From assembly GCF_030209475.1 (NCBI RefSeq), contig NZ_JARVRW010000003.1:62001-126000 (forward strand): a DNA stretch of 64,000 nt. The letters are read 5' to 3'. Shown one piece after another: positions 1 through 64,000 of the stretch; the stretch's first letter is position 1, and every line of letters begins with the position of its first letter. The stretch comes from Microbacterium sp. lyk4-40-TSB-66 (GTDB taxonomy: Bacteria; Actinomycetota; Actinomycetes; Actinomycetales; Microbacteriaceae). The notes below the pieces were generated by a model. It searched no databases and was not told the origin of the DNA. It was given only the letters and a program-made list of their open reading frames with translations. Position numbers and translations under genes: made by a program.

Positions 1-2
1 CC

Positions 3-149
3 CAGGCTGCGGAGCGCGGCGTGCGCTCCCCCGCCGTCGTGGTCGTCGGTGACGTGGTGCGCCTCAGCCCCTACGCGCCCGCCGCCCTGGCATCCATCGA
101 TCTCACCTTCGACCCCCTCGCCGTTCCCCGAAAGGCCCCTTCGCTGTGA
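3..149 (+). CDS. cobA: C-terminal end of uroporphyrinogen-III C-methyltransferase (partial)
   Basis: This is the last 48 codons of a gene that enters from the left edge. The frame reads RGVRSPAVVVVGDVV, which matches the conserved C-terminal strand of SUMT/CobA methyltransferases, followed by a short tail and TGA. The family makes precorrin-2 from uroporphyrinogen III using S-adenosylmethionine, the first step towards siroheme and cobalamin. The stop overlaps the GTG start of the ferredoxin reductase gene, so translation is probably coupled. A siroheme enzyme next to a ferredoxin reductase and ferredoxin is typical of assimilatory sulfite or nitrite reduction loci, but the reductase itself is outside the window. 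Only the tail is visible, so the family call rests on this single motif. Confidence 0.7.
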   Translation, partial: QAAERGVRSPAVVVVGDVVRLSPYAPAALASIDLTFDPLAVPRKAPSL

Positions 150-1522
150 CCTCGTCTTCTCTCACCTCGCTCCGTGTCGCGATCGTCGGTGCCGGCCCCG
201 CCGGCATCTACGCGGGCAACATCCTCACGCGCGCGGTGACCGACGCCGGCGGCACGGTCGCGATCGACCTGTTCGACTCGCTGCCCGCGCCCTATGGACT
301 CATCCGTTACGGCGTCGCGCCCGATCACCCGCGCATCAAGGGCATCGTCGACTCCCTGCACGAGATGCTCGACACCGGCGTCACCCGTTTCATCGGCAAC
401 GTCGAGGTGGGCAGCGACATCGCCCTCGACGAACTGCAGGCCCGCTATGACGCCGTGATCCTGGCCACCGGCGCGCTGCGCGATGCGCCGCTCGACATCC
501 CCGGCATCGACCTGCCCGGCTCGTACGGCGCGGCCGACTTCGTCGCCTGGTACGACGGCCACCCCGACGTGCCCCGCGACTGGCCGCTCGACCAGCGAGA
601 GGTCGCGGTCATCGGCAACGGCAACGTCGCCCTCGACGTGGCCCGTGTGCTCGCCAAGCACGCCGTGGACCTCCGCTCGACCGAAATCGCCGACAACGTG
701 CTGCACGGACTCGAGGCCTCGGCCGTCACCGATGTGCACGTGTTCGGCCGCCGCGGACCCGCCGACATCAAGTTCACGCCCATCGAGCTGCGCGAGCTCG
801 GCGAGGTGCCCGACGTCGACATCGTCGTACACGACGAGGACTTCGCGGACGCCGACCCCGCCCAAGCGTCCAACAACCAGCTCAAGGTCATGCTGCGGGT
901 GCTGAACAGCTGGCGCACGCGGGAGCAGACCGGGACGAGCCGCCGCTTGCACCTGCACTTCTACCACGCGCCCCTCGCCGTCCTCGGCGAGGAGCGCGTC
1001 GAGGGCCTGCGCTTCGAGCGCACCGAGCCCGTCGGAGACGGGACCGTGCGGGGCACGGGTGAGATCCGCGAGATCGCCGTGCAACAGGTGTACCGCGCGG
1101 TCGGCTACTTCTCGAGCCCCGTGCCGGGTGCGCCCTTCGACGCCGTTCGCGGTGTCGTGCCGAACGTCGAGGGCCGCGTCGTCGAGGGGGCCGACGTCGT
1201 CCCGGGGCTGTACGCGACGGGCTGGATCAAGCGCGGACCGGTCGGCCTCATCGGACACACCAAGTCGGATGCCATGGAGACCGTCGCCCACCTCGTCTCC
1301 GACATCGAGGCCGGAGCCCTGACGGCGCCCTCCGCCGACGGCGACGTGCTCGATGCCCTGGCCGAGCGCGGAGTGGAGTTCACCACGTGGGAGGGGTGGC
1401 GCGCCCTCGACGCGCATGAGCGAGCGCTCGGCGCGGCCCACGAGCACACCCGCGAGCGGGTCAAGGTCGTGCCGCGCGACGAGCAGGTGGCGGTGTCGCG
1501 CTCCGGGGCGCTCGTCTCGTGA
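146..1522 (+). CDS. fprA: Ferredoxin/flavodoxin-NADP+ reductase, FprA type
   Basis: A 458-residue flavoprotein of the adrenodoxin-reductase-like group. It moves electrons between NADPH and a ferredoxin in the cytoplasm. An FAD-binding Rossmann motif ([10 protein letters not shown]) lies near residues 13-22 and a second dinucleotide motif ([15 protein letters not shown]) near residue 150 binds NADPH; the conserved [12 protein letters not shown] segment near the C-terminus is the usual FAD-contact region. Length is normal for actinobacterial FprA. The GTG start overlaps the stop of the upstream methyltransferase, and its own TGA overlaps the GTG of the ferredoxin gene, so the three form one tightly coupled unit. 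The ferredoxin next door is the obvious electron partner. Confidence 0.93.
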
Positions 1523-1842
1523 CGTACGTCATCGCGCTCCCGTGCGTCGATGTGAAGGACCGCGCCTGCATCGACGAGTGCCCCGTCGACTGCATCTACG
1601 AGGGCAAGCGCTCGCTGTACATCCACCCCGACGAGTGCGTGGACTGCGGCGCCTGCGAGCCGGTGTGCCCCGTCGAGGCGATCTACTACGAAGACGATCT
1701 GCCCGAGGAGTGGGCGGACTACTACACGGCCAACGTCGAGTTCTTCGACGACATCGGCTCGCCCGGCGGCGCGGCGAAGGTCGGCGTCATCGCGAAGGAC
1801 CACCCGGTCGTCGCGGAGCTGCCGCCGCAGGCGCATGACTGA
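1519..1842 (+). CDS. fdxA: Seven-iron ferredoxin (3Fe-4S plus 4Fe-4S)
   Basis: A 107-residue soluble electron carrier. Cysteines sit at residues 9, 17, 21, 25, 40, 43, 46 and 50 in the pattern of actinobacterial FdxA, with a C-x2-C-x2-C-x3-C-P run (C40-C50). The acidic C-terminal half is the usual long tail of this class. It starts with GTG overlapping the stop of fprA by four bases, so reductase and ferredoxin are made together and very likely work together. The next gene starts eight bases before this one stops. Confidence 0.93.
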
Positions 1843-2965
1843 GGCGGCATTCGGTCACGGGCCGGCAGGCGAGGAGCGCGCAGCCGGGGGTGCAACCGGC
1901 CCCGCCGCGTCCGGCGACCTGGGCCCGGCCGATGTGCCGGCCACCGGCCCCACCGCCGGGGCGTCAGGTGACGCGGGCTCGTCAGCCCGTTCGGCCGGCA
2001 CCGCGGCTGAGGCGTCCGCCTCCGCGGCATCCGCCGAGACGCCGTCTACCGATGTGCTCATCGTGGGAGGGGGTCCGGCGGGGCTCTCGGCCGCGCTGAA
2101 TCTGGCCCGCGCCCGCGCATCGGTGGTGGTGGTCGACACCGGCCGACCCCGCAATGCCGCGACCCTTCGCTCGCACGGGTTCCTCACCCGCGACGGCATC
2201 TCGCCGATCGAGCTGCGCAAGCTCGCCCGCGAGGAGCTGCGCGCCTACGACGGCGTCCGCGTCCTCGACCGGTCGGCGGTGGCGCGCATCGACGCGGATG
2301 CCGACGGCTTCGTCGCCGCGCTCACGGGCCGTGCCGCGACGGCATCCCCGGTCCTGACCGCCCGCACGGTCGTGGTGGCGACGGGGCTCGGCGAAACCCT
2401 CCCCGACGTGCCGAACCTGCGCGCGTTCTACGGCATGTCGATCTTCAGCTGCGCCGCGTGCGACGGCTGGGAACTGCAGGACGAACCCGTCGCCCTGATC
2501 GGCGAGACGTCCGACCTCGCCGACCGTGCACGTCTGCTCACCCGCTGGACGTCGCACCTCACGGTGTGCACCAACGGTGCGGATGTCATCGACCCGGTGG
2601 ATGAGGCCGAGCTGGTGGCATCCGGGATCGTCGTCGAACGGCGGGTCATCGCCGACCTCGCCGGCGAGCGCGGGCAGGTCGCGGCCGTGCGGTTCGCCGA
2701 CGGCTCGTCGCTCGCGGTGGCGGGCGGCTTCGTGCGGCCGACGTGGCACGCCGCGCACGACTTCCTCGATCCGCTCGGCCCCGAGACCGATGCCGAGGGC
2801 CACCTCATCACCGACCGCTCCGGGCGCACCTCGGTGCCCGGACTCTACGCGGCCGGGGATGCCGCAGCTCCCGGCCCGCAGCAGCTCATCGTCGCGGCCG
2901 GTCAGGGCGCGCGGGTGGCGGCAGTGCTGGTGCAGGATCTGCTCGGCGTGCGCACGGCGCACTGA
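1835..2965 (+). CDS. Thioredoxin-reductase-like FAD oxidoreductase with long Ala-rich leader
   Basis: A 376-residue pyridine-nucleotide-dependent flavoprotein. The FAD motif VGGGPAG lies at about residue 77 and a second FAD contact (GLYAAGDAA) near the C-terminus. In the middle is SCAACDGWE, the position where thioredoxin reductases carry the redox CxxC. No thioredoxin gene is adjacent. The first roughly 72 residues are almost only Ala, Gly, Ser, Thr and Pro and look disordered; the conserved fold begins at TDVLIVGGG, so the true start could be further in, although the ATG at 1835 overlaps fdxA and would be coupled to it. A related protein lies at 62104-62937. Substrate unknown; an alternative role is a ferredoxin-linked oxidoreductase. 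Confidence 0.8.
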
Positions 2966-2971
2966 CCGCGG

Positions 2972-3009
2972 GGCGGCTCGGTCCGCGAGAGCACGTGAGC
3001 CGAGCCGCC
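2972..3009 (+). terminator. Hairpin after the flavoprotein gene
   Basis: A 10-bp perfect stem (GGCGGCTCGG / CCGAGCCGCC) with an 18-base loop begins 7 bases after the stop codon. It has no T-run, as is common in GC-rich actinobacteria. It probably ends the cobA-fprA-fdxA transcript. Confidence 0.5.
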
Positions 3010-3076
3010 ACCGCACGGACGACGCCGACAATGTCGACAGCACGTGATCCCCGCGAAAGCGCACGACATAGCGCAC

Positions 3077-3107
3077 GATCTCGACGCGATCACGTGATCT
3101 CGACGCG
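3077..3107. repeat. Intergenic palindrome flanked by direct repeats
   Basis: The 12-bp palindrome GATCACGTGATC (3088-3099) lies across two direct copies of GATCTCGACGCG (3077-3088 and 3096-3107). It sits in the gap between two convergent genes. It could be a protein-binding site or a degenerate repeat element; no promoter nearby supports a regulatory role. Confidence 0.5.
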
Positions 3108-3156
3108 TGCGCGGCGGGCCCGGGACACGCCGCAGACGACGCGCGGGCCGCGAGGG

Positions 3157-3762
3157 TCAGCCGCCGAGCGCGCCCGCGTCGGTCGAGCCGACGTCGGTGC
3201 GGTGGAAGTTCAGCGCCGAGCGCGACGCGGTGGGACCGCGCTGACCCTGGTACCGGTTGCCGTACGGGCCCGACCCGTAGGGGTTCTCGGCGGGCGAGGT
3301 GAGGCGGAAATAGCAGACCTGGCCGATCTTCATGCCGGGCCAGAGCTTGATGGGAAGCGTGGCAACGTTCGAGAGCTCCAGGGTGACGTGTCCCGAGAAG
3401 CCCGGGTCGATGAAGCCGGCGGTCGAGTGCGTCAGCAGCCCGAGACGGCCGAGCGACGACTTGCCCTCCAGGCGCGCGGCGACGTCGTCGGGCAGGCTCA
3501 CCCGCTCGAAGGTCGATCCGAGCGCGAACTCACCCGGGTGAAGGATGAACGGCTCGTCGGGCGCGACCTCGATCAGGCGCGTGAGCTCGGGCTGATCCTC
3601 GGCGGGGTCGATGAAGGGGTACTTGTGGTTGTCGAACAGCCGGAAGTACCGGTCGAGCCGCACGTCGACGCTCGAGGGCTGCACCATGGCCGGTTCGTAG
3701 GGGTCGAGGCCCAGGCGGTTCGCGGCGAGTTCGGCCCGGATGTCGCGATCGGAGAGCAGCAC
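3157..3762 (-). CDS. dcd: dCTP deaminase, probably bifunctional deaminase/dUTPase
   Basis: A 201-residue protein that deaminates dCTP to supply dUTP/dUMP for thymidylate synthesis. Hallmarks are [10 protein letters not shown] near residue 28, [25 protein letters not shown] around residues 108-132 with the catalytic Glu in the following HVTLELSN strand, and the C-terminal GQRGPTASR lid. The sequence around [12 protein letters not shown] resembles the mycobacterial enzyme that also hydrolyses dUTP to dUMP, so a double activity is likely by family. The start is GTG. It stands alone, convergent with the preceding gene. Confidence 0.95.
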
Positions 3763-3856
3763 GGCCCCAGCCTAGGGGCGGCGACGACCGTGGCGCCTCC
3801 GCGTTTCCGCACGCGACCGGCGGTCTGCGCCGGGGCGCCCGCCGCGTCCGTCATCG

Positions 3857-3934
3857 CGAGACCGCATCCGTTCGCCGAGACCGCACGAATCCGGCGGCAA
3901 TCGCATACGGCCTCGGCGAGTGGGTGCGGTCTCG
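3857..3934. repeat. Palindromic dispersed repeat, family A, copy 1
   Basis: Two 23-base arms (3857-3879 and 3912-3934) are inverted copies matching at 20 of 23 positions; each carries the core CGAGACCGCA. Copies of the same unit appear once more at about 48814-48865, so this is a dispersed family and not a gene-specific operator. It lies between dcd and the tRNA-Gly gene. Confidence 0.75.
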
Positions 3935-4006
3935 AGCGCGGATACCCGGATGCCACGGGATGCGGACCTGACGCTGTTATGCTGGCCGGGTTGCCGCAAG
4001 GCATCC

Positions 4007-4080
4007 GGGGCTGTAGTTCAATGGCAGAACTTCTGCTTCCCAAGCAGATAGCGCGGGTTCGATTCCCGTCAGCCCCTCCA
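4007..4080 (+). tRNA. tRNA-Gly (anticodon CCC)
   Basis: A cloverleaf folds cleanly: acceptor stem GGGGCTG/CAGCCCC, D-arm with TAGTTCAATGGCAGA, anticodon arm TCTGC-TTCCCAA-GCAGA with anticodon CCC, and T-arm GCGGGTTCGATTCCCGT. The discriminator base is T at 4077 and CCA is encoded at 4078-4080. It decodes GGG. A possible -10 (TATGCT, 3979-3984) lies about 22 bases upstream. A hairpin terminator follows directly. Confidence 0.97.
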
Positions 4081-4120
4081 AAGCCCTCACGGGCGGCCGT
4101 AGGCCGTTCGGGAGGGCTTT
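4080..4120 (+). terminator. Terminator of the tRNA-Gly gene
   Basis: A 9-bp stem AAAGCCCTC / GAGGGCTTT encloses a 23-base loop and is followed by CGTGTT. It begins at the last base of the tRNA, so it is a factor-independent type terminator. Confidence 0.7.
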
Positions 4121-4236
4121 CGTGTTGCCGTGAATCGAAGCCGCGGGTGGGCCCACGCCGCCGGAGGCTCCGCGCGTCGCCCGTGTCCGTCCTGCGGCGG
4201 ATGCGAACGCCCCGACCCCGGACCTACCGTGAGGGC

Positions 4237-4443
4237 ATGACGAAAGCCGAGAACCCCTCACAGGTCGCGGTCTGGCTGTTCATCGCCGCGACCTTCGCGT
4301 TCGCATCCTCGTCCATGTTCGGCCTCGAAGGACTCTGGCAATGGAACCTCACTGCGCTGGGGTTCCTGCTCATCGTCGCGGGAGGCGTGCGCCTGGGCGT
4401 CGAGCTGCGTGGGCGTCGGCCCCTGGCTCCTCCCGAGGAGTGA
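4237..4443 (+). CDS. Small two-helix membrane protein
   Basis: A 68-residue protein, MTKAENPSQVAVWLF onwards, with two hydrophobic segments (about residues 10-30 and 37-55) and a charged, Pro-rich tail. It is not a family I recognise; small proteins of this shape are common in Microbacteriaceae. A TACCGT hexamer ends six bases before the ATG, and there is no convincing ribosome site, so the transcript may be leaderless. It lies alone between the tRNA and the SDR gene on the other strand. Confidence 0.6.
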   Translation: MTKAENPSQVAVWLFIAATFAFASSSMFGLEGLWQWNLTALGFLLIVAGGVRLGVELRGRRPLAPPEE

Positions 4444-4510
4444 ACGCCCGTAGTCGGCACCATACTTTCGAGTCACGCGTCGCACGCCTGGACGTCGCGC
4501 AACGGCCCGC

Positions 4511-5272
<762 letters not shown>

Positions 5273-5321
5273 GCGTCCATCCTGACAAGGTTCGCCCCGG
5301 CGCGGCGAGCGACGGGCCCGG

Positions 5322-5501
5322 TCAGGCGCGGAAGAGGCGCAACTGCTCGGCGGGGAAGTAGTTCTGCGTCGCACCGCCCACGCGCACGAGGTACTTCTCC
5401 CGCGCGGTGTCGAGGTGCACGACGGTGCCAACGTTGCCGGTCATGACCGGGCCGGTGATCTCGACGGTGTCGCCGATGGCGAAGGCGTCCATGCCCGGCA
5501 T
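5322..5501 (-). CDS. Small KOW-like beta-barrel protein
   Basis: A 59-residue protein with the pattern GDTVEITGPVMTGNVGTVV followed by a short strand-rich tail, which resembles a KOW/SH3-like barrel of the kind seen in ribosomal and transcription factors. GGAGAGAGG lies just upstream. The start is either ATG 5501 or ATG 5492, the second having better spacing to that site. Function unknown. It lies downstream of a small membrane protein gene on the same strand. Confidence 0.65.
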   Translation of the reverse strand: MPGMDAFAIGDTVEITGPVMTGNVGTVVHLDTAREKYLVRVGGATQNYFPAEQLRLFRA

Positions 5502-5553
5502 CCTCTCTCCGTGCGGGTCGTGTGGTTCGTCGTCCGAGAGATGCACACGGGAC

Positions 5554-5904
5554 TCAGGATGCGAGCAGCCCCCCGAACAGGAGTGACACCATCATCGCAA
5601 CGATGACCGAGTTGAAGGCGAAGGCGAAGAGGACGTTGAGACGCACGAGCGTCCACGCCCGTCTGCTCGTCACGCGAGCGGACACGGTCGCCGCCATGGC
5701 GGACACCAGGACCGCGAACGTGAGGAAGTCGGCGAAGACCGGTCGCTCGCTCACCTCGAGGGCGATGTGGTCGCCGTCGCTCACCGACAGCCGCAGGTAC
5801 TCCAACGCGAGCGTCCGGGCAGCGACGCGAAACGGCGACGCCACCCGGACTGTCCGGGGCTCACACGCCGGGGTGATGAACCGGTCACGTCCGGCGTGGA
5901 GCAC
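5554..5904 (-). CDS. Small membrane protein of unknown function
   Basis: The C-terminal half has two strong membrane helices (around [18 protein letters not shown] and [20 protein letters not shown]). The N-terminal half, [18 protein letters not shown], is a soluble strand-rich stretch. I recognise no family. The start is uncertain: the frame stays open upstream through a dispersed repeat, which should not be coding, so I place the start at GTG 5904, but this has no clear ribosome site. Confidence 0.5.
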
Positions 5905-5972
5905 CCACGTTACGTCGGGGCTCGCCCACGAGAGCCCGCTTGACGAGCTCCCCCGGTGGGTGCGGGGGCGCG

Positions 5973-6047
5973 GTTCGGGGCGGCTTCCGCTGTTCGGGGC
6001 GCGAATCGTCCGCCCCGGACGGCGAAACCCACCCCGAACGACGACCC
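5973..6047. repeat. Dispersed GC-rich repeat, family B, copy 1
   Basis: About 75 bases rich in TTCGGGGCG and its complement CGCCCCGAA, forming inverted halves. A second copy at 53955-54030 aligns over its full length, including the end CGACGACCC and the middle GCCCCG-ACGGCGAA. It separates two same-strand genes and is not expected to be translated. Confidence 0.7.
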
Positions 6048-6052
6048 AGGCG

Positions 6053-6415
6053 TCAGGCGCGGGTGAAGCCGTCGAGGTCGGGGTCCCAGAAGGCATCCGG
6101 GTTGTCGGAGTCGACCGTCTGCTCGTGCGCGATCGCGGGCGCCTGCGGGAAACGCTTGTGCTGGCGCAGCTCCTCGGCGGCCCATTCGAAGTCGGGCTCG
6201 TCGCCGGCCCAGTCGCGGGCCGGCGCGCTCAGCACGTCGTTGCCGACGCCGATGACCAGCTCGGCCTGCTCAGTCTCGCCCGTGGCGGTGACGATCGGGA
6301 TGCTGACCGCCTCGGCCTGACCGTCGGCGGCGATCGACGCCGTCAACTGCACGAGTGCCTCGGCGACGTCGTCGGTCGTGGTCACGGTCTCACCGGCATA
6401 GGTCACAGAACGCAT
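6053..6415 (-). CDS. Conserved-looking hypothetical protein
   Basis: A 120-residue acidic soluble protein starting [23 protein letters not shown] strand-rich front is followed by a charged back half ([22 protein letters not shown]). AGGATGG precedes the ATG at good distance. There are no membrane segments or motifs I recognise. The regular codon pattern and clear ribosome site support a real gene. Confidence 0.65.
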
Positions 6416-6536
6416 TTGTCCATCCTGGGGGCGGTGACGGCGCGGCGGGGGCCGCTTGCCCTGCGGGCCGTCGCTCCGGTAGGGCGGATGTCGGAGGGCG
6501 GCGCTAGGTTCTCAGACACGAGGTGAGGAGCGCGCG

Positions 6537-7118
6537 ATGGCGGACATTCCCGAGCTCATCGTCGCCGATGTCTCGCGGTGGCGGGCCTGGCTCGATGACA
6601 ACGAGAGCGAGAGCGACGGTGTGCGCCTGGTGCTCGCGAAGAAGGGCACCACCACGCCCACGACCCTCACCTATGCCGAAGCGCTCGACGAAGCGCTCTG
6701 CAGCGGGTGGATCGACGGTCGCCGGCAGTCTCGGGATGCCACGACCTTCTGGCAGCACTTCACTCCCCGCCGCTCGCGGTCGCTGTGGTCGACGCGCAAC
6801 GTCGACATCGTTGCCCGCCTCGCCGACGAGGGTCGGATGCGTCCGCGGGGAGCCGACGAGATCGCGAAGGCTCAGGCCGACGGCAGGTGGGATCGCGCGT
6901 ACGCCGGTCCCGCGACGATCGAGGTTCCGTCCGACCTGCGCGCGGCACTGGATGCCGTGCCCGCGGCCGCCCGCGCGTTCGATGCCCTGAACAAGACGCA
7001 GCGGTACTCCGTGCTGCACCCCGTGGTCACGGCCACGACCCATAGCGTTCGTGCCGCGCGCATCGCGCGACACGTCGCGCGATTGGAGGCGCTCGGCGAA
7101 GACGGTTCGACGAGCTGA
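6537..7118 (+). CDS. YdeI/OmpD-associated family protein
   Basis: A 193-residue cytoplasmic protein. The block TYAEALDEALCSGWIDGRR followed by the FTPRRSRSLWS segment and W-rich linkers is the signature of the YdeI/OmpD-associated ('bacteriocin-protection') family. The family is widespread, its biochemical role is not settled, and the name comes from an E. coli phenotype. GAGGTGAGGAG precedes the ATG. It stands alone on its strand. Confidence 0.85.
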   Translation: MADIPELIVADVSRWRAWLDDNESESDGVRLVLAKKGTTTPTTLTYAEALDEALCSGWIDGRRQSRDATTFWQHFTPRRSRSLWSTRNVDIVARLADEGRMRPRGADEIAKAQADGRWDRAYAGPATIEVPSDLRAALDAVPAAARAFDALNKTQRYSVLHPVVTATTHSVRAARIARHVARLEALGEDGSTS

Positions 7119-7226
7119 TCCGCGGCCCTGGGTCGTCGTTCGGTGTGCCGCCGCGTCTGAGGAGCGGTTGCGCCGCGGACTCCCCGACTCGGGCCTCGAC
7201 GACCAGGGCGCCCCGAGAATGGACAT

Positions 7227-7931
7227 ATGCGCGCGCGACGACTGCTGGGCCTGGGTGGCGTGGCATCCCTCCTCGGGGGCCTCGTCGGGTGTTCCCCGCC
7301 GGCGCCGGAGGCCGCTCCGTCAGCGCCCGCCCTCGATGCGGACGCGCCGGTCGTGTCGTTCTACGGCGACTCCTATACCCGCGGGACGGGCGCGAGCTCT
7401 CCCGAGAAGCGCTGGTCGACGATCGTGTCCGCGGAGCGCGGGTGGCGCGAAATCAACCGCTCCGAGAACGGCCTGGGCTTCGTCAACCGCCGCTCCTCGA
7501 TGGGGGCGGGACTGAACGACATCCCCGCCCTCGTCATCGACGACGACCCCGACATCGTCTTCGTGACGATGGGCCTGAACGACAACTTCAGCTACGACCG
7601 CGCCGCCGACGACATCCGCGCCGCCATCGACAGCGACCTGCGACGATTGCGCGACGGGCTGCCGGACGCGCGCATCATCGTCGTCGAACCCTTCTGGTAC
7701 ACCGACGACCGACCGGCCTCGGTCGACGTCATCGCGGGATGGGTCGAGACGGCCGCCGACCGCATCGGCGCCGACCACATCGACGGCGCGAGCCACTGGC
7801 TCGACGGCCACTACTCGACGTCGGCCGACAGCTGGATGGCCTCCGACGGCCTCCACCCGAACGACACGGGCTACGCCTACATGGCGGAGCGTATGGATGC
7901 CGCGCTCCGCGCCTTCGATCCGCCGCTCTGA
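7227..7931 (+). CDS. SGNH/GDSL-type esterase lipoprotein
   Basis: A 234-residue exported hydrolase. A signal peptide ends in a lipobox (LVGCS, Cys about residue 22), so it is anchored to the outer face of the membrane. The SGNH blocks are visible: the nucleophile in FYGDSYTRG (block I), the GLNDN block III Asn, and DGLHPND near the C-terminus with catalytic Asp and His. It probably removes acyl groups from a glycan or lipid, but the substrate is unknown. A hairpin overlapping its stop codon isolates it from the next gene. Confidence 0.88.
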   Translation: MRARRLLGLGGVASLLGGLVGCSPPAPEAAPSAPALDADAPVVSFYGDSYTRGTGASSPEKRWSTIVSAERGWREINRSENGLGFVNRRSSMGAGLNDIPALVIDDDPDIVFVTMGLNDNFSYDRAADDIRAAIDSDLRRLRDGLPDARIIVVEPFWYTDDRPASVDVIAGWVETAADRIGADHIDGASHWLDGHYSTSADSWMASDGLHPNDTGYAYMAERMDAALRAFDPPL

Positions 7932-7950
7932 CCCCGGGTGGGCCGGGGTC
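7930..7950 (+). terminator. Hairpin at the stop codon of the SGNH gene
   Basis: A perfect 8-bp stem GACCCCGG / CCGGGGTC with a 5-base loop overlaps the TGA codon. It has no T-run. It probably ends or attenuates the transcript. Confidence 0.55.
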
Positions 7951-7996
7951 CCTCGACCTCTGGAGCTTTCGAGACCCGCGCAATAGCGTGGGAACC

Positions 7997-8416
7997 ATGA
8001 GGCGCAGAACCGCAGTGGCCGCAGCCGTGGGGCTCGTCGTCCTCGCGGGGTGCGCGCCGGGCGAGGCGAACGTCGGCCCCTGGTCGGAGATCTCCCCCAT
8101 CTTCGACCGACCCCGGACTGCGGGCGACGCGCTTCCCCCCGACGTCGGCGGGCTCGACGCCGAGAGCAGTCGATACGTCGGCGAAGACGACGACGGCAAC
8201 AGGTACTGGGCGGCATTCTCTGCGGACTCCGGTCCGCAGTGCATTCTCTTCGTGCCCGAGGACGATGGTGACCACCTGGTCTTCTGCGGCGGCGCGGGCC
8301 TGGCGGGCGAAACGGCGAGCGGCCTGAGGGTGGAGTTCTCGTCATCCCCCAACAGGCTCAGCGAGGACGACGCCCAACTCGTGGGCGACACACTCCTCGT
8401 CAAGACCCCGGGCTGA
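7997..8416 (+). CDS. Small secreted lipoprotein
   Basis: A 139-residue protein with a short basic N-terminus, hydrophobic core and lipobox (VVLAGCAPG). The mature part is acidic and contains two cysteines (GPQCILF and VFCGG) that could form a disulfide. It belongs to no family I can name. TAGCGT lies seven bases upstream of the ATG with no ribosome site, suggesting a leaderless message. The ATG at 7997 is chosen because it gives the signal peptide. Confidence 0.7.
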   Translation: MRRRTAVAAAVGLVVLAGCAPGEANVGPWSEISPIFDRPRTAGDALPPDVGGLDAESSRYVGEDDDGNRYWAAFSADSGPQCILFVPEDDGDHLVFCGGAGLAGETASGLRVEFSSSPNRLSEDDAQLVGDTLLVKTPG

Positions 8417-8460
8417 CCCGCGTCGCGCGGGACGTGGGCGAGCAGTCGAACGGAGACCTC

Positions 8461-9045
8461 ATGCGGGAACTGACGTACTACGTCGCAGCATCCATCGACG
8501 GCTTCATCGCCGCTCCCGACGGCACGTTCGACGCCTTCCTGGCGGAGGGGGACCACATGGTGGCGGTCATGTCGGACTTCGCGGACGCGCTTCCGGCCCA
8601 CGTCCTGAACATCCTCGGCATCGAACCCCCGAGAAAGCGGTTCGACACCGTCATCCAAGGGTGGAACAGCTACTCGGTGGCCCTCGACGCGGGCATCGCG
8701 AACCCGTACTCCCACCTCACGGAGTACGTCGCGACCCATCGCACCGGCGGGCCAGCCGGTGTCCATTACACGAGCGATGCACTCGCGACCGTCCGCGCGC
8801 TCAAGGCGCAGCCCGGCCTCGGGATCTACCTCTGTGGAGGAGGCTCGCTGGCCGGCAGCCTCCTGCCCGAGATCGATCGTCTGATCATCAAGAGCAACCC
8901 GGTCGTCCTGGGTGCCGGCATCCCCCTTTTCGGCGGAGCGGCCGTCGCCGCCACCACATTCGTCCCGGTGAGCGCGCAGACCTACGCGTCCGGCGTCACG
9001 ATCACCGAGTACGTGCGACGGACCGCCGCGACGACCGGCGGCTGA
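8461..9045 (+). CDS. Dihydrofolate reductase family protein (RibD C-terminal fold)
   Basis: A 194-residue protein beginning MRELTYYVAASIDGFIA, the standard first strand of the DHFR/RibD reductase fold. The middle holds the NADPH-binding IYLCGGGSLAGSL motif and the end VVLGAGIPLFGG. Members reduce pteridine-like or other unknown substrates. GGAG is six bases before the ATG at 8461; an ATG-like start further up would add nine unrelated residues. Its 3' end overlaps the convergent membrane protein gene by 44 bases, which is unusually long. Confidence 0.85.
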   Translation: MRELTYYVAASIDGFIAAPDGTFDAFLAEGDHMVAVMSDFADALPAHVLNILGIEPPRKRFDTVIQGWNSYSVALDAGIANPYSHLTEYVATHRTGGPAGVHYTSDALATVRALKAQPGLGIYLCGGGSLAGSLLPEIDRLIIKSNPVVLGAGIPLFGGAAVAATTFVPVSAQTYASGVTITEYVRRTAATTGG

Positions 9046-9658
9046 GCGCCCACACCGCCGCCGCGGCGACCATCAGCAGCATCAGGATGCCGACGACGTG
9101 AAGCATCAGCGACGGCAGACCCCGATCCGGCAGAAGGAAGCCGTAGGGAACCCACCCGTCGGTCGCGCCCCTCAGCAGCACGACCGTGATCCACAAAAGG
9201 GGGTAGGGCAGCACCCACCACACCTGCTTCCACGCGAGCAGTGGCCGGTCGGACGAGAACGCGATGTCGATCAGCACCAGCACCGGGAACACGACGTGCA
9301 GGGCGACGCTGACCCATGCCGGCGCGGAACCCGTGCCGGGCACGAGAGCGTTGTAGACGACGGCGACGACGATGAGGCACGCCGCGCCCACGCCCCACGC
9401 CACCGACAGCCACGCGGGAGGTCGGCGGCCGTTCAGGGCGAGCCCGCCGACGGCGATCAACACGAGGGCGGTGAGCGAGCTCGTCTGGTTCGTGAAGTAC
9501 CCGAAGAAGTTGAACGGGTTCACGTCTCCCACCGCGATGCGCAGGGCGTAGGTGTACAGCACCACGAGCAGGACCGCAGAGCCCACCAGAACACGCGCGA
9601 GCGCCCGGATGCGACCCGTCGACCGTTGCGAGGCGGGGTCAGCGGATGCGGGGGTCAC
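9002..9658 (-). CDS. Pr6Pr family membrane protein
   Basis: A 218-residue integral membrane protein with about six helices. NPFNFFGYFTNQTS near residue 50 and the conserved HVVFPVLVLID and WVLPYPLLW segments are typical of the Pr6Pr (FAR-17a/AIG1-like) family found in many Microbacteriaceae. Some relatives hydrolyse fatty acid esters of hydroxy fatty acids in animals; the bacterial role is unknown. It starts with GTG. The last 44 bases overlap the convergent reductase gene. Confidence 0.82.
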   Translation of the reverse strand: MTPASADPASQRSTGRIRALARVLVGSAVLLVVLYTYALRIAVGDVNPFNFFGYFTNQTSSLTALVLIAVGGLALNGRRPPAWLSVAWGVGAACLIVVAVVYNALVPGTGSAPAWVSVALHVVFPVLVLIDIAFSSDRPLLAWKQVWWVLPYPLLWITVVLLRGATDGWVPYGFLLPDRGLPSLMLHVVGILMLLMVAAAAVWALSRRSSRRSVARTR

Positions 9659-9828
9659 TCGGCGACGGTATCGCGCGCGGCTCAGAGAACACCCGCCACT
9701 CTGGGGGACGTGTCACCGAACGGGAACCGGCATCACCGTCGCGCTCGAGGGCGACCTTCGTCTCGGCGGGGCGTTCCGTGCTCGCTATCACCACGAGACA
9801 TCGACGTCGACGAACGGGCGGGGGCGCG

Positions 9829-10266
9829 TCAGGCGTCGTGCGCCGTGCGAGCGCGGAACCACACCGTCAGCTCGCGGACCGCGCGGATGCCAGCCTCTTC
9901 GTTGTCGGCCGCCAGGTCGTCGAAGGTGTCGCGGAAGCCCTCGGGGGCGGGCCCCGCGGGCACGCCGATCGGCTCGAATCCCATCGTCCATTCCGAGAAG
10001 CGTCGCTCCTCGAGGTTCTCGGTCAGCAGGACCCGCACGTCGGTGTGCCGCGGGTCGCATGCGATCTTCGTCATCAGCTCGTCGACGGCTTCTTCGGGGC
10101 CTTCCAAGACCTGGAAGAAGCGTCCGCGCCGGTACAGGAGCATGCCGGTGAGGTCGTGGTCGTGGTTGGACGCCCGGCTCTGCGCCAGAAGGTCGGCGAG
10201 CGCTGCATCGTCGAACAAGTCGGCGGCCGTGCTCGCGTACGAGACGGAGACCAGGGGTGCGCTCAC
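9829..10266 (-). CDS. BLUF-domain blue-light sensor
   Basis: A 145-residue single-domain photoreceptor that would bind FAD and respond to blue light. The key residues are present: Tyr10 (SVSYAST), Asn34 (SRASNHD) and Gln52 (RFFQVLEG), plus Trp93 and Met95 in FSEWTMGF. The pattern LTGMLLYRRGRFFQVLEG is diagnostic. There is no output domain, so it must signal through a partner. It starts with GTG overlapping the stop of the 95-residue protein encoded just upstream, so the two are translationally coupled and that protein is the obvious candidate partner. Confidence 0.9.
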   Translation of the reverse strand: MSAPLVSVSYASTAADLFDDAALADLLAQSRASNHDHDLTGMLLYRRGRFFQVLEGPEEAVDELMTKIACDPRHTDVRVLLTENLEERRFSEWTMGFEPIGVPAGPAPEGFRDTFDDLAADNEEAGIRAVRELTVWFRARTAHDA

Positions 10267-10550
10267 GCGACCGCACTCCCGCCGTCTGATGCCCGGGACG
10301 CGGTGGCGCGCACCTGGGCGAGGGTGATGGGCGGCTCGAGCGGGGGCTGACCGTTGGTGACCGCGGCCATCGCCTCGGTCAGCGCGTCGAAGCGGCCGAC
10401 GACGCGCGACGTGCCGTCGTGCGCCAGGAAGGCGCCGTCGGGCTGACGGTCGATGTAGCCGAGGAAGACGCCCGTACGGCTGCCGACATGGAAGCCCTCT
10501 TCGACGCGGGCCCAGACGACCGCGGCTTCGGGCTGATCGGGAGACACCAT
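10263..10550 (-). CDS. Small protein coupled to the BLUF sensor
   Basis: A 95-residue soluble protein: MVSPDQPEAAVVWARVEEG onwards, with a strand-rich first half (FLGYIDRQPDGAFLAHD) and an alpha-helical end. AAGGAGG sits seven bases before the ATG. Its TGA overlaps the GTG of the BLUF gene, giving a two-gene operon. I recognise no domain. By position it may bind or be controlled by the light sensor. Confidence 0.7.
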   Translation of the reverse strand: MVSPDQPEAAVVWARVEEGFHVGSRTGVFLGYIDRQPDGAFLAHDGTSRVVGRFDALTEAMAAVTNGQPPLEPPITLAQVRATASRASDGGSAVA

Positions 10551-10696
10551 GGCCGCCCTCCTTACGCCCGCGATGGAACCGGGCAGGAGTGACCGTACCC
10601 GGGGCCTCCGACATCGAGCCGCCCTTGACAGATCGCGCGGCGCTGCACGCCCGCGCGTCCGGCTCGGGACGAGAACCGGATGCCGTTCCGGCCCGC

Positions 10697-11086
10697 TCAG
10701 CCGACCGCCGCGCGGATCTGGGCGGCGTCGTCGGTGCCGCTCGCCTCGACGATCCGGCCGTGCTCGACCCGGTACATCGCGAACGACGCGATGCTAACGC
10801 GGCGACGGGTGGCCGCGACGTGGGCGAACGAACCGGTGTGGGTGCCGCCGCCACGCAGGTGCACCGCGAGTCGGTCGTCTTCGACGAGGAGTTGGATCCG
10901 CTTCCACTGCCAGTCGGGAAAGCCGTGCAGCAGGTCGGCGTACTCATCGACCCAGGCGTCGGCACCGGCGGGCAGGTGCGCGCGGCGGACAGCCGGATGC
11001 AGGAACCCGCGCAGGTCGTCCAGGTCGTGCCGATTGAGCGCGTCGAGGAGGTCGGCGAACCACTCACGCATCTCCCAGGGCTCCAC
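10697..11086 (-). CDS. NTF2/SnoaL-like fold protein
   Basis: About 129 residues. The sequence (WFADLLDALNRHDLDDLRGFLHPAVR, split by normal loops, and a final SIASFAMYRVEHGRIVEASG) has the helix-then-curved-sheet rhythm of the NTF2-like superfamily, which includes SnoaL-type cyclases and many ligand-binding proteins. No catalytic residue can be assigned. The start is GTG 11086 or ATG 11071; the frame runs further upstream but through an intergenic repeat. Confidence 0.7.
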   Translation of the reverse strand: MEPWEMREWFADLLDALNRHDLDDLRGFLHPAVRRAHLPAGADAWVDEYADLLHGFPDWQWKRIQLLVEDDRLAVHLRGGGTHTGSFAHVAATRRRVSIASFAMYRVEHGRIVEASGTDDAAQIRAAVG

Positions 11087-11189
11087 TCCCCCATTATCCG
11101 CGGCGAGGGACGAGGCGGATCGGCGGCCCGCTCCGCCGCCGGACCGCGCCCGCCACACCGTGTCGCCGCGCGACGCCCGCAGAAACGCA

Positions 11190-11240
11190 CGATCCTCGCA
11201 GTCTCCACGAGGAAACCTGCGAGGATCGCGCCGATCTGCG
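11190..11240. repeat. Intergenic inverted repeat with three copies of CTGCGAGGA
   Basis: Perfect 12-bp arms (CGATCCTCGCAG at 11190-11201 and its complement at 11217-11228) are followed by a third, partial copy (CTGCGAGGA, 11236-11244). It lies between two same-strand genes, 22 bases after the flavin oxidase stop codon, so it may also act as a terminator for that operon. Confidence 0.6.
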
Positions 11241-11261
11241 AGGAACCGCGACAACCGCCTC

Positions 11262-12875
11262 TCAGGCGCCCACCGGTTGCACGCGCGCCTCCGCCCCGAC
11301 CTCACCGCTCGCGCGCAGCTCCTCGGCGAGCCGGCGTGCACCGCGAACGGCGATGGCCACGCTTGTCAGCGTCGGGTTCATCGTGTTGGCGGTCGGGATC
11401 AGCCCGTTGCCGCCGACGAGCAGGTTGTCGAACCCCCAGACCCGCGAGTACGGGTCGGCGACCGAGGTCTCGGCATCCGTTCCCGCGCGCATCGTGCCCA
11501 TGTAGTGCAGGCTCGATCCGTTCGGGAGCAGCCGGGGTTCGGCGACGAACGTGCCGAGGGCGTTCCCGGCCCGACGAAGACGCTCGGTGGCCTGCGCGAT
11601 CTCGGCGTCTTCGCGCTCGGTGAGGGCGTACTCAATGGTGAAGTTCGGCAGGCCGCGGTAGTCGAGCTCGTCGTCCGAGAAGGTGACGCCGTCTTCGACG
11701 CGGGGGAACTTGCGCACGCCGAAGCCCATATTGACGTATCCCCAGCGATTGCCCGCGGCCGGGTGCTGCGGGTCGAGCGCGAAGGGCGGGTTCTCGGCGT
11801 ACATGATCTGGGCCGAGTAGGGGTGGCCGGGCTCTGAGAAGGGGATGCGGTTGACCGCGGCGACGGGATCGGCCGGGTTGGTCGCGCGGCGGGCGAGCTC
11901 GCTCTCGAGCTCGTCGTCGGTGACGAGGGCGGACATCCGGTCCTCCTCGAGGGCGACGGTGCTGATGACGACATGGTGCTCGGTGAGGTAGCGGCCCAGT
12001 GGGGTGGGACGGATGCCGGAGGCCCACAGCAGCTGCGGCGAACGGAAGGCGTCGGCCGCGACGATGACGGCATCCGCCTCGACGAAGGTCTCTTCGTGCG
12101 TGCGAAGGTCTTCGACGACGAGCCCGCGCACGTGCCGGCCGTCGTGGTCGATGCGGCGCACCAGCGTGAGGTCGCGCAGCTCGAAGCGCGAGGCGGTGTC
12201 GGTGCCGGGCTCGATGAGCGGTCCGAGAACCGTGTCGGCGCCGGCCCAGCGCATCGAGCCGTCGGGCTGCGGGTCACCCGCGACCGGCAGCGTGCCCACG
12301 CCGTAGCCCTCGGGCAGCTCGGCCCCGAACTCCCGGTCGAGCAGCGTGCGGATCGCGGCGCCGACGGGTGAGTCCGAGAAGGCGGCGCTCTGTTTGTGCA
12401 GCAGGTCTTCGGCGGTCGAGATGAGGGTCTCCCACTCGTCGTCGCCGATGAAGTCGAGCTTCTCGCTGAAGGCGGGGCGGGGGATGGCACAGGTCCAGTG
12501 CGAACCCTGGCCGCCGACGTTGGTGGCGCCGGCCGCCGCAGGGAAGGTGGGGGCGTGAGCCGCACCCTCGCCCCCGAAGTCGAGCAGGTGGGTGCCCTGC
12601 CGGGCGGTGAACATCCCCTCGACGACGGCTCCCGCGGGGATGCCGAGCGACTCGCGGAAGGCACCCGCCTGCGGGCCCTGCGAGCGTTCGCGGGCACGCG
12701 CCTTCTCTTCGGGGTCGGTGATGTTGCGCACGCTCTCGCCGGGGCGCTCGGTGACCTGGGGGCCCGCCTCGAACATGATCACGCGCGCGGTGGGCAGCGA
12801 CTCGAGAAGCACGCGGGCGTAGGCGGAGCCGATGGGGCCGCTGCCGACGACGGCGATGGTGGGGGTGTCGGACAT
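11262..12875 (-). CDS. Pyranose-oxidase-like GMC flavoprotein, candidate C-glycoside 3-oxidase
   Basis: A 537-residue FAD oxidoreductase. It has the FAD motif VVGSGPIGSAYAR (residues 9-21), the NVGGQGSHWTCA motif (His126), which in pyranose 2-oxidase carries covalently bound FAD, and the GMC active-site pair His457 (SSLHYMG) and Asn500 (MNPTLTS). Pyranose oxidases and the CarA-type C-glycoside 3-oxidases described from Microbacterium share this layout. It would oxidise a sugar hydroxyl with O2 or another acceptor. GAAGGAGAG precedes the ATG at 12875. It is 16 bases downstream of an MFS transporter gene in one operon, and the operon promoter carries the motif shared with the C-glycoside genes. 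A second such enzyme is at 34721-36268. The exact substrate is inferred. Confidence 0.8.
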   Translation of the reverse strand: MSDTPTIAVVGSGPIGSAYARVLLESLPTARVIMFEAGPQVTERPGESVRNITDPEEKARARERSQGPQAGAFRESLGIPAGAVVEGMFTARQGTHLLDFGGEGAAHAPTFPAAAGATNVGGQGSHWTCAIPRPAFSEKLDFIGDDEWETLISTAEDLLHKQSAAFSDSPVGAAIRTLLDREFGAELPEGYGVGTLPVAGDPQPDGSMRWAGADTVLGPLIEPGTDTASRFELRDLTLVRRIDHDGRHVRGLVVEDLRTHEETFVEADAVIVAADAFRSPQLLWASGIRPTPLGRYLTEHHVVISTVALEEDRMSALVTDDELESELARRATNPADPVAAVNRIPFSEPGHPYSAQIMYAENPPFALDPQHPAAGNRWGYVNMGFGVRKFPRVEDGVTFSDDELDYRGLPNFTIEYALTEREDAEIAQATERLRRAGNALGTFVAEPRLLPNGSSLHYMGTMRAGTDAETSVADPYSRVWGFDNLLVGGNGLIPTANTMNPTLTSVAIAVRGARRLAEELRASGEVGAEARVQPVGA

Positions 12876-12891
12876 GTTCTCTCCTTCGAGG

Positions 12892-14391
12892 TCAGACGGG
12901 TTGACGGTCGGGCGCGACCGGGGTGGGGACGGGCGCGGGGGCCTCGTCCGAGAGGCGCCCGCCGGGCAGGAGCAGGGCGATGACGACACCGCAGGCGTAG
13001 ACGACGGCGAGGCCGAAGAAGACCGGCGCGAACACGTCGTGGTAGATCACCGCGACCTCGTCCTGCAGCGCCTCAGACGCGGCGCGCACCGCCGCGGGGG
13101 TCAGGGTGTCGGCATCCACGCCCGCGGGGAGGGCGGCTGCGACGCCGAACCCGACGACGCCGCCGATGACCGCGGTGCCGAGGGCCGAACCGACCTGACG
13201 GACGAGGTTGGTGGTGGCGGTGACCGCGCCGAGGTCGGAGCGCGAGGCGGCGCTCTGCACGACGGCGAAGATGAGGTTCATGAACGAGCCTGTTCCGATG
13301 CCGACGGTCGCCATCACGACCGCGGGCACCCACAGCGGGAGCCCGGCGGGCAACGACGCCATGGTGGCCAGGCCCGCGGCGCCCAGGGCGGTGCCCACCA
13401 CGGGGTAGAGACGGTAGCGCCCCGAGCGACTGACGAGCCAGCCGGTCAGCAGATTGCTGACGAGCATGCCGAGCACCGTGGCGATGGGCACGAGACCCGA
13501 CACCGTCGCGGTCGTGCGGTAGGCCATTTGGATGTAGGTGGGAACGTAGGCGACGATGGCGAAGAGCCCGGCGCCGATGATGAGCGAGAGCCCGAGGCAG
13601 GCGAGGATCGTGCGATCGCGCAGGATCCGCGGCGGCAGGATCGGCTCGACGGCCCGCCGCTCCACGGCGACGAGGGTCAGGATGCCGATGACCGCGGCAC
13701 CCGCGCAGACGATCGCCGCGGGGCGCAGCGCGTCGTCGCCGATCCAGGTGACGGCGAGCACGAGCGCGACCAGGGTGCCGGTGAACACGACCGAACCGAG
13801 GACGTCGAAGCGCGGATGGGCGCCGCCGGGCAGGCGCGGCACGGCGACCAGCGCCAGGACGAGGGCGGCGAGTCCGACGGGGATGTTGATCCAGAAGACC
13901 CAGGACCACCCCCAGAAGTCGGTGATCAGGCCGCCGACGACGGGCCCGACGACGATCGCGACGGGGAAGGCCGTGCCGATGATCGCCATGTAGCGGGGGC
14001 GCTGCCGGGGGCTCGTGACGCGGGCGATGATCGTCTGCGACATCAGTTGCAGGCCCGCGGAGCCGAGACCCTGAAGCACTCGCGCCGCGATGAGCCATCC
14101 GAGATCGGGGGCGAAGCCGCACGCGAGGGACGCGACGAGGAACAGCACGAGCGAGACGAGGAAGACGCGGCGGGGTCCTACGACGTCACCGAGCTTGCCC
14201 AGCACGGGGAGCATCACGGTGGCGGCCAGGGTGTAGCCGACCATGATCCAGCTCATGTGCTCGAGCGCGCCGAGGTCACCGGCGATGGTGGCCAGCGAGG
14301 TCGAGACGACGGTGTGGTCGAGCGCGCCGAGGAACGACACGGTCAGAAGAGCGGCGACGAGCACGCGTACGCGCGCGGGAGAGAGAGTCAT
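12892..14391 (-). CDS. MFS transporter, DHA2 (14-helix) family
   Basis: A 499-residue membrane protein with about 14 hydrophobic segments. It has the early motif LDHTVVSTSLATIAGDLG, the cytoplasmic loop LGKLGDVVGPRRVFL (motif A) and the PVVGGLITDFWGWSWVFWINIP motif C region typical of the drug:H+ antiporter-2 group. Members usually export, but the family also includes uptake systems. Here it is co-transcribed with a sugar-oxidising flavoprotein, so it may move the glycoside or its aglycone; direction is not known. The promoter upstream is unusually clear. Confidence 0.88.
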   Translation of the reverse strand: MTLSPARVRVLVAALLTVSFLGALDHTVVSTSLATIAGDLGALEHMSWIMVGYTLAATVMLPVLGKLGDVVGPRRVFLVSLVLFLVASLACGFAPDLGWLIAARVLQGLGSAGLQLMSQTIIARVTSPRQRPRYMAIIGTAFPVAIVVGPVVGGLITDFWGWSWVFWINIPVGLAALVLALVAVPRLPGGAHPRFDVLGSVVFTGTLVALVLAVTWIGDDALRPAAIVCAGAAVIGILTLVAVERRAVEPILPPRILRDRTILACLGLSLIIGAGLFAIVAYVPTYIQMAYRTTATVSGLVPIATVLGMLVSNLLTGWLVSRSGRYRLYPVVGTALGAAGLATMASLPAGLPLWVPAVVMATVGIGTGSFMNLIFAVVQSAASRSDLGAVTATTNLVRQVGSALGTAVIGGVVGFGVAAALPAGVDADTLTPAAVRAASEALQDEVAVIYHDVFAPVFFGLAVVYACGVVIALLLPGGRLSDEAPAPVPTPVAPDRQPV

Positions 14392-14489
14392 GCGTGGCGC
14401 CCGTACGACCGGGCGATCGACGCGACCGTATGTGCCGCACCGGCTCCCTCACCGGGCGAACGGGCCCGATGGGCCCCGACGTCGGTTCG

Positions 14490-14517
14490 ATCATACCCGA
14501 CTTATGTCGGTTTTCAA
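14490..14517 (-). promoter_or_regulatory. Promoter with operator palindrome in its spacer
   Basis: Reading on the minus strand: -35 TTGAAA (14512-14517), 16-base spacer (14496-14511), -10 TATGAT (14490-14495). The spacer is almost filled by a palindrome CCGAC-TTAT-GTCGG (14497-14510), so a bound regulator would block RNA polymerase. It drives the MFS/oxidase operon from about 95 bases upstream of the first ATG. The core GACATAAGTC recurs at other promoters in the window. Confidence 0.75.
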
Positions 14518-14591
14518 CATTACGGATGCCGTGATCAGAGACGACAGGCGCTCGCCGGTCCCGTCGCGGGCGACTGCTCCGTCGGGTCCGG

Positions 14592-15956
14592 CTACTGCCT
14601 CAGCGACCGGACCGTCGGCCGACCGGCCGACCCGACGTGGCGTACGCCGCGCGGGGAATGATCGACGCGGGGGACGGAACCGGCGAGTCCGCCGGACGCC
14701 GGAGCGATCATCCCGCGCAGTCGGTGTTCGAACCCCTCGAGGTCGAAGAGTCCCGTCTCGTCGCGGACGATGACGTGCAGGCGGTCGCGCACGGGCGCGA
14801 TCTCCGCCCAGACGCCCAGCGGCAGGTGCAGGTGCGCCGCCATGCCCCCGACGAGCGTGTCGTCGTCCACGCGGGGCATCAGCGTCTCGGCGACGGCGAC
14901 CTCGGTCGTCGTCATCGAGACATGGATTTCGAGAGGCACTCGCGGCGTCGCACCGCGGGAGCGTCTGGCGGCACCGGGGTGGCGCACGGCGTTCTTCAGG
15001 GTGCTCAACGTGGTGGCGAGCAACCAGGCGACGGGCGTACCCGCCTTGCTCGCCGCCGAGATGCGCTCGGCGAGGGCCGTCGCGCTCCAGTCGTCGGCCA
15101 AGAGGCGCCCCATCGGAAGGGACGGCGCGAAGTTCCCCTCGACGGCGAACTCCTTCGCCACCCAGCGACGGGCGTCGACGGGGACGACCACGCGGAAGTC
15201 GGTCTCTTCACGGAGGCTGTCGCGGAGGCACCGCAGAACCAGGCTCGCCGATTTCACCGAGAGCGGCGGTCGAGCCGGTCGCCGACCGTCCTCGGCCTTC
15301 TCGGGCGTGCTCGCGATCGTGTGCACCATGTCCGCGGGCAGCATCATCGACACCATCCGGGTCCGCTCGAGGGACTCGGCCTTGGTCAGCGTGAGAGGCA
15401 GCTGGTATCCGGTCTCGGTCTGCGCGTTCAGCGCGCGGAAGGTATCCCGAGCGGACCGGATGCCGGCGACCCCCTGCAGCCCGAACTTCTTCATCACGGT
15501 GCGCAGGGGCTTCTTCGCCCACGGCAGGGCTGCGGTGGTGTCCGCTCCCGGTGCGCCGAGTTTCTCCAGGATGAGGTTCACGATGGCCGTCGCACCGCTG
15601 CCGTCGAACAGGCTGTGAGGGAACTCCATCGCGAGCATCCCGTCGGCGACGAACAGCCGCAGCGGAAGCTCACCGCGCTGGAACTGTCTCTCCAGCACGA
15701 GGGTGGCCAGCGCCGAGCGATCGATGACCGCGTCCACCCGCTCGACGGCACCGCCGGCGGCCGCGAGAGCGGCACGGCGGTCGACGCGCCGCCACCGCCT
15801 CCCGCGGGTGCGCAGGCGGTGCAGTGTCGCACCGCGGGGAGAACGCAGCACGTCCTCCAGGGCGCTGAGCGTCCGCTCCGGAGTGAGGCCCTCGAGGGGC
15901 CCCACCATGAAGCAGTTGAGGAGGTCGTCGTATCCGAGGTTGCGCAGCTCGCTCAT
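14592..15956 (-). CDS. Condensation/acyltransferase-like protein
   Basis: A 454-residue protein. The motif FPHSLFDGSGA near residue 112 matches the HxxxDG active site of the CoA-dependent acyltransferase superfamily (NRPS condensation domains, wax ester/DGAT synthases, Pap-type enzymes), and VVVPVDARRW with a later GNFAP segment fits the second half of that fold. Such enzymes join an acyl-CoA or carrier-bound acyl group to an alcohol or amine. No NRPS or lipid genes are adjacent, so the substrate is unknown. It is a single gene; the region upstream shows no strong promoter. Family call moderate, function low. Confidence 0.65.
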   Translation of the reverse strand: MSELRNLGYDDLLNCFMVGPLEGLTPERTLSALEDVLRSPRGATLHRLRTRGRRWRRVDRRAALAAAGGAVERVDAVIDRSALATLVLERQFQRGELPLRLFVADGMLAMEFPHSLFDGSGATAIVNLILEKLGAPGADTTAALPWAKKPLRTVMKKFGLQGVAGIRSARDTFRALNAQTETGYQLPLTLTKAESLERTRMVSMMLPADMVHTIASTPEKAEDGRRPARPPLSVKSASLVLRCLRDSLREETDFRVVVPVDARRWVAKEFAVEGNFAPSLPMGRLLADDWSATALAERISAASKAGTPVAWLLATTLSTLKNAVRHPGAARRSRGATPRVPLEIHVSMTTTEVAVAETLMPRVDDDTLVGGMAAHLHLPLGVWAEIAPVRDRLHVIVRDETGLFDLEGFEHRLRGMIAPASGGLAGSVPRVDHSPRGVRHVGSAGRPTVRSLRQ

Positions 15957-16423
15957 GCGCGTCCGCCCTGGATCTCATCACGCACTGGCGTCGCCGCGTG
16001 GCACCCCACGCGTCCCTCGATGGTCGATCCCGAATACTCCACGCCTGCTCCTCACCTCGGCCGCCGGTTGCGCACGGGCGCAGCGCGTCGAGGCCGCATG
16101 ACGAGACGGCCTCGGCGCCGTCGACGTCAGCGTCAGCTGAGCGATCCGCCGATGCGGCCCGGTTCTCCCTGCCGCAGCGAATGACGGGTCTTCGACTCAC
16201 GGCTCAGCGAGAGTAAGCGCCGGATCAGGACCTCAAGACGTCGCCGGGGGTCTCTTCTCCCGATGCTCACGAGAAACTCGGGGAACCTTGACGATCGGTC
16301 CGCAAGCGTCGGCGCCGGGCGGTACGAGCCGCGGGAGGGCGACTCCGCCCGCGGAGCCGGGAGTGCCCAGCGGTGCCGGGAGTGCTCAGCGGTGCCGGGA
16401 GTGCCCAGCGGTGCCGGGAGTGC
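15957..16423. other. Gene-free region, 467 bases
   Basis: No frame here has a convincing start site or family pattern. The left part should hold the promoter of the acyltransferase-like gene. The right end is filled by a 19-base tandem repeat (listed separately) that reaches the stop codon of the FAH-fold gene. Nothing else is visible. Confidence 0.5.
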
Positions 16424-16430
16424 TCAGCGC
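16352..16430. repeat. 19-base tandem repeat
   Basis: Units GAGTGCYCAGCGGTGCCGG at 16361-16379, 16380-16398 and 16399-16417, with partial units on both sides. Units alternate C and T at one position. The array overlaps the stop codon of the FAH-fold gene, so the array end supplies the last codon or two. There are no spacers, so this is not CRISPR. Confidence 0.8.
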
Positions 16431-17389
16431 GCCCGTGACCGCGTGCGCGCCCGCGCGACGGGCGGAGCCGCCACGCGCGGGCCGACGACGTTCACGACCT
16501 CGCCGACGCCCTCGATGACCAGGCGCACCTCGTCACCGGGTTCGAGCGGACGGGGATCGAGCGCCCCGCGACGCCCCCAGAGCTCGCCCAGGCACCCACC
16601 GTTTCCCACCGTTCCCGAGCCCAGCACGTCACCGGGGACGACCACGGAGTTGCGCGCCGCATAGGCCACGAGCTCGGGGAACGGCCAGCCCATGTTCGAC
16701 ACGAGGTCGTACCCGACGAGCTCGCCGTTGATGAAGAGCTCCGCGCGGACGGCGAGGAATCCGTCGGCGTCGAGGTGCGGCTCGAGCTCGTCGGCCGTGA
16801 CGATCCACGGCCCGATCGTCATCGCGAAATCCTTGCCCTTCGCCGGACCCAGACGCACCTTCATCTCGCGCGACTGCAGGTCGCGGGCCGACCAGTCGTT
16901 CATGACGGTGTAGCCGAAGATGTGGGAGGCGGCTGTCGCGGCATCCACGTTCTCACCGGTCGAGCCGGGCGCTGCACCGATGACGACGGCGAGCTCGAGT
17001 TCCACGTCGAGGCGCTGCGTCTCGGGGATCGCCACGAGCTCGCCCGTCGCGCGGACGGTGTGCGGGTTGGTGAAATAGAACGTCGGCGCCTCGTACCACT
17101 CGGGGACGACCTCGCTCTTGCCGTCGACCGACGCGCTCACCCCCTCGACGTGCTCCTCGAACGCCACGAAGTCGCGGATCGAGGCCGGCACGAGCGGTGC
17201 GAGCAGCCGCACCTCGGCGAGAGGTCTCGCCGCCTCGCGGTCGCGCCGATCGAACAGCGCGGGCACCACCCCGAGCCCCCGCGCGAGGACCTCCGCGACC
17301 CGCAGGCCGTCGGGGAAGGGCACGACGTCATCGCCGTCCACGAACCCCTCGCCCACGTCGGCGCCGTCGGCCCAGCGCGCGATCCTCAC
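16424..17389 (-). CDS. Fumarylacetoacetate hydrolase-fold enzyme
   Basis: A 321-residue member of the FAH superfamily, which uses a divalent metal to cleave or hydrate beta-diketo acids from ring cleavage. The metal motif appears as LDVELELAVVIG (the E-x-E pair) and the conserved TVMNDWSARDLQ and VVVPGDVLGSGTVG segments follow. The GTG start overlaps the stop of the amidohydrolase gene. It is the last gene of a six-gene ring-cleavage operon. A hydrolase, hydratase or decarboxylase role is possible. It is distinct from the FAH-fold protein at 20711-21655. Confidence 0.85.
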   Translation of the reverse strand: MRIARWADGADVGEGFVDGDDVVPFPDGLRVAEVLARGLGVVPALFDRRDREAARPLAEVRLLAPLVPASIRDFVAFEEHVEGVSASVDGKSEVVPEWYEAPTFYFTNPHTVRATGELVAIPETQRLDVELELAVVIGAAPGSTGENVDAATAASHIFGYTVMNDWSARDLQSREMKVRLGPAKGKDFAMTIGPWIVTADELEPHLDADGFLAVRAELFINGELVGYDLVSNMGWPFPELVAYAARNSVVVPGDVLGSGTVGNGGCLGELWGRRGALDPRPLEPGDEVRLVIEGVGEVVNVVGPRVAAPPVARARTRSRAR

Positions 17390-18411
17390 GCGTGCACCCG
17401 GGTGCGCAGAAGCTCCGCGGCGTTGGCGCCCAGGATGCCGCTGACCTGCGTCTCGGTCAGGCCCGCCCCCCGCACGAAGGCGACCGGGTCGTCGAGTCCC
17501 ATGTCGAAGGGGAAGTCGCTGCCCAGCAGCACGCGGTCGGCGCCCGCGACCTCGACGAGAAAGCGCAGTGCGCGCTCGTCGTGCACGACCGTGTCGAACC
17601 AGATCTTCGACAGGTAGGTCGAGGGCGCGTGAGCGCAGCCGCGCGCTTCGGGGCGCACTTTCCAGGCCCGGTCGGAGCGCCCGATCGCGGTCGGCAGGTA
17701 TCCCCCGCCGTGCGCCGCGACGAGACGGAGCCCCGGATGCCGATCGAGCACGCCCGCGAAGATGAGGTGCGACAGCGCGACGGCGTTCTCGGTCGGCTGA
17801 CCCACCGTGTTCGACAGGTAGAAGCGGTCGAGCCGCTCGTCGAGCGAGCAGCCGAAGGGGTGCAGGAAGACCACGGCGCGTAGTTCGGCCGCCCGCGCCC
17901 AGAAGGGTTCGAGCCGCTCGTCGCTGAGCTCGACGGAGCCCGCGAACGACGAGACCTCCACTCCCGCGAATCCGCGCCCGAGCACCGCGTCGTCGAGCGC
18001 GTCGACGACCAGGTGCGGGTGCTGCAGCGGCACCACCCCGAGGCCGACGAGACGCTCGGGCGCCTGCGCGACGTGCTCGGCGACGAGGCGGTTGGCCTCG
18101 CTCGTGACCCAGGTCGCGAGACCCTCGTTCGCCCACGGGTAGAAGTGGTTCGGCGAGGGGCTCACCCACTGCCGGTCGACGCCCTGGGCGTCCATGGCCT
18201 CCAGGCGCGCACGCACGTCGGTGAGGCGCGGGAAGCGCTCGCCGATCATGCGGCCCGAGGCCTGGAGGCTCGCGAGCCCGTTGCGGCGCAGTTCGAGCTC
18301 GGCTGCCGCCTGCACCTCGTCGGGCACGCGACGTTCGACCTCGGCGTGCAGGCCCGGCATGAGCAGGTGAGCGTGGACGTCGGTGACGTCGTCGCCCCCG
18401 GGGGCGCTCAC
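17386..18411 (-). CDS. ACMSD-type amidohydrolase, probable decarboxylase
   Basis: A 341-residue metal-dependent TIM-barrel protein. The metal ligands of the family are in place: HxH in TDVHAHLL, His in VFLHPFG, His in VAAHGGG and Asp in LGSDFPFDMG. Relatives decarboxylate aminocarboxymuconate semialdehyde or dihydroxybenzoates (gamma-resorcylate decarboxylase), so a ring or ring-cleavage-product decarboxylation is the likely role. The GTG start overlaps the upstream stop and its own stop overlaps the next start. It shares the operon with an extradiol dioxygenase. Confidence 0.85.
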   Translation of the reverse strand: MSAPGGDDVTDVHAHLLMPGLHAEVERRVPDEVQAAAELELRRNGLASLQASGRMIGERFPRLTDVRARLEAMDAQGVDRQWVSPSPNHFYPWANEGLATWVTSEANRLVAEHVAQAPERLVGLGVVPLQHPHLVVDALDDAVLGRGFAGVEVSSFAGSVELSDERLEPFWARAAELRAVVFLHPFGCSLDERLDRFYLSNTVGQPTENAVALSHLIFAGVLDRHPGLRLVAAHGGGYLPTAIGRSDRAWKVRPEARGCAHAPSTYLSKIWFDTVVHDERALRFLVEVAGADRVLLGSDFPFDMGLDDPVAFVRGAGLTETQVSGILGANAAELLRTRVHA

Positions 18412-19541
18412 GCGCGGGCCGCCGTGAGCTGCGCGACCCCGAACATCAGTCCGCCCATGTCGGCGTCGCGGACGCCGTCGAGCTGCCACTGACCGAGCTG
18501 CACGGACGCGTCGACGATCGCCTTCGCGCGCGCCACCCGGCGCTCGTGGAACGCGTCCCACAGCGCCTGGTCGACGGCATCCCGCTGCACCAGGAGCTCG
18601 CTCAGCACCGCGGCGTCCTCCAGTCCCTGAGCCGCGCCCTGCGCGATGGTCGGGGGGCAGCTGTGCGCGGCGTCGCCGATCACCACGGCACGGCCGCGGT
18701 TCCACGGGGCGTCGACGAGGTGCCGCGTGAACCACGTGTAGTTGGCGTCGGCGCCGGCCTCGATGTCGGCGCGGATGTGGTTCCAGGGGCCGTCGTAGGC
18801 ACGCGACTGCTCGACCATGATCCGCCGGGCCTCTTCGGGCGAGGCGTGCGAGCGGTCCTGGGCCGCCTCGACGAGGAAGGCGTACATGGTGTCGTCACCG
18901 GTGGGCGTGTAGCCGGCGATGTACATAGGGCCGCCGTAGTACAGCTCGCTGCGGTCGACGTCGGGCGGGAGCGAGACGAACGTGCGCCAGATCCCCATGC
19001 CGGTCTGCTCGGGGGTGACGTGGATGCCGATCATCTCGCGCACCGCGGAGTGCAGGCCGTCCGCACCGACGAGCAGGTCGAACGTGCCCGCCGGGGTGTC
19101 GTCGACCTCGATCGCGACGCCGTCGTCGGTCTGCGAGACGCCGGTGACGCGACGGCCGAAGTGCACGCGCGTACCGTTCGTCTCGGCCGCCGCCAGCAGG
19201 ATGCGGGCGAGGTCGGGGCGCGACATGCCCATCGTGGAGGGGTAGTCGGGGCCGCCGGTCTTGAGGTCGGGGAGGGCGGCGACGACGGGTGCACCGGGGC
19301 CGGGGGCGCGCAGGTTCAACCCCTCGAACGCCTTTCCGGCGGCGGCGACCTCGTCCCAGACGCCGAGCTCGTCGAAGACGCGCAGGGCGTTGCCCTGCAG
19401 CGTGATGCCCGATCCGCGCGTGGACAGCGCGGGCTGCGCGTCGTAGAGGTCGACCTCCACGCCGGCCTTGCTGAGGAAGATGGCGGTGGCGAGGCCTGCG
19501 ACGCCGGCTCCGGCGATCGCGACTTTCTGAACGGCGGTCAT
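18408..19541 (-). CDS. FAD-dependent aromatic monooxygenase, group A
   Basis: A 377-residue flavoprotein hydroxylase of the salicylate/6-hydroxynicotinate type. The motifs are AGAGVAGLATAIFL near residue 10 (FAD), the DG motif LVGADGLHSAVR around residue 160 (FAD and NADPH) and GDAAHSCPPTIAQGAAQGLEDA around residue 290. It would insert an OH on a phenolic ring, with or without decarboxylation, using NAD(P)H and O2. In this operon it would make the catechol-type substrate for the dioxygenase encoded upstream. Confidence 0.9.
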   Translation of the reverse strand: MTAVQKVAIAGAGVAGLATAIFLSKAGVEVDLYDAQPALSTRGSGITLQGNALRVFDELGVWDEVAAAGKAFEGLNLRAPGPGAPVVAALPDLKTGGPDYPSTMGMSRPDLARILLAAAETNGTRVHFGRRVTGVSQTDDGVAIEVDDTPAGTFDLLVGADGLHSAVREMIGIHVTPEQTGMGIWRTFVSLPPDVDRSELYYGGPMYIAGYTPTGDDTMYAFLVEAAQDRSHASPEEARRIMVEQSRAYDGPWNHIRADIEAGADANYTWFTRHLVDAPWNRGRAVVIGDAAHSCPPTIAQGAAQGLEDAAVLSELLVQRDAVDQALWDAFHERRVARAKAIVDASVQLGQWQLDGVRDADMGGLMFGVAQLTAARA

Positions 19542-19574
19542 GTCAGAACCTCTCTGTTCTGGGACGGGTGGGGG

Positions 19575-20714
19575 TTAGAGCAGGGCCAGGGGGTTCACCG
19601 GCGACCCGACGGCCCCGGTGATCGGCAGCGGAGGCGCCGAGAGCAGGAACTCCCAGCGTCGCCTCTCGAGGCAGGCGTCGGCGAGCGCGTCGAGGTTCCA
19701 CATCTCGCCGATCGTGAGACCCATGTTCGGGATGACGACCTGGTGCAGCGGCTGGAACGCCGGCACGTCGAACTCGTTCGGCCGCACTTCGAAGCCCCAG
19801 GTGTCGGTCGCGATCGCGGCGATCTCGGTGCGGTGCAGCCACCCGGCCGTGGTGAGCGAGAGCCCGGGGGCGGGGCCGCCGGCGTACTCGCCCCAGCCCT
19901 CGCGGTGCGCGCGCGTGTAGTGGCCGGTGCGGACGAGCACGATGTCGCCGCGGCCCACCTCGACGCCCTGCGCCGCGGCGCACGCGTCGAGGTCGTCGGC
20001 GGTGATCGCGTGGCCGTCGGCGAGCTCACCGGTGGCGGGGGCGAGGTGGCGTCCGAGGTCGAGCAGCACGCCGCGCGAGACGATGACGTCGGCCGCGTGC
20101 TCGATGCCGGTGACGAGGTCGCCGTCGCTGGTGACGACGTCGCCCGCGCGTCGGCCGTTCCACGCGTAACCGTGGTCGAAGATGTGGCCGAGGCCGTCCC
20201 ACTGCGTCGAGCACTGCAGGGGCATCGCGATCACGTCGTCGGCGCCGCCGATGCCGTGCGGGAAGCCCTGGTTTCCTCGCTCGGCGTCGGTTCCGGTGTC
20301 GGTCATCGTGTGCACGGGGTTGGTGCGGCGGCGCCAGCCCTTCTGCGGACCGTCGGTGTCGAAGCGCTGCGAGAGCGAGATCGAGACGCCGTCGCGCACG
20401 AGGGCCGCCGCCGCCCGTCGTTTGTCGGCGTCGATGAAGTTGAGGGTGCCGAGCACGTCGTCGTCACCCCACCGACCCCAGTTGCGGAACGCCTCGGCGC
20501 GAGAGGCGATCTCGGCCTCGGGGTCGTGCCGGTCGAGGTCGGCGGGGTTCTCCGACGGAACGGGTCCCCGAGCCTGTAGAACGGCTCCCTCGGCCACCGC
20601 CTCGGGTCCCTCCTCCTGTCGAACGGCTCCCTCGGCCACCGCCTCGGATCCCTGAGCCTGTCGAACGGCTCCCTCGGCCACCGCCTCGGGTCCCTGAGCC
20701 TGTCGAAGGGTCAC
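19575..20714 (-). CDS. Cyclase-family hydrolase with repeat-derived N-terminus
   Basis: A 379-residue protein. From about residue 60 it follows the cyclase/kynurenine-formamidase-like family: NWGRWGDDDVLGTLNFID, a metal-site-like DGLGHIFDHGYAWNG segment, and a C-terminal GAVGSPVNPLALL. The family hydrolyses amides or lactones with Zn or Mn. The GTG start at 20714 overlaps the stop of the upstream gene. The first 45-50 residues are three in-frame copies of a 14-residue unit (RQAQGPEAVAEGAV) and a remnant, encoded by a DNA repeat, and are not part of the fold. Position suggests it acts on a ring-cleavage or lactone product. Confidence 0.82.
   Translation of the reverse strand: MTLRQAQGPEAVAEGAVRQAQGSEAVAEGAVRQEEGPEAVAEGAVLQARGPVPSENPADLDRHDPEAEIASRAEAFRNWGRWGDDDVLGTLNFIDADKRRAAAALVRDGVSISLSQRFDTDGPQKGWRRRTNPVHTMTDTGTDAERGNQGFPHGIGGADDVIAMPLQCSTQWDGLGHIFDHGYAWNGRRAGDVVTSDGDLVTGIEHAADVIVSRGVLLDLGRHLAPATGELADGHAITADDLDACAAAQGVEVGRGDIVLVRTGHYTRAHREGWGEYAGGPAPGLSLTTAGWLHRTEIAAIATDTWGFEVRPNEFDVPAFQPLHQVVIPNMGLTIGEMWNLDALADACLERRRWEFLLSAPPLPITGAVGSPVNPLALL
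20565..20705. repeat. 42-base tandem repeat inside a coding region
   Basis: Three 42-base units (20664-20705, 20622-20663, 20580-20621) and a partial fourth lie directly after the start codon of the cyclase-family gene. Each contains the dispersed sequence CCTGAGCCTGTCGAA or a close variant, also found at 33049-33121 and 50843-50864. Because 42 is a multiple of three, expansion keeps the frame open. Confidence 0.85.
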
Positions 20715-21655
20715 GAGGTCGCCTCCCCCACGCACCGCACGACCTGCGTGCCCAGAGCCCCGATGGTCCCGGTCATGACGTCGCCGTCGCGCAGGAACCT
20801 CTTCCAATGCTGCCCGTTGCCGGCGGGGCTGCCGGTCAGCAGCAGGTCACCGGGCAGGAGAGGGTGGGTCTGCGACGCCGCCGAGATGAGCGCCGGCACG
20901 TCGAACAGAAGGTCGGAGGTCGAGGCATCCTGCATCACCTGCCCGTTGAGGTCGAGGCGCACCGGGGTGTCGGCGGGGTCGACGAAGTGGGCGGGCACGA
21001 GCAGCGGACCGGTCGGCAGGAACCCGGGCGCGTTCTTCGCCCGGTACCAGTCGGTGCCGATCTCCCTCATGTCTTTGCGGAAGACGAGGTCGCGCGTGGT
21101 GATGTCGTTGACCATCGTGTAGCCGGCGACGTGGTCGAGAGCGTCCTCGCGCGAGACGCGGAACGCCTCGCGGCCGATGACGACGGCCAGCTCGAGCTCC
21201 CAGTCGTGCACCTCGCTGTACGCCGGGAGCACGAGCGGCACGTCGTCGCCGACGACGCAGGCGGTGAGCCCGATGAAGAAGTACGGCTCGCCGCTGCGGG
21301 CGCGCTCGTCCATCATGTCGGCGGCGAAGGCGCGCGCCTCCTCGGGCGTGCGGTCGGTGTTCTGCGTCAGCCCCGCGGCCACGAGTTCGATCACGTGCTG
21401 GCGGTAGTTGGCGCCGGTCTGCAGTACCTGCCGCGGCTCGACGGGCGCCGTCAGCGTCACGTCCGACACGGGATGCCACTCCCCCGGGGCCTCGACGAGG
21501 GCGGCGATCCGCTCCCAGTCGGGGGCGGCGAGGAAGGCGTTCAGACCGCCCCCGAGCTCGTCGGCGGTCAGCGCACGGATGCGGTCTCCGGCCACGAGAC
21601 CGACGTGCACGGCATCCCCGTCGCGGAAACGGGCGAGAGCATAGGGGGCGGTCAT
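20711..21655 (-). CDS. Fumarylacetoacetate hydrolase-fold enzyme (second copy)
   Basis: A 314-residue FAH-superfamily protein. The diagnostic features are VLQTGANYRQHVIE near residue 80, DWELELAVVIG (metal E-x-E) near 160, TMVNDITTRDLVFR, and the C-terminal LLPGDLLLTGSPAGNG. It probably hydrolyses or hydrates the dienoic acid made by extradiol cleavage. It begins five bases after the dioxygenase stop codon, and its own stop overlaps the next GTG. It is longer in the FLPTGP loop region than the other FAH-fold gene and is not its recent duplicate. Confidence 0.87.
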   Translation of the reverse strand: MTAPYALARFRDGDAVHVGLVAGDRIRALTADELGGGLNAFLAAPDWERIAALVEAPGEWHPVSDVTLTAPVEPRQVLQTGANYRQHVIELVAAGLTQNTDRTPEEARAFAADMMDERARSGEPYFFIGLTACVVGDDVPLVLPAYSEVHDWELELAVVIGREAFRVSREDALDHVAGYTMVNDITTRDLVFRKDMREIGTDWYRAKNAPGFLPTGPLLVPAHFVDPADTPVRLDLNGQVMQDASTSDLLFDVPALISAASQTHPLLPGDLLLTGSPAGNGQHWKRFLRDGDVMTGTIGALGTQVVRCVGEATS

Positions 21656-21660
21656 CGCGG

Positions 21661-22677
21661 TCAGCCCCGACCCTGCACGGCGTACGGGTTGAGCAGGGCG
21701 TCCTTGATCTCGTCGGGCACACCCTCCTCGGTCGCGCTGGGGCCGTCGGCGGGCGGGAACGACTCGGTCATCGACATCGGCATGGCGCCGTTGCGGTACA
21801 TGTTGTTCGAGCCGAGCGAGGGCTTCCACGTGTTGGCTTCCCAGTCGGGCACGTAGTTGCGGTATCCACCCGTGTTCAGCTCGATGCGCAGGCTCGAGGG
21901 CTCGCGGTAGTAGAGGAAGGTCTGCTCGCCGATGCCGTGGATGTTCGGGCCGTACTCGATCGGCACGCCGTTCTCCATGAGCGTGTCGGCGGCGATGAGG
22001 AGCTCTTCGCGGGTGTCGACCCAGAAGGCGTAGTGGTTGATGCGACCGGCGCGGCTCGAGCCGTCGAGCACGACGCCGAGGTCGTGCGACTTCTCGTTGG
22101 TCGTGAGCACGGAGAACACCGAGATGGGCGCCTCGTCGAGCACGGTGCGGGCCATGAAGCGGAAGCCGAGCGTGTCGACGTACCACTGCACGAAGGCGTC
22201 GACGTCGCGCGCGGCGACCGTGACGTGGTCGAGCTGGCGCGGGGCTCCGGCGACAGGGCTGCGCTTCTCGGGACGGTCGGGATAGATCGAGGCGGTGTGC
22301 GGCTCGGCGCGGTGGCGCTCGACGTCCCAGTGCAGGGTCATGTCGTGGCCCTGGGGACCGGTGAAGCGGAACGCCCGGCCGATGCCGCGGCCCTCGAACC
22401 ACTCGCCCTCGATGCCGGCGGCCTGCACGCGCTTCGCCGCCTCCTCCAGGGCTTCGGCCGACGAGGTGCGCCAGGCCATGGTCTCGAGGGTGGGCTCGTC
22501 GCCCTTCGCCACGACCAGGGAGTAGGCGTAGTAGTCGCCCCAGCAGCGGAGGTACACACGGTCGTCTTCGCGAGCGACCTCGGTGAGGCCCACCTGGTTG
22601 ACGTAGAAGTCCACCGACGCCTCGACATCAGGAGTCGTGATCGCGACGAACGACAGATGAGAGAGAAGCTTGATCAT
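21661..22677 (-). CDS. Extradiol (catechol 2,3-) dioxygenase, two VOC modules
   Basis: A 338-residue type I extradiol dioxygenase. Two beta-alpha-beta-beta-beta modules are visible, beginning at HLSFVAITTPDVEA and LDHVTVAARDVDA. The Fe(II) ligands are in the second module: His151 (LDHVTVA), His215 (INHYAFW) and Glu266 (LRIELNTG). It opens a catechol-like ring next to the two hydroxyls with O2. GAAAGGA lies seven bases before the ATG at 22677. It is the first gene of the operon, downstream of a promoter with the shared operator motif. The natural ring substrate is not known. Confidence 0.9.
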   Translation of the reverse strand: MIKLLSHLSFVAITTPDVEASVDFYVNQVGLTEVAREDDRVYLRCWGDYYAYSLVVAKGDEPTLETMAWRTSSAEALEEAAKRVQAAGIEGEWFEGRGIGRAFRFTGPQGHDMTLHWDVERHRAEPHTASIYPDRPEKRSPVAGAPRQLDHVTVAARDVDAFVQWYVDTLGFRFMARTVLDEAPISVFSVLTTNEKSHDLGVVLDGSSRAGRINHYAFWVDTREELLIAADTLMENGVPIEYGPNIHGIGEQTFLYYREPSSLRIELNTGGYRNYVPDWEANTWKPSLGSNNMYRNGAMPMSMTESFPPADGPSATEEGVPDEIKDALLNPYAVQGRG

Positions 22678-22720
22678 CTTCGATCCTTTCGGTGAATCGG
22701 GTCGTTCCGACTCTTCTTCC

Positions 22721-22739
22721 ACTATCCGACCTAAGTGGA
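22721..22739. promoter_or_regulatory. Operator-like motif upstream of the ring-cleavage operon
   Basis: CCGAC-C-TAAGT-GG (22726-22738) closely matches the palindrome in the MFS promoter (CCGACATAAGTCGG). On the minus strand it abuts a -10-like GATAGT (22721-22726), in the same relative position as at 14490. TCCACT/AGTGGA arms add further symmetry. Confidence 0.55.
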
Positions 22740-22782
22740 TATCAGGGAACCCGATCCTGTGGATGCCGAACATCGGCGTGAC

Positions 22783-23517
22783 TTATCCGCTCGTGTGGAT
22801 GACCCCGTCGTCGGCCGCGAGGTCGGCGAGGTCCGTCGGCGCGGCGCCCGCGTGCACGGCATCCAGGATCCGTCGGAGTGCGAGACGCTCGGGCGACTCC
22901 CTCCGGACAGGTCGGGTGCGCCGCCCATCCTCGTCGTCGAACGTCACGTCGCACACCGGCGACGCGGAGTCCACGCGCACCTCGACGCGACGTACCCCCA
23001 GAGCGGTGGCGGCGAGTGCGCCGCCCACTCCGCCGCCGACCGTGCGGGTGACGCTCGCGCCGACGCCGTCCGGTCCCCGCAAGGCGATGGTGGTCGCCGC
23101 CGCCGTCTCGATGCGCGCGACGAACGAGAGGGGGCCCGACGCGAGCACCCGCGCCCACCCCACCGCGTCGCGCAGAAGGGTGGTCGCGTCGGTGCGCCCA
23201 CCCCACGCGTCGACCACGATGTGCCGCGGCGCGAGGGGCTCCGCCCGCACATCGACGACGATGTCGGGACGCACGCGGCGGCGCATCACCACGACCGGCG
23301 CGTCGACCTCCTCGAGAAGATCGTGCACCTCGGGCGAGACGGGATCGGGCTCGTCGACGACGTAGCCGGCCGCGCCGTCGAGCCGCCGCCACCAGGCGCC
23401 GTGGCCGTCGACCACCCGCACGGCCACGGGACCGCCGCCCAGCCGCACCCGCGGCGCGAGCTCCGCCACCGCGGCCCGGTACGCGGCCGCCTCGGTCCAC
23501 ACCTCCCGCACGATCAC
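22783..23517 (-). CDS. Unknown protein coupled to a Gfo/Idh dehydrogenase
   Basis: A 244-residue soluble protein that I cannot place in a family. It begins VIVREVWTEAAAYRAAV, has a Gly-rich middle (TRTVGGGVGGALAATALG) and a charged end. There is no membrane segment or obvious metal motif. The GTG start overlaps the stop of the dehydrogenase gene, so both are made together. It is the last gene before the ring-cleavage operon promoter. It may be a subunit or a second enzyme acting on the dehydrogenase product. Confidence 0.7.
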   Translation of the reverse strand: MIVREVWTEAAAYRAAVAELAPRVRLGGGPVAVRVVDGHGAWWRRLDGAAGYVVDEPDPVSPEVHDLLEEVDAPVVVMRRRVRPDIVVDVRAEPLAPRHIVVDAWGGRTDATTLLRDAVGWARVLASGPLSFVARIETAAATTIALRGPDGVGASVTRTVGGGVGGALAATALGVRRVEVRVDSASPVCDVTFDDEDGRRTRPVRRESPERLALRRILDAVHAGAAPTDLADLAADDGVIHTSG

Positions 23518-24560
23518 CGTGACACCCCCGTGCGCACGGCCGCGGCCGCGGCATCGGCGATCGCCGTCACGAACGCCGCGTCGGCGCGGAGCTCGTCGTA
23601 TTCCATCGCGGCCTCGCCGCGCAGCAGGGCAGCGAGCGCACGCCACTCCTTCTCGTACCCGTCGTGTCGGTCGATCGGGTAGACGGTCCGCACTCCCGCC
23701 GCGTCGCGGACGCTGGTGCGGGCTCCGCCGACGTGGACGAACGGCGGGGGGAACTCCACCTCGATGCGTGCGCTCGCCGTGGCGACGCTGACGCGCCACA
23801 GCGAGTCGGCCCCCTCCGGCAGCATCACCGCCGTGAAGCGCACCAGGGCGTCGTTCGCCCGCAGCGCGAGGTCGAACCCGATCGGGGGCACCGGCCGCGC
23901 CCAGATGAGCTCGGGGGTCGAGGAGACGAGGTCGCGCACGAGGGGCAGGTCGTGCACACCGAGTCCCGCGACGAGCTGACGCACGACGGCGGCGCTCTGC
24001 GCGGGATCGTCGAGGTCGAGCGGCGGCCTCTTCGGAGCCGGGCCGGCGGGAAGCGGTTCGCCCATCGTGAGCGCGTGGTAGCGGTCGTTGGGCGACAGGC
24101 ACAGCGTCACGGTCACGGCCGAGATCCGCCCGTCCAGGGCGCTGAGGTGGTGCGTGGCCCGCGCCCAGGCGGGGTCGAAGAGATGGTTGGTGCCGACGAC
24201 CAGCAACGCCCCGACGGCGGCGCACTCGGCGACGAGGCGCTCGGCCTCGTCGGCGGTGTCGGCGAGCGGTTTCTCGCAGAAGATCGCGCGCCGCCCCGCG
24301 GCGAGGCTCGCGCGCACGTGCTCGGCGTGCAGCGACGGGGGGCTGCAGACGGCGACGACGTCGACGTCGGGGTCGGCGAGGAGCGTCTCGACACCCGCGG
24401 AGGCGCGGGCGCCGAACCGTTCCGCGATGACCGCCGCCCGACCGCTCCCGGCGTCGCTGACGTGCACCAGGCGGAAGTCGCCGCCGGTGCGCGCGAGCGT
24501 GGGTGCGTGCAGAGCCGCGACCCCCGGCCCCGAGCCGATGATGCCCACACCCCACGTCAT
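23514..24560 (-). CDS. Gfo/Idh/MocA family NAD(P)-dependent oxidoreductase
   Basis: A 348-residue sugar-type dehydrogenase. The N-terminal Rossmann motif is GVGIIGSGPGVAALHAPTL, followed by AVCSPPSLHAEHV and the conserved EKPLADT (catalytic Lys-Pro). The C-terminal half is the alpha/beta substrate domain. Family members often oxidise C3 of sugars or glycosides. GAGGGGG lies five bases before the ATG at 24560; the in-frame GTG at 24578 falls in an inverted repeat that is more likely an operator. The gene is divergent from the ROK regulator. Confidence 0.87.
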   Translation of the reverse strand: MTWGVGIIGSGPGVAALHAPTLARTGGDFRLVHVSDAGSGRAAVIAERFGARASAGVETLLADPDVDVVAVCSPPSLHAEHVRASLAAGRRAIFCEKPLADTADEAERLVAECAAVGALLVVGTNHLFDPAWARATHHLSALDGRISAVTVTLCLSPNDRYHALTMGEPLPAGPAPKRPPLDLDDPAQSAAVVRQLVAGLGVHDLPLVRDLVSSTPELIWARPVPPIGFDLALRANDALVRFTAVMLPEGADSLWRVSVATASARIEVEFPPPFVHVGGARTSVRDAAGVRTVYPIDRHDGYEKEWRALAALLRGEAAMEYDELRADAAFVTAIADAAAAAVRTGVSR

Positions 24561-24577
24561 CCCGGCCCCCTCGCCCA

Positions 24578-24615
24578 CTTCAGCACGAATTGCGCTGAAG
24601 TCAGAAACTAATGAA
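24578..24615. promoter_or_regulatory. Operator region between the Gfo/Idh gene and the ROK regulator
   Basis: An inverted repeat CTTCAGC-9 nt-GCTGAAG (24578-24600) is followed by AACTAATGAA (24606-24615), whose complement TTCATTAGTT resembles the GACATWAGTC motif of nearby promoters. The location between divergent genes fits autoregulation by the ROK protein. Confidence 0.5.
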
Positions 24616-24670
24616 CCATAGATGAGGGGAATCCGGCAGGGTGAGCGCGCTCTTGTGTGAAGATCAACGC

Positions 24671-25939
24671 ATGGCCAACGTGTCCACCCTCCGCTTCGGC
24701 GCGCAGACCGACGAGGTCACGAGCCTGCTGCGCATCGTCAACATGGTCCGCCTCGGTGAGGCCGTCACGCGCCCCGAGATCGGCCGCGTCACCGGCCTCG
24801 GACGCGGGGTCGTCGCCCAACGCGTCGACCGCGCCGTCGAGATGGGCTTCCTCGAAGACGCCGAATACGCCCCGTCCTCGGGCGGCCGCGCGCCCCGCAC
24901 GCTCCGTTTCCGCGCCGAGCAGGGGCGCATCGTCGTGTGCGCGCTCGGTGGGCTGCACGTGCACGTGGGCGTCACCGACCTCGACGGCGAGATCCTCGAC
25001 GAGGCCCACCGCGCGTGGGACATCGCCCGCGGGCCGGAGGAGACCCTCGACGCCGCGACCGCGATGGTCGACGACCTGCTCGCCGCCGGCGACGGGAGTC
25101 CCGTGTGGGCCATCGTGGTGGGACTGCCCGGACCCGTCGACTTCGAGACTGGTCGCCCGGTCGCCCCGCCGATCATGCCCGGCTGGAACGGATACGACGT
25201 GCGCACCGCGTTCGAGCAGCGCTACGACGCCCCCGTCTGGGTCGACAACGACGTGAACCTCCTCGCCGCCGGCGAGCGCGCCCGGCGCCGCGACGAGGGC
25301 GTCGACCTCATCTACTGCAAGGTCGGCACCGGCATCGGCGCGGGACTCGTCTCGCGCGGACGCCTGCACCGCGGCGCGAACGGCGCCGCGGGCGACATGG
25401 GCCACGTGCGGGTACCGGGAGCGACGCAGATCTGCCGCTGCGGCAAGACGGGCTGCCTCGAGGCCGTCGCCGGGGGTTGGGCGCTGGTCCGCGACGCGCG
25501 CGCCGCGATCGAGAGCGGCGCCACCGGAGCACTCGCCGAGAGCGTGGCATCCGGAAAAGAGCTGACCCCCGAAGACATCGCCCGCTCCGCCGAGCGCGGC
25601 GACCCCCTCGCCATCTCGCTCGTGCGGGCCGGCGCGCGCCAGGTCGGCGAGGCCGTGGCGGCGCTGGTCAACATGTTCAACCCCGGCGTGATCGTCATCG
25701 GCGGGGCGATCGCGTCGGCCGGTGAGCTGTTCCTGGCCGAGATCCGCCACCGCGTGTACGAGCTGTCGCTGCCGCTGGCCACGCGTGACCTCGTGATCAA
25801 GACGAGCGAGAACGACACCCGCGAGCCCGTGCGGGGAGGCGTCGACCTCGCGCAGGAGCAGCTGTTCGAGGTGAGTCTGCCGCGCTGGTTCAGCGAGGGA
25901 CGACCCACGGTGGCCGCGGTGCACGGCCTGAGCGGCTAA
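24671..25939 (+). CDS. ROK-family transcriptional regulator
   Basis: A 422-residue protein. Residues 1-80 hold a winged helix-turn-helix (EVTSLLRIVNMVRLGEAVTRPEIGRVTGLGRGVVAQRVD). The rest is the ROK/hexokinase-like fold: VGLPGPVDFETG, WVDNDVNLLAAGE, KVGTGIGAGLV and a zinc motif around the block with GHVRVPGATQICRCGKTGC. Such proteins sense sugars or sugar derivatives and usually repress transport and catabolic operons. I take the ATG at 24671 because the fold begins there. It is divergent from the Gfo/Idh gene and directly upstream of a CGD pair, so it is the leading candidate to control the C-glycoside genes. Confidence 0.88.
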   Translation: MANVSTLRFGAQTDEVTSLLRIVNMVRLGEAVTRPEIGRVTGLGRGVVAQRVDRAVEMGFLEDAEYAPSSGGRAPRTLRFRAEQGRIVVCALGGLHVHVGVTDLDGEILDEAHRAWDIARGPEETLDAATAMVDDLLAAGDGSPVWAIVVGLPGPVDFETGRPVAPPIMPGWNGYDVRTAFEQRYDAPVWVDNDVNLLAAGERARRRDEGVDLIYCKVGTGIGAGLVSRGRLHRGANGAAGDMGHVRVPGATQICRCGKTGCLEAVAGGWALVRDARAAIESGATGALAESVASGKELTPEDIARSAERGDPLAISLVRAGARQVGEAVAALVNMFNPGVIVIGGAIASAGELFLAEIRHRVYELSLPLATRDLVIKTSENDTREPVRGGVDLAQEQLFEVSLPRWFSEGRPTVAAVHGLSG

Positions 25940-25950
25940 CTTCTTCCTAT

Positions 25951-25972
25951 TTCAGACATTAGTCGCTAGGTT
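25951..25972 (+). promoter_or_regulatory. Promoter/operator of the first CGD pair
   Basis: GACATTAGTC (25955-25964) is followed at once by a -10-like TAGGTT (25967-25972). The same order, motif then TAGGAA, is found on the minus strand before the gene at 34632. It lies about 60 bases before the CGD beta start. Confidence 0.55.
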
Positions 25973-26023
25973 GTGAGCGGAAGCGCGCCGTGGGGTGCGC
26001 CGTGACACGAGGACGTGCCCGCC

Positions 26024-26437
26024 ATGACTCTCTCCGCCCTACGCGACGACGCCCTGCGCGTCACCGCCACCACCACCGAGGTGCGCCTGTCGCTGCCGTG
26101 GATCCGCTCGCTCCCGCTGGCGAGCCTGCTCGAGCCCGTCGTGCAGCTCGACGGACGAGGGTACGAACCGGTCGTGCTCATCGACTCGCGACGGGTGACC
26201 GCCACCGAGCTGGCCGCCGAGGACACGTGGTGGTACCTGCAGGACCGGGTGGTGCTGCAGGTCCCGGATGCCGTGAGCCCCGGCATCCACGAGGTGGAGG
26301 TCTCGTTCCGGCTCGAGATCCCGTACCTGCCCGGCGGGCCCGATCAGCCGCTTCGCCTGCCGTTCTGCTTCCGCCGAACGCTCGAGGTCGGCGCCTCGGC
26401 CGCGAGCGTCTCGCGCGACGTCCGGAGCGCCGCGTGA
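26024..26437 (+). CDS. C-glycoside deglycosidase beta-subunit-like protein (pair 1)
   Basis: A 137-residue all-beta protein. It shares with the beta proteins at 30729 and 34225 the early LPWIRSLPLASL segment (others LPWYRSL..), a middle WWYLQDRVVL strand and a closing EVSFRLEIPYLPGG. This pattern matches the small subunit (DUF6379) of C-glycoside deglycosidases such as DgpB and CarB/CarC-type complexes, from family knowledge. The beta subunit packs on a TIM-barrel alpha subunit and contributes to the active site. GAGGA lies ten bases before the ATG. Its stop overlaps the GTG of the alpha gene. Among the beta proteins here it is the most divergent. Confidence 0.72.
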   Translation: MTLSALRDDALRVTATTTEVRLSLPWIRSLPLASLLEPVVQLDGRGYEPVVLIDSRRVTATELAAEDTWWYLQDRVVLQVPDAVSPGIHEVEVSFRLEIPYLPGGPDQPLRLPFCFRRTLEVGASAASVSRDVRSAA

Positions 26438-27408
26438 GCCTCCCCGCGGGCTGGACGCTGTCGGCCAGTGCCTTCAACCTCACCCCGGAGGTGATCCGTG
26501 CCGAGCGGACTGCTCCCGACCTGGCACTCTCTCTGGTCGAGGGCGGGACCGCGAGCGCCATCGAGATCGAACTGGGCCAGACGTGGCGCGGATTCCCCTC
26601 CCCGCCACCCACCGAGACGACGGACTTCCGCGATCGGCTCGCGGCCGCGGGCGGAGGCGTGAGCATCGTGGGGGTCAGCATCGACGAGTTCGATCGGGGG
26701 CGTCGACGCACTGATGCCGAACGCCGCGCGTTCCTCGAACCGCAGCTGCGCGCGGCGGCCTCAACCGGAGCGGCCGGTGTCCGTCTTCCGATCGGCCAGG
26801 CCGGCGCCCTTCTGGACGGGCTCGTCCCGCTGCTGGACGAGCTCGATCTCGTGCTCTACGAGGAAGCGCAGGGCCACGAGACGCCGACCGCGCGCGCGGC
26901 GGCCTACGACCGCATCGGAGAACTCGACACGCCCCGCGTACGCCTGCTGCTCGACATCAGCATGCTCATGCCCGCCCTCCCGGTCACCTACCTCGACCGG
27001 CTCGAGCGCGGCGGCCTCCCCGCGGATCTGCTCCGGCGCCTCCGCGACGAGTGGCGCGACCCCGCGACCCAGGATGCCGTCGTCGCCCTGCTGCGTGCGG
27101 GCGGGGTGCCGGGGCCGGTGCACACGCTGTACATGAACCTGCTCGTGCGATTCGGCCGGTCGGAGGCGTCGGATCTGGCATCCGTCCTCCCCGTGATCGG
27201 GGCGGCGCACCTGAAGTTCTGGGACCTCGACGACGCCGACGGCCGTGTCACGCGACCGATCCGCGACGTCGGGGCCGCTCTGCGCGGCACGGGATTCGCC
27301 GGCACACTCTGCAGCGAGTGGGGCGGACAGGAGTGGCTCGACGACGACCCGTGGCAGATGACCGAGCGGCACCTCGCGCTCGCGCGGGAGGCGCTGGCAA
27401 GCGTGTGA
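26434..27408 (+). CDS. C-glycoside deglycosidase alpha-subunit-like TIM barrel (pair 1)
   Basis: A 324-residue member of the xylose-isomerase-like TIM-barrel superfamily. The four metal ligands expected are Glu144 (LYEEAQGHE), Asp174 (LLLDISM), His259 (AAHLKFWDLD) and Glu295 (CSEWGGQE). The HxKF and SEW motifs are shared with the other CGD alpha proteins of the window. These enzymes cleave the C-C bond between sugar and aromatic ring after the sugar C3 has been oxidised. The GTG start overlaps the beta stop. It is shorter than the others and may prefer a different aglycone. A plain sugar isomerase is the alternative. Confidence 0.72.
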   Translation: MSLPAGWTLSASAFNLTPEVIRAERTAPDLALSLVEGGTASAIEIELGQTWRGFPSPPPTETTDFRDRLAAAGGGVSIVGVSIDEFDRGRRRTDAERRAFLEPQLRAAASTGAAGVRLPIGQAGALLDGLVPLLDELDLVLYEEAQGHETPTARAAAYDRIGELDTPRVRLLLDISMLMPALPVTYLDRLERGGLPADLLRRLRDEWRDPATQDAVVALLRAGGVPGPVHTLYMNLLVRFGRSEASDLASVLPVIGAAHLKFWDLDDADGRVTRPIRDVGAALRGTGFAGTLCSEWGGQEWLDDDPWQMTERHLALAREALASV

Positions 27409-27428
27409 GCCGCTGACGTCACCGGGAG

Positions 27429-27462
27429 GGGGGATGCCAGGCGTCGGCGCCCGGCATCCCCC
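27429..27462 (+). terminator. Hairpin after CGD pair 1
   Basis: A 10-bp stem (GGGGGATGCC / GGCATCCCCC) with a 14-base loop starts 21 bases after the alpha-subunit stop codon. It is a likely end of the transcript. Confidence 0.55.
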
Positions 27463-27471
27463 GATCCCCAT

Positions 27472-27538
27472 GCATAAACGCGATCCGTGCGCATAAACAC
27501 GGTGCGCGCGTGTTTATGCGCACGGATCGCGTTTATGC
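27472..27538. repeat. Long perfect palindrome between convergent genes
   Basis: Two 29-base arms (27472-27500 and 27510-27538) are perfect inverted copies with a 9-base centre. The arm consists of GCATAAACGCG, GATCCGTGC and GCATAAACAC, so GCATAAAC occurs twice per arm. It could fold to a very stable stem, act as a two-way terminator, or be a mobile palindromic unit. Its local AT content is higher than its surroundings. Confidence 0.9.
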
Positions 27539-27633
27539 GTGTCACGACCCTCAGCCGACGCGACGCTCAGCCGTAGCACCCGGCGCGACCCTCGGCCGCG
27601 CGCCCGGCGCGACGGCGCGCAGGGCCGCACGCA

Positions 27634-28506
27634 TCAGCCCTCGCCGTTGTAGTACGGCCACGGGTTGATGCGGCGATCGCCCCGGCGGTCGGGTCCGGTC
27701 AGCGAGACCTCCCCGGTCGCGGCCCACTCGACGCCGCGCGGGAACATGTGGATGAACTCGATGCGGCGGAACGTGTCGATGTCGTGGCCGATCGTGATCG
27801 TGAAGGAGCGGCCCGCTCCGTACTCGTTGATCCACGCGAGGGGCTGGTCGGTGTTGATGCCGGGAAGCTCCGCGATCCCGCCCTCCGGGATGTCGACCGG
27901 GTAGTGCGGCATGGGCCAGATCGGCGCCCTCTCGTACGCCTCGAGGTCGTCGAAGGTCGTCAGCAGCACCTGCGCGCCCTCGTACATCTGCACACCGACG
28001 AGGATGTCGTCGCCGGTCACGGTCCAGGTCTCGTTGATGCCCTCGGTGATCGGATGCCGCGGCTCGGTCGTGCGCAGCTGCGCCTCGCCCCACGGCCGGG
28101 GGCGCAGGCCCGTCTCCCACGCGCTGAGCTTGGCTCCGCGCATGACGTTGTACTCCTCGGGGTAGCCCCAGCGGTCCTCTTGGGCGGCGGAGCCGTGGAA
28201 CCACACGATGCCCTTGCCCTCGTCGTGGACGAAACGCAGGATCGCGGCGTCCGTCTCGGCACCGAAGCCCGTCGCCATGTCGTGGTAGCCGTCGCGGCCC
28301 TCGAAGATGACGATGAGCACGTCGTACTTGTCGATCACGCTCGCCGGCAGACCCCGCGGGTCCTCGACGACGCGCACCGAGAAGCGCCCGGTGTCCTCCA
28401 GCAGCGTGGTGATCCACTGGTTGTGCAGGCGGAAGCTGCGGTGGGCGTTGTCGTGCTCGATGGTCATGTGACCCGAGAGGATGAGCACCTTCAGAACGTC
28501 GGTCAT
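27634..28506 (-). CDS. ThuA-domain protein
   Basis: A 290-residue protein of the ThuA (trehalose utilisation-like, class I glutamine-amidotransferase fold) family. VLKVLILSGHMTIEHDNAHR opens the fold; later features are VIDKYDVLIVIFEG, IVWFHGSAA and the end FIHMFPRGVEWA with a nearby Arg-rich tail. ThuA-like proteins are repeatedly found with Gfo/Idh dehydrogenases in 3-keto-sugar pathways, and that is the setting here. It starts one base after the stop of the TIM-barrel gene and is the last gene of an eight-gene operon running from 34632. The exact reaction is not known. Confidence 0.85.
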   Translation of the reverse strand: MTDVLKVLILSGHMTIEHDNAHRSFRLHNQWITTLLEDTGRFSVRVVEDPRGLPASVIDKYDVLIVIFEGRDGYHDMATGFGAETDAAILRFVHDEGKGIVWFHGSAAQEDRWGYPEEYNVMRGAKLSAWETGLRPRPWGEAQLRTTEPRHPITEGINETWTVTGDDILVGVQMYEGAQVLLTTFDDLEAYERAPIWPMPHYPVDIPEGGIAELPGINTDQPLAWINEYGAGRSFTITIGHDIDTFRRIEFIHMFPRGVEWAATGEVSLTGPDRRGDRRINPWPYYNGEG

Positions 28507-28507
28507 G

Positions 28508-29512
28508 TCAGTCCTTGCGAGAGAAAGCGGCGTCGAACAGCTGGTGCGGAGGGGTGATCCCGCCGAGCGTGCGAACGAAGGCGAGCGCCTCGGGACCGCC
28601 GATGAGGCGGTCCATGCCGGCGTCCTCCCACTCCACGCTCGTCGGGCCGTCGTAGCCGATGGCGTTGAGCGCGCGGAAGAGCGGCTCCCACGGCACGTCG
28701 CCGTGGCCGGTCGAGACGAACGTCCACCCGCGGCCCGGGTTGTCCCACGACAGATGCGAGCCGAGCACGCCGTTGCGTCCGTCGAGGTTGGTCGTGGACT
28801 CCTTGCAGTGCACGTGGAAGATGTGGTCGGCGAAGTCGAGCACGAACGCGACCGAGTCCAGCTGCTGCCAGACGAAGTGCGACGGGTCGAAGTTGAAGCC
28901 GAAGCTCGGTCGGTGACCGATGGCATCCAGTGTCTTCTTCGCGGTCCAGTAGTCGTAGGCGATCTCGGAGGGGTGCACCTCGAGGGCGAAACGCACGCCG
29001 ACCTCCTCGAAGACGTCGAGGATCGGATGCCAGCGCGCGGCGAAGTCCGCGTACCCTCGCTCGATCATGGCGTCGGAGGCGGGCGGGAACATCGCGACGT
29101 ACTTCCAGATGCTCGACCCGGTGAACCCGGTGACCGTCTTCACCCCGAGTTTCGCGGCGAACCGCGCCGTGTCCTTCAGCTCCTCGGCCGCGCGTCGACG
29201 CACGCCCTCGGCATCCCCGTCTCCCCACACCCGGGAGGGGACGATGTCGTGGTGGCGCTCGTCGATGGGTTCGTCGCAGACGGCCTGGCCGACGAGGTGG
29301 TTGGAGATGGTCCAGACCTTCAGACCGTTCTTCTCGAGCACGTCGAGCCGCGACTGCACGTAGGCCTCGTCGTCCCAGCGCGCGACGTCGATGTGGTCGC
29401 CCCAGCACGCGATCTCGAGACCGTCGTAGCCCCACTCCCCGGCGAGCCGCGCCACCTCCTCGAAGGGCAGGTCGGCCCACTGGCCGGTGAACAGGGTGAC
29501 GGGACGAGCCAT
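28508..29512 (-). CDS. Sugar phosphate isomerase/epimerase-like TIM barrel
   Basis: A 334-residue TIM-barrel protein of the xylose-isomerase-like/IolE-IolH superfamily. Metal ligands appear as Glu (FALEVHPSE), Asp (FNFDPSHF), His (FHVHCKE) and Glu (SVEWEDAG). It lacks the HAKF and SSEWEG motifs of the CGD alpha proteins, so it is more likely an isomerase or epimerase that acts on the released keto-sugar. The ATG at 29512 is 14 bases after the Gfo/Idh stop codon; downstream ThuA follows by one base. Confidence 0.85.
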
Positions 29513-29526
29513 GACGGGATTCCTTT

Positions 29527-30732
29527 TCAGAGTGCGGGAACGGGGGCGCCCACGCGGGTCCAGGCGGACTCGGCGGCGCTGCTGCGTTCGACGGCGTCGA
29601 GCACGCGCTGCACGCGCAGGCCCTCCTCGAACGAGGGGTGCGGATCGGTGCCCGCGTCGATCGCTCCGACGAGGTCGACGACCTGATGGGTGAAGCCGTG
29701 CTCGTAGCCGAGCATGTGGCCGGCGGGCCACCATGCCGAGACGTACGGATGCTGCGGCTCGGTGACGAGCACCTGGGTGAAGCCCTGCCGGCCCTCGGGC
29801 GCGGTGCGGTCGTAGAAACGCAGGCTGTTGAGGTCTTCGAGGTCGAAGACGAGCGCGCCGCGGTCGCCCGACACCTCGATGGTGAGCGCGTTCTTGCGTC
29901 CGGTCGCGAAGCGCGTCGCCTCGAAGGAGGCCAGCGCGCCGTTCGCCAAGCGGCCCGTGAAGAGGGCGACGTCATCAACCGTGACCGCACCCCTCCCGTT
30001 CTCGCCGGCGGCCGCGGCCAGGCCCATCGACCCGTCGCCGGGCAGCGGACGCTCGGCGACGATCGTGTCGACCGTGCCCGACACCTGCTCGACGCCGAGG
30101 CCGGTGACGAACTGCGTCATGTCGATGATGTGCGCACCGATGTCGCCCAGCGCGCCCGAACCGGCGTGCTCCTTCTGCAGACGCCACATCAGCGGCATCT
30201 CGGGGTCGACGAGCCAGTCCTGCCGGTACGCCGCGCGCACCTGCTGTACGGTGCCGACGGCACCCTCGGCGATCATGTCGCGCAACAGCGTGACGGCCGG
30301 CACGCGGCGATAGGTGAACCCCACCATCGAACGGATGCCGCGCGCGCGGGCGCGCCCGGCGGCCTCGGCCATCGCCTCGGCCTCGGCCACGGTGTTGGCC
30401 AAGGGCTTCTCGCACAGCACGTGCTTGCCGGCCTCGAGGGCGGCGATCGCGATCTCGGCGTGCGATTCGCCCGGCGTGACGATGTCGACGATGTCGATGT
30501 CGTCGCGCGCGACGATCTCGCGCCAGTCGGTGGCCGACTCGGCCCAGCCCCATTTGCGGGCGGCCGAGGCCACGGCATCCGCGTTGCGTCCGACGACGAC
30601 GGTCATCTCGACCGCGCGCGGCAGATCGAACATGCGCGGCGCCTGACGCCACCCCACGGAGTGGGCGGCACCCATGAAGCCGTACCCGATCATCGCGACG
30701 CGGAGGGGACCGTGGGCCGGTGGGAGGGTCAT
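29527..30732 (-). CDS. Gfo/Idh/MocA family dehydrogenase in the CGD operon
   Basis: A 401-residue NAD(P)-dependent oxidoreductase. The Rossmann motif is [17 protein letters not shown], followed by [32 protein letters not shown] in segments; the catalytic region has [15 protein letters not shown]. Family members include DgpA, which oxidises C3 of the sugar in puerarin, and 3-keto-sugar reductases. In this operon it may prepare the glycoside for C-C cleavage, or reduce the released 3-keto-sugar. Its ATG overlaps the stop of the beta-subunit gene by four bases. Confidence 0.87.
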
Positions 30733-31145
30733 TGCAGCACCAGTTCGCGCTCGACCGGCACGCGGTTGGTGACGTAGCGACCGGGTCCGCCGTCGGCGCC
30801 CGGCATGATCTGCATGTAGAGCAGGCGCATGGTCAGCACGACCTCGACGGCGACCGTCTCACCCGCGGCGGGCGGGGCGTCGAGATGGATGAGCACGTCC
30901 GGGCGATCGGCGACGAACCACAGCGTCTCGGACTGCTGGGGCAGTTCCTCGACGCGGTACTGGCGGCCCTCGAGCGAGAAGCGGAGGTCGTCCTTCGGCA
31001 CGGTGACCCCGTTCACGATGACGGCGACGTCGTCGACGGCCGACAGCCAGAGGCTGCGGTACCAGGGCAGCTGCACCGAGACCGCGAGACCGTCGTCGGT
31101 GCGGCGGACGTCCTTCTCGGCGAAGAGGGAGTTGTGAGTGGCCAT
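30729..31145 (-). CDS. C-glycoside deglycosidase beta-subunit-like protein (set 2)
   Basis: A 138-residue all-beta protein. The sequence LPWYRSLWLSAVDDVAV, QYRVEELPQQSETLWF and YMQIMPGADGGPGRYVTN is very close to the N-terminal part of the fused protein at 41669-43147 and less close to the beta proteins at 34225 and 26024. This is the small (DUF6379-like) subunit of the C-glycoside deglycosidase family. Its best match as partner is the alpha subunit at 31956-33011, two genes upstream, because the same two sequences are joined in the fused protein. Stop overlaps the next ATG. Confidence 0.8.
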   Translation of the reverse strand: MATHNSLFAEKDVRRTDDGLAVSVQLPWYRSLWLSAVDDVAVIVNGVTVPKDDLRFSLEGRQYRVEELPQQSETLWFVADRPDVLIHLDAPPAAGETVAVEVVLTMRLLYMQIMPGADGGPGRYVTNRVPVERELVLQ

Positions 31146-31153
31146 GAGTGCTC

Positions 31154-31939
31154 CTAGGCGAAGGTGTCGGTGAAGCGGTCGTGTGCCACCGGGGGCACGG
31201 GCTCGAGCTTCTGCGTGGTCTCGGGGCTGTAGGGGTGGTTCTTCGCGGGCACCGGCTCATCGGCCGGCGGCATGAAGACGGGCTTGCCGTCGTCGCCGAA
31301 GTACATGAGGTCGAGGTCGAAGGCGCCCTGGTTCTTCACACCGAAGCTCACCCAGTTCTCTTCGAACGGAGCGCGGGCGAGCTCGTAGCAACGGAACTTC
31401 CAGAACTTCCACTCGCCGTCCTGCTTGCGGAAGTCGATGGCGTACTTGCACCAGACCCAGTGCGCCCAGACCTTCTTGCCGAGCACCTCGTCGGGCGAGT
31501 ACATGTCGGGGAAGGCCTCGGCGACCTTCGGGTCGGTCAGCCCCGACTCGGTGCCGGCCATCATCCAGACACCCTTGGCCGTCTCGCCGTCGGCGGCGAC
31601 CTCGATCACCGGGGTGTTCGTGGCGTGCAGGATGAGCTTGCCCTCGGGGTGCGGGCGACCGCGGTGGTAGTCGGTGACGCTCTGCCACGTCGTGTACTGC
31701 CCGGCGTTGGTGTACCGGGCGCGGATGCCCTCCGTCCCCTCCTTCACCCACAGCGGGATGATCTGCTCGTCCTCGAACGCGTTGTGCAGGTACATGTAGC
31801 GGTTGAAGAGGTTCTCGACCTGCCCGCGGTCCTCGGCGCGCTGGGCGAGCCGGTGGGCGGCCTCGACCTGTTCCCGCAGACGCGCGACCTCGGCGACGAG
31901 ATCGGTGACGGATGTCTCGGTGGTGCTAGACATGTCCAC
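31154..31939 (-). CDS. SnoaL-like protein within the CGD operon
   Basis: A 261-residue protein. Residues 8-45 form a probable coiled coil (VTDLVAEVARLREQVEAAHRL), followed by an NTF2/SnoaL-like domain recognisable from VENLFNRYMYLHNAFEDEQ, a central ESGLTDPKVAEAFPDM insertion and WKFWKFRCYELA. Related domains bind or isomerise polyketide and aromatic ligands. It sits between the alpha and beta subunit genes, so it may hold or chemically prime the aromatic part of the substrate. No catalytic residues can be assigned. The gap to the next gene is only eight bases. Confidence 0.72.
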   Translation of the reverse strand: MDMSSTTETSVTDLVAEVARLREQVEAAHRLAQRAEDRGQVENLFNRYMYLHNAFEDEQIIPLWVKEGTEGIRARYTNAGQYTTWQSVTDYHRGRPHPEGKLILHATNTPVIEVAADGETAKGVWMMAGTESGLTDPKVAEAFPDMYSPDEVLGKKVWAHWVWCKYAIDFRKQDGEWKFWKFRCYELARAPFEENWVSFGVKNQGAFDLDLMYFGDDGKPVFMPPADEPVPAKNHPYSPETTQKLEPVPPVAHDRFTDTFA

Positions 31940-31955
31940 TCCTTCGAGATCGGGG

Positions 31956-33011
31956 TCAGGCGGGCTGGGTCGCGTCGGCGCGCTGGGCGACGGTGTCTTC
32001 GATCGCCGTGCGCATGAGCGCGTGCTGCTTCTTGACGAGGTCGATGGGGTCGCTCTCGCCGAGGTCGCTGAAGGCGTGACCCTCCCACTCGCTGGAGAGG
32101 TAGCCCTCGTAGCCGCCGATGACGAACTGCTTCACGATGCGCGGGATGTCCATGGCGGGCTCTTCGCCGTCGGCGCCGATGTCGTAGAACTTCGCGTGCA
32201 CGTGGAAGATCTGCGGCATGATGTCGAGCCACTCCTCGGGAGCGACGAGACCGTGCATGTTGAACGCGAGACGCGTGAACGGCCCGAAGCGCAGGAAGTC
32301 GACGCCCTCGCCCGAGAGGTAGTCCTCGAACTTCTGGTTGCGCACGTGCATCGGGGTCGGCTCGTGCCAGATCTCCTCCATGACCGGGAAGTGCTTCTCG
32401 TCCATGCCCATCTGCCCGAGGGTGCGCAGGAGCGTCGGCGAGAGCGAGTGCATGGTCGAGGAGAAGTCGGCGGTGAAGCCGAGGCGGTCCGACTGCAGCT
32501 CCTCGTACATCTCGCGCATCTCGAGCACCTTGGGGTCGTTGGGTCCCGACGGCGCGTGGATTTCGTACCCGAGCTTCTGGTCGTACTTCTCGGCGAGCGG
32601 AAGCAGGCTCCGCAGCAGTTCCTTGCCGTGCGAGCGGATGACGATCTTCTTGAAGCCGAGGGTGTGCGCGGCCTTCAACTGACGGGCGAGGAAGTCATGC
32701 TCCTCGTCGAGCGTCATGTCGCGGCTCTTGAGGCGGCCCATGTCGAGGTTGGTGCCGACGGCGCTGGCCTCGAGGCCGTACTTCTCGAGCGAGTCGAACC
32801 AGAGCGTGACGAACTCCGCGTCGACATCGGGGTACGAGCGCAGCAGCTGCGCGAAGTTGAACTCCACACCCGGGCCGATGCCCTGGTCGTGCACCTCTTT
32901 GATGAGGCTCTCGGGGGTGTAGAGACCGGCGGCGAACTCGCTCGTCATCGAGTAGAGCGTGGTGCCGAGCTTGATGCCGGTTCCGGCGATGCCGGTGGTG
33001 TCGTTCGTCAT
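31956..33011 (-). CDS. C-glycoside deglycosidase alpha-subunit-like TIM barrel (set 2)
   Basis: A 351-residue TIM-barrel protein. Expected metal ligands are Glu150 (YEIHAPSGP), Asp182 (TADFSSTMH), His272 (FHVHAKFYDI) and Glu308 (LSSEWEGHAF). Opening GIKLGTTLYSMTSEF and the RDMTLDEEHDFLARQ segment are nearly the same as in the C-terminal part of the fused protein at 41669. By family it would cleave 3-oxo-C-glycosides by deprotonation at sugar C2 and elimination of the aglycone. Its partner is probably the beta protein at 30729. Start ATG at 33011; upstream is a repeat-filled gap. Confidence 0.82.
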   Translation of the reverse strand: MTNDTTGIAGTGIKLGTTLYSMTSEFAAGLYTPESLIKEVHDQGIGPGVEFNFAQLLRSYPDVDAEFVTLWFDSLEKYGLEASAVGTNLDMGRLKSRDMTLDEEHDFLARQLKAAHTLGFKKIVIRSHGKELLRSLLPLAEKYDQKLGYEIHAPSGPNDPKVLEMREMYEELQSDRLGFTADFSSTMHSLSPTLLRTLGQMGMDEKHFPVMEEIWHEPTPMHVRNQKFEDYLSGEGVDFLRFGPFTRLAFNMHGLVAPEEWLDIMPQIFHVHAKFYDIGADGEEPAMDIPRIVKQFVIGGYEGYLSSEWEGHAFSDLGESDPIDLVKKQHALMRTAIEDTVAQRADATQPA

Positions 33012-33048
33012 TTCGGTCCTTGTGTCATGAGTCGGAGGGTGGTGCCGG

Positions 33049-33121
33049 TGGCTTCGACAGGCTCAGCCACCTCGGCCGGAGGGTCCCTGAGCCTGTCGAA
33101 GGGGGGTCCCTGAGCCTGTCG
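33049..33121. repeat. Cluster of three CTGAGCCTGTCGAAG repeats
   Basis: One inverted copy (GTGGCTTCGACAGGCTCAGCCAC minus its ends, 33049-33071, itself palindromic) and two direct copies of GGGTCCCTGAGCCTGTCG (33081-33102 and 33104-33121). The last copy runs up to the stop codon of the alpha-subunit gene. This is the widespread Microbacteriaceae dispersed element that reads RQAQGP or PEPVEG when translated. Confidence 0.85.
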
Positions 33122-34228
33122 TCAGGCGCGCACGGCGTGCGCGAGGTGGGCGTCCAGCGCGCGGCGCGCCTCCGCGACATCCGTGATCATGCGAGAGCCG
33201 GCGGCCTCGGCCGCGGTGCGCTGGAGGGCCTGCTCCCCGCGGATGATCTCGAAGGGGCTCTGCCAGTGGTTCCAGTGCCAGCCCTCGTACTCGCTCGAGA
33301 CGGCGCCGCTGTAGCCGTTGTCGACGAGCAGCGTGATGAGGTCGGCCACGGGCACCGAGGGCTCGTTCCCGTTCTCGTCGATGCCGAAGAACTTGCCGTG
33401 AACGTGCTTCACCCACGGCATGATCTCGAGCCAGTCGTCCACGCGCGCCGGACCGAACAGGCCCGTGCCGTTGATGCCGAAGTCGATGCCGAGATCGGGC
33501 CGGCCGTGCTGGTGCGCGAGGCCGATGAACCGCCCGAAACGTTGCCCGTGATCGGCCTGGTCGGCAGGCGGGCCCTGCTCGTAGAAGTCGTCCCACAGCT
33601 GCACGACGGCGGCCAGCAACTCCTCCGAGGCGCCGCGGCGGCGATACGCCTCGATGAGCGAGGGGGCGAAGCCCGAGACGGTCGCACCCCAGTCCATCGT
33701 GAAGCCGAGGAAAGGCGAGCCGACCTTCTCGTAGCGGTCGCGCAGCGCCAGGATGCGCGGGTGCGAGGCGTACTGGTCGGCGTGCACCTCGAGGGCGAGC
33801 GTCACACCGTACTCCTCGGCGACGGGGGCGAGGGCCTCCATCGAGTCGGGCGTGATCGAGATCTGCACGCGGGCGATGGGGAAGCCGAGCTTCGCTGCCG
33901 CCGCGATCTGCTTGCGCATATAGGCGAGGAGCTCGTCCTGGTTCATGAGCTTGTCGGGGCGCAGGCCGATGTCGGCGTTGACGGCGAGCGAGGTGCGCAC
34001 GAGGCCGACCTCGTCGACGAGGTCGGAGAAGCGCCCGGCGAAGTGGTCGTCGATCTCGGGGAACCCGCGGAAGCTCGAGAATCCGATGATCTCCAGCCCG
34101 GGCCCGAAACCCTCGGCCGCGGTCTTGCGGATGAGCTGGTCGAGATCGTATTCGCGGCCGTGGAAGGCGCGGGTGAAGCTGTAGAGGGTGACACCCTGGA
34201 TGGGAGTGCCCGGGGACGAAGCGGTCAT
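33122..34228 (-). CDS. C-glycoside deglycosidase alpha-subunit-like TIM barrel (set 3)
   Basis: A 368-residue TIM-barrel protein. Metal ligands: Glu147 (ALEVHADQY), Asp179 (FTMDWGAT), His277 (KHVHGKFFGID) and Glu313 (VSSEYEGWHW). It is clearly of the same family as the protein at 31956 but differs in the substrate loops (SGFAPSLIEAYRRRGAS, HGRPDLGIDFGING). Its ATG overlaps the stop of the adjacent beta gene, so these two form a pair. The last about 30 residues (RRALDAHLAHAVRA) extend beyond the other alpha proteins. Confidence 0.8.
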   Translation of the reverse strand: MTASSPGTPIQGVTLYSFTRAFHGREYDLDQLIRKTAAEGFGPGLEIIGFSSFRGFPEIDDHFAGRFSDLVDEVGLVRTSLAVNADIGLRPDKLMNQDELLAYMRKQIAAAAKLGFPIARVQISITPDSMEALAPVAEEYGVTLALEVHADQYASHPRILALRDRYEKVGSPFLGFTMDWGATVSGFAPSLIEAYRRRGASEELLAAVVQLWDDFYEQGPPADQADHGQRFGRFIGLAHQHGRPDLGIDFGINGTGLFGPARVDDWLEIMPWVKHVHGKFFGIDENGNEPSVPVADLITLLVDNGYSGAVSSEYEGWHWNHWQSPFEIIRGEQALQRTAAEAAGSRMITDVAEARRALDAHLAHAVRA

Positions 34229-34632
34229 GCGCGGGCCTCCTCGGCCTGACGGACGGTCATCGACTTCACGTCGTGCTCCTCGATGTGGAGCACCTGGTCG
34301 TCGGCGATGATGATGTACGGGATGTAGAGCTCGAGGTCGACGCGCACCTCGTGTGCGCCGGCATCCGCCGCCACCTCTCCCGAGAGCACCGCGGAGTCGG
34401 TGGGGAACCACCATTGCTCGGTGTTCGTCTTCATCTCGGCGAAGGTGAACTCCTCGCCGTTCATGCCCCACCGCAGGGAGTCGACCGGCGCCTCGACGCC
34501 GTCGACGGTCAGCTTCGCTCCTGAGATGCAGGATGCCGGCAGCGCCCGGTACCAGGGCAGGCGCACCTCCACCGACGCGCGTCCGCCGTGGGCGGTGAGC
34601 GTCCCCTGCTCGATGATGCGATCCGGGATCAC
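34225..34632 (-). CDS. C-glycoside deglycosidase beta-subunit-like protein (set 3)
   Basis: A 135-residue all-beta protein: VEVRLPWYRALPASCI, SLRWGMNGEEFTFAEM, QWWFPTDSAVL and VDLELYIPYIIIADD. These strands match the DUF6379-type small subunit of C-glycoside deglycosidases. It is the first gene of the eight-gene operon and overlaps its partner alpha gene by four bases. The promoter upstream carries CACTAATGTC, the complement of the shared motif. Confidence 0.78.
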   Translation of the reverse strand: MIPDRIIEQGTLTAHGGRASVEVRLPWYRALPASCISGAKLTVDGVEAPVDSLRWGMNGEEFTFAEMKTNTEQWWFPTDSAVLSGEVAADAGAHEVRVDLELYIPYIIIADDQVLHIEEHDVKSMTVRQAEEARA

Positions 34633-34681
34633 GATGACCTCCTCGTCGGTGCGGCCTCAGCCGCAGACCTCTTTGTCTTGA

Positions 34682-34699
34682 TTCCTACACACTAATGTC
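34682..34699 (-). promoter_or_regulatory. Promoter/operator of the eight-gene CGD operon
   Basis: On the minus strand GACATTAGTG (34690-34699) is followed by TG and a -10-like TAGGAA (34682-34687). The block AGACATTAGT-x-x-x-TAGG is also present at 25954-25970, before the first CGD pair. The gene begins about 50 bases further on. Confidence 0.55.
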
Positions 34700-34720
34700 T
34701 TATTCCTGCATAAGCAAGAG

Positions 34721-36268
34721 TCAGACCGATACGGATGCCGTGCCGACCTGCTCCCGCGACAGCACCGCCGCGATCTTCCGCGCCCCTCGCACCGCCAGAG
34801 CCACCGACGTCAGCGTGGGGTTGCACGCGGTCGAGGTCGGAATGACCCCGTTGCCGGCGACGAACAGATCCGGGACGCCCCAGACCTCGCTGTCGACGTC
34901 GCACACGCTCGTGCCGTCGTCGGCGACACCCATGCGCGTCGAGCCCTGATAGTGCAGCGACGACCCCGGCGGCAGGGTGAACGGACGGCTGTCGAGCGGG
35001 TCTCCGACCGCTTCACCGAGACGCACCACCTCCCGCCGCGCACGGTCGATGACCTCGTGGTCGCGGGCCGTGAGCGTGTAGTGGATGCGGGGTGCCGGCA
35101 TCCCGTAGCCGTCGACGTGATCGTCGTCGAAGGCGACGCGATCCTCTGCCTGCAGGTCTTTCGCGCAGAAAAGGCCGAGCCCCACGATCGAGCCGGGCAC
35201 GACGGGGTCGTCCTCGGCGAGCGGGATGGGCGAGGCGTCGAGCTGCATGATCTGACCGTGGAAGGGCATGCCGTCGGTGAACGGCACCCAGCTCACGCCG
35301 CTGTACTCGGCGAGCCCTGTCGCGGGAGCGTCGGCGTCGAGGGGCGGCATGTCGCGCAGGCGCGCCGCGAACACGATCTGCGCCTGGTCGTTGAGGTAGC
35401 GACCGAGGGCGTGGAGACGCACGCCCGACGCCCACAGCAGCTGCGGGGTGCGCAGCGCATCGGCGGCGACCACCACGAACCGGGCGGCGACCTCGTGCTC
35501 CTCCCCCGAGCGCAGGTCGCGCACACGCACGCCCGCGGCGCGGCCCGCGTCGCGCACGACCGCGGTCACGAGGGTCTCGTCGATCAGCGAGAAGCCGGGG
35601 TTGTCGCGCGTCACGTCGCCGAGCACCACGTCCGACCCCGACCACACCAGGCGGCCGTCGTCGCGACGGTGGGCGGCCAACGGCATCCGCTGCACCCGGG
35701 TCGCCTCGACGCGCCCCTCGTCGACCGCGGCGGACAGTCGCTCGCGCACGATGGCGCCGAAGGGCGCGGCGTCGAAGGCGTCGGTGCGCACTCCCAGCAG
35801 ACGCTCCCCCTCGGCGAGCAGCTCGTCGAGGTCGGGCAGGAAGGTGATGCGCTCGCTGTCGTTCGGGCGCGGGCACGCGCCCGTCCAGTGCGCCGCCATA
35901 CCGCCGACGTTGCTCGACATCGCCGCGACCGGCATCCCGTCCTCGCCGTCGAAGGCGTAGCCGTCCTCGAGCAGGAAGGTACCGGGACGCGCTCCGCGCA
36001 CCCCCGCCTTCGCCGCCCCCGGGTTGGCGACCTTCTCTCCGCGCTCGCCCGGGCCCTCCGACGCCACCTGCGCGCGGGCGCGCTCGGCCGGATCGGCGAT
36101 GTTCTTCACGTGCGCACCGGGAGGGTCCGACACCGTCGGGCCGACCTCGAACATGGCGATGGTCGCGCCCGGCGCCCGCTCCGAGAGGATGCGCGCGTAG
36201 GCCGCCCCCGTGGGTCCGCTGCCGACGATCACGACGTCGACCGCGTGCGGATACCGCCGGGCGTTCAT
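34721..36268 (-). CDS. Pyranose-oxidase-like GMC flavoprotein (second copy), candidate C-glycoside 3-oxidase
   Basis: A 515-residue FAD enzyme. FAD motif VVIVGSGPTGAAYAR (residues 12-26), NVGGMAAHWTGACP with His127 at the site used for covalent FAD in pyranose 2-oxidase, and the catalytic pair His439 (SSLHYQGS) and Asn483 (CNPTLTS). It parallels the enzyme at 11262-12875 but is clearly a different sequence. The ATG overlaps the stop of the Hyi-like gene. It is the last gene of the importer operon, so it probably oxidises the imported sugar or glycoside. CarA-like C-glycoside 3-oxidase is the favoured assignment from family and context; a plain pyranose oxidase is possible. Confidence 0.78.
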   Translation of the reverse strand: MNARRYPHAVDVVIVGSGPTGAAYARILSERAPGATIAMFEVGPTVSDPPGAHVKNIADPAERARAQVASEGPGERGEKVANPGAAKAGVRGARPGTFLLEDGYAFDGEDGMPVAAMSSNVGGMAAHWTGACPRPNDSERITFLPDLDELLAEGERLLGVRTDAFDAAPFGAIVRERLSAAVDEGRVEATRVQRMPLAAHRRDDGRLVWSGSDVVLGDVTRDNPGFSLIDETLVTAVVRDAGRAAGVRVRDLRSGEEHEVAARFVVVAADALRTPQLLWASGVRLHALGRYLNDQAQIVFAARLRDMPPLDADAPATGLAEYSGVSWVPFTDGMPFHGQIMQLDASPIPLAEDDPVVPGSIVGLGLFCAKDLQAEDRVAFDDDHVDGYGMPAPRIHYTLTARDHEVIDRARREVVRLGEAVGDPLDSRPFTLPPGSSLHYQGSTRMGVADDGTSVCDVDSEVWGVPDLFVAGNGVIPTSTACNPTLTSVALAVRGARKIAAVLSREQVGTASVSV

Positions 36269-37059
36269 GCGGCGCGTGCGATCTCGACGACGTGGGCGAC
36301 CGAGGCCTCCGACGCGGTGGTCGGGTAGTACTCCAGACCCACCGGGCCGTCGTAGCCTGCGTCGCGGAGCAGACGGAAGCGCTCGCTCCAGTCCAGCTCG
36401 CCCGCCCCGGGCTCGCCCCGGCCGGGGGCGTCGGCGAGCTGCACGTAGTGGATGAGACCGCCGGCGTTCGCGAGCTCCGCCTCCATGTCCTCGCCCTCGA
36501 CGGCCGAGTGGTAGATGTCGTAGAGCACGCCGAACTGCGGCGAGGCCACGCCGCGCGCGACGTACACGGCCTCGGAGGTGCGGTCCAGGAGCGACCCGGG
36601 GTGATCGACGCGGACGTTGACCGGCTCGAGCACGAGTCCGATCCCCGAGCCGTCGATCTGCGCGATGGCCTTCTGGTAGATCTCGACGAGCTTGTCGAGC
36701 TGCACCTGGCGCTTCCACCCGCCGAAGCCCGTGCCGCTTCCCACGACCAGGCGCGGGCAGCCGAGGTCGCGGGCGATCTCGACGCCCTCGTCGAGCTTGC
36801 GGAAGAACTCCGAGTGGTCCCACGGCGGGATCATGAACTGCGTGCGGGGTTCGGCCAGCTGCGCGGTGAGCTGCACGCCGGTCTCCTGGAGCGCGGCCTT
36901 GAGGGCGGGTAGGTCCTTCGGCGTCGCGGGGGCGTCGACTCCGGTCGGACCCCACATCTCCACGGCGTCGAAGCCCGCGGCCGCCGCCGCGCGGACGCGG
37001 TCGTGGTAATCGCCGGCCTCGGTGAAGAGGAGCTCGATGTTGGGGGCGAGTTGGTACAC
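36265..37059 (-). CDS. Hydroxypyruvate-isomerase-like TIM barrel
   Basis: A 264-residue protein of the Hyi/OtnI group of the xylose-isomerase-like superfamily. It opens LAPNIELLFTE and has the metal ligands Glu (LVLEPVNVR), Asp (LYDIYHSAVE), Gln (YVQLADAPGRGEPG) and Glu (VGLEYYP). It isomerises aldoses/ketoses or related keto-sugars. GAAAGGA lies six bases before the GTG at 37059, which I take as the start. It follows the ABC permeases and overlaps the flavin oxidase gene. Confidence 0.87.
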   Translation of the reverse strand: MYQLAPNIELLFTEAGDYHDRVRAAAAAGFDAVEMWGPTGVDAPATPKDLPALKAALQETGVQLTAQLAEPRTQFMIPPWDHSEFFRKLDEGVEIARDLGCPRLVVGSGTGFGGWKRQVQLDKLVEIYQKAIAQIDGSGIGLVLEPVNVRVDHPGSLLDRTSEAVYVARGVASPQFGVLYDIYHSAVEGEDMEAELANAGGLIHYVQLADAPGRGEPGAGELDWSERFRLLRDAGYDGPVGLEYYPTTASEASVAHVVEIARAA

Positions 37060-37096
37060 GGGGTGTCCTTTCGGGAACGCGGGCGCGACGATCGAC

Positions 37097-37119
37097 GGAT
37101 GCCGCGCTCTGCGGCATCC
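37097..37119 (-). terminator. Hairpin between the permease and Hyi-like genes
   Basis: A perfect 9-bp stem GGATGCCGC / GCGGCATCC with a 5-base loop lies in the 112-base gap. It probably lowers read-through from the transporter genes into the enzyme genes. Confidence 0.45.
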
Positions 37120-37171
37120 AGGTGGGCTCAGCCGATGGGGCCGGTGGGCCGGCACCCTCGAGAGGAAGGCG

Positions 37172-38008
37172 TCAGCCCTTCAAACCGCCGGCGAAGCCCT
37201 GGATGAAGCGCTTCTGGGCGAAGAGGTAGAAGGCGAGGATCGGGATCATCGAGACGATGACGATCGCGAAGATCTGGTTCCAGGCCGACACGAGCGAGCC
37301 GATGTAGTAGTACATGGCCACCGGGAGGGTCTGGTTCGCCGATCCGCCGAGGAAGATCAGCGAGGTGAAGAAGTCGTTCCAGACGATCAGGCCCGCGAGG
37401 ATCGCGACGGTGCCGGTCGCCGGCGACATGAGCGGCAGCACGATGCGGAAGAAGATCTGCGTGCGGCTCGCGCCGTCGATGGTCGCGGCCTCCTCGTACT
37501 CGGTGCCGAGCCCGCGGAAGAAGCCCGCGTAGAGGAAGATCGACAGCGGCAGCAGCATGCCGGTGTAGAGGATGATCATGCCCCACGCCGATCCGGTGAG
37601 ACCGAGCGCGCGGGCGCCGATGTACAGCGGGACCGTACCCAGCTGGGTCGGCAGCACGATGGCGACGAGGAACAGGTAGTACACCACGCGGCTCCAGCGC
37701 CGGGTGCTGCGGGCGATGACGTAGCCGGTGAGGGAGCCCAGCAGCACCATGAGCACGATGCTGCCGGCGGTGATGATGATGCTGTTGATCAGGCCCATCA
37801 CGACGTTGGAGTTTCCGGTCGCGGTGAGCACCTTGACGAAGTTGCCGAAATCGGGGGCGCTCGGCGGCGCCAGCGTCGACGACGTGATCACCTCGCGATC
37901 CGACTTCAGCGACGTGGTGACGAGGAAGTAGAAGGGGAGCAGGAACGCGAGGGCCGCGATCCAGAACAGGAACTCCCGCAGGCCCGTGAGCTTGGTGTAG
38001 CGGAACAT
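37172..38008 (-). CDS. ABC sugar importer permease, MalG type
   Basis: A 278-residue inner-membrane permease with six helices. The cytoplasmic EAA loop that contacts the ATPase is YEEAATIDGASRTQIFFRI. It is a CUT1-class (oligosaccharide/glycoside) permease and pairs with the gene upstream, from which it is separated by one base. No ATPase gene is in the cluster, so a shared MsiK-type ATPase elsewhere is likely, as is usual in actinobacteria. Confidence 0.92.
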   Translation of the reverse strand: MFRYTKLTGLREFLFWIAALAFLLPFYFLVTTSLKSDREVITSSTLAPPSAPDFGNFVKVLTATGNSNVVMGLINSIIITAGSIVLMVLLGSLTGYVIARSTRRWSRVVYYLFLVAIVLPTQLGTVPLYIGARALGLTGSAWGMIILYTGMLLPLSIFLYAGFFRGLGTEYEEAATIDGASRTQIFFRIVLPLMSPATGTVAILAGLIVWNDFFTSLIFLGGSANQTLPVAMYYYIGSLVSAWNQIFAIVIVSMIPILAFYLFAQKRFIQGFAGGLKG

Positions 38009-38009
38009 G

Positions 38010-38987
38010 TCAGTTCTCCTCCGAGCGGCCGCCGGTCAGGCGCTGCTGCACGACGGCGAAGACCAGGATGATGAGGGTCAGCAGCAGCGCGAGCGCCGCG
38101 CCGTAGCCGAAGTTGCCGAGCGCGAACGACTGCTTGTAGACCTGCGTCGCGAGGGTCTCGGTCGCGGCGGCGGGTCCGCCGCCGGTGAGCGCCATGATCT
38201 GGTCGAACACGCGCAGGCCGTTGACGAGGCCCAGGGTGGTCGCGATCGCGACGGCGGGGCGGATCGAGGGGAGGGTCACGTGCCAGAAGCGCTGCCAGAG
38301 GTTCGCGCCGTCGATCGCCGCGGCCTCCTCGATCTCGACGGGCACCGCCGCCAGCCCCGCCATGTAGATGACCATCGCGAAGCCGATGTTCTGCCACACG
38401 AGCACGACGAGGATCGTCCAGATCGCCCAGGTGGGGTCGGCGATCCACGCCCGCGCCATCGAGTCGAGGCCCATCCCCCGCAGCACGAGGTTGAGCGGGC
38501 CGTTGTAGTCGAAGATGAATTTCCAGATGTACGAGGTGGCCAGCGGGCTGAGCACCACGGGCATGAAGAACAGCGTCCGCAGGATGTAGCGGCTCTTCAG
38601 CCCCCGGTTCAGGCCCAGGGCGACGCCGAGGCCCAGGACGTTGCTGAGGATCACCGAGCCGAACGCCAGGAACAGGGTGTTCCACAGGGCGCCGATCTTG
38701 GTGGGGTCCTGGAAGATGCGGACGAAGTTGTCGAGCCCGACGAGCTCGAAGGCGCCGATGCCCGTCCAGTTCGTGAAGGAGAAGAAGCCGCCGATGCTGG
38801 TGGCGACGTAGTGGATGCCGATGACGAAGAGCACCCCGGGCAGGGCCCACCACCAGTAGCCGAACTGCAACAGGCCCTTGCGACGCGGGGCCGGTGCCGT
38901 GCGGCGGCCACGGCCGCCTCGGCGGGGCAGGACCACGCGTTCGGTCTCGGTGGCGGCGATGTCGCCGCTTCGGAAGGTGGTGCTCAT
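38010..38987 (-). CDS. ABC sugar importer permease, MalF type
   Basis: A 325-residue permease with six or seven helices and a basic cytoplasmic N-terminus (RRGGRGRRTAPAPRRKG). The EAA loop reads EEAAAIDGANLWQRFWHVT. It is the partner of the MalG-type permease in a CUT1 importer. A strong hairpin in the gap upstream separates it from the binding-protein gene. Confidence 0.92.
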   Translation of the reverse strand: MSTTFRSGDIAATETERVVLPRRGGRGRRTAPAPRRKGLLQFGYWWWALPGVLFVIGIHYVATSIGGFFSFTNWTGIGAFELVGLDNFVRIFQDPTKIGALWNTLFLAFGSVILSNVLGLGVALGLNRGLKSRYILRTLFFMPVVLSPLATSYIWKFIFDYNGPLNLVLRGMGLDSMARAWIADPTWAIWTILVVLVWQNIGFAMVIYMAGLAAVPVEIEEAAAIDGANLWQRFWHVTLPSIRPAVAIATTLGLVNGLRVFDQIMALTGGGPAAATETLATQVYKQSFALGNFGYGAALALLLTLIILVFAVVQQRLTGGRSEEN

Positions 38988-39020
38988 CAGATCCTCGTCA
39001 TCCTCGATCGGGGTGCGGCT

Positions 39021-39053
39021 CCGCCGCCCGGGTCTCGACGTCCCGGGCGGCGG
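39021..39053 (-). terminator. Hairpin between binding-protein and permease genes
   Basis: A perfect 12-bp GC stem (CCGCCGCCCGGG / CCCGGGCGGCGG) with a 9-base loop lies seven bases after the binding-protein stop codon. Such mid-operon hairpins usually let the binding protein be made in excess over the permeases. Confidence 0.65.
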
Positions 39054-39059
39054 AATCTC

Positions 39060-40352
39060 TCAGTTGCCCCAGGCCGAATCCATGTTCTGAAGCACCTGGT
39101 CGATGCTGGTCTGGCCGGTCAGCAGACCCTGGACGCCCACCTGCAGCGCCTCGTAGACGGCCGGGTTGGGCCAGACGTTGTTCGGCAGCGTGGTGTACGA
39201 GCCGTTCGAGATGTCGGTGACGACCTCGGAGTAGATCGTGTCGCTGAGGTCCAGGTTCTTGTACTCCGAGATGGGGAGCAGGCCCGAGGCCTCGTAGTAC
39301 TTCTGCTGCGCGTCGGGCGTCGCCAGCCAGTCGACGAACTTCGTCGCGGCATCCTTCTTGGTCGACTTCGCGTTGATCGAGATCGTGTAGTTCGAGCTCG
39401 CCAGCACGTAGGGCTTGCCGCCGTCGGCCGCGGGGAAGGGCTGCACCTTGAAGTCCGCCTCCGGCGGGGCCGCCGTGGCGATCTCGACCGCCGAACCCGA
39501 GGGGATGAAGCTGCCGATGGAGGTGCCCTGGGCGAGGCCGTTGGTGATGGCGTCGAAGCCGCCGCCCTCGGCACCGGGCTGGAAGCAGCCGCCGTCCTTC
39601 AGGTCGACGATGGTCTGGAGTGCATCGGCCCAGCCCTTGCTGTCGGCGAAGGTGGTCTCGCCCGCGGCGCGCTCGGTGTTGAACTCGGGGTCGGAGGCGT
39701 ACACGCGGGTCGCGGCGATGCCCTGGGCGGTCAGACCCGCGTTGGGGCCGGCCGCGCCGGCGAGGGCGAGCATCGACTTGCCCTGGCCCGCGAGAGCGGA
39801 GCAGTCCGCGTAGAAGTCGTCCATCGTCGTGGGCCACTCGGTGATGCCGTTCATGCCGGCGGTCCCCATGCTCGCGACCACGGCGGCGATGGTGAAGTCG
39901 AGGGGCTGACCGTAGGTCTTGCCGTCGACCTCGAACAGCGTCTCGCTGCCGGAGGGCACGAGCGAGGTGGCCGTGTCGCCGAGGGGCTCGAGGAAGCCCG
40001 CTTCGGCGAGGGGGATGAGGCCGCGGGCGTCGCCCGATCCGGGCGTGGTCTGCACGACGTCGGAGGCGTTGCCGGCCTGGAGCTGCGTGCGGATGGTCTC
40101 GCCGTACTTGTCGTTGGGCGTGGGGTTGGTGGTGATGGTCACACCGGGGTTCGCCGCCATGTACTCCTTGGCGAGCGTCTCGTAGGGGCTCTCGAGGTTG
40201 TTGGAGGTGGCGAAGGTGAACGTGAACGATTCGGAATCGCCCTCTGCGGCACCGCCCGTTCCTCCGCCGGAGCACCCGGCGAGGACGAGGGCGGCGGTGG
40301 CGGGAAGAACGAGGAGACCTGCGATCCGCGTGACGCGGCGATGCTGAGTCAT
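39060..40352 (-). CDS. ABC importer sugar-binding lipoprotein
   Basis: A 430-residue extracellular solute-binding protein (family 1). A signal peptide ends in a lipobox (ALVLAGCSGGG), so it is tethered to the membrane. SFTFTFATSNNLESPYETLAKEYMAANPGVTI in segments is the normal first domain, and WPNPAVYEALQVGVQGLLTG the C-terminal end. It gives the transporter its specificity, which sequence alone does not reveal. AAAGG lies seven bases before the ATG. The gene heads the operon and is divergent from LysR. Confidence 0.92.
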   Translation of the reverse strand: MTQHRRVTRIAGLLVLPATAALVLAGCSGGGTGGAAEGDSESFTFTFATSNNLESPYETLAKEYMAANPGVTITTNPTPNDKYGETIRTQLQAGNASDVVQTTPGSGDARGLIPLAEAGFLEPLGDTATSLVPSGSETLFEVDGKTYGQPLDFTIAAVVASMGTAGMNGITEWPTTMDDFYADCSALAGQGKSMLALAGAAGPNAGLTAQGIAATRVYASDPEFNTERAAGETTFADSKGWADALQTIVDLKDGGCFQPGAEGGGFDAITNGLAQGTSIGSFIPSGSAVEIATAAPPEADFKVQPFPAADGGKPYVLASSNYTISINAKSTKKDAATKFVDWLATPDAQQKYYEASGLLPISEYKNLDLSDTIYSEVVTDISNGSYTTLPNNVWPNPAVYEALQVGVQGLLTGQTSIDQVLQNMDSAWGN

Positions 40353-40415
40353 GGCCAGCCTTTCTGACGACGTTGTCGGCGAGCCCTTCGGTGGGAGCGC
40401 CTGTGCTGTGTGACT

Positions 40416-40479
40416 CAGTATCGGCGCGATGCGCAGAAAACGCACATAAGTCTTCGCGATGTGGCGCATAAGGCGGGGC
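40416..40479. promoter_or_regulatory. Operator region between the importer operon and LysR gene
   Basis: It contains CACATAAGTC (40443-40452), a match to the regulon motif, and GCGCATAAGGC about 30 bases later. ATGCGC (about 40428) and GCGCAT (about 40464) form distant inverted halves as in LysR sites. A -10-like GATACT reads towards the binding-protein gene. A TACGAT (40537-40542) could be the -10 of lysR. Confidence 0.45.
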
Positions 40480-40576
40480 GCCCGCCGCCTCATCGCCCGC
40501 GGATATGCCACCTAGCTCCGTCATAGATGCGGTTGATACGATCGGACCACAGCTTCCCCGAGCGAAGGATCACGAC

Positions 40577-41518
40577 GTGGTGACCGATCATGCGACGCTC
40601 TCGCGCCTCGACCTGAACCTCCTGGTCGCCCTCGACGCCCTGCTCACCGAGCGCAGCGTCACCCGCGCGGCGGAACGGCTGCACCTCAGCCAGCCCGCCC
40701 TCAGCGCATCGCTGGCGCGCCTGCGCACCCACTTCGACGACCAGATCCTCGCCCGCCGTGGCAACACCTACGAACTGACGCCGTTCGCCGTCCGGCTCAC
40801 CGAGCACACGACGACGGCGCTCGAGGCCGCCCGACGCGTGTTCGAGAGCCAGGCGTCGTGGTCGCCCGCGGAGTCCACCCGCGAGTTCTCCATCTACGGA
40901 TCGGACTACGGCTTCGTCACCGTCGGCACGATCGTCTCTCAGCTCGCCGCCGAGCGGGCGCCCGGCGTGCGGTTCCGCTACATGCTGCACAACCCGGGCA
41001 TCGTCGAAGACGCGGCCAACCGGCTGCGTTCGGCAGACGGCATGGTGATCCCGCACGGTCCCGTCTCGGGGCTGCCCTACCTCGACCTCTGGCAGGACGA
41101 TTGGTTCGCAGTCGTCTCGGCCGACAACGGCGAGGTCGGAGAGTCTCTGACGATGCAGAACCTCGCCGACATGCCGTGGGTGCTCACGTTCCAATCGCGG
41201 TCGGCGTTCACCTCGGCCGCCCGCCAGATCCAGCAGCTCGGCGTCGAGCCGCACATCGAGGTGGTGCTGGAGAGCTTCCTCTCGGTCGGGCACTTCGTCA
41301 GCGGCACCCGTCGCGTCGGGCTCGTGCAGTCGGCGCTCGCCCCCCATCTGCTGCGCATCGGCGGCATCCGGGTCGTACCCCTGCCCTTCGCCGCGACGCC
41401 CCTCGTGAGCGCGCTGTGGTGGCACCCCTCGCACACCCGCGATCCGGAGCACGAGTGGATGCGCGGGCTCTTCGCCGAAGCGGGCCGCGTCATCGCCGCC
41501 GGGCACGCTCCCGCCTAG
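40577..41518 (+). CDS. LysR-family transcriptional regulator
   Basis: A 313-residue regulator. The N-terminal helix-turn-helix is LDLNLLVALDALLTERSVTRAAERLHLSQ (in two parts), followed by PALSASLARLRTHFDDQIL and a PBP2-like effector domain; the closing WHPSHTRDPEHEWMRGL resembles the NodD/NahR-type subgroup that senses aromatic compounds. GAAGGA lies seven bases before the GTG at 40577; the in-frame ATG at 40505 lacks a ribosome site. It is divergent from the importer operon and probably activates it in response to a ligand such as the aglycone. Confidence 0.9.
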   Translation: MVTDHATLSRLDLNLLVALDALLTERSVTRAAERLHLSQPALSASLARLRTHFDDQILARRGNTYELTPFAVRLTEHTTTALEAARRVFESQASWSPAESTREFSIYGSDYGFVTVGTIVSQLAAERAPGVRFRYMLHNPGIVEDAANRLRSADGMVIPHGPVSGLPYLDLWQDDWFAVVSADNGEVGESLTMQNLADMPWVLTFQSRSAFTSAARQIQQLGVEPHIEVVLESFLSVGHFVSGTRRVGLVQSALAPHLLRIGGIRVVPLPFAATPLVSALWWHPSHTRDPEHEWMRGLFAEAGRVIAAGHAPA

Positions 41519-41625
41519 CGGGCGGTCTCAGCGCGGCCCGGCCGCGCCCCACGTGCTGCGCGGCCGCCCCGGCGGGCGAGGGCCAGGGGACGCCGCCCAC
41601 TCCCGTCCGCGCCCCAGGCCACCGA

Positions 41626-41660
41626 CGGGGTGCGGCGCGCCCCACGCACGCCGCACCCCG
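41626..41660. terminator. Two-way terminator between convergent genes
   Basis: A perfect 12-bp stem CGGGGTGCGGCG / CGCCGCACCCCG with an 11-base loop lies in the 150-base gap between lysR and the first fused CGD gene. It could stop both transcripts. Confidence 0.6.
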
Positions 41661-41668
41661 CGGTGTGC

Positions 41669-43147
41669 TCAGACGGCCGCCGTCACCGCCCGCATCGACG
41701 CCCGGATGAGGTCGTGCTGGCGCCGCACGAGCAGCAGGGGGTCGACGTCGCCGAGTTCGGCGAAGGCGTGGCCCTCCCATTCACTCGACCAGAAGCCGCG
41801 GTACCCGCCCTCGACGAACACGCGCACGAGCTCGGGATAGTCGATCGCCGGCTCCTGACCGCTGTCGTCGATGTCGTAGAACTTCGCGTGCACGTGCAGG
41901 ATCTGCGGCATGATGTCGGCCCACTCCCGCGGGTCGACATGGCCGTGCATGTTGAAGGCGAGGTGCGCGAACGAACCCAGCCGACCCGGGTCGAAGTCGC
42001 GGCCGCGCAGGTAGCCGAGGAACTCCTGCTGACGCTCGCGCATCGCGGCATCCGTCGCCCAGATCTCCTGCAGCTTCCCCACCGCCTCGTCGTCAAGACC
42101 CGCTCGGCGCACGGCCCGCAGCAGGGTCGGCGACATCGCGTGCATGGTCGAGGAGAAGTCGGCGACGAAGCCCAGCAGGGGCGAATCGAGCTCGGCGTAG
42201 GTCTCGCGCACGCGAAGCACGGGCTCCGCGTTCGGACCCATCGGCGCGTGGATCTCGTAGGCGAGCTTCAACTCGAGGTCCTCCGCGAGCGGGAGCAGTC
42301 GCCGCAGCAGTTCGGGCTTCGCGCTCTGGATCCGCACCAGCGGGAAGCCGAGCTTCTTCGCTCCCTCGAACATGAGCTTCGAGAAGGCGAACTCCTCGTC
42401 GGGGGTCATGTCGCGATCACGGCGTCGCCCCATGTCGAGGTTCGCACCGAACGAGCTCGCGACGAACCCGTGCCGGTCGAACGCCGCCCGCCACGTGCGC
42501 ACGAAGTCGTCGCCGACCACGGGGTAGGTCGGCACCATCTGGGATGCCACGATCTCGATGCCCGGGCCGATCCCCAGCTCCGCCACGCGGTCGAGCAGAC
42601 CGTCGAAGTCGAAGTACCCCGCGCGGAACTCGGCGCTCGCCGAGTACAGCGTCAGCCCCAGCTGGAACGGGTCGTCGTCACTCGCCGGGGGCGGTGGCGT
42701 GACGTCCGACACGAGCGCGGGGATCCCGGCATCCGCGTCGACGACCGTGAGGGTCTTCACGTCGTGCACGACGTTCGGCACGTACATCCCGGGCCCGCCG
42801 TCCGGGCCCGGCGCGATCTGCATGTAGGGCAGGCGCAGCTCGCCGTGCAGCACGACGTCGTGCGTCTCGCCGAGGGCGACCGGGGCGGCGCGGCGGGCGA
42901 TCAGCAGCGGGTGCTCCTGCAGGAACCACAGTCGTTCGCTCTGTTCGGGCAGTTCGTCGAGCCGGTACGAGGTGTCGACGAACGCGACCCGGAGGTCGTC
43001 GGCATCCACCTGCTCCCCGTCGACGGTGAGGGCGAGGGTCGTCACCGATGACAGCCAGAGACTGCGATACCAGGGGATGGTCAGGCGAAGCGCGAGCCCG
43101 TCGGGGTGCGCGCGCAGGCTGTCGTCGTGGATGAGGCCGTTGGGCAT
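41669..43147 (-). CDS. Single-chain C-glycoside deglycosidase: beta and alpha parts fused
   Basis: A 492-residue protein in one open frame. Residues 1-136 are a CGD beta module (LTIPWYRSLWLSSVTTLAL, LRLPYMQIAPGPDGGPG), a Pro/Asp-rich linker spans about 137-160 (TPPPPASDDDP), and residues 161-492 are a CGD alpha TIM barrel (LGLTLYSASAEF). Metal ligands are Glu298 (YEIHAPMGP), Asp330 (VADFSS), His420 (LHVHAKFYDI) and Glu457 (WSSEWEGHAF). Both halves are closest to the separate proteins at 30729 and 31956. GAGGAG lies six bases before the ATG. By family it should cleave 3-oxo-C-glycosides. Described members of the family, as I know them, are two-subunit complexes. Confidence 0.82.
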   Translation of the reverse strand: MPNGLIHDDSLRAHPDGLALRLTIPWYRSLWLSSVTTLALTVDGEQVDADDLRVAFVDTSYRLDELPEQSERLWFLQEHPLLIARRAAPVALGETHDVVLHGELRLPYMQIAPGPDGGPGMYVPNVVHDVKTLTVVDADAGIPALVSDVTPPPPASDDDPFQLGLTLYSASAEFRAGYFDFDGLLDRVAELGIGPGIEIVASQMVPTYPVVGDDFVRTWRAAFDRHGFVASSFGANLDMGRRRDRDMTPDEEFAFSKLMFEGAKKLGFPLVRIQSAKPELLRRLLPLAEDLELKLAYEIHAPMGPNAEPVLRVRETYAELDSPLLGFVADFSSTMHAMSPTLLRAVRRAGLDDEAVGKLQEIWATDAAMRERQQEFLGYLRGRDFDPGRLGSFAHLAFNMHGHVDPREWADIMPQILHVHAKFYDIDDSGQEPAIDYPELVRVFVEGGYRGFWSSEWEGHAFAELGDVDPLLLVRRQHDLIRASMRAVTAAV

Positions 43148-43234
43148 GGGGATCTCCTCAGTGCGGGGCGCGGGTAGATCGGCGCGGAGGTGGATGCGGG
43201 TGCGGTGGGCGCCCGCGCGGGTGTCGCCGGTCGG

Positions 43235-44536
43235 TCAGAGGCGATCGGCGATCTGACGCATCAGCGAGTGCTGGCGGCGGACCTGTTCGATGCTGCGCCA
43301 GGGCTCCCGCTCTCCCTCGTACTCGCTGGAGAGGTAGCCGGTGTACCCCGCATCCTTGAACGCCTTCAGCACGGGCTCCCACGGGATCTGCTGGTCGTCG
43401 AGGTTCTCGTCGATGTCGTGGAACTTCGCCTGGATGAACACGACGTTCTCGATGACGTCGAACACGTCGGCGGGGTCGACGTGGATGCCGTCGAGGAAGG
43501 CCGGGCGCTGCCCCGGCAGTTCGCCGGGGCGGAGCGGGATCGGGCGGTCCTGGAAGATGCCGGTGTCGAGCAGGAGGCCGAAGTGCTTCGTACCGGTGCG
43601 ACGGATCAGGGCGATGTAGTCGTCGACGACCTCGTGCTTGATGGGGGTGGGCGAGTGGATCTCGGGGCAGATGATCACATCGAGCTCTTCGGCCAGCGGC
43701 AGCGAGGCCTCGACGACCTCGGTCCAGATCGGGTGCGGGATGAGGTCGCTCGAGACCACGCCGATCTTCGGCCGGACGAACCGGAAGCCGAGACGCTGGG
43801 CGAGCCGCAGGTCGCGCTGCAGGGCGGCGGCCCCTTCGTCGACCGTCATGTCGCGGCCGTTCGGGCCGCTCGAGTGCAGGCGCGTATCGATCCACGAGCC
43901 GTAGTTCGTGGGCTCGAGGCCGTACTTCGCGAGGAGCGCGAACCAGTCGTCGACCCACTCCTGCGAGGGGTTCGGGTAGTTCGGCACATGGCCTTCGCCG
44001 AGGATCTCCACGCCCGTCGCCCCGAGGTCGGCGATCGAGGCGAGGGCGGTCTCGAGGTCCATCACGGTGCCGTAGTCGCCCATGTAGCTGTAGAGCGAGA
44101 CGCCGTACCGGAAGGGGGCACCGGATGCCTCGGGGGAGAGCGTGACGTTCTTGGTCACGCGGTACCTGCTCGGCTGGTGCTCCTGCGGAATGTACGACAT
44201 CCGCAGGCGCAGGTCGATCGACAGCTCGTGCGTGCCGTCGGGCAGACCGCCGGGAAGCGGAACCGTGATGATCGCGGCGTCTTCGAGCGGCCAGCGCACG
44301 CCGTCGCCGTCCCACAGCTCGGCGAGCGTGTACTGCCGGCCCTGCAGGGTCCACAGCGGGACGTCGGGTTCGACGTCGACGAGACCCGGGATGCTCACGC
44401 CGATCCCGTCGACCAGCGAGGCGGACATGCCGCGGTACGACGGCATCCGCACCCGGAACTGGAATCCGGTGATCTCGCCGCCCTCGCGGACGTTGCGGAA
44501 GCCGACGGACTGGATGAGGTCTCTCTCGAGAAGCAT
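43235..44536 (-). CDS. Single-chain C-glycoside deglycosidase, divergent: beta and alpha parts fused
   Basis: A 433-residue protein. Residues 1-133 are a beta module (VRMPSYRGMSASLVDGI, LWTLQGRQYTLAEL, LRMSYIPQEH), joined by a very short linker to the alpha barrel from about residue 142 (YGVSLYSYMGDYGTVM). Metal ligand positions: Glu292 (CPEIHSP), Asp324 (LLLDTGIF), Gln369 (FIQAKFHDID) and Glu405 (LSSEYEGER). The third is His in the other CGD-like proteins; Gln is used at this place in Hyi-type relatives, so it may still bind metal. It is more distant from the other sets and may act on a different glycoside. Same-strand neighbour of the first fused gene, 87 bases apart. Confidence 0.78.
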   Translation of the reverse strand: MLLERDLIQSVGFRNVREGGEITGFQFRVRMPSYRGMSASLVDGIGVSIPGLVDVEPDVPLWTLQGRQYTLAELWDGDGVRWPLEDAAIITVPLPGGLPDGTHELSIDLRLRMSYIPQEHQPSRYRVTKNVTLSPEASGAPFRYGVSLYSYMGDYGTVMDLETALASIADLGATGVEILGEGHVPNYPNPSQEWVDDWFALLAKYGLEPTNYGSWIDTRLHSSGPNGRDMTVDEGAAALQRDLRLAQRLGFRFVRPKIGVVSSDLIPHPIWTEVVEASLPLAEELDVIICPEIHSPTPIKHEVVDDYIALIRRTGTKHFGLLLDTGIFQDRPIPLRPGELPGQRPAFLDGIHVDPADVFDVIENVVFIQAKFHDIDENLDDQQIPWEPVLKAFKDAGYTGYLSSEYEGEREPWRSIEQVRRQHSLMRQIADRL

Positions 44537-44591
44537 CGTCGCTCACTCTCTCTGGTGTCGCTCCGACGCTACCTCGCTTTTGCCTCATTCA

Positions 44592-44601
44592 GACATAAGG
44601 G
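44592..44601. promoter_or_regulatory. Regulon motif upstream of the fused CGD gene
   Basis: TTCAGACATAAGGGGTTGTGA here aligns with TTCAGACATTAGTCGC-TAGGTTGTGA at 25951-25976. The core is GACATAAGGG, eight of ten positions of the consensus GACATWAGTC. It lies about 56 bases before the start codon at 44536. Confidence 0.5.
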
Positions 44602-44659
44602 GTTGTGATGCTCCGCATCAGCCCCCGTCCGTCCGCCGCCCGCCGCCGTCGTCGGCGAG

Positions 44660-44715
44660 GCATGTCCCGATTCGTGCGATTTCCCGCGAGAAATTCTGCT
44701 CGAAGTGGGACATGC
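44660..44715. repeat. 56-base palindrome-ended repeat, unit 1
   Basis: Perfect 9-base terminal inverted repeats GCATGTCCC / GGGACATGC enclose GATTCGTGCGATTTCCCGCG and a few more bases. Unit 2 (44775-44830) has the same length and ends. An ACCTCA...TGAGGT inverted pair lies between the units, so the whole 171-base block is symmetric in layout. Confidence 0.9.
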
Positions 44716-44774
44716 ACCTCATCGCCGCGCCGACGGCGCCGCTTCTGGCGCGGGGGACCTACCGGTGAGGTGCC

Positions 44775-44830
44775 GCATGTCCCGATTCGTGCGACTTCCC
44801 GCGGAGAATCTTGCTCGAAGTGGGACATGC
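44775..44830. repeat. 56-base palindrome-ended repeat, unit 2
   Basis: Direct second copy of the unit at 44660-44715 with the same 9-base inverted ends. The two differ at a few positions in the middle. Confidence 0.9.
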
Positions 44831-44971
44831 CCCGGTCCCGGCTGAAGCCCTGTGCCCAGCCGGCGTCTGGAGGCCCCAAGTGAGCTACACGCGTGAGTCT
44901 CGCCGTCCGTGCTTCCGCACGCGCGCCGTCAGCGCTCCGAGCGCGCGACATCAGCGCCCGAGCGCCCGGCG

Positions 44972-46138
44972 TCAGCGCTCGAGCACCACCGCGAGGCCCT
45001 GGCCCACGCCGATGCAGATCGCGGCGACCGCGACGCCGCCGCCGCGGCGCTTCAGCTCGTGCGCGGCGCGGGCGATGATGCGCCCGCCCGAGGCGCCGAG
45101 CGGGTGGCCGATCGCGATCGCGCCGCCGTTCTCGTTGAGCGTCGACGGGTCGAGTTCGGTCCAGAGCTTCGCGCACGCGAGAGTCTGCGAGGCGAACGCC
45201 TCGTTGAGCTCGACGAACGACACGTCCGCCCACGTCCGCCCGGCGCGAGCGAGGGCGCGGTTCGCCGCCTCGACGGGGGCGACGCCGAACACGTCGGGGT
45301 CGTTGCCGAACGCCGCACGGCCGGCGATACGCGCGAGGGGCTCGGCATCCAGAGCTCCCTCCGAACCCAGCAGCACCGCCGAGGCGCCGTCGTTGATGGG
45401 CGAGGAGTTGCCCGCGGTCACGGAGCCTCCCGCACGGAACGCCGGGCGCAGGCCCGCGAGAACCTCTGCGGTGGAGTCGTCGCGGATCCCCTCGTCTCGC
45501 GCGAGAGCGTGGCCCTCGACCTGCACGATCTCGTCGTCGAAGCGTCCCGCGGCCCAGGCGGCGGCGGCGAGGCGGTGGCTGCGGGCGGCGAAGGCGTCCT
45601 GCTCCTCGCGCGAGACGTCGTAGATCTCGGCGAGCTTCTCGGCGCTCTCGCCGTTCGTAATCGTCCAGTCCTTCCTCAGCCGCGGGTTGGTCATGCGCCA
45701 CCCGATGGAGGTGTTCCACATCGTCTGATTCGCCGCGGGGAAGGGGCGGGGGCTCTTCTCCACCACGAAGGGTGCGCGGGTCATCGACTCCACCCCGCCG
45801 GCGAGGATCACGTCGGCGTCTCCGGCCTCGATCGCGCGCGAGCCCTGGATCACTGCATCCAGCGACGACCCGCACAACCGGTTGATGGTCGTGCCGGGCA
45901 CCGACGAGGGGAAGCCCGCGAGCAGCGCACCGAACCGCGCGACGTTGCGGTTGTCTTCGCCGGCCTGGTTGGCGTCGCCGAACACGATGTCCTCGATGCG
46001 GGCGGGGTCGATCCCGGTGCGCTCGACGACGGATGCCATGACGGTCGCGGCGAGATCGTCGGGGCGCACGTCGGCGAAGGCTTTGCCGTGCCGGGCGAAG
46101 GGGGTGCGGACGGCGTCGTAGACGAACGATGCGGGCAT
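44972..46138 (-). CDS. pcaF: 3-oxoadipyl-CoA thiolase
   Basis: A 388-residue thiolase that splits 3-oxoadipyl-CoA into succinyl-CoA and acetyl-CoA, the last step of the beta-ketoadipate pathway. Catalytic residues are Cys89 (NRLCGSS), His in IGHPLGASG and Cys in AAICIGVGQG. The N-terminal VYDAVRTPFARHGKAFADVRPDDLA is typical of PcaF. It is the last gene of the pca operon, starting three bases after pcaJ. A general acetyl-CoA acetyltransferase is the alternative but context decides. Confidence 0.92.
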   Translation of the reverse strand: MPASFVYDAVRTPFARHGKAFADVRPDDLAATVMASVVERTGIDPARIEDIVFGDANQAGEDNRNVARFGALLAGFPSSVPGTTINRLCGSSLDAVIQGSRAIEAGDADVILAGGVESMTRAPFVVEKSPRPFPAANQTMWNTSIGWRMTNPRLRKDWTITNGESAEKLAEIYDVSREEQDAFAARSHRLAAAAWAAGRFDDEIVQVEGHALARDEGIRDDSTAEVLAGLRPAFRAGGSVTAGNSSPINDGASAVLLGSEGALDAEPLARIAGRAAFGNDPDVFGVAPVEAANRALARAGRTWADVSFVELNEAFASQTLACAKLWTELDPSTLNENGGAIAIGHPLGASGGRIIARAAHELKRRGGGVAVAAICIGVGQGLAVVLER

Positions 46139-46141
46139 GGC

Positions 46142-46783
46142 TCAGGCCTCCAGTTCCAGACCGAGGAGCTGCTCGATCTCGGCGTGCGTGTTGTCGCCGA
46201 ACAGCTCGCGCACGCGGAAGCCGTCGGGCGTGACGTCGAAGACGCCGTGATCGGTGTAGACCCGCGAGACGCAGCCGACGCCGGTCAGCGGATACGAGCA
46301 GGCGGCGACCAGTTTGGGGTCACCGCCCTTGGTGAGCAGGTCGGTCATGACGTAGACGTCCTTCGCGCCGATGGCGAGGTCCATGGCGCCGCCGACCGCG
46401 GGGATCGCCCCGGGCTCGCCGGTCGACCAGTTGGCGAGGTTGCCGCCGGCCGACACCTGGAACGCGCCCAGCACGCACACGTCGAGGTGGCCGCCGCGCA
46501 TCATCGCGAAAGAGTCGGCGTGGTGGAAGTACGCCGCCCCGGCGAGCGCGGTGACGGGCTGCTTCCCGGCGTTGATGAGGTCGGGATCGACCTGTCCCCG
46601 CGCGGGGGCCGCCCCCATGCCGAGCATGCCGTTCTCGGTGTGCAGCACGATCTCGAGGCCCTCGGGGAGGAAGTCGGCGACGAGGGTGGGTGCCCCGATG
46701 CCGAGGTTCACCACGGCGCCCTCAGGGATGTCGGATGCCACGCGCGCGGCGAGAGCGGCGCGGGAGATGCGGGTGGTGGTCAC
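46142..46783 (-). CDS. pcaJ: 3-oxoadipate CoA-transferase, beta subunit
   Basis: A 213-residue subunit carrying the catalytic Glu in HTENGMLG (about residue 50) that forms the CoA thioester. VVNLGIGAPTLVADFLPEG is the oxyanion-binding start. With PcaI it moves CoA from succinyl-CoA to 3-oxoadipate. Its ATG overlaps the pcaI stop by four bases. ScoB-type acetoacetate transferase is a close relative; the neighbours favour PcaJ. Confidence 0.9.
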   Translation of the reverse strand: MTTTRISRAALAARVASDIPEGAVVNLGIGAPTLVADFLPEGLEIVLHTENGMLGMGAAPARGQVDPDLINAGKQPVTALAGAAYFHHADSFAMMRGGHLDVCVLGAFQVSAGGNLANWSTGEPGAIPAVGGAMDLAIGAKDVYVMTDLLTKGGDPKLVAACSYPLTGVGCVSRVYTDHGVFDVTPDGFRVRELFGDNTHAEIEQLLGLELEA

Positions 46784-47526
46784 TGCTCGGCTCCTTCCTC
46801 GGCCAGCGGGCGGCCCTCGATGTCGACGCCGCCGACGAACTCCCCGTCGCGCAACCAGGGGCGCTCACCGACCGCGACGACACGGTCGACGTAGAGACCC
46901 GGGGTGATGACGGCCTCGGGGTCGAGCCAGCCGAGCGGCACGATCTCGTCGACCTGCGCGACGGTGACGGCTGCCGCGGCGGCCATGATGGGTCCGAAGT
47001 TGCGGGCCGTCTCGCGGTAGACGAGGTTGCCCCAGCGGTCGGCCGCCCGCGCGCTGATGAGGGCGACGTCGGCGCGGATCGGGTACTCCAGCACGTAATC
47101 GCGGCCGTCGATGCGCCGCGTCTCTTTGCCCTCCGCGAGCTGGGTGCCGAACCCGGTGGGGGTGAAGAACCCGCCGATGCCGGCGCCCGCGGCGCGGATG
47201 CGCTCGGCGAGGTTGCCCTGCGGCACGAGCTCGAGCTCGACCTTGCCGTCGCGGTAGAGACCGTCGAACACCCACGAGTCGCTCTGGCGGGGGAACGAGC
47301 AGATCATCTTGCGCACCTGGCCGGCCGCGAGCAGCGCCGCGAGTCCGGTGTCGCCGTTGCCGGCGTTGTTGTTGACGACGGTGAGGTCGCCCGCGCCGTG
47401 GGCGATGAGCGCGTCGATGAGCTCGACGGGCTGACCGGCGCGGCCGAAGCCGCCGATCATGACGGTGGCCCCGTCGCGGATGCCGGCGACCGCCGCCGCG
47501 ACGTCGAGAACGGTCTTGTCGATCAC
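46780..47526 (-). CDS. pcaI: 3-oxoadipate CoA-transferase, alpha subunit
   Basis: A 248-residue subunit with DGATVMIGGFGRAGQPVELID at the start and the GGFFTPTGFGTQLAEGKE CoA-site segment near residue 117. It works as a heteromer with the PcaJ protein encoded next. Its ATG overlaps the pcaC stop by four bases. Confidence 0.9.
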   Translation of the reverse strand: MIDKTVLDVAAAVAGIRDGATVMIGGFGRAGQPVELIDALIAHGAGDLTVVNNNAGNGDTGLAALLAAGQVRKMICSFPRQSDSWVFDGLYRDGKVELELVPQGNLAERIRAAGAGIGGFFTPTGFGTQLAEGKETRRIDGRDYVLEYPIRADVALISARAADRWGNLVYRETARNFGPIMAAAAAVTVAQVDEIVPLGWLDPEAVITPGLYVDRVVAVGERPWLRDGEFVGGVDIEGRPLAEEGAEQ

Positions 47527-48020
47527 GGCGCGTCCTCCCCGGGCGATGTCGCCGCGGGCCCTCCCGCGGGAGCCGGCGGCCCCGCGGGCGCAGTCGGATC
47601 AGCCGTCGCGGCCGGAGCGGATCCGGCCGGCGTGCCGGCGGCATCCGTAGCCGAGAACACCTCCGCCGCGATCCGGAACGCCGAGTTCGCCGCCGGCACA
47701 CCCGAGTAGATCGCCGACTGCAGCATGACCTCGCGGATCTCGTCGATCGTCAGGCCGTTGCGCAGCGCCGCGCGCAGGTGCATCGCGAGTTCCTCGTGAT
47801 GTCCGTGCGCGATGAGCGAACTGAGCACGGCGATCGACCGGGAGCGACGGTCCAGACCCGGGCGCGACCAGATGTCGCCCCAGGCGACGCGCGTGATGAA
47901 GTCCTGCCAGTCGGCGGTGAGCTCGGTGGTCGACGCGAGGGCGCGGTCGACGTGGGCGTCCGACAGCACGGCACGGCGCACGGCCATGCCCTGGTCGACG
48001 CGTTCCTGATCGGTGGGCAT
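47523..48020 (-). CDS. pcaC: 4-carboxymuconolactone decarboxylase with extra C-terminal tail
   Basis: A 165-residue protein of the CMD family. The core is GDIWSRPGLDRRSRSIAVLSSL and HEELAMHLRAALRNGLTIDEIREVMLQSAIYSGVPAAN (in parts), with the proton-shuttle Glu and His of the family. It removes CO2 from 4-carboxymuconolactone to give 3-oxoadipate enol-lactone. From about residue 126 the chain continues as a 40-residue Ala/Pro/Gly-rich tail (AGTPAGSAPAATADP) absent from typical PcaC, which looks disordered. The TGATG overlap with pcaD shows coupling. Confidence 0.9.
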   Translation of the reverse strand: MPTDQERVDQGMAVRRAVLSDAHVDRALASTTELTADWQDFITRVAWGDIWSRPGLDRRSRSIAVLSSLIAHGHHEELAMHLRAALRNGLTIDEIREVMLQSAIYSGVPAANSAFRIAAEVFSATDAAGTPAGSAPAATADPTAPAGPPAPAGGPAATSPGEDAP

Positions 48021-48802
48021 CAGGCGTCCTTTCGAGAAGCGGAGGAGAAGAACGACCGCAGCAGCGCCGCCACGGACTCGGGTTGTTCGGCGGGCGGCAG
48101 GTGGCCGGCGTCGTCGATGCGCGCGGTGCGGCCGTCGCGCACGCCGTCGGCGATCTCGACGGCCTTGGCCTCGGGCGCGACGGCGTCGAAGGCCCCCCAG
48201 GCCGCGAGCACCGGCACGGTGATCCGGCTCAGCGCCGGGCGCACGTCGTACGCGGCGAGCGCCTCGCAGCACCGGGCGTAGCTGTCGTCGTCGGCGTCCT
48301 GCAGGGCGTGCAGCAGACGTCCGGTGAGGTCGGGGCGCCGCGCGATCGAGTCGGGGGCGAACCAGCGCTGGGCCGACGCGATGATGAGGCTCGACGTGCT
48401 CTGCGCCCGCGCCTGGGCCGCACGGTCGGCCCACGCGGCGGGCTCGCCGAGCTGAGCGCCGGATGCCACGATGGCCGCCGCCCGCAGCCGATCGCCGTGG
48501 CGCAGGGCGAGTTCGAGCCCCGTCGCACCACCGAGCGAGACTCCGGCGTAGAAGAAGGTGTCGTCGGGCACGGCGGCCGCGACGGCATCCGCGAGGTCGG
48601 CGACCGAGAACGCCTCTCGCGCGACGGGACACGCGCCGTGACCCGGGAGGTCCCACGCCGAGACGCGGTGGTCGTCGGCGAGCAGCGGCACGACGTCATC
48701 CCACAGGATGGTCGAGGTGCCCAGCGACGGCCCGAGAACCACGAGCGGCGCGCCCTCCGGCCCGACCGGTGCCGTGAGCGAGATCAGCGAAACCGCACTC
48801 AT
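48020..48802 (-). CDS. pcaD: 3-oxoadipate enol-lactonase
   Basis: A 260-residue alpha/beta hydrolase that opens the enol-lactone to 3-oxoadipate. The nucleophile elbow is AGVSLGGATG, the oxyanion region LGPSLGTSTILWD, the acid Asp in WGAFDAVAP and the His in DDAGHLPPAEQPE. Length and motifs are normal. Its ATG overlaps the pcaB stop. Confidence 0.92.
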   Translation of the reverse strand: MSAVSLISLTAPVGPEGAPLVVLGPSLGTSTILWDDVVPLLADDHRVSAWDLPGHGACPVAREAFSVADLADAVAAAVPDDTFFYAGVSLGGATGLELALRHGDRLRAAAIVASGAQLGEPAAWADRAAQARAQSTSSLIIASAQRWFAPDSIARRPDLTGRLLHALQDADDDSYARCCEALAAYDVRPALSRITVPVLAAWGAFDAVAPEAKAVEIADGVRDGRTARIDDAGHLPPAEQPESVAALLRSFFSSASRKDA

Positions 48803-50277
48803 TCGTCCACCCCGTATCCGTTTGCGCGTAATCCCGTGCGGTCTCGGCGATCGGGTGCGGTCTCGTCGGCTTCCGCCGCAGCCCCGCCGCCCGCAGCACC
48901 TGCGCCTGCGCCGCTCGCAGCCCCGCCGCCCGCAGCGCCCCCGCCGCCCGCAGCCAGACCCGCGTTGCCACGGGCCAGGCGCGGGGCGAGCCCGACGTAC
49001 GCGCGGGGGTCCAGCAGCGCGTCGACGTCGAGTCCGTCGGCCTCGGGCAGCGCGCGAAGTCGATCCGCGAGGTCGTCGTCGCCCGCGAGCAGCTCGGCGA
49101 AGCGCTCGGCGCCGACCAGCGGCACGAGCACGCCGCGCAGGCGCTCGCTCACGATCCGCCCGCCCGTCGTCCCGGCGTTGCGCGCGGCGGCCGCGGCGTC
49201 CACCCGCAGGTGCGCCGCGAGAGAGGAGGCGTGCCACGACGCGCCCAGCGCCAGCCGCAGGAGTTCGCGCAGCGTCGGCCACTCGGCGTGCCAGGCACCG
49301 TCGGGGCGTTCGTCGACGGCGAGGGATGCCGCGAGGTGCAGCGTCGCCCCCAGCTGCGGCGCACGCAGAGCCGCCGATCGGATGAGCACCGCCTCGGCGG
49401 GGTTCTGCTTCTGGGGCATCGCCGACGATCCGCCGCCCACGCCCTCCGACACCTCGGCGATCTCCGTGCGGCTCAGCGTCGCCACATCGGCGGCGAACTT
49501 GCCCAGTGCGTCGAGCGCCTGCACGAGCGCGTCGCCGAGCTCGGTGACCGGCCAGCGGGTGACGTGCCACGGTGCGTCGGGGGCGTCGAGGAACGCTGCC
49601 CGGGCGAAGGCGGCGGGCAGGGCGGCCGCGTCCTCCGCGGACCCGGTGATCTCCACGAACGAGGCGAGCGTGCCGCCCGCGCCGCCGAGCTGCGCCGGGA
49701 AGACCAGCGCGTCGAGACGGGATGCCGCGCGCTCCATCCCCTGCGCCCACGTCGCCGCGCGTGCGCCCACCGTCGTGGGCACCGCGTGCTGGGTCAGCGT
49801 GCGCGCGACCGCGACGTCGTCGGCGTGATGCAGGGCGAGCTGCCGCAGCCACTGCGCCGCGTGTCCCACGGATGCGCGCACCTGTTCGACCGCGCGCTGC
49901 GCGACGGCCATGAGGGCGGTGTCGAGGATGTCCTGGCTCGTCGCCCCGCGGTGGATCCACGCGCGGTGCGCGGCGGGCACCTGCTGCGTCATCATCCCCA
50001 CGAGGGGGATGACGGGGTTTCCGCCGGCCACCGACGCCGTGACGAGCGCGTCGACGTCGAGCGTCGCCGACGGGGAGCCGCCCTTCTCGTCGAGGCCGAA
50101 GGCGTGGTCGACCGCGATGGCGGCGTCACGCGGCGCGACGCCCCGCTCGGCGTAGGCCGCGACGAGCGCGCATTCCGCCCGCACGAGGGCGTCGAGCACC
50201 GCGGCGTCCGACACGAGTGCGTCGTGGCCGACCGTGACCGGCGTGAGCAGTCCCCGCTCGAAAGGTTCAGAAGGCAA
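48799..50277 (-). CDS. pcaB: 3-carboxy-cis,cis-muconate cycloisomerase, repeat-extended C-terminus
   Basis: A 492-residue member of the fumarase/aspartase superfamily. The signature SSAMPQKQNPAEAV (GSSxMPxKxNP) near residue 275 and IHRGATSQDILDTALM are clear. It cyclises carboxymuconate to carboxymuconolactone. The core ends near DPRAYVGLAPRLARG; the remaining 55 or so residues are a Gly/Ala run followed by DETAPDRRDRTGLRANGYG, which is encoded by dispersed repeat family A. The only plausible start is TTG 50277, which overlaps pcaG by 11 bases; no nearer ATG or GTG keeps the N-terminal domain. Confidence 0.88.
   Translation of the reverse strand: MPSEPFERGLLTPVTVGHDALVSDAAVLDALVRAECALVAAYAERGVAPRDAAIAVDHAFGLDEKGGSPSATLDVDALVTASVAGGNPVIPLVGMMTQQVPAAHRAWIHRGATSQDILDTALMAVAQRAVEQVRASVGHAAQWLRQLALHHADDVAVARTLTQHAVPTTVGARAATWAQGMERAASRLDALVFPAQLGGAGGTLASFVEITGSAEDAAALPAAFARAAFLDAPDAPWHVTRWPVTELGDALVQALDALGKFAADVATLSRTEIAEVSEGVGGGSSAMPQKQNPAEAVLIRSAALRAPQLGATLHLAASLAVDERPDGAWHAEWPTLRELLRLALGASWHASSLAAHLRVDAAAAARNAGTTGGRIVSERLRGVLVPLVGAERFAELLAGDDDLADRLRALPEADGLDVDALLDPRAYVGLAPRLARGNAGLAAGGGGAAGGGAASGAGAGAAGGGAAAEADETAPDRRDRTGLRANGYGVDE
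48814..48865. repeat. Palindromic dispersed repeat, family A, copy 2
   Basis: Its complement (CGAGACCGCACCCGATCGCC then GAGACCGCACG) aligns with the left part of the element at 3857-3934. Here it lies inside the 3' end of pcaB and is translated as its last residues. Confidence 0.75.
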
Positions 50278-50890
50278 GGAACACCGTCTCTCCCGCGCCC
50301 TGCAGACGGATGTCGTGCCGCAGGTGACCGTCATGCGCGCGCGTCGCGACGAGGGTAGCGCGCTCCTGCCACGTCAGCGTCGACAGCAACGGGTCGGCGG
50401 CGAACGCCGCGTCGTCCCCCGGCACGTAGATGCGGGTGTGCAGCTTGTCGGGGAGGCCTCGGGCGAACACGATCGCGGCCCAGAAACCAGCGCGGCCCCG
50501 GATGCCACCGGGCTCCCGCGTCCAGAACTCGAAGTGCCCCTCGTCGTCGGTGAAGGCACGACCGAAGCCGGTGAACGTGTGGTCGTCGCGGCGCAATGCG
50601 CCCCGCGCCCGCGGCGCCGAGCCGTCGGCATCCGCGCCCCAGATCTCGACCAGCGCGTCGGGCACCGGTGCGCCCGCGCCGTCGTACACGGTGCCGCCGA
50701 GCACGATCGCTCCGGGCGAGTGCGGGAAGGCGACCTCGTGCTGCTTCGGGTACTCCAGCCCGTAGGCGAAGAACGGTCCGACCGTCTGGCCGGGGGTCGC
50801 ACGGTGCGTCTTGGCGGGGATCGCCCGTCGCCCGTTTGCTCGCCCCTCGACTGGCTCGGGGACCGATTCATGCGTCGATGTCATCGTCAT
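50267..50890 (-). CDS. pcaG: Protocatechuate 3,4-dioxygenase, alpha subunit
   Basis: A 207-residue intradiol dioxygenase subunit. TPGQTVGPFFAYGL, ALVEIWGADADG and TRIYVPGDDAAFAADPLL are typical of PcaG, which lacks the iron ligands and supports the beta subunit. It begins one base after pcaH. The N-terminal stretch HESVPEPVEGRANGRR contains PEPVEG, the translation of the dispersed CTGAGCCTGTCGAAGG element, so the first about 25 residues are probably not part of the ancestral protein. ATG 50884 is a second possible start. Confidence 0.9.
   Translation of the reverse strand: MTMTSTHESVPEPVEGRANGRRAIPAKTHRATPGQTVGPFFAYGLEYPKQHEVAFPHSPGAIVLGGTVYDGAGAPVPDALVEIWGADADGSAPRARGALRRDDHTFTGFGRAFTDDEGHFEFWTREPGGIRGRAGFWAAIVFARGLPDKLHTRIYVPGDDAAFAADPLLSTLTWQERATLVATRAHDGHLRHDIRLQGAGETVFLAF
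50843..50864. repeat. Dispersed GACAGGCTCAG-type repeat inside pcaG
   Basis: CCCCTCGACTGGCTCGGGGA plus two more bases matches the consensus CCCTTCGACAGGCTCAGGGA at most positions. It lies within the first codons of pcaG. Confidence 0.65.
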
Positions 50891-50891
50891 C

Positions 50892-51698
50892 TCACTCGTC
50901 CTCGGGCTCGAAGTAGGTGGCATCCGGCCCGTCGACGACGATGTCGAAGCGGTACCCCGTCGCCCACTCGGGCGAGGTCAGGTCGTGGTCGTAGACGCCG
51001 ACGAGGGCGTCGCGGTCCTTCTGCCGGTGGATGGTGTTGTAGATGGGGTCGAGCGCGAACAGCGGGTCGCCCGGGAAGTACATCTGCGTCACGAGTCGCT
51101 GGGTGAAGGACGAGCCGAACACCGAGAAGTGGATGTGCGCCGGACGCCACGCGTTGCGGTGGTTCTTCCAGGGGTAGGGCCCGGGTTTGATCGTGGTGAA
51201 GCGGTACTCGCCGTTCTCGTTCGTCACCGCGCGCCCCGCGCCGGTGAAGTTCGGGTCGAGCGGGGCGGGGTGCTGGTCGCGCTGGTGGATGTAGCGCCCT
51301 GCCGCGTTGGCCTGCCAGATCTCGATGAGCTGGTTCGCCACCGGCCGGCCCCACGAGTCGAGCAGGCGCCCCTGCACGCTCATGCGCTCCCCCAGCGGTT
51401 CACCCGCGTGCTGCAGCGTGAGGTCGGACTCGATCGCGGCGACGTCGCGCTGTCCGAACGCCGGCGAGAGGAGCTCGATCGTCTCGGGATCGACGAGTTT
51501 GGGGTTCTTGGTGGGATGCCGCAGAACGCTCGACCGGTACGCGGGGAAGTCGTGAGCGGTGGCGGCGACGTCTTCGCCGGCGGCCTCCCGGGCGTCGAGC
51601 TCGGCGTGGCGGGCGCGGATCTCGTCGACGATCTGGCTCTGCGTCGCCTGATCGGGGGCGGCGAGCAGCGTCTCGGGGGCTGCGGCAGGGTTCGACAT
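50892..51698 (-). CDS. pcaH: Protocatechuate 3,4-dioxygenase, beta subunit
   Basis: A 268-residue intradiol dioxygenase subunit that holds the Fe(III). The ligands are Tyr in AAGRYIHQRD, Tyr in KPGPYPW, and two His in RPAHIHFS. It opens protocatechuate between the hydroxyls to give 3-carboxy-cis,cis-muconate. GAAGGAG is seven bases before the ATG at 51698. It heads the operon pcaHGBDCIJF and is divergent from the IclR gene. Confidence 0.95.
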   Translation of the reverse strand: MSNPAAAPETLLAAPDQATQSQIVDEIRARHAELDAREAAGEDVAATAHDFPAYRSSVLRHPTKNPKLVDPETIELLSPAFGQRDVAAIESDLTLQHAGEPLGERMSVQGRLLDSWGRPVANQLIEIWQANAAGRYIHQRDQHPAPLDPNFTGAGRAVTNENGEYRFTTIKPGPYPWKNHRNAWRPAHIHFSVFGSSFTQRLVTQMYFPGDPLFALDPIYNTIHRQKDRDALVGVYDHDLTSPEWATGYRFDIVVDGPDATYFEPEDE

Positions 51699-51752
51699 GG
51701 GGTCTCCTTCGACGCCTCCATCGTCCGGCACCGCGAGCTCGTGCGGCGAACC

Positions 51753-51771
51753 GTTCCCGTCCAATGGGAGT
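51753..51771. promoter_or_regulatory. Candidate IclR/PcaR operator 1
   Basis: GTTCCCGTCCAATGGGAGT, with TCCC/GGGA arms, lies between pcaH and the divergent iclR gene. A copy matching at 13 of 19 positions (GTTCCTGATGAACGGGAAT) lies before pobA at 52635. Confidence 0.6.
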
Positions 51772-51788
51772 CGTGGCATCCTGACCCC

Positions 51789-52541
51789 ATGGCGAACTCC
51801 CCCTCCGGCGATTCGGTCACCGACCGACTGGTGCGCATCCTCGAGACCTTCACCCCCACGCGCACCGCCCAGACAACGGCCGACATCGGTCGACGGGCGG
51901 GCCTGCCGAGTTCGTCGGCGCACCGGATCGTGGGCGAGCTCGTGGATGCCGGGCTGCTCGAACGTGACGACGAGCGACGCGTGCGCGTGGGGATGCGGCT
52001 CTGGGAGCTGGCCACGCGCTCCTCCCACGCCCTGCGGCTGCGCCAGGCCGCGCTGCCGTACATGGAGCGCGTACAGCAGCGCGTGCGCGAGCACACCCAG
52101 CTCGCGATCCTCGAGCACGATGAGGCGCTCTTCCTCGAGCGGCTCAGCGCGCCGGACTCCGGCGCGAACATCACGCGGGTCGCCGGCCGCCTGCCCGTTC
52201 ACGCTTCGTCGTCGGGGCTGGTGCTGCTCGCCTTCGCCCCGCACGACCTGCAGGAGCGCGTGCTCGCGCGCCCTCTCGCCGCCGTCACCTCCGAGACCAT
52301 CGTCGACCCCGCGGCACTCCGGCGCGCCCTGGCCGAGATCCGCACCCTGGGCCGTGTCGTCGCCCCCGGCACCGTCGACGAGGTCTCCACCGGCGTCGCG
52401 GTGCCCGTGCGCGACGAGACGGGCGCCGTCATCGCGGCCCTGTCGGTCGTGCTGCCCCGCGACGCGGAGACCCAGTTCGCGCTGGTCGAGCTGCACCGCG
52501 CGGCCCGCGACACCGAGCGCGCCCTCGGCTATCGCCGGTGA
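51789..52541 (+). CDS. pcaR: IclR-family regulator of the pca genes
   Basis: A 250-residue regulator. The winged helix is at residues 10-75 (DRLVRILETFTP, LPSSSAHRIVGELVDAGLLE), followed by the IclR effector domain (ITRVAGRLPVHASSSGLVLLAF, VSTGVAVPVRDETGAVIAALSV). IclR proteins of this position (PcaR, PobR) sense protocatechuate-pathway intermediates. It is divergent from pcaH and directly upstream of pobA. Symbol by context; repressor or activator is not certain. Confidence 0.88.
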   Translation: MANSPSGDSVTDRLVRILETFTPTRTAQTTADIGRRAGLPSSSAHRIVGELVDAGLLERDDERRVRVGMRLWELATRSSHALRLRQAALPYMERVQQRVREHTQLAILEHDEALFLERLSAPDSGANITRVAGRLPVHASSSGLVLLAFAPHDLQERVLARPLAAVTSETIVDPAALRRALAEIRTLGRVVAPGTVDEVSTGVAVPVRDETGAVIAALSVVLPRDAETQFALVELHRAARDTERALGYRR

Positions 52542-52634
52542 CATCCCTCTTCACCCCCGCGTGAGTCGCCCGGGACCGTCGCCTGAGGGGCCCCCGAGGC
52601 GGCGAAACCCGGCGGGTGGTGCACACCCAGCGTG

Positions 52635-52653
52635 GTTCCTGATGAACGGGAAT
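52635..52653 (+). promoter_or_regulatory. Candidate IclR/PcaR operator 2
   Basis: GTTCCTGATGAACGGGAAT, TTCC...GGGAA symmetric, lies about 63 bases before the pobA ATG and shares GTTCCxGxxxAAxGGGAxT with the site at 51753. This ties pobA to the same regulator. Confidence 0.55.
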
Positions 52654-52715
52654 GAGCCGGTGCGCAGGCCTGCGGCGAGGCACCATCGACCACAGCCGTC
52701 GTCGAAGGAGACGCC

Positions 52716-53888
52716 ATGACCACCACCGTTCGCACCCGCGTCGCCATCATCGGCGCCGGCCCCGCGGGGCTGATGCTCTCGCACCTGCTCGCCGCTGCCG
52801 GCATCGAATCCGTCGTCATCGACCAGCGCACGCGCGACGACATCGAGAGCACGATCCGCGCCGGCATCCTGGAGCAGGGCACCGTCGAACTGCTCGACGC
52901 GATCGGCCCCGCCTCGCGCGCCCGCACCGTCGGGCACCGCCACGACGGCATCGAACTGCGCTTCGAGGGCGAGGGCCACCGCATCGACTTCGCCGAGTCG
53001 GTCGGTCGCGCCGTCTGGCTGTACCCGCAGCACGAGGTGCTGAAGGACCTGATCGCCGCGCGCCTCGCCGCGGGGCAGGACCTGCGTTTCGGCGTCACCG
53101 CCGACGGCGTCGACGACGGCGACCGCCCGCGGGTGCACGCCCACGACGCCGACGGGGTCGCTCTCGAGATCGAGGCGGACTTCGTCGTCGGTTCCGACGG
53201 CTCCCGCAGTGTCGCGCGGGCGGCGGTGTCCGGCGCACGCAACGGCTCCTTCCGCGAGTACCCCTTCGCCTGGTTCGGCATCCTGTGCGAGGCCCCTCCC
53301 AGCAGCGAGGAGCTCATCTACAGCAACTCCCCCGACGGGTTCGCCCTCGTCAGCCAGCGCTCGGCGACCGTGCAGCGCATGTACTTCCAGTGCGATCCCG
53401 ACAGCGATACCGCCGCCTTCAGCGAGGAGCAGCTCTGGGACGAGCTGCAGAAGCGCGTGCCCGGCACCACGCTGAAACAGGGCCCCATCTTCCAGCGCGA
53501 CGTGCTGCGCTTCCGCAGCTTCGTCGCCCACGACCTGCGCCGGGGGCGCATCGCGCTCGTGGGCGACGCCGCGCACACCGTTCCGCCGACCGGCGCGAAG
53601 GGGATGAACCTCGCGATCGCCGACGTACGCCTGCTCGCTTCCGCCCTGAAGGCACTCCTGCTCGACGGCGACGAACGCCTGCTCGACGCCTACCCCGAGA
53701 CCGCGAGCCGCCGCATCTGGAAGGCCCAGCACTTCTCGTGGTGGATGACGAGCATGCTGCACGCGGCCCCGGACGCCACCGACTTCGACCGCCGCCGTCA
53801 GCTCGGCGAGCTGCGCTCCGTCGTGGAGTCGGAGCACGGCCGCGCGTACCTCGCCGAGGCGTATTGCGGCTGGCCGCTCGACGCCTGA
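52716..53888 (+). CDS. pobA: 4-hydroxybenzoate 3-monooxygenase
   Basis: A 390-residue flavoprotein that hydroxylates 4-hydroxybenzoate to protocatechuate with NAD(P)H and O2, feeding the pca operon. Features: AIIGAGPAGLMLSHLL (FAD), STIRAGILEQGTVELL (substrate and FAD contacts), the DG motif VVGSDGSRSVAR and GDAAHTVPPTGAKGMNLAIAD. These are characteristic of PobA rather than the salicylate-type enzyme at 18408. GAAGGAGA lies before the ATG. Confidence 0.95.
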   Translation: MTTTVRTRVAIIGAGPAGLMLSHLLAAAGIESVVIDQRTRDDIESTIRAGILEQGTVELLDAIGPASRARTVGHRHDGIELRFEGEGHRIDFAESVGRAVWLYPQHEVLKDLIAARLAAGQDLRFGVTADGVDDGDRPRVHAHDADGVALEIEADFVVGSDGSRSVARAAVSGARNGSFREYPFAWFGILCEAPPSSEELIYSNSPDGFALVSQRSATVQRMYFQCDPDSDTAAFSEEQLWDELQKRVPGTTLKQGPIFQRDVLRFRSFVAHDLRRGRIALVGDAAHTVPPTGAKGMNLAIADVRLLASALKALLLDGDERLLDAYPETASRRIWKAQHFSWWMTSMLHAAPDATDFDRRRQLGELRSVVESEHGRAYLAEAYCGWPLDA

Positions 53889-53954
53889 CCCGCGGGCGCC
53901 CGCTGGCCTCCGCTTCGGGGCGCCGCGGGCGCCCCGCCCCGCCTCGCCCCTCCG

Positions 53955-54030
53955 TTTCGGGGCGGGGTCGGCCATTCGGGCGGGAGATTCACGCCCCGAA
54001 CGGCGAACCCCGCCCCGAACCCGACGACCC
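53955..54030. repeat. Dispersed GC-rich repeat, family B, copy 2
   Basis: Aligns with the element at 5973-6047 over about 75 bases, including TTCGGGGCGG at one end and CGACGACCC at the other. It lies between the convergent pobA and permease genes; a small hairpin GAGCGG-A-CCGCTC follows at 54036-54048. Confidence 0.7.
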
Positions 54031-54075
54031 CCGGCGAGCGGACCGCTCACCGGCCGCCGGAAGGGGCGAAGACGC

Positions 54076-55608
54076 TCAGTCCTTCGCGTCGGGAGCCTTC
54101 GGGAACGGACTCGGCACCACCGGGTGCGTCCCGGTGAACCCCTCGCGCTCCGCGGCGAGCGCGGCGATGCGCTTGCGGCACGCGTACCAGCCGATCACGA
54201 TGCCGATCACGGCGATGACGGTCGCCACCAGCGTCGCGGGCGAGTCGACGAACACGAGCACGAGGACCCCGGCGAGGAACACCAGCGTGATCCAGTTCGT
54301 GTACGGCGCCCCGAACAGCCGGAACGACGGGCGCACCAGCTCGCCGCGGTCGGCGAGCTGCTTGAGGCGCATCTGGCAGATGATGATCGTCGCCCACGTC
54401 GAGATGATGCCGACCGACGCCACGCTCAGCACGGTCTCGAACGCCTCGGCGGGGACGAAGAAGTTCAGCACCACGCCCAGCAGCGCCACGGTCGCGGTGA
54501 TCGCTATGCCGCCGTAGGGGACGCCCGCCTTGTTCATGCGGGCGGCGAACTGCGGGGCGGACCCCGCGATGGCCATCGACCGCAGGATGCGTCCCGTCGA
54601 GTACAGCCCCGCGTTCAGCGAGGACAGCGCCGCGGTCAGCACGACCATGTTCATGATGACGTCGACGCCCGGAACGCCGATCGAGGCGAAGAACGTCACG
54701 AACGGGCTCTCACCGGCCGAGTAGGCCGTGAAGGGAAGCAGCAGAGAGAGCAGCAGCACCGAGCCGACGTAGAAGACGGCCACGCGGATGACGACCGAGT
54801 TGATCGCGCGGGGCATGACCTTCTCGGGGTTCTTCGTCTCTCCGGCCGCGGTGCCGATCAGCTCGATCGAGGCGTAGGCGAAGACGACGCCCTGCATGAG
54901 GAGGATCGCGGGAAGGACGCCGTTCGGCAGGAACCCGCCGTTGTCGGCGATGAGCGAGAACCCGACCGGTGAGCCGTTGGGAGTTCCGAACACGACGAAG
55001 TAGATGCCGACCAGCAGGAACGCGACGAGGGCGGCGACCTTGATGAGGGCGAACCAGAACTCCAGCTCGCCGAACACCTTCACCGACACGAGGTTGACCG
55101 CCAGCACGACGATCAACGCGATGAGCGCCCACGCCCACTGGGGCACCGCGCCGATCCACGGCACGTACTTGCCGAAGAAGTTCATGTAGACCGCCGCGGC
55201 GGTGATGTCGACGATCGTCGTCATCGCCCAGTTGATCCAGTAGAACCAGCCCGAGACGAAGGCCGCCTTCTCGCCGAAGAACTCGCGCGCGTACGATACG
55301 AACGACCCCGAGCTCGGCCGGTGCAGCACCAGCTCGCCGAGCGCGCGGAGGATGAAGAACGCGAAGACGCCGCACACGGCGTACGAGACGACGATGGCGG
55401 GTCCGGCCTCGGCGAGACGACCGCCGGCACCGAGGAAGAGCCCCGTGCCGATCGCGCCGCCGATGGCGATCATCTGCACCTGTCGGGACGAAAGGCCCTT
55501 GTGGTAGCCACTGTCCTCGAGCTGAACGGTCGAGGTGTTGATCGTCTCGGCGGCGTCGCTCGAGCCCGGGGTGGAGTCGTTCACGTACCCATCATTCGTT
55601 TCGCGCAC
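54076..55608 (-). CDS. Amino acid permease, APC superfamily (AnsP/GabP-like)
   Basis: A 510-residue transporter with 12 helices. [20 protein letters not shown] and LFLGAGGRL are the unwound first helix of the amino acid transporter (AAT) family, and [20 protein letters not shown] the third-helix region. It imports an amino acid with protons; similarity of pattern points to asparagine or GABA permeases, but specificity cannot be read. The first about 35 residues are hydrophilic; GTG 55584 is an alternative start. Single gene. Confidence 0.87.
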
Positions 55609-55657
55609 CGACTGTCCAGCAAGCGCGCCGAGATCGACGGCATCCGGATGCCATGAC

Positions 55658-56656
55658 TCAGAGCCACTTCTTCCACTTGAACGTCAGCCACAGCCCGAAC
55701 GACACCGCGGCCATGAGCGCCAGCGCCAGCGGATAGCCGAACTGCCATTCGAGCTCGGGCATGTTCTTGAAGTTCATGCCGTAGATCGCCCCGACCAGGG
55801 ACGGACCGAACAGGATCGCCGCCCAGCCCGAGATCTTCTTCACCTGCTCGTTCTGCTCGAGCGAGGTCTCGGTCTGCCGCCGCGTGACGAGGGTGGCGTT
55901 GACGGTGAGCGCGTTGTCGAGTATCGCGCGCAGCGCCGTCAGCTTCTCGCACTGGCGCAGCACGTGGTCGAGCACGTCGCGGAGCGAGCGTTGCAGCTCG
56001 ATGTCGACGCCGTACTTCTCCGCACCGCGCAGCAGCGATTCGAGCATGTCGCGCAGGGGTTCGGTCGCCCGCTGGAAATGGATGACCTCGCGGGCGAGCT
56101 GGTAGATCCGCTGCGTGAGGTCGGCACCGCCCGAGCTGAACAGACCGTCCTCGATCTCGTCGACGTCGTTCTGGAGCCCGCGCGCGACGGGGTCGTACTG
56201 GTCGACGACCTCGTCGAGGATCGCGTACAGCACGGCCTCGGGGCCGCGCGCCAGCAGGTCGGGCTGCTTCTCGAGTCGGCGGCGCACGCGCGAGAGGTCG
56301 GGCACCTCCGCGTGGCGCACCGTGACGACGTAGTCGGCACCGATGAACACGTGCAGTTCGCCGAACTCGACCGTCTCGGTCTCGTCGATGTAGCGAGCGG
56401 GACGCAGCACGGCGAACAGGTTGCCGCCGTAGCGTTCGAGCTTCGCCCGCTGATGTCCCGTGAGCGCATCCTCGACGGCGAGCGGGTGCAGCGAGAACTC
56501 GGCGGCCACGCGCTCGAGCTCTTCGGGCGAGGGGCGCAGCAGACCGATCCACGCCATCCCGCCGTGGGCCTCCATGTACTCGAAGGTCTGGTCGAGACTC
56601 GAGGGGTTCTCGATGCGGCGACCGCTGACGTACACCGCGCTGTCGATGATGGGCAT
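55658..56656 (-). CDS. corA: Magnesium/cobalt channel CorA
   Basis: A 332-residue divalent cation channel. The long cytoplasmic N-domain is helical ([20 protein letters not shown]), and the C-terminus has the selectivity motif [11 protein letters not shown] between two membrane helices, ending in the basic TFKWKKWL. It works as a pentamer. Single gene downstream of a small DUF3140 gene. Confidence 0.94.
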
Positions 56657-56702
56657 GACTCCGTTGTACTCCCGCCTCCTATGCCCGGGGCCGACGCGCG
56701 GG

Positions 56703-57035
56703 TTACTTCTCGGGGTCGTTGCCCCAGTTCATGAGCGAGTAGCGCCAGTCGGTGTCGGTGGTGTCGCCCTTCGGCTTCTGCGCGCTGTGGCGCTTGACGT
56801 AGCCGACCACCTTGCGCATGTGCTTCAGGTCGTCGTCGGTCAGGTCGGCCTTCTTCTTCTCGAGGATGCGCACGATGTGCCGCCCGCTCGCGTGACCGGT
56901 CGACTCCCCGCCGCCGTCCTTCTTCTGGCCCACCGCCTTCGACTCGTCGGTGTCGAGCCACTTCTTCAGCTCGCTCGCGGTCATGTTGACCGCGTCGTCG
57001 AAGTCCTTGCGGGTCTGGTCGTCGTCATCGCTCAT
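56703..57035 (-). CDS. DUF3140 family protein
   Basis: A 110-residue highly charged soluble protein. DFDDAVNMTASELKKWLDTDES and GHASGRHIVRILEKKKADLTDDDLKHMRKVVGYVKRH (in parts) match the DUF3140 family of unknown function, common in actinobacteria. GAGGA is seven bases before the ATG at 57035; the longer frame upstream is Arg/Pro-rich and unlikely. Confidence 0.85.
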   Translation of the reverse strand: MSDDDDQTRKDFDDAVNMTASELKKWLDTDESKAVGQKKDGGGESTGHASGRHIVRILEKKKADLTDDDLKHMRKVVGYVKRHSAQKPKGDTTDTDWRYSLMNWGNDPEK

Positions 57036-57105
57036 GCCGTCATCCTCGCCACGGTCGGGCGGTGCGGACGCCCCCTTGCGCCGACCGCGGCGCGGTGGCA
57101 TCCGC

Positions 57106-58014
57106 TCAGACGACGGGCTCGCTCAACGGCTCGTCGGCGTCGGGTCCCGGATGCCGTGACGCAGCGCTCCGACGGGCCGCGGCGAGCACCGCACCGATGC
57201 TCGCGGCGATCACCAGCGCGATCCCGACGATCTCGAGCCACGACAGGTGCTGGCCGAGCAGCAGGAAGCCCGCGATCGACGCCGTCGCCGGGCCCAGACT
57301 CATGAGGATGGCGAACGCCGAGGCGGGCAGGCGCCGGAGCGCGACGAGCTCCAACGCGTAGGGGATGGTCGACGACAACAACGCGACCGCCGCTCCCAGC
57401 GCGAGCAGGTCGACACGCAGCAGCGCCGGACCCGCCTGCCAGATCCCGAAGGGCAGCGCCATGACGGCACCCACGGTCATCGCCAGCGCGAGACCGTCGA
57501 GCCGCGGGAACTCGCGTCCCACGCGCGCCGACGCGAGGATGTACAGCGCCCAGCTGACGGCGGCACCCAGCGCGAACACGACACCGAGGACGTCGAGCCG
57601 ATCCCAGCCGCCCGCGCCGAGGGCGACGACGCCGGTCAGTGCCAGCCCCGCCCAGAGCCAGCGGGCGATGCCCGAGGCGGTGAGGATGGACAGCGTCAGC
57701 GGACCGAGCACCTCGATCGTCACGGTCACCCCCAGCGGCAGCCGCGCGAGCGCAAGGTAGAACAGCCCGTTCATGGATGCCAGCACCACCCCGAACCCGA
57801 CGACGGAGCGCCACGCGTACCCCGTGTGCCCGCGCAGCCCCGGGCGGGCGATCAGGAGCAACAGCAGCGCCGAGAACACCAGGCGAAGCATCACGATGCC
57901 GAGCGGCCCCGTCTGCGGGAACAGCATGACGGCGAACGACGCACCGACCTCCTGGCACGCGAGTCCGACGAGGACGAGGGCCGCGGCCGACCCCTGTCCG
58001 CCGCGTGGGGTCAT
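57106..58014 (-). CDS. EamA-family exporter, RhtA type
   Basis: A 302-residue membrane protein with ten helices in two five-helix repeats of the drug/metabolite transporter group. The second repeat starts LDVLGVVFALGAAVSWALYI and ends LLLGQHLSWLEIVGIALVI. RhtA-like members export threonine, homoserine or other metabolites. The ATG overlaps the stop of the serine hydrolase gene. Substrate not known. Confidence 0.88.
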   Translation of the reverse strand: MTPRGGQGSAAALVLVGLACQEVGASFAVMLFPQTGPLGIVMLRLVFSALLLLLIARPGLRGHTGYAWRSVVGFGVVLASMNGLFYLALARLPLGVTVTIEVLGPLTLSILTASGIARWLWAGLALTGVVALGAGGWDRLDVLGVVFALGAAVSWALYILASARVGREFPRLDGLALAMTVGAVMALPFGIWQAGPALLRVDLLALGAAVALLSSTIPYALELVALRRLPASAFAILMSLGPATASIAGFLLLGQHLSWLEIVGIALVIAASIGAVLAAARRSAASRHPGPDADEPLSEPVV

Positions 58015-59282
58015 CCGGCGGGGGGCGAGCAGATCGCGTTGGCGGAGATGTTCTCGCGCATCTGCTCCGCCGTCCACGGAAGACCCGCCTCGGGCATCGT
58101 CTGGCCCTGCGCGGCCGGCGCCTTCGAGGCGATCGCCGCGAGCTGCCACGCGAGCCACGCGCCCGTGTTCTCGTTGCCGGCGGAGTTGTTCAACGCGACC
58201 GCGACCGACATCCCCGTCGCGGGGTCGGCGAAGGCTCCGACGATGTAGCCGGGCGTCGAGCCGAACTGGCCGATCAGCGACCCCGCCTGGTAGGCGCCGC
58301 CCGCCGCGGTGAACCACGTGGGCTGGTCGGAGGCGACCGGCACGGGATTCGCGAAACGGTCACTGCCGTCGGGCAGGAGCGCATCGGTGGCCAGCGCCTG
58401 CGCGTAGCGCCCGAGATCGCGGATGTCGGTCACAGCCCCCGAGGCCGCGGCACCGTAGCTCGCCGACATGGTCGTGAACTCGCCCGGCTGTGCGCAGTCG
58501 TAAACGCCCTCGGCGTTGGGTTGCGACCAGTGGCCCGTGAGCGGGGCAGTACCGGGGACGGAGGCAGCGGACGGTGGCATCGACGTGGAATCGAGACCTA
58601 GGGGCTCGATCACGCGCTCAGTGATGACATCAGCGAGGGACTCACCGGTCACTCGCTCGACGGCGAGGCCGGCGACGAGGAAATTGGTCGGCGATGACGC
58701 GAACTGCACTCCGGGGTCGTTCAACCGCGGCTTTGAGATGCCATAGGCCATCAGCTCGCGAGCATTCCAGATGCGCCCGGGGTTGGTCCACGTCAGGAAA
58801 TCGAGGCTTTGCGTGTACGAGGCGAGCCCGGAGGTGCCATCACACAACTGGCGCAGGGTGATGGCCTCATAGCCGGGCATATTGCTCACCCAATCGGTGA
58901 CCGAGTCGTCGAGCGACAGTCGGCCATCTGCGGCGAGGCCGTATAGCGTGTCGCAGGTCATCGCGCCGGTGATGTCGGCCGCGCGGAACTGCAGATCGGG
59001 GGTCACCTCCGCCCCACCCGGGCTCTGCGTGCCCACGCCGGACACCCAGCTTCCGCTCCACGGTGCCCAGACGCCGACGACGGCTCCGGTCGCACCGGTG
59101 GCGGTGATGGCGGCGGTGACGGCGTCGCGCATCTCGGCGACCGTCACATCGGGGAGGGGGGCATCCACCTGTGCGGGGACGTCGATGGCCACCGGGCTCG
59201 GGCCCGTGCAACCACTCAACAGGATGGCGAGCATTCCCGCGCCCGCCGTCGCGATGGCAGCGGTACGACGCCATCTCCCCAT
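58011..59282 (-). CDS. Serine hydrolase/beta-lactamase-like lipoprotein with degenerate active site
   Basis: A 423-residue exported protein with a lipobox (ILLSGCTG, Cys25). The fold of class C beta-lactamases and DD-peptidases is recognisable: LQFRAADITGAMTCDTLYGLAADGRLSLDDSV in parts, then PGYEAITLRQLCDGTSGLASYT, SSPTNFLVAGLAVERVTGESL and GQFGSTPGYIVGAF. However, the SxxK site reads D103-I-T-G106 and the YxN site reads SSPTN, so the nucleophile, its Lys and the Tyr appear missing. It is probably a binding protein or an inactive relative. GGGGG lies six bases before the ATG at 59282. Confidence 0.8.
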   Translation of the reverse strand: MGRWRRTAAIATAGAGMLAILLSGCTGPSPVAIDVPAQVDAPLPDVTVAEMRDAVTAAITATGATGAVVGVWAPWSGSWVSGVGTQSPGGAEVTPDLQFRAADITGAMTCDTLYGLAADGRLSLDDSVTDWVSNMPGYEAITLRQLCDGTSGLASYTQSLDFLTWTNPGRIWNARELMAYGISKPRLNDPGVQFASSPTNFLVAGLAVERVTGESLADVITERVIEPLGLDSTSMPPSAASVPGTAPLTGHWSQPNAEGVYDCAQPGEFTTMSASYGAAASGAVTDIRDLGRYAQALATDALLPDGSDRFANPVPVASDQPTWFTAAGGAYQAGSLIGQFGSTPGYIVGAFADPATGMSVAVALNNSAGNENTGAWLAWQLAAIASKAPAAQGQTMPEAGLPWTAEQMRENISANAICSPPAG

Positions 59283-59430
59283 GTGAACCCCCAGCGTTTC
59301 CGAGCGCGGCGAAGCGCGCTCCCGATGCATTCAAACACACGGCGCCTGCGCGAACCCGCCGCTTGCGGGCACGGCCCGTCACGTCTGCATCACGACTGCG
59401 TCTCACCGCGGTTCGCGCGGGAATCTAGGG

Positions 59431-59460
59431 GTTAGGTAATCCTAACTGTGTGCGTATGAT
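59431..59460 (+). promoter_or_regulatory. DtxR/IdeR-like iron box and promoter of heme oxygenase
   Basis: GTTAGG-TAAT-CCTAAC (59431-59446) is a perfect 6-bp inverted repeat very close to the DtxR/IdeR consensus. A -10 hexamer TATGAT (59455-59460) ends six bases before the ATG, so the iron repressor would cover the -35 zone and the message would start at or next to the start codon. Confidence 0.8.
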
Positions 59461-59466
59461 GGCCGC

Positions 59467-60120
59467 ATGAGCGTCGTCCTCCCGTTCTCCGCGGCTCTGC
59501 GCGAGCGCTCCAGCAGCGCGCACTCGCCCCGCGAGTGCGACGGCTTCATGACCGACCTGCTCACCGGCGCCGGCACCCGCGACGACTACGTCGCGCTCAT
59601 CGCCCAGCACTGGTTCCTCTACGCCGCCCTCGAAGAGGCGTCGGCGCGCATGCGCACCGACCCGGTGGCATCCGTCTTCCTCGGCGACAAGCTCTCGCGG
59701 CTGCCCGCCCTCGAGGCCGACCTCGCCTTTCTGATCGGTCCGCACTGGCGAGACGAGATCCGACCGCTCCCCACCACACAGGCCTATGTGTCGCGCATCC
59801 GTCGCGTGGCCGCGACGTGGCCCGGAGGGTTCGTCGCGCACCACTACACGCGCCTGCTCGGCGACCTCTCGGGCGGACCGTCGATCGGCCGGCTCATGCA
59901 GCGCCGCTTCGGCTTCGAGACCAACGGCATCGGCTTCCTGCTGTTCGGCGACATCGCCGACCCGAAGGCGTTCAAGAGCGTCTACCGCGAGCAGCTCGAC
60001 GCCGCCCCCTGGGACGACGCCGAGAAGGAACGGGTCATCGCCGAGGTGCTCGTCGCGTACCGCTTCACCACCGAGCTGTTCGCCGACCTCACCCGCGCCA
60101 AGGCCCACCAGGTCGCCTGA
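59467..60120 (+). CDS. hmuO: Biliverdin-producing heme oxygenase, HmuO type
   Basis: A 217-residue alpha-helical enzyme that opens heme to biliverdin, CO and iron. The heme-ligand His is His19 (SSSAHSPRE), and the distal helix motif is FVAHHYTRLLGDLSGGPSIGR. It needs electrons from a reductase, possibly ferredoxin. The iron box upstream indicates induction under iron limitation. Without a leader the ATG is the first codon of the message. Single gene, convergent with the helicase gene. Confidence 0.93.
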   Translation: MSVVLPFSAALRERSSSAHSPRECDGFMTDLLTGAGTRDDYVALIAQHWFLYAALEEASARMRTDPVASVFLGDKLSRLPALEADLAFLIGPHWRDEIRPLPTTQAYVSRIRRVAATWPGGFVAHHYTRLLGDLSGGPSIGRLMQRRFGFETNGIGFLLFGDIADPKAFKSVYREQLDAAPWDDAEKERVIAEVLVAYRFTTELFADLTRAKAHQVA

Positions 60121-60186
60121 CTCCCGTCATCGCCGGGCCGCGCGCCGAGTGCCGGGCGCGACCGGGCCCGACGTATCCCGCCCGGG

Positions 60187-61569
60187 CTACGCCTGCTGCG
60201 CCGCGGCCGCGGCCTGCCGACTGAGCCACGCCTGCTTCATGAAGCGGCGCACGTCTTCGTCGACCCGGATGTCACCGGGGCGGAGCGGGCGCGTCAGGTA
60301 GAGCCCGTCGAGCGAGGTGAGACGGCTGAGGGCGACGTAGGTCTGCCCCGGCGCGAAGGCACCCGAGCCGAGGTCGACCACCGCCCGGTCGTACGTCTTG
60401 CCCTGCGACTTGTGGATCGTCACGGCCCAGGCCAGGCGCAGGGGGAACTGGGTGAACTCGGCGACGATCTCGCGCGACAGGTTCTTCGTGCCCGGGTCGT
60501 AGGCGTAGCGATACCTCTCCCACACGGCCGGCTCGACATCGTGCTGGATGCCGTCGACCTCGACGCGCACGCTGTCGCCGGCGATCCGGGTGACGGTGCC
60601 GATCGTGCCGTTGACCCAGCGCGGGGCCTCGCCGAACTGCGCCCCGTCGTTGCGGAGGAACATGACCTGCGCCCCGACCTTGAGCGTCAGCTCCATCTCG
60701 GCCGGGTAGTTCGCCTCGCCGCGGCCGAAGTCGCCGGAGATCTCGGCGCTGGCGGTCTGCGTGCGTCCAATGAGCTCGTCGAGGTGCTTGCGATTGATGG
60801 TGTTGACCCGGTCGTTGCGGGTCGCGAGCGTGATGATGGGGTGCTCGCCGTCGGCCGGGTGCGGGGGCGTGCGCGCTCCCGCCGCGTTCAGGATGCCGGC
60901 CATCTCGGCGGTGACGCGCCCGTATCGCACCGCGTTGAGCAGCGTCTTGAAACCCTGGTCCGACTGCCGGTGGATCTCGACGAGCTCGTTCACGTGCAGA
61001 TCGGCCCCGTGGCGACCGATGTCGATGAGTCCGTCGCTCGCGGCCTCCCCCGACCAGACCTTCGCGTCGAAGAACCAGAACGACCGGTAGTGATCGCGGA
61101 TGTACCGCATCTCGTCGCCCCGCGGCGGCACCGGTGCGAGCTGGTACGGGTCGCCGAACATGACGATCTGTGCGCCGCCGAACGGTTCAGCGCGCCGACC
61201 GCGCGCCTGACGGAGCGAGCGGTCGATGGCATCCATCAGGTCGGCGTTGACCATCGAGATCTCATCGATCACGAGGGTGTCGATGGCGTTGAGCAGCTTG
61301 CGGGTGGCGTCGTTCTGATCGATGTCGCCGCCCGCGATCAGCCCGATGGGAAGGCGGAACAGCGAGTGGATCGTCTGCCCCTCGACGTTGAGGGCCGCCA
61401 CCCCCGTGGGCGCGCACACGGCGATCTGCTTCTTGGTGTTGTACGCCAGGTGTTGCAGCAGGGTCGACTTGCCCGTGCCCGCACGGCCCGTGACGAAGAC
61501 GTGCTCGCGGGTGTCCTCGATCAACCGGAACAGCGCCTGCTGTTCGGCGGAGAGGGGCGGCGTGGTCAC
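60187..61569 (-). CDS. Pif1-like AAA ATPase/DNA helicase
   Basis: A 460-residue superfamily 1 helicase. Walker A GRAGTGKSTLLQHL lies near residue 30, motif Ia VCAPTGVAALNVEGQTIHSLF, Walker B LVIDEISMVNADLMDAID, motif III FGDPYQLAPVPP and the late motifs LAWAVTIHKSQGKTYD and YVALSRLTSLDGLYL. It should unwind DNA 5' to 3'. Related short Pif1-like proteins are common in actinobacteria and lack extra domains. It lies alone, next to the merR gene. Confidence 0.9.
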   Translation of the reverse strand: MTTPPLSAEQQALFRLIEDTREHVFVTGRAGTGKSTLLQHLAYNTKKQIAVCAPTGVAALNVEGQTIHSLFRLPIGLIAGGDIDQNDATRKLLNAIDTLVIDEISMVNADLMDAIDRSLRQARGRRAEPFGGAQIVMFGDPYQLAPVPPRGDEMRYIRDHYRSFWFFDAKVWSGEAASDGLIDIGRHGADLHVNELVEIHRQSDQGFKTLLNAVRYGRVTAEMAGILNAAGARTPPHPADGEHPIITLATRNDRVNTINRKHLDELIGRTQTASAEISGDFGRGEANYPAEMELTLKVGAQVMFLRNDGAQFGEAPRWVNGTIGTVTRIAGDSVRVEVDGIQHDVEPAVWERYRYAYDPGTKNLSREIVAEFTQFPLRLAWAVTIHKSQGKTYDRAVVDLGSGAFAPGQTYVALSRLTSLDGLYLTRPLRPGDIRVDEDVRRFMKQAWLSRQAAAAAQQA

Positions 61570-61578
61570 CGGCCCATG

Positions 61579-62052
61579 CTAGTTCGCACCGTCGTGGGCG
61601 GGCAGCGAAGTGCCGACCGGACCGCCGGCCGGCTCGGTGTGCAGGAGCAGCCAGCGCGCCTCGCCCGAGAGCACGTCGGCGACGTGGCTGCGGAACCGCG
61701 GGCACTGGGTGATGTCGTGCGACCGGCATCGCAGCGCGTGCTCGGTCATCGCGCGCGCCTGCGCGATGTCGGCGGCGCGGCGGTCGAGCTCGGCGACGTG
61801 CTCCTCGAGCACCCGGTGCCGGTCGGGGGCGTCGTCGTCGAGCAGCACGCGGATCTGCTCGAGGGAGAGCCCCGCCGCCTTGTTGCGCAGGATGACCGCG
61901 ATGCGCACGGCGTCGTCGTCGCCGTATCGGCGCCGCCCCGCGCCGTCGCGGACGGGACGCAGCAGCCCCTCGTCCTCCCAGTAGCGCAGCACGTGGGTGT
62001 CGAGTCCGAACCGCGTCGCCGCCTCACCGATGGACTCCCCGCTTGACTTCAT
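61579..62052 (-). CDS. MerR-family transcriptional regulator
   Basis: A 157-residue regulator. The winged helix SIGEAATRFGLDTHVLRYWEDEGLLRP (in two parts) and RRRYGDDDAVRIAVI are typical, with a coiled-coil linker after it. The C-terminal region has two cysteines (LRCRSHDITQCPRF), a possible redox or metal sensor. The ATG at 62052 lies inside the palindromic operator shared with the divergent flavoprotein gene. Confidence 0.88.
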   Translation of the reverse strand: MKSSGESIGEAATRFGLDTHVLRYWEDEGLLRPVRDGAGRRRYGDDDAVRIAVILRNKAAGLSLEQIRVLLDDDAPDRHRVLEEHVAELDRRAADIAQARAMTEHALRCRSHDITQCPRFRSHVADVLSGEARWLLLHTEPAGGPVGTSLPAHDGAN

Positions 62053-62073
62053 GTCGACATGAAGTCACACGAT
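62043..62073 (+). promoter_or_regulatory. MerR-type promoter with 24-base perfect palindrome
   Basis: The palindrome spans 62044-62067 (half site TGACTTCATGTC). Reading right, -35 TTGACT (62043-62048) and -10-like CACGAT (62068-62073) are 19 bases apart, the over-long spacing that MerR proteins correct when active. It faces the flavoprotein gene at 62104. Confidence 0.75.
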
Positions 62074-62103
62074 GGACGAGAACACAAGCGGAAGGAGTCC
62101 ATC

Positions 62104-62937
62104 GTGTACGACGCGATCATCATCGGAGGCGGGCCCGCGGGCCTGCAGGCGGCCCTCACCCTCGGGCGCATGCACCGGCGCACCCTGCTGGTCGATTCGG
62201 GCTCGTACCGGAACGGCACCGTCCGTCACGCCCACAACCTGCTCTCCAACGACGGTCGCGACCCCGCCGAGCTGCGCCGGATCGGGCGCGCCGAAATCGC
62301 GGCGTACGACAGCGTCGAGGTCCTGGATGCCGCCGTCACCGCGGTCACCCGTGTCGATGACGGTCTGACGGTCGCCGTAGACGGCCGACTGCTCCACACG
62401 TCCGCGCTCATCCTCGCGACGGGTGTCGCCGACGAGCTCCCCGCGATCCCGGGACTCGCCGAGCACTGGGGCGACACCGTCGCCAACTGCCCGTTCTGCC
62501 ACGGACACGAGTTCGCGGGCCGACCCGTCGCCGTGGTCAACGCCTCACCGCACGCCGCAGCCCTCGCCCGCATGCTCGAGCCGGTGGCATCCGAGGTCTT
62601 CGTCGTGGCGCCCGCCGATGTGCGCGCGGTCGCGGGGACGACGGAGGGGCTGCGATTGCGGCTCGCCGACGGTTCTTCGCGCGAGGTGGCGGGGGCGTTC
62701 GTCGCACCCGCGTGGACCGTGCGCGGGGAGATCGTCGACGCGCTCGGGCTGGAACGCCAGGAATCGGGCGCCGTGAGAACCGATCCGTTCGGTCGCACGA
62801 GCGTCGAGGGCGTCTACGCGGTGGGCGACATCGCCCAGCCCGACCACCTTCCCGGCCCGATGTTCTCGCTCGCCGCGGCGATCGCGGGCGGACAGCTCGC
62901 CGCCGCCGCCGTCGTGCAGTCGCTCGTCGCCGACTGA
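62104..62937 (+). CDS. Thioredoxin-reductase-like FAD oxidoreductase under MerR control
   Basis: A 277-residue flavoprotein: FAD motif AIIIGGGPAGLQAAL at the N-terminus, NCPFCHGHEFAG (CxxC) in the middle and GVYAVGDIAQP near the end. The CxxC plus His layout resembles the small bacterial TrxR-like oxidoreductases that act on disulfides or small molecules. AAGGAG is seven bases before the GTG at 62104; the upstream ATG at 62059 falls in the operator. It is related to the protein at 1835-2965. The cysteines of the MerR protein suggest response to redox or electrophile stress. Confidence 0.85.
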   Translation: MYDAIIIGGGPAGLQAALTLGRMHRRTLLVDSGSYRNGTVRHAHNLLSNDGRDPAELRRIGRAEIAAYDSVEVLDAAVTAVTRVDDGLTVAVDGRLLHTSALILATGVADELPAIPGLAEHWGDTVANCPFCHGHEFAGRPVAVVNASPHAAALARMLEPVASEVFVVAPADVRAVAGTTEGLRLRLADGSSREVAGAFVAPAWTVRGEIVDALGLERQESGAVRTDPFGRTSVEGVYAVGDIAQPDHLPGPMFSLAAAIAGGQLAAAAVVQSLVAD

Positions 62938-63028
62938 CGCCACCGCGCGACCTGCGGGATTCCGCGGGAGTGCGCGATCGCGGGGCGCCGCGCGGCATGT
63001 GCGCAGGTGCACTTCTTAGACTGGGTAC

Positions 63029-64000
63029 GTGAGCAACGCCGGCGGGGGCCCCGCGACGCCCGAGGGGGTCCGCGGCGCGCGCCGGCGCCGTCGCTTCGAG
63101 ATCCCGGCGATGGTCCTCATCGGCGTCCTCCTCATCGCCTCCCTCGGCGCGGGCGCCGCCTCGCTGTATCGCGAGTTCTACAGTCCCCGCGCCTTCGTGC
63201 TGCACTACCTCGACCTGCTGCAGGAGCGACGAGCCGCCGACGCCCTCGCCATCCCCGGTGTCGCCGTCGACTCCGCCGAGCTCGAGGCCGCGGGGCTTCC
63301 CGCCACGTCGTCCGAGGCACTCCTGCGCCCCGAGTCGCTGCAGGCGGTGACGGATGCCGTCATCACCGGCGAGAGCGTCGACGGCGATCGCACGCGCGTC
63401 ACCGCCAGCTACTCCGTCGGGGGTTACGCCGGGACCACCACGTTCGACGTGCAGCGCGACACGGGCGGCGCCCTGCTGCCCCGCTGGCGCTTCGCCCGCA
63501 GCCCCCTGTCGGTGATCGACCTCTCGGTGCAGGGTTCGATGCGTTTCGCCGTCAACGGTTTCGAGGTCGACAAGCGCCAGGTGTCGATCGAGGGCAACGC
63601 CGTCGAGCCCACCGCGGCACTCCCCCTGCTGGTCTTCTCCCCCGGGCTGTACTCCGTCGCGGTCGACACCGCCATCTCGTCGACCCCCGGCGTCGCCGTG
63701 CTCGCCGACGCACCTCTGGCCGGCATCCCCGTCGACGTGCAGGCGCAGCCGACGAAGGAGTTCCTCGGGGTCGTGCAGCAGCGCGTCGAGGACTTCCTCT
63801 CGGCCTGCGCCGAGCAGAAGGTGCTGCAGCCCACGGGCTGCCCCTTCGGCTTCACCGTGCGCAATCGCATCGACGACGCCCCCGCGTGGTCGATCGTCCA
63901 GCAGCCGGTGGTCACCGTCGAACCCGACGGGGCCGGGTGGCGCATCCCTTCGGCGGAGGCCGTCGCCCACATCGAGGTCGACATCCGGTCGATCTTCGAC
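63029..64000 (+). CDS. Membrane-anchored exported protein, partial at the right edge
   Basis: The frame is open from GTG 63029 to the window end (324 codons so far). After a basic N-terminus (GARRRRRFEIP) there is one membrane helix (AMVLIGVLLIASLGAGAASL), then a long extracytoplasmic region with strand-rich repeats and two cysteines (SACAEQ, TGCPFG). I recognise no family; general layout is like actinobacterial cell-envelope proteins. TAGACT ends six bases before the GTG and there is no ribosome site, so the message may be leaderless. The end of the gene is outside the window. Confidence 0.75.
   Translation, partial: MSNAGGGPATPEGVRGARRRRRFEIPAMVLIGVLLIASLGAGAASLYREFYSPRAFVLHYLDLLQERRAADALAIPGVAVDSAELEAAGLPATSSEALLRPESLQAVTDAVITGESVDGDRTRVTASYSVGGYAGTTTFDVQRDTGGALLPRWRFARSPLSVIDLSVQGSMRFAVNGFEVDKRQVSIEGNAVEPTAALPLLVFSPGLYSVAVDTAISSTPGVAVLADAPLAGIPVDVQAQPTKEFLGVVQQRVEDFLSACAEQKVLQPTGCPFGFTVRNRIDDAPAWSIVQQPVVTVEPDGAGWRIPSAEAVAHIEVDIRSIFD

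Follow-up and report, generated by a model that had tools for sequence, protein, structure and literature searches.

Two neighbouring genes in the analysed window, a 64,000-nucleotide stretch of DNA from a soil Microbacterium, each encode the β and α parts of a C-glycoside deglycosidase (CGD) as one chain, and the two, here called F1 and F2, were fused in separate events. CGDs are thought to remove sugars from stubborn plant compounds. Judged from their sequences, F1 and F2 are very probably single-chain, metal-dependent 3-keto-C-glycoside lyases of a C-glycoside catabolic cluster. In this recurrent cluster they are accompanied by two split CGD pairs, genes for an ABC sugar transporter, a LysR regulator, and a relative of C-glycoside 3-oxidases. 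Further off lies T3, a third and divergent subfamily. The features are as follows.

26015-26437, + strand: T3 β-like subunit, split here
26428-27405, + strand (start approximate): T3 α-like barrel, catalytic His replaced by Gln
30729-31145, - strand: β3, separate CGD β
31154-31939, - strand: SnoaL-like protein between α3 and β3
31956-33011, - strand: α3, separate CGD α, AgCGD2 orthologue (7DNM_A, 594 bits)
33122-34228, - strand: α4, separate CGD α, 368 aa from the likely ATG
34225-34632, - strand: β4, separate CGD β, partner of 33122-34228 (4-nt overlap, β-α order)
34721-36268, - strand: GMC oxidase, close relative of the C-glycoside 3-oxidases PsG3Ox/PsPOx (7QF8, 830 bits) and MtCarA (7DVE)
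36265-37155, - strand: xylose-isomerase-like TIM barrel, start uncertain
37172-40511, - strand: ABC sugar transporter, whole
37172-38008 and 38010-38987, - strand: its permeases (the Pfam scan did not include the latter)
39060-40511, - strand: its solute-binding protein, start uncertain
40505-41518, + strand: regulator of the LysR type and frequent neighbour, transcribed towards F1 (convergent) and away from the transporter genes (divergent)
41669-43147, - strand: F1, fused CGD on a branch near AgCGD2, 492 aa (β, linker, α)
41672-42667, - strand: F1 α TIM barrel, residues 161-492 (by alignment to AgCGD2)
42668-42742, - strand: F1 linker, Ala/Pro/Asp-rich, about residues 136-160
42743-43147, - strand: F1 β module, residues 1-135 (CGDB match); Tyr27 corresponds to β Tyr39 of PuCGE
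43235-44536, - strand: F2, fused CGD, orthologue of PDB 8QRZ/8UN2, 433 aa
43238-44116, - strand: F2 α TIM barrel; E292, H294, D324, K371, and E405 kept, Q369 at the position of metal His269
44117-44125, - strand: F2 junction, practically linker-free
44126-44536, - strand: F2 β module, residues 1-137 (Pfam); Tyr34 corresponds to β Tyr39 of PuCGE

Both reading frames are open at these coordinates, with β followed by α in one frame in each. Pfam placed CGDB (PF19906, cut-off 27.6 bits) in the N-terminal parts of F1 (46.6 bits) and F2 (108.8 bits), and AP_endonuc_2 in the C-terminal parts of F2 (68.9 bits) and F1 (30.2 bits, slightly below the cut-off of 31.1). In a PDB sequence search, the F1 barrel matched 7DNM_A with 429 bits and the α part of F2 matched 7BVS_A with 217 bits, while NCBIfam gave no match for six proteins. 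AlphaFold single-sequence models of F1 and F2 (pLDDT 42 and 48) were unusable and no structural conclusion was drawn; from Foldseek with the poor F2 model, only the titles of entries and a single identity value were taken.

The junctions of the two genes differ, as the earlier note had described. Its Pro/Asp linker in the first gene was borne out: among 77 fused named relatives, 22-35 residues lie between the domain edges, rich in Ala (24%) and Pro (21%), with Val, Asp, and Thr. The near absence of a linker in the second gene also held, as 126 of 136 fused F2 rows carry both flanking motifs, and every one of the 88 distinct junctions in these rows spans 27 codons. Among the ten rows lacking these motifs, one (L357) appears longer. 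Likewise, of the separate subunits, those at 31956 (52% identity) and 30729 (47%) resemble F1 most, compared with 33% for the α at 33122. In the stretch from the end of β to the start of α, substitutions at codon positions 3/1/2 numbered 2925/774/897 for F1 and 7641/3246/2882 for F2, counted over pairs that are not independent and, for F2, leaving out the ten rows without flanking motifs. In its later portion, the F1 junction stretch contains an in-frame GTG in 74 of 78 rows, an ATG in 10, and a TTG in 6; because of these codons, a separate α product may arise from an internal start.

Full-length F1 was found in 14 of 20 matched genomes, out of 299 of the family searched, at 65-100% identity. 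The gene reads through as a single frame at 77 of the best 80 of 153 named loci, a sample that favours fused forms because F1 itself was the query, and, in a further count, in 70 of 72; named loci and G genomes overlap, and their counts are not additive. Could a stop codon between separate genes have been missed, making the fusions an assembly or frameshift artefact? Such artefacts do occur in the same data set: an apparent F2-type fusion in G090 (L135), a genome 68% complete, has a frame change within β and was discounted as an indel artefact. However, F1 and F2 fusions recur in dozens of independently sequenced genomes, their junctions change length in whole codons only, junction substitutions are biased to the third codon position, and an F2 relative was deposited as a single 435-residue chain. 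Given the recurrence and the codon-position bias, we rejected an artefact as hardly credible. With the domain matches, these data uphold the proposal that β and α subunits are naturally fused in both genes.

Several other calls were revised. Two F1 loci were first called split: in L207 the frame changes inside α, with β, linker, and α start sharing one frame, and in L191 the junction DNA is missing (L359 of the named set is the same DNA). Long frames with a weak CGDB match in G384 and G613 (L106 and L109) are not CGD fusions; HMG-CoA_red_N (PF25653) is the better match for their N-terminal domain, and their barrel is URO-D.

Conservation of the active site was examined in rows of at least 48% identity to their own type and at least 270 aa, with identical α parts counted once. 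F1 residues E298, H300, D330, H420, K422, and E456 align with AgCGD2 E147, H149, D179, H269, K271, and E305, and these six and β Tyr39 are kept in 104/104 distinct fused F1 rows. They comprise all five metal ligands (Glu147, Asp179, His269, Lys271, and Glu305 in AgCGD2 numbering) and the catalytic His149, which is His143 of PuCGE and H300 of F1. In F2, the tested residues are kept in 100/100 fused rows, including the catalytic His as H294, except that H269 is Gln in 100/100 fused and 15/16 split rows, leaving four of five metal ligands. In the part of PMC8563793 consulted, His-to-Ala exchange at this metal position lowered the activity of PuCGD and MiCGD. Because of this effect and the replacement of the metal His by Gln, F2 may differ from other CGDs in chemistry or metal, although a near-identical relative was deposited as a C-glucosyl deglycosidase.

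The Gln in F2 is also one of the points that would fit F1 and F2 acting in consecutive steps, one cleaving the C-C bond and the other hydrating the released 2-hydroxy-3-keto-glycal or handling 3-keto-O-glycosides. The strong divergence of the two and the conserved tandem, in which F2 lies immediately upstream of F1 at 67 of the best 80 of 153 named loci, point the same way. We nevertheless consider such a division of labour rather unlikely: His149 and Tyr39 are kept in F1 and F2 alike, and the depositors of 8QRZ/8UN2 (93% identical to F2) named it a C-glucosyl deglycosidase.

We prefer the reading of both proteins as 3-keto-C-glycoside lyases. Genes for the solute-binding protein, the LysR regulator, and the GMC oxidase accompany them in 69, 60, and 57 of the best 80 named loci, respectively. 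Following the CGD mechanism in the parts consulted of PMC8563793, PMC10628242, and PMC13273386, the GMC oxidase would make the 3-keto-glycoside, which would enter a pocket between the two covalently joined modules, where the metal would bind the 3-keto sugar. The α His would take off the C2 proton, the β Tyr would hold the aglycone by its ionised phenol, and β-elimination would release the aglycone and 2-hydroxy-3-keto-glucal. In the same passages, cited jointly, PuCGD and EuCGD subunits did not exchange. Fusion would lock possibly non-interchangeable subunits into 1:1 pairing and would prevent mispairing among five related α/β sets in one cell. Avoiding mispairing is an insufficient reason for fusion, because the β4/α4 type is always split (58/58 distinct rows; 76/76 counting repeats), with a 4-nt overlap and β-α order.

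Of 67 orthologous T3 loci, 28 carry the fused form. In residue counts on rows taken separately from the T3 set, the catalytic His149 position is Gln and the β Tyr39 position is Ile in 70/70 rows, and the metal ligands are kept (70 rows, one of them gapped at three ligands). Because His149 and Tyr39 are replaced, T3 is, on its sequence, a CGD homologue not to be classed as a CGD, and the consistent absence of this catalytic pair suggests an unassigned pathway step. In L283 no β was found.

The origins of the fusions were traced in trees. The overall tree omitted L203, L135, L191, and L207 and held up to nine rows per class (20 for the mixed class) plus those of the window. A single clade of F1 and F2 fused forms was rejected (p-AU 2.7e-60), and by this test F1 does not derive from the same fusion event as 8QRZ. 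In the F1 tree, built from rows of at least 48% identity without L359 and L360 (truncated by a contig end), and keeping one in four of the fused rows beyond a chosen list, the fused rows form one clade against their split relatives (support 98), and their branch adjoins AgCGD2-type split pairs. The F2 tree excluded L203 (contig end), L135, and rows below 45% identity to F2, and its fused rows were thinned to every second. With outgroups, fused F2 rows are nested in a grade of split pairs of their own type; the fork uniting split with fused rows has support 80 (five split rows), or 99 in a second tree (four). For T3, 8 of 75 rows were dropped (L095, L138, L284, L247, and L230 as repeats; L280, L281, and L282 as broken), and the tree mixes fused and split forms with 7 changes, a single fused clade not being rejected (p-AU 0.29).

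This T3 mixture, and the fact that the trees infer no root, would accommodate an ancestral single chain from which separate pairs came by gene fission. The nesting of fused F2 rows within split pairs and the single fused F1 clade argue against it, as do the remaining solved CGDs, which are split, and we think it quite improbable. Fusion of adjacent genes is the reading we keep. Unfused F1 relatives in Microbispora and an actinobacterial MAG (L363 and L365), in which the β stop is followed by the α ATG 10-12 nt later, illustrate how the F1 fusion could arise: once the stop codon separating them was lost, neighbouring β and α genes would be joined, and the spacer with the α leader would become the linker.

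Taken together, we tentatively suggest, as a possible but less than probable joint reading, that β and α were welded at least three separate times (F1, F2, and T3), always as β-α, in one actinobacterial catabolic cluster. F1 would then be a single-chain class beside split pairs and oxidase in the species that yielded the family's characterisation (Arthrobacter globiformis and Pseudarthrobacter siccitolerans), and T3 would have taken over another pathway step, such as 3-keto-glycal hydration or isomerisation. Side-by-side comparisons of heteromeric enzymes with their naturally fused forms are rare, and this locus offers both, with three split and two fused versions from a single enzyme superfamily. 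Because the locus mixes both forms and unfused F1 relatives persist in Microbispora, natural pairs are available for testing why subunits fuse. A single-chain CGD close to AgCGD2 would, in addition, provide a practical one-gene catalyst for C-glycoside cleavage or, in reverse, synthesis.

The earlier note's suggestion that this architecture may be new fails for F2, because an F2 orthologue has already been solved as a single-chain CGD: the PDB sequence search returned 8QRZ/8UN2, which is 93.3% identical to F2 over 433 aa and belongs to the F2 branch. None of the 15 PDB sequences matched is a fused relative of F1 from its own branch. No fused CGD appears in the passages searched of PMC8563793, PMC12141560, PMC10807413, PMC10628242, PMC12724307, PMC10646112, and PMC11673046, and the literature search returned no paper on DUF6379 or 8QRZ and none on a fused enzyme for 8UN2 and four other entries. 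Within this search, which covered few subscription papers, F1 seems undescribed as a second, separate fusion.

Among known systems, the Microbacterium testaceum C-glucosyl deglycosidase (8QRZ, crystal; 8UN2, cryo-EM; released 2025-04-23) is a single chain, and residues 1-433 of the deposited sequence equal the gene product in M. testaceum NS220. F2 is its orthologue, with the same β-α order and no linker in either, whereas F1 belongs to a different branch and has an Ala/Pro linker. From α length only (329 versus 293 aa), F1 probably has a lid domain that F2 lacks. The nearest solved relative of F1 is AgCGD2 (AgCarB2-C2) of A. globiformis (7DNM and 7DNN; α 429 bits, β 85 bits), which has the tested active-site residues in common with F1 but is an α-β heterodimer of separate chains; within the window, it is the split pair 31956/30729 that is orthologous to AgCGD2. 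For F2, the nearest solved split relative is EuCGD (DfgA-DfgB; 7BVS and 7DRE; α 217 bits, β 78 bits), described in part of PMC8563793 as separate chains forming α4β4, with His in the alignment in place of the Gln that F2 carries at the metal position. The family prototype PuCGD/PuCGE (DgpB-DgpC; 7BVR, 7EXZ, and 7XRF) has the β Tyr39 and catalytic His found in F1 and F2, but on separate chains. Its oxidoreductase partner DgpA is of the Gfo/Idh/MocA type, according to a passage of PMC11239390, whereas the window cluster has a GMC oxidase. The Deinococcus aerius C-glucosyl deglycosidase (8QVC and 8UMC) belongs to the F1/F2 family by sequence, has separate chains, and is 28% identical to the F2 barrel in a Foldseek alignment made from the poor F2 model. 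CGDs are described as two separate polypeptides in passages of PMC8563793 and others; F1 and F2 lack this trait, which is not mechanistic, as 8QRZ/8UN2 is itself single-chain.

Two neighbouring genes, F1 and F2, had been described in the earlier note as each carrying the beta module of a C-glycoside deglycosidase (CGD) followed in the same frame by an alpha barrel. Both open frames are present as stated, each matching Pfam CGDB and a TIM barrel:

41669-43147, minus strand: F1, open frame, CGDB N-terminal, xylose-isomerase-like TIM barrel C-terminal
43235-44536, minus strand: F2, open frame, CGDB N-terminal, xylose-isomerase-like TIM barrel C-terminal

The linkers also agree with that description, with an Ala-, Pro- and Asp-rich stretch of about 25 residues in F1 and virtually no linker in F2. 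The whole genome (3.57 Mb, 18 contigs) contains four CGDB genes, every one inside the window: besides F1 and F2, these are the unfused beta subunits at 30729 and 34225. Of 295 genomes of the same genus, 68 carry CGDB genes; across the phylum the scan hit 5 of 396 genomes, 2 of these 5 being false. T3, a divergent CGD-like subfamily with a split pair in the window (26015-27405, plus strand), gave no Pfam match at E 0.001 and was detected by purpose-built profiles.

Fixed motifs on either side of the F1 junction stand 51 residues apart in 68 of 77 sequences, and this spacing varies by whole codons. From the end of beta through the start of alpha, 203 equal-length pairs differ by 2925, 774 and 897 substitutions at codon positions 3, 1 and 2, respectively. 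The motifs flanking the F2 junction are present in 126 of 136 fused rows, giving 88 distinct junctions of 27 codons each, with 7641, 3246 and 2882 substitutions (928 pairs); in both sets the pairs share history and the counts are not independent. The third-position bias indicates that both junctions are translated, because a non-coding spacer would lack it. An in-frame GTG lies within the F1 junction stretch in 74 of 78 rows, from which an internal start is possible.

In a tree of 82 rows built from alpha plus beta with the linker excluded, the split AgCGD2 type (31956/30729 in the window) is the sister of fused F1, and fused F2 is placed among F2-type split pairs. Constraining the fused F1 and F2 to one clade cost 324 log units (p-AU 2.7e-60), indicating that they were fused in separate events. 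With outgroups, fused F1 forms one clade (support 98) against its split relatives, and fused F2 one clade (support 100) inside a grade of split pairs, where the outgroup branches are long and one fork in the split grade has support 80. Because of this placement, fusion rather than fission is the likely, if unproven, direction. Among the best 80 of 153 relatives in named genomes, F1 is non-fused in three. In Microbispora siamensis (L365) and an actinobacterial MAG (L363), beta stops at TGA and the alpha ATG follows 10 and 12 nt on, respectively, in beta-alpha order and, in the MAG, in the same frame; a pre-fusion arrangement would look like this. In the third (L359), the junction DNA is missing.

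The T3 subfamily is fused in 28 of 67 orthologous loci and split in 39; the linker of the fused forms spans 21-86 residues, 19% of them Ala and 15% Pro. Its tree needs 7 fused/split changes, but a single fused clade is still acceptable (p-AU 0.29), so that T3 may have been fused once or several times. One fused T3 gene (L138, 13628-19723, plus strand, on a contig of G037) lies inside a 2032-codon stop-free frame, an extreme example of how far open frames can extend in high-GC DNA. The alpha4/beta4 type (33122-34228/34225-34632, minus strand) is split in 58 of 58 distinct rows; in the window its two genes share a 4-nt overlap, in the same beta-alpha order. Two further genes (L106:8790-10361 and L109:608-2149, both plus strand) were rejected as CGD fusions: HMG-CoA_red_N (PF25653) outscores their weak CGDB match and the barrel is URO-D, L106 additionally matching methylcobalamin:CoM methyltransferase. 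The L365 beta matches both CGDB and HMG-CoA_red_N, and for this reason the two domains may be related.

F1 lies immediately 3' of F2 (<400 nt) in 67 of the best 80 of 153 named loci. Around F1 in the same 80 are a solute-binding protein (69), a LysR gene (60), permeases (60 and 59), a GMC oxidase (57) and a thiolase (18), counted at >=35% identity over half of the query, so that paralogues may count, and some loci end early. The GMC oxidase of the window (34721-36268) matches PsPOx/PsG3Ox (7QF8, 830 bits) and MtCarA (7DVE, 805 bits) over almost the whole length. Pseudarthrobacter siccitolerans 4J27 (L340) and Arthrobacter globiformis NBRC 12137 (L348) share the order of the window: F2, F1, LysR, transporter, barrel, oxidase, split pairs. 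Excerpts of the PsG3Ox paper (PMC10646112) list four CGD ORFs downstream of the oxidase and make no mention of a fused pair upstream of it. Microbacterium trichothecenolyticum DSM 8608 (L350) has the fused tandem, with no split pair and no GMC oxidase in the locus DNA examined. The AgCGD2-type alpha and beta genes are separated by a SnoaL-like gene (31154-31939, minus strand), which has a relative in 7 of the best 80 of 153 named loci, many of which end short of that point. Thiolase and CoA-transferase genes stand immediately upstream of F2, where an aromatic operon adjoins the C-glycoside cluster:

44972-53888: beta-ketoadipate-type aromatic operon with thiolase, two CoA-transferase genes, CMD, lyase, protocatechuate dioxygenase and FAD-binding enzyme

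Its position beside F2 agrees with use of an aromatic aglycone.

In the proposed mechanism, the oxidase would first oxidise C3, and the resulting 3-keto-glycoside would be bound by the lyase between the beta and alpha modules. Metal and His149 would then effect C2 deprotonation and beta-elimination, with the aglycone activated by the beta Tyr. According to excerpts of PMC10628242, C-glycoside cleavage by PuCGE is lost when beta is absent or when the beta Tyr is replaced by Phe; excerpts of PMC8563793 report that PuCGD and EuCGD subunits are not interchangeable. A covalent link would secure the right pairing where up to five related sets share one cell. We infer this pairing role, and the alpha4/beta4 type shows that a cell can manage without fusion.

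Active-site residues, numbered from excerpts of the same two papers, were surveyed in 401 distinct alpha sequences of eight classes. Fused F1 keeps Glu147, His149, Asp179, His269, Lys271, Glu305 and beta Tyr39 in 104 of 104. Fused F2 keeps all of these save the metal ligand His269; all 100 of its sequences have Gln at that position, as do 15 of 16 split relatives:

43424-43432, minus strand: F2 Gln site (residues 369-371), His269 in other CGDs

In all 70 rows of T3 (window pair; L086, L095, L218-L246), Gln replaces His149 and Ile replaces Tyr39; the metal ligands are kept, with gaps at three of them in one row. On sequence, T3 should not be named a deglycosidase; having lost the catalytic His and aglycone Tyr, it possibly serves another pathway step.

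The suggestion that the single-chain architecture may be new fails, because a relative of F2 is a natural fused CGD whose structure has been solved twice (8QRZ, and 8UN2 by cryo-EM). F2 matches 8QRZ_A end to end (phmmer E 2.4e-281; 93.3% identity over 433 aa), and the Microbacterium testaceum NS220 gene (L288) encodes the same 433 residues as the 8QRZ chain. Both entries, released 2025-04-23, are titled 'Microbacterium testaceum C-glucosyl deglycosidase (CGD), wild type'; the searched literature yielded no publication naming either entry or describing a fused CGD. In the alignments, 8QRZ has Gln at position 269, as in F2, whereas EuCGD has His.

Of 299 family genomes scanned, 20 had a match to F1, and it is a single open frame in 14 of these, spread across nine genus codes. 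F1 is fused in 77 of the best 80 of 153 relatives in the named-genome scan, a share biased toward fused forms by the use of F1 as query and the retention of the best matches. Genera with fused F1 among these include Microbacterium, Agromyces, Arthrobacter, Pseudarthrobacter, Leifsonia, Naasia, Subtercola, Amnibacterium, Curtobacterium and Demequina. A class-wide sample of 246 genomes contained F1 in 2, both from the genus of the window. F1-like genes about 80% identical to F1 occur in two records titled for distant genera, MAG: Fulvimarina sp. NAT173 (L360) and Planococcus sp. APC 4015 (L359), probably through contamination, misbinning or mislabelling; the L359 DNA is the same as that of L191, a locus from the genus of the window. 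F1 is a second, separate single-chain CGD class, undescribed as far as the searched literature goes. The PDB search returned no fused relative from its branch, and its best matches are the subunits of Arthrobacter globiformis AgCGD2, 7DNM_A for alpha (429 bits) and 7DNM_B for beta (85 bits).
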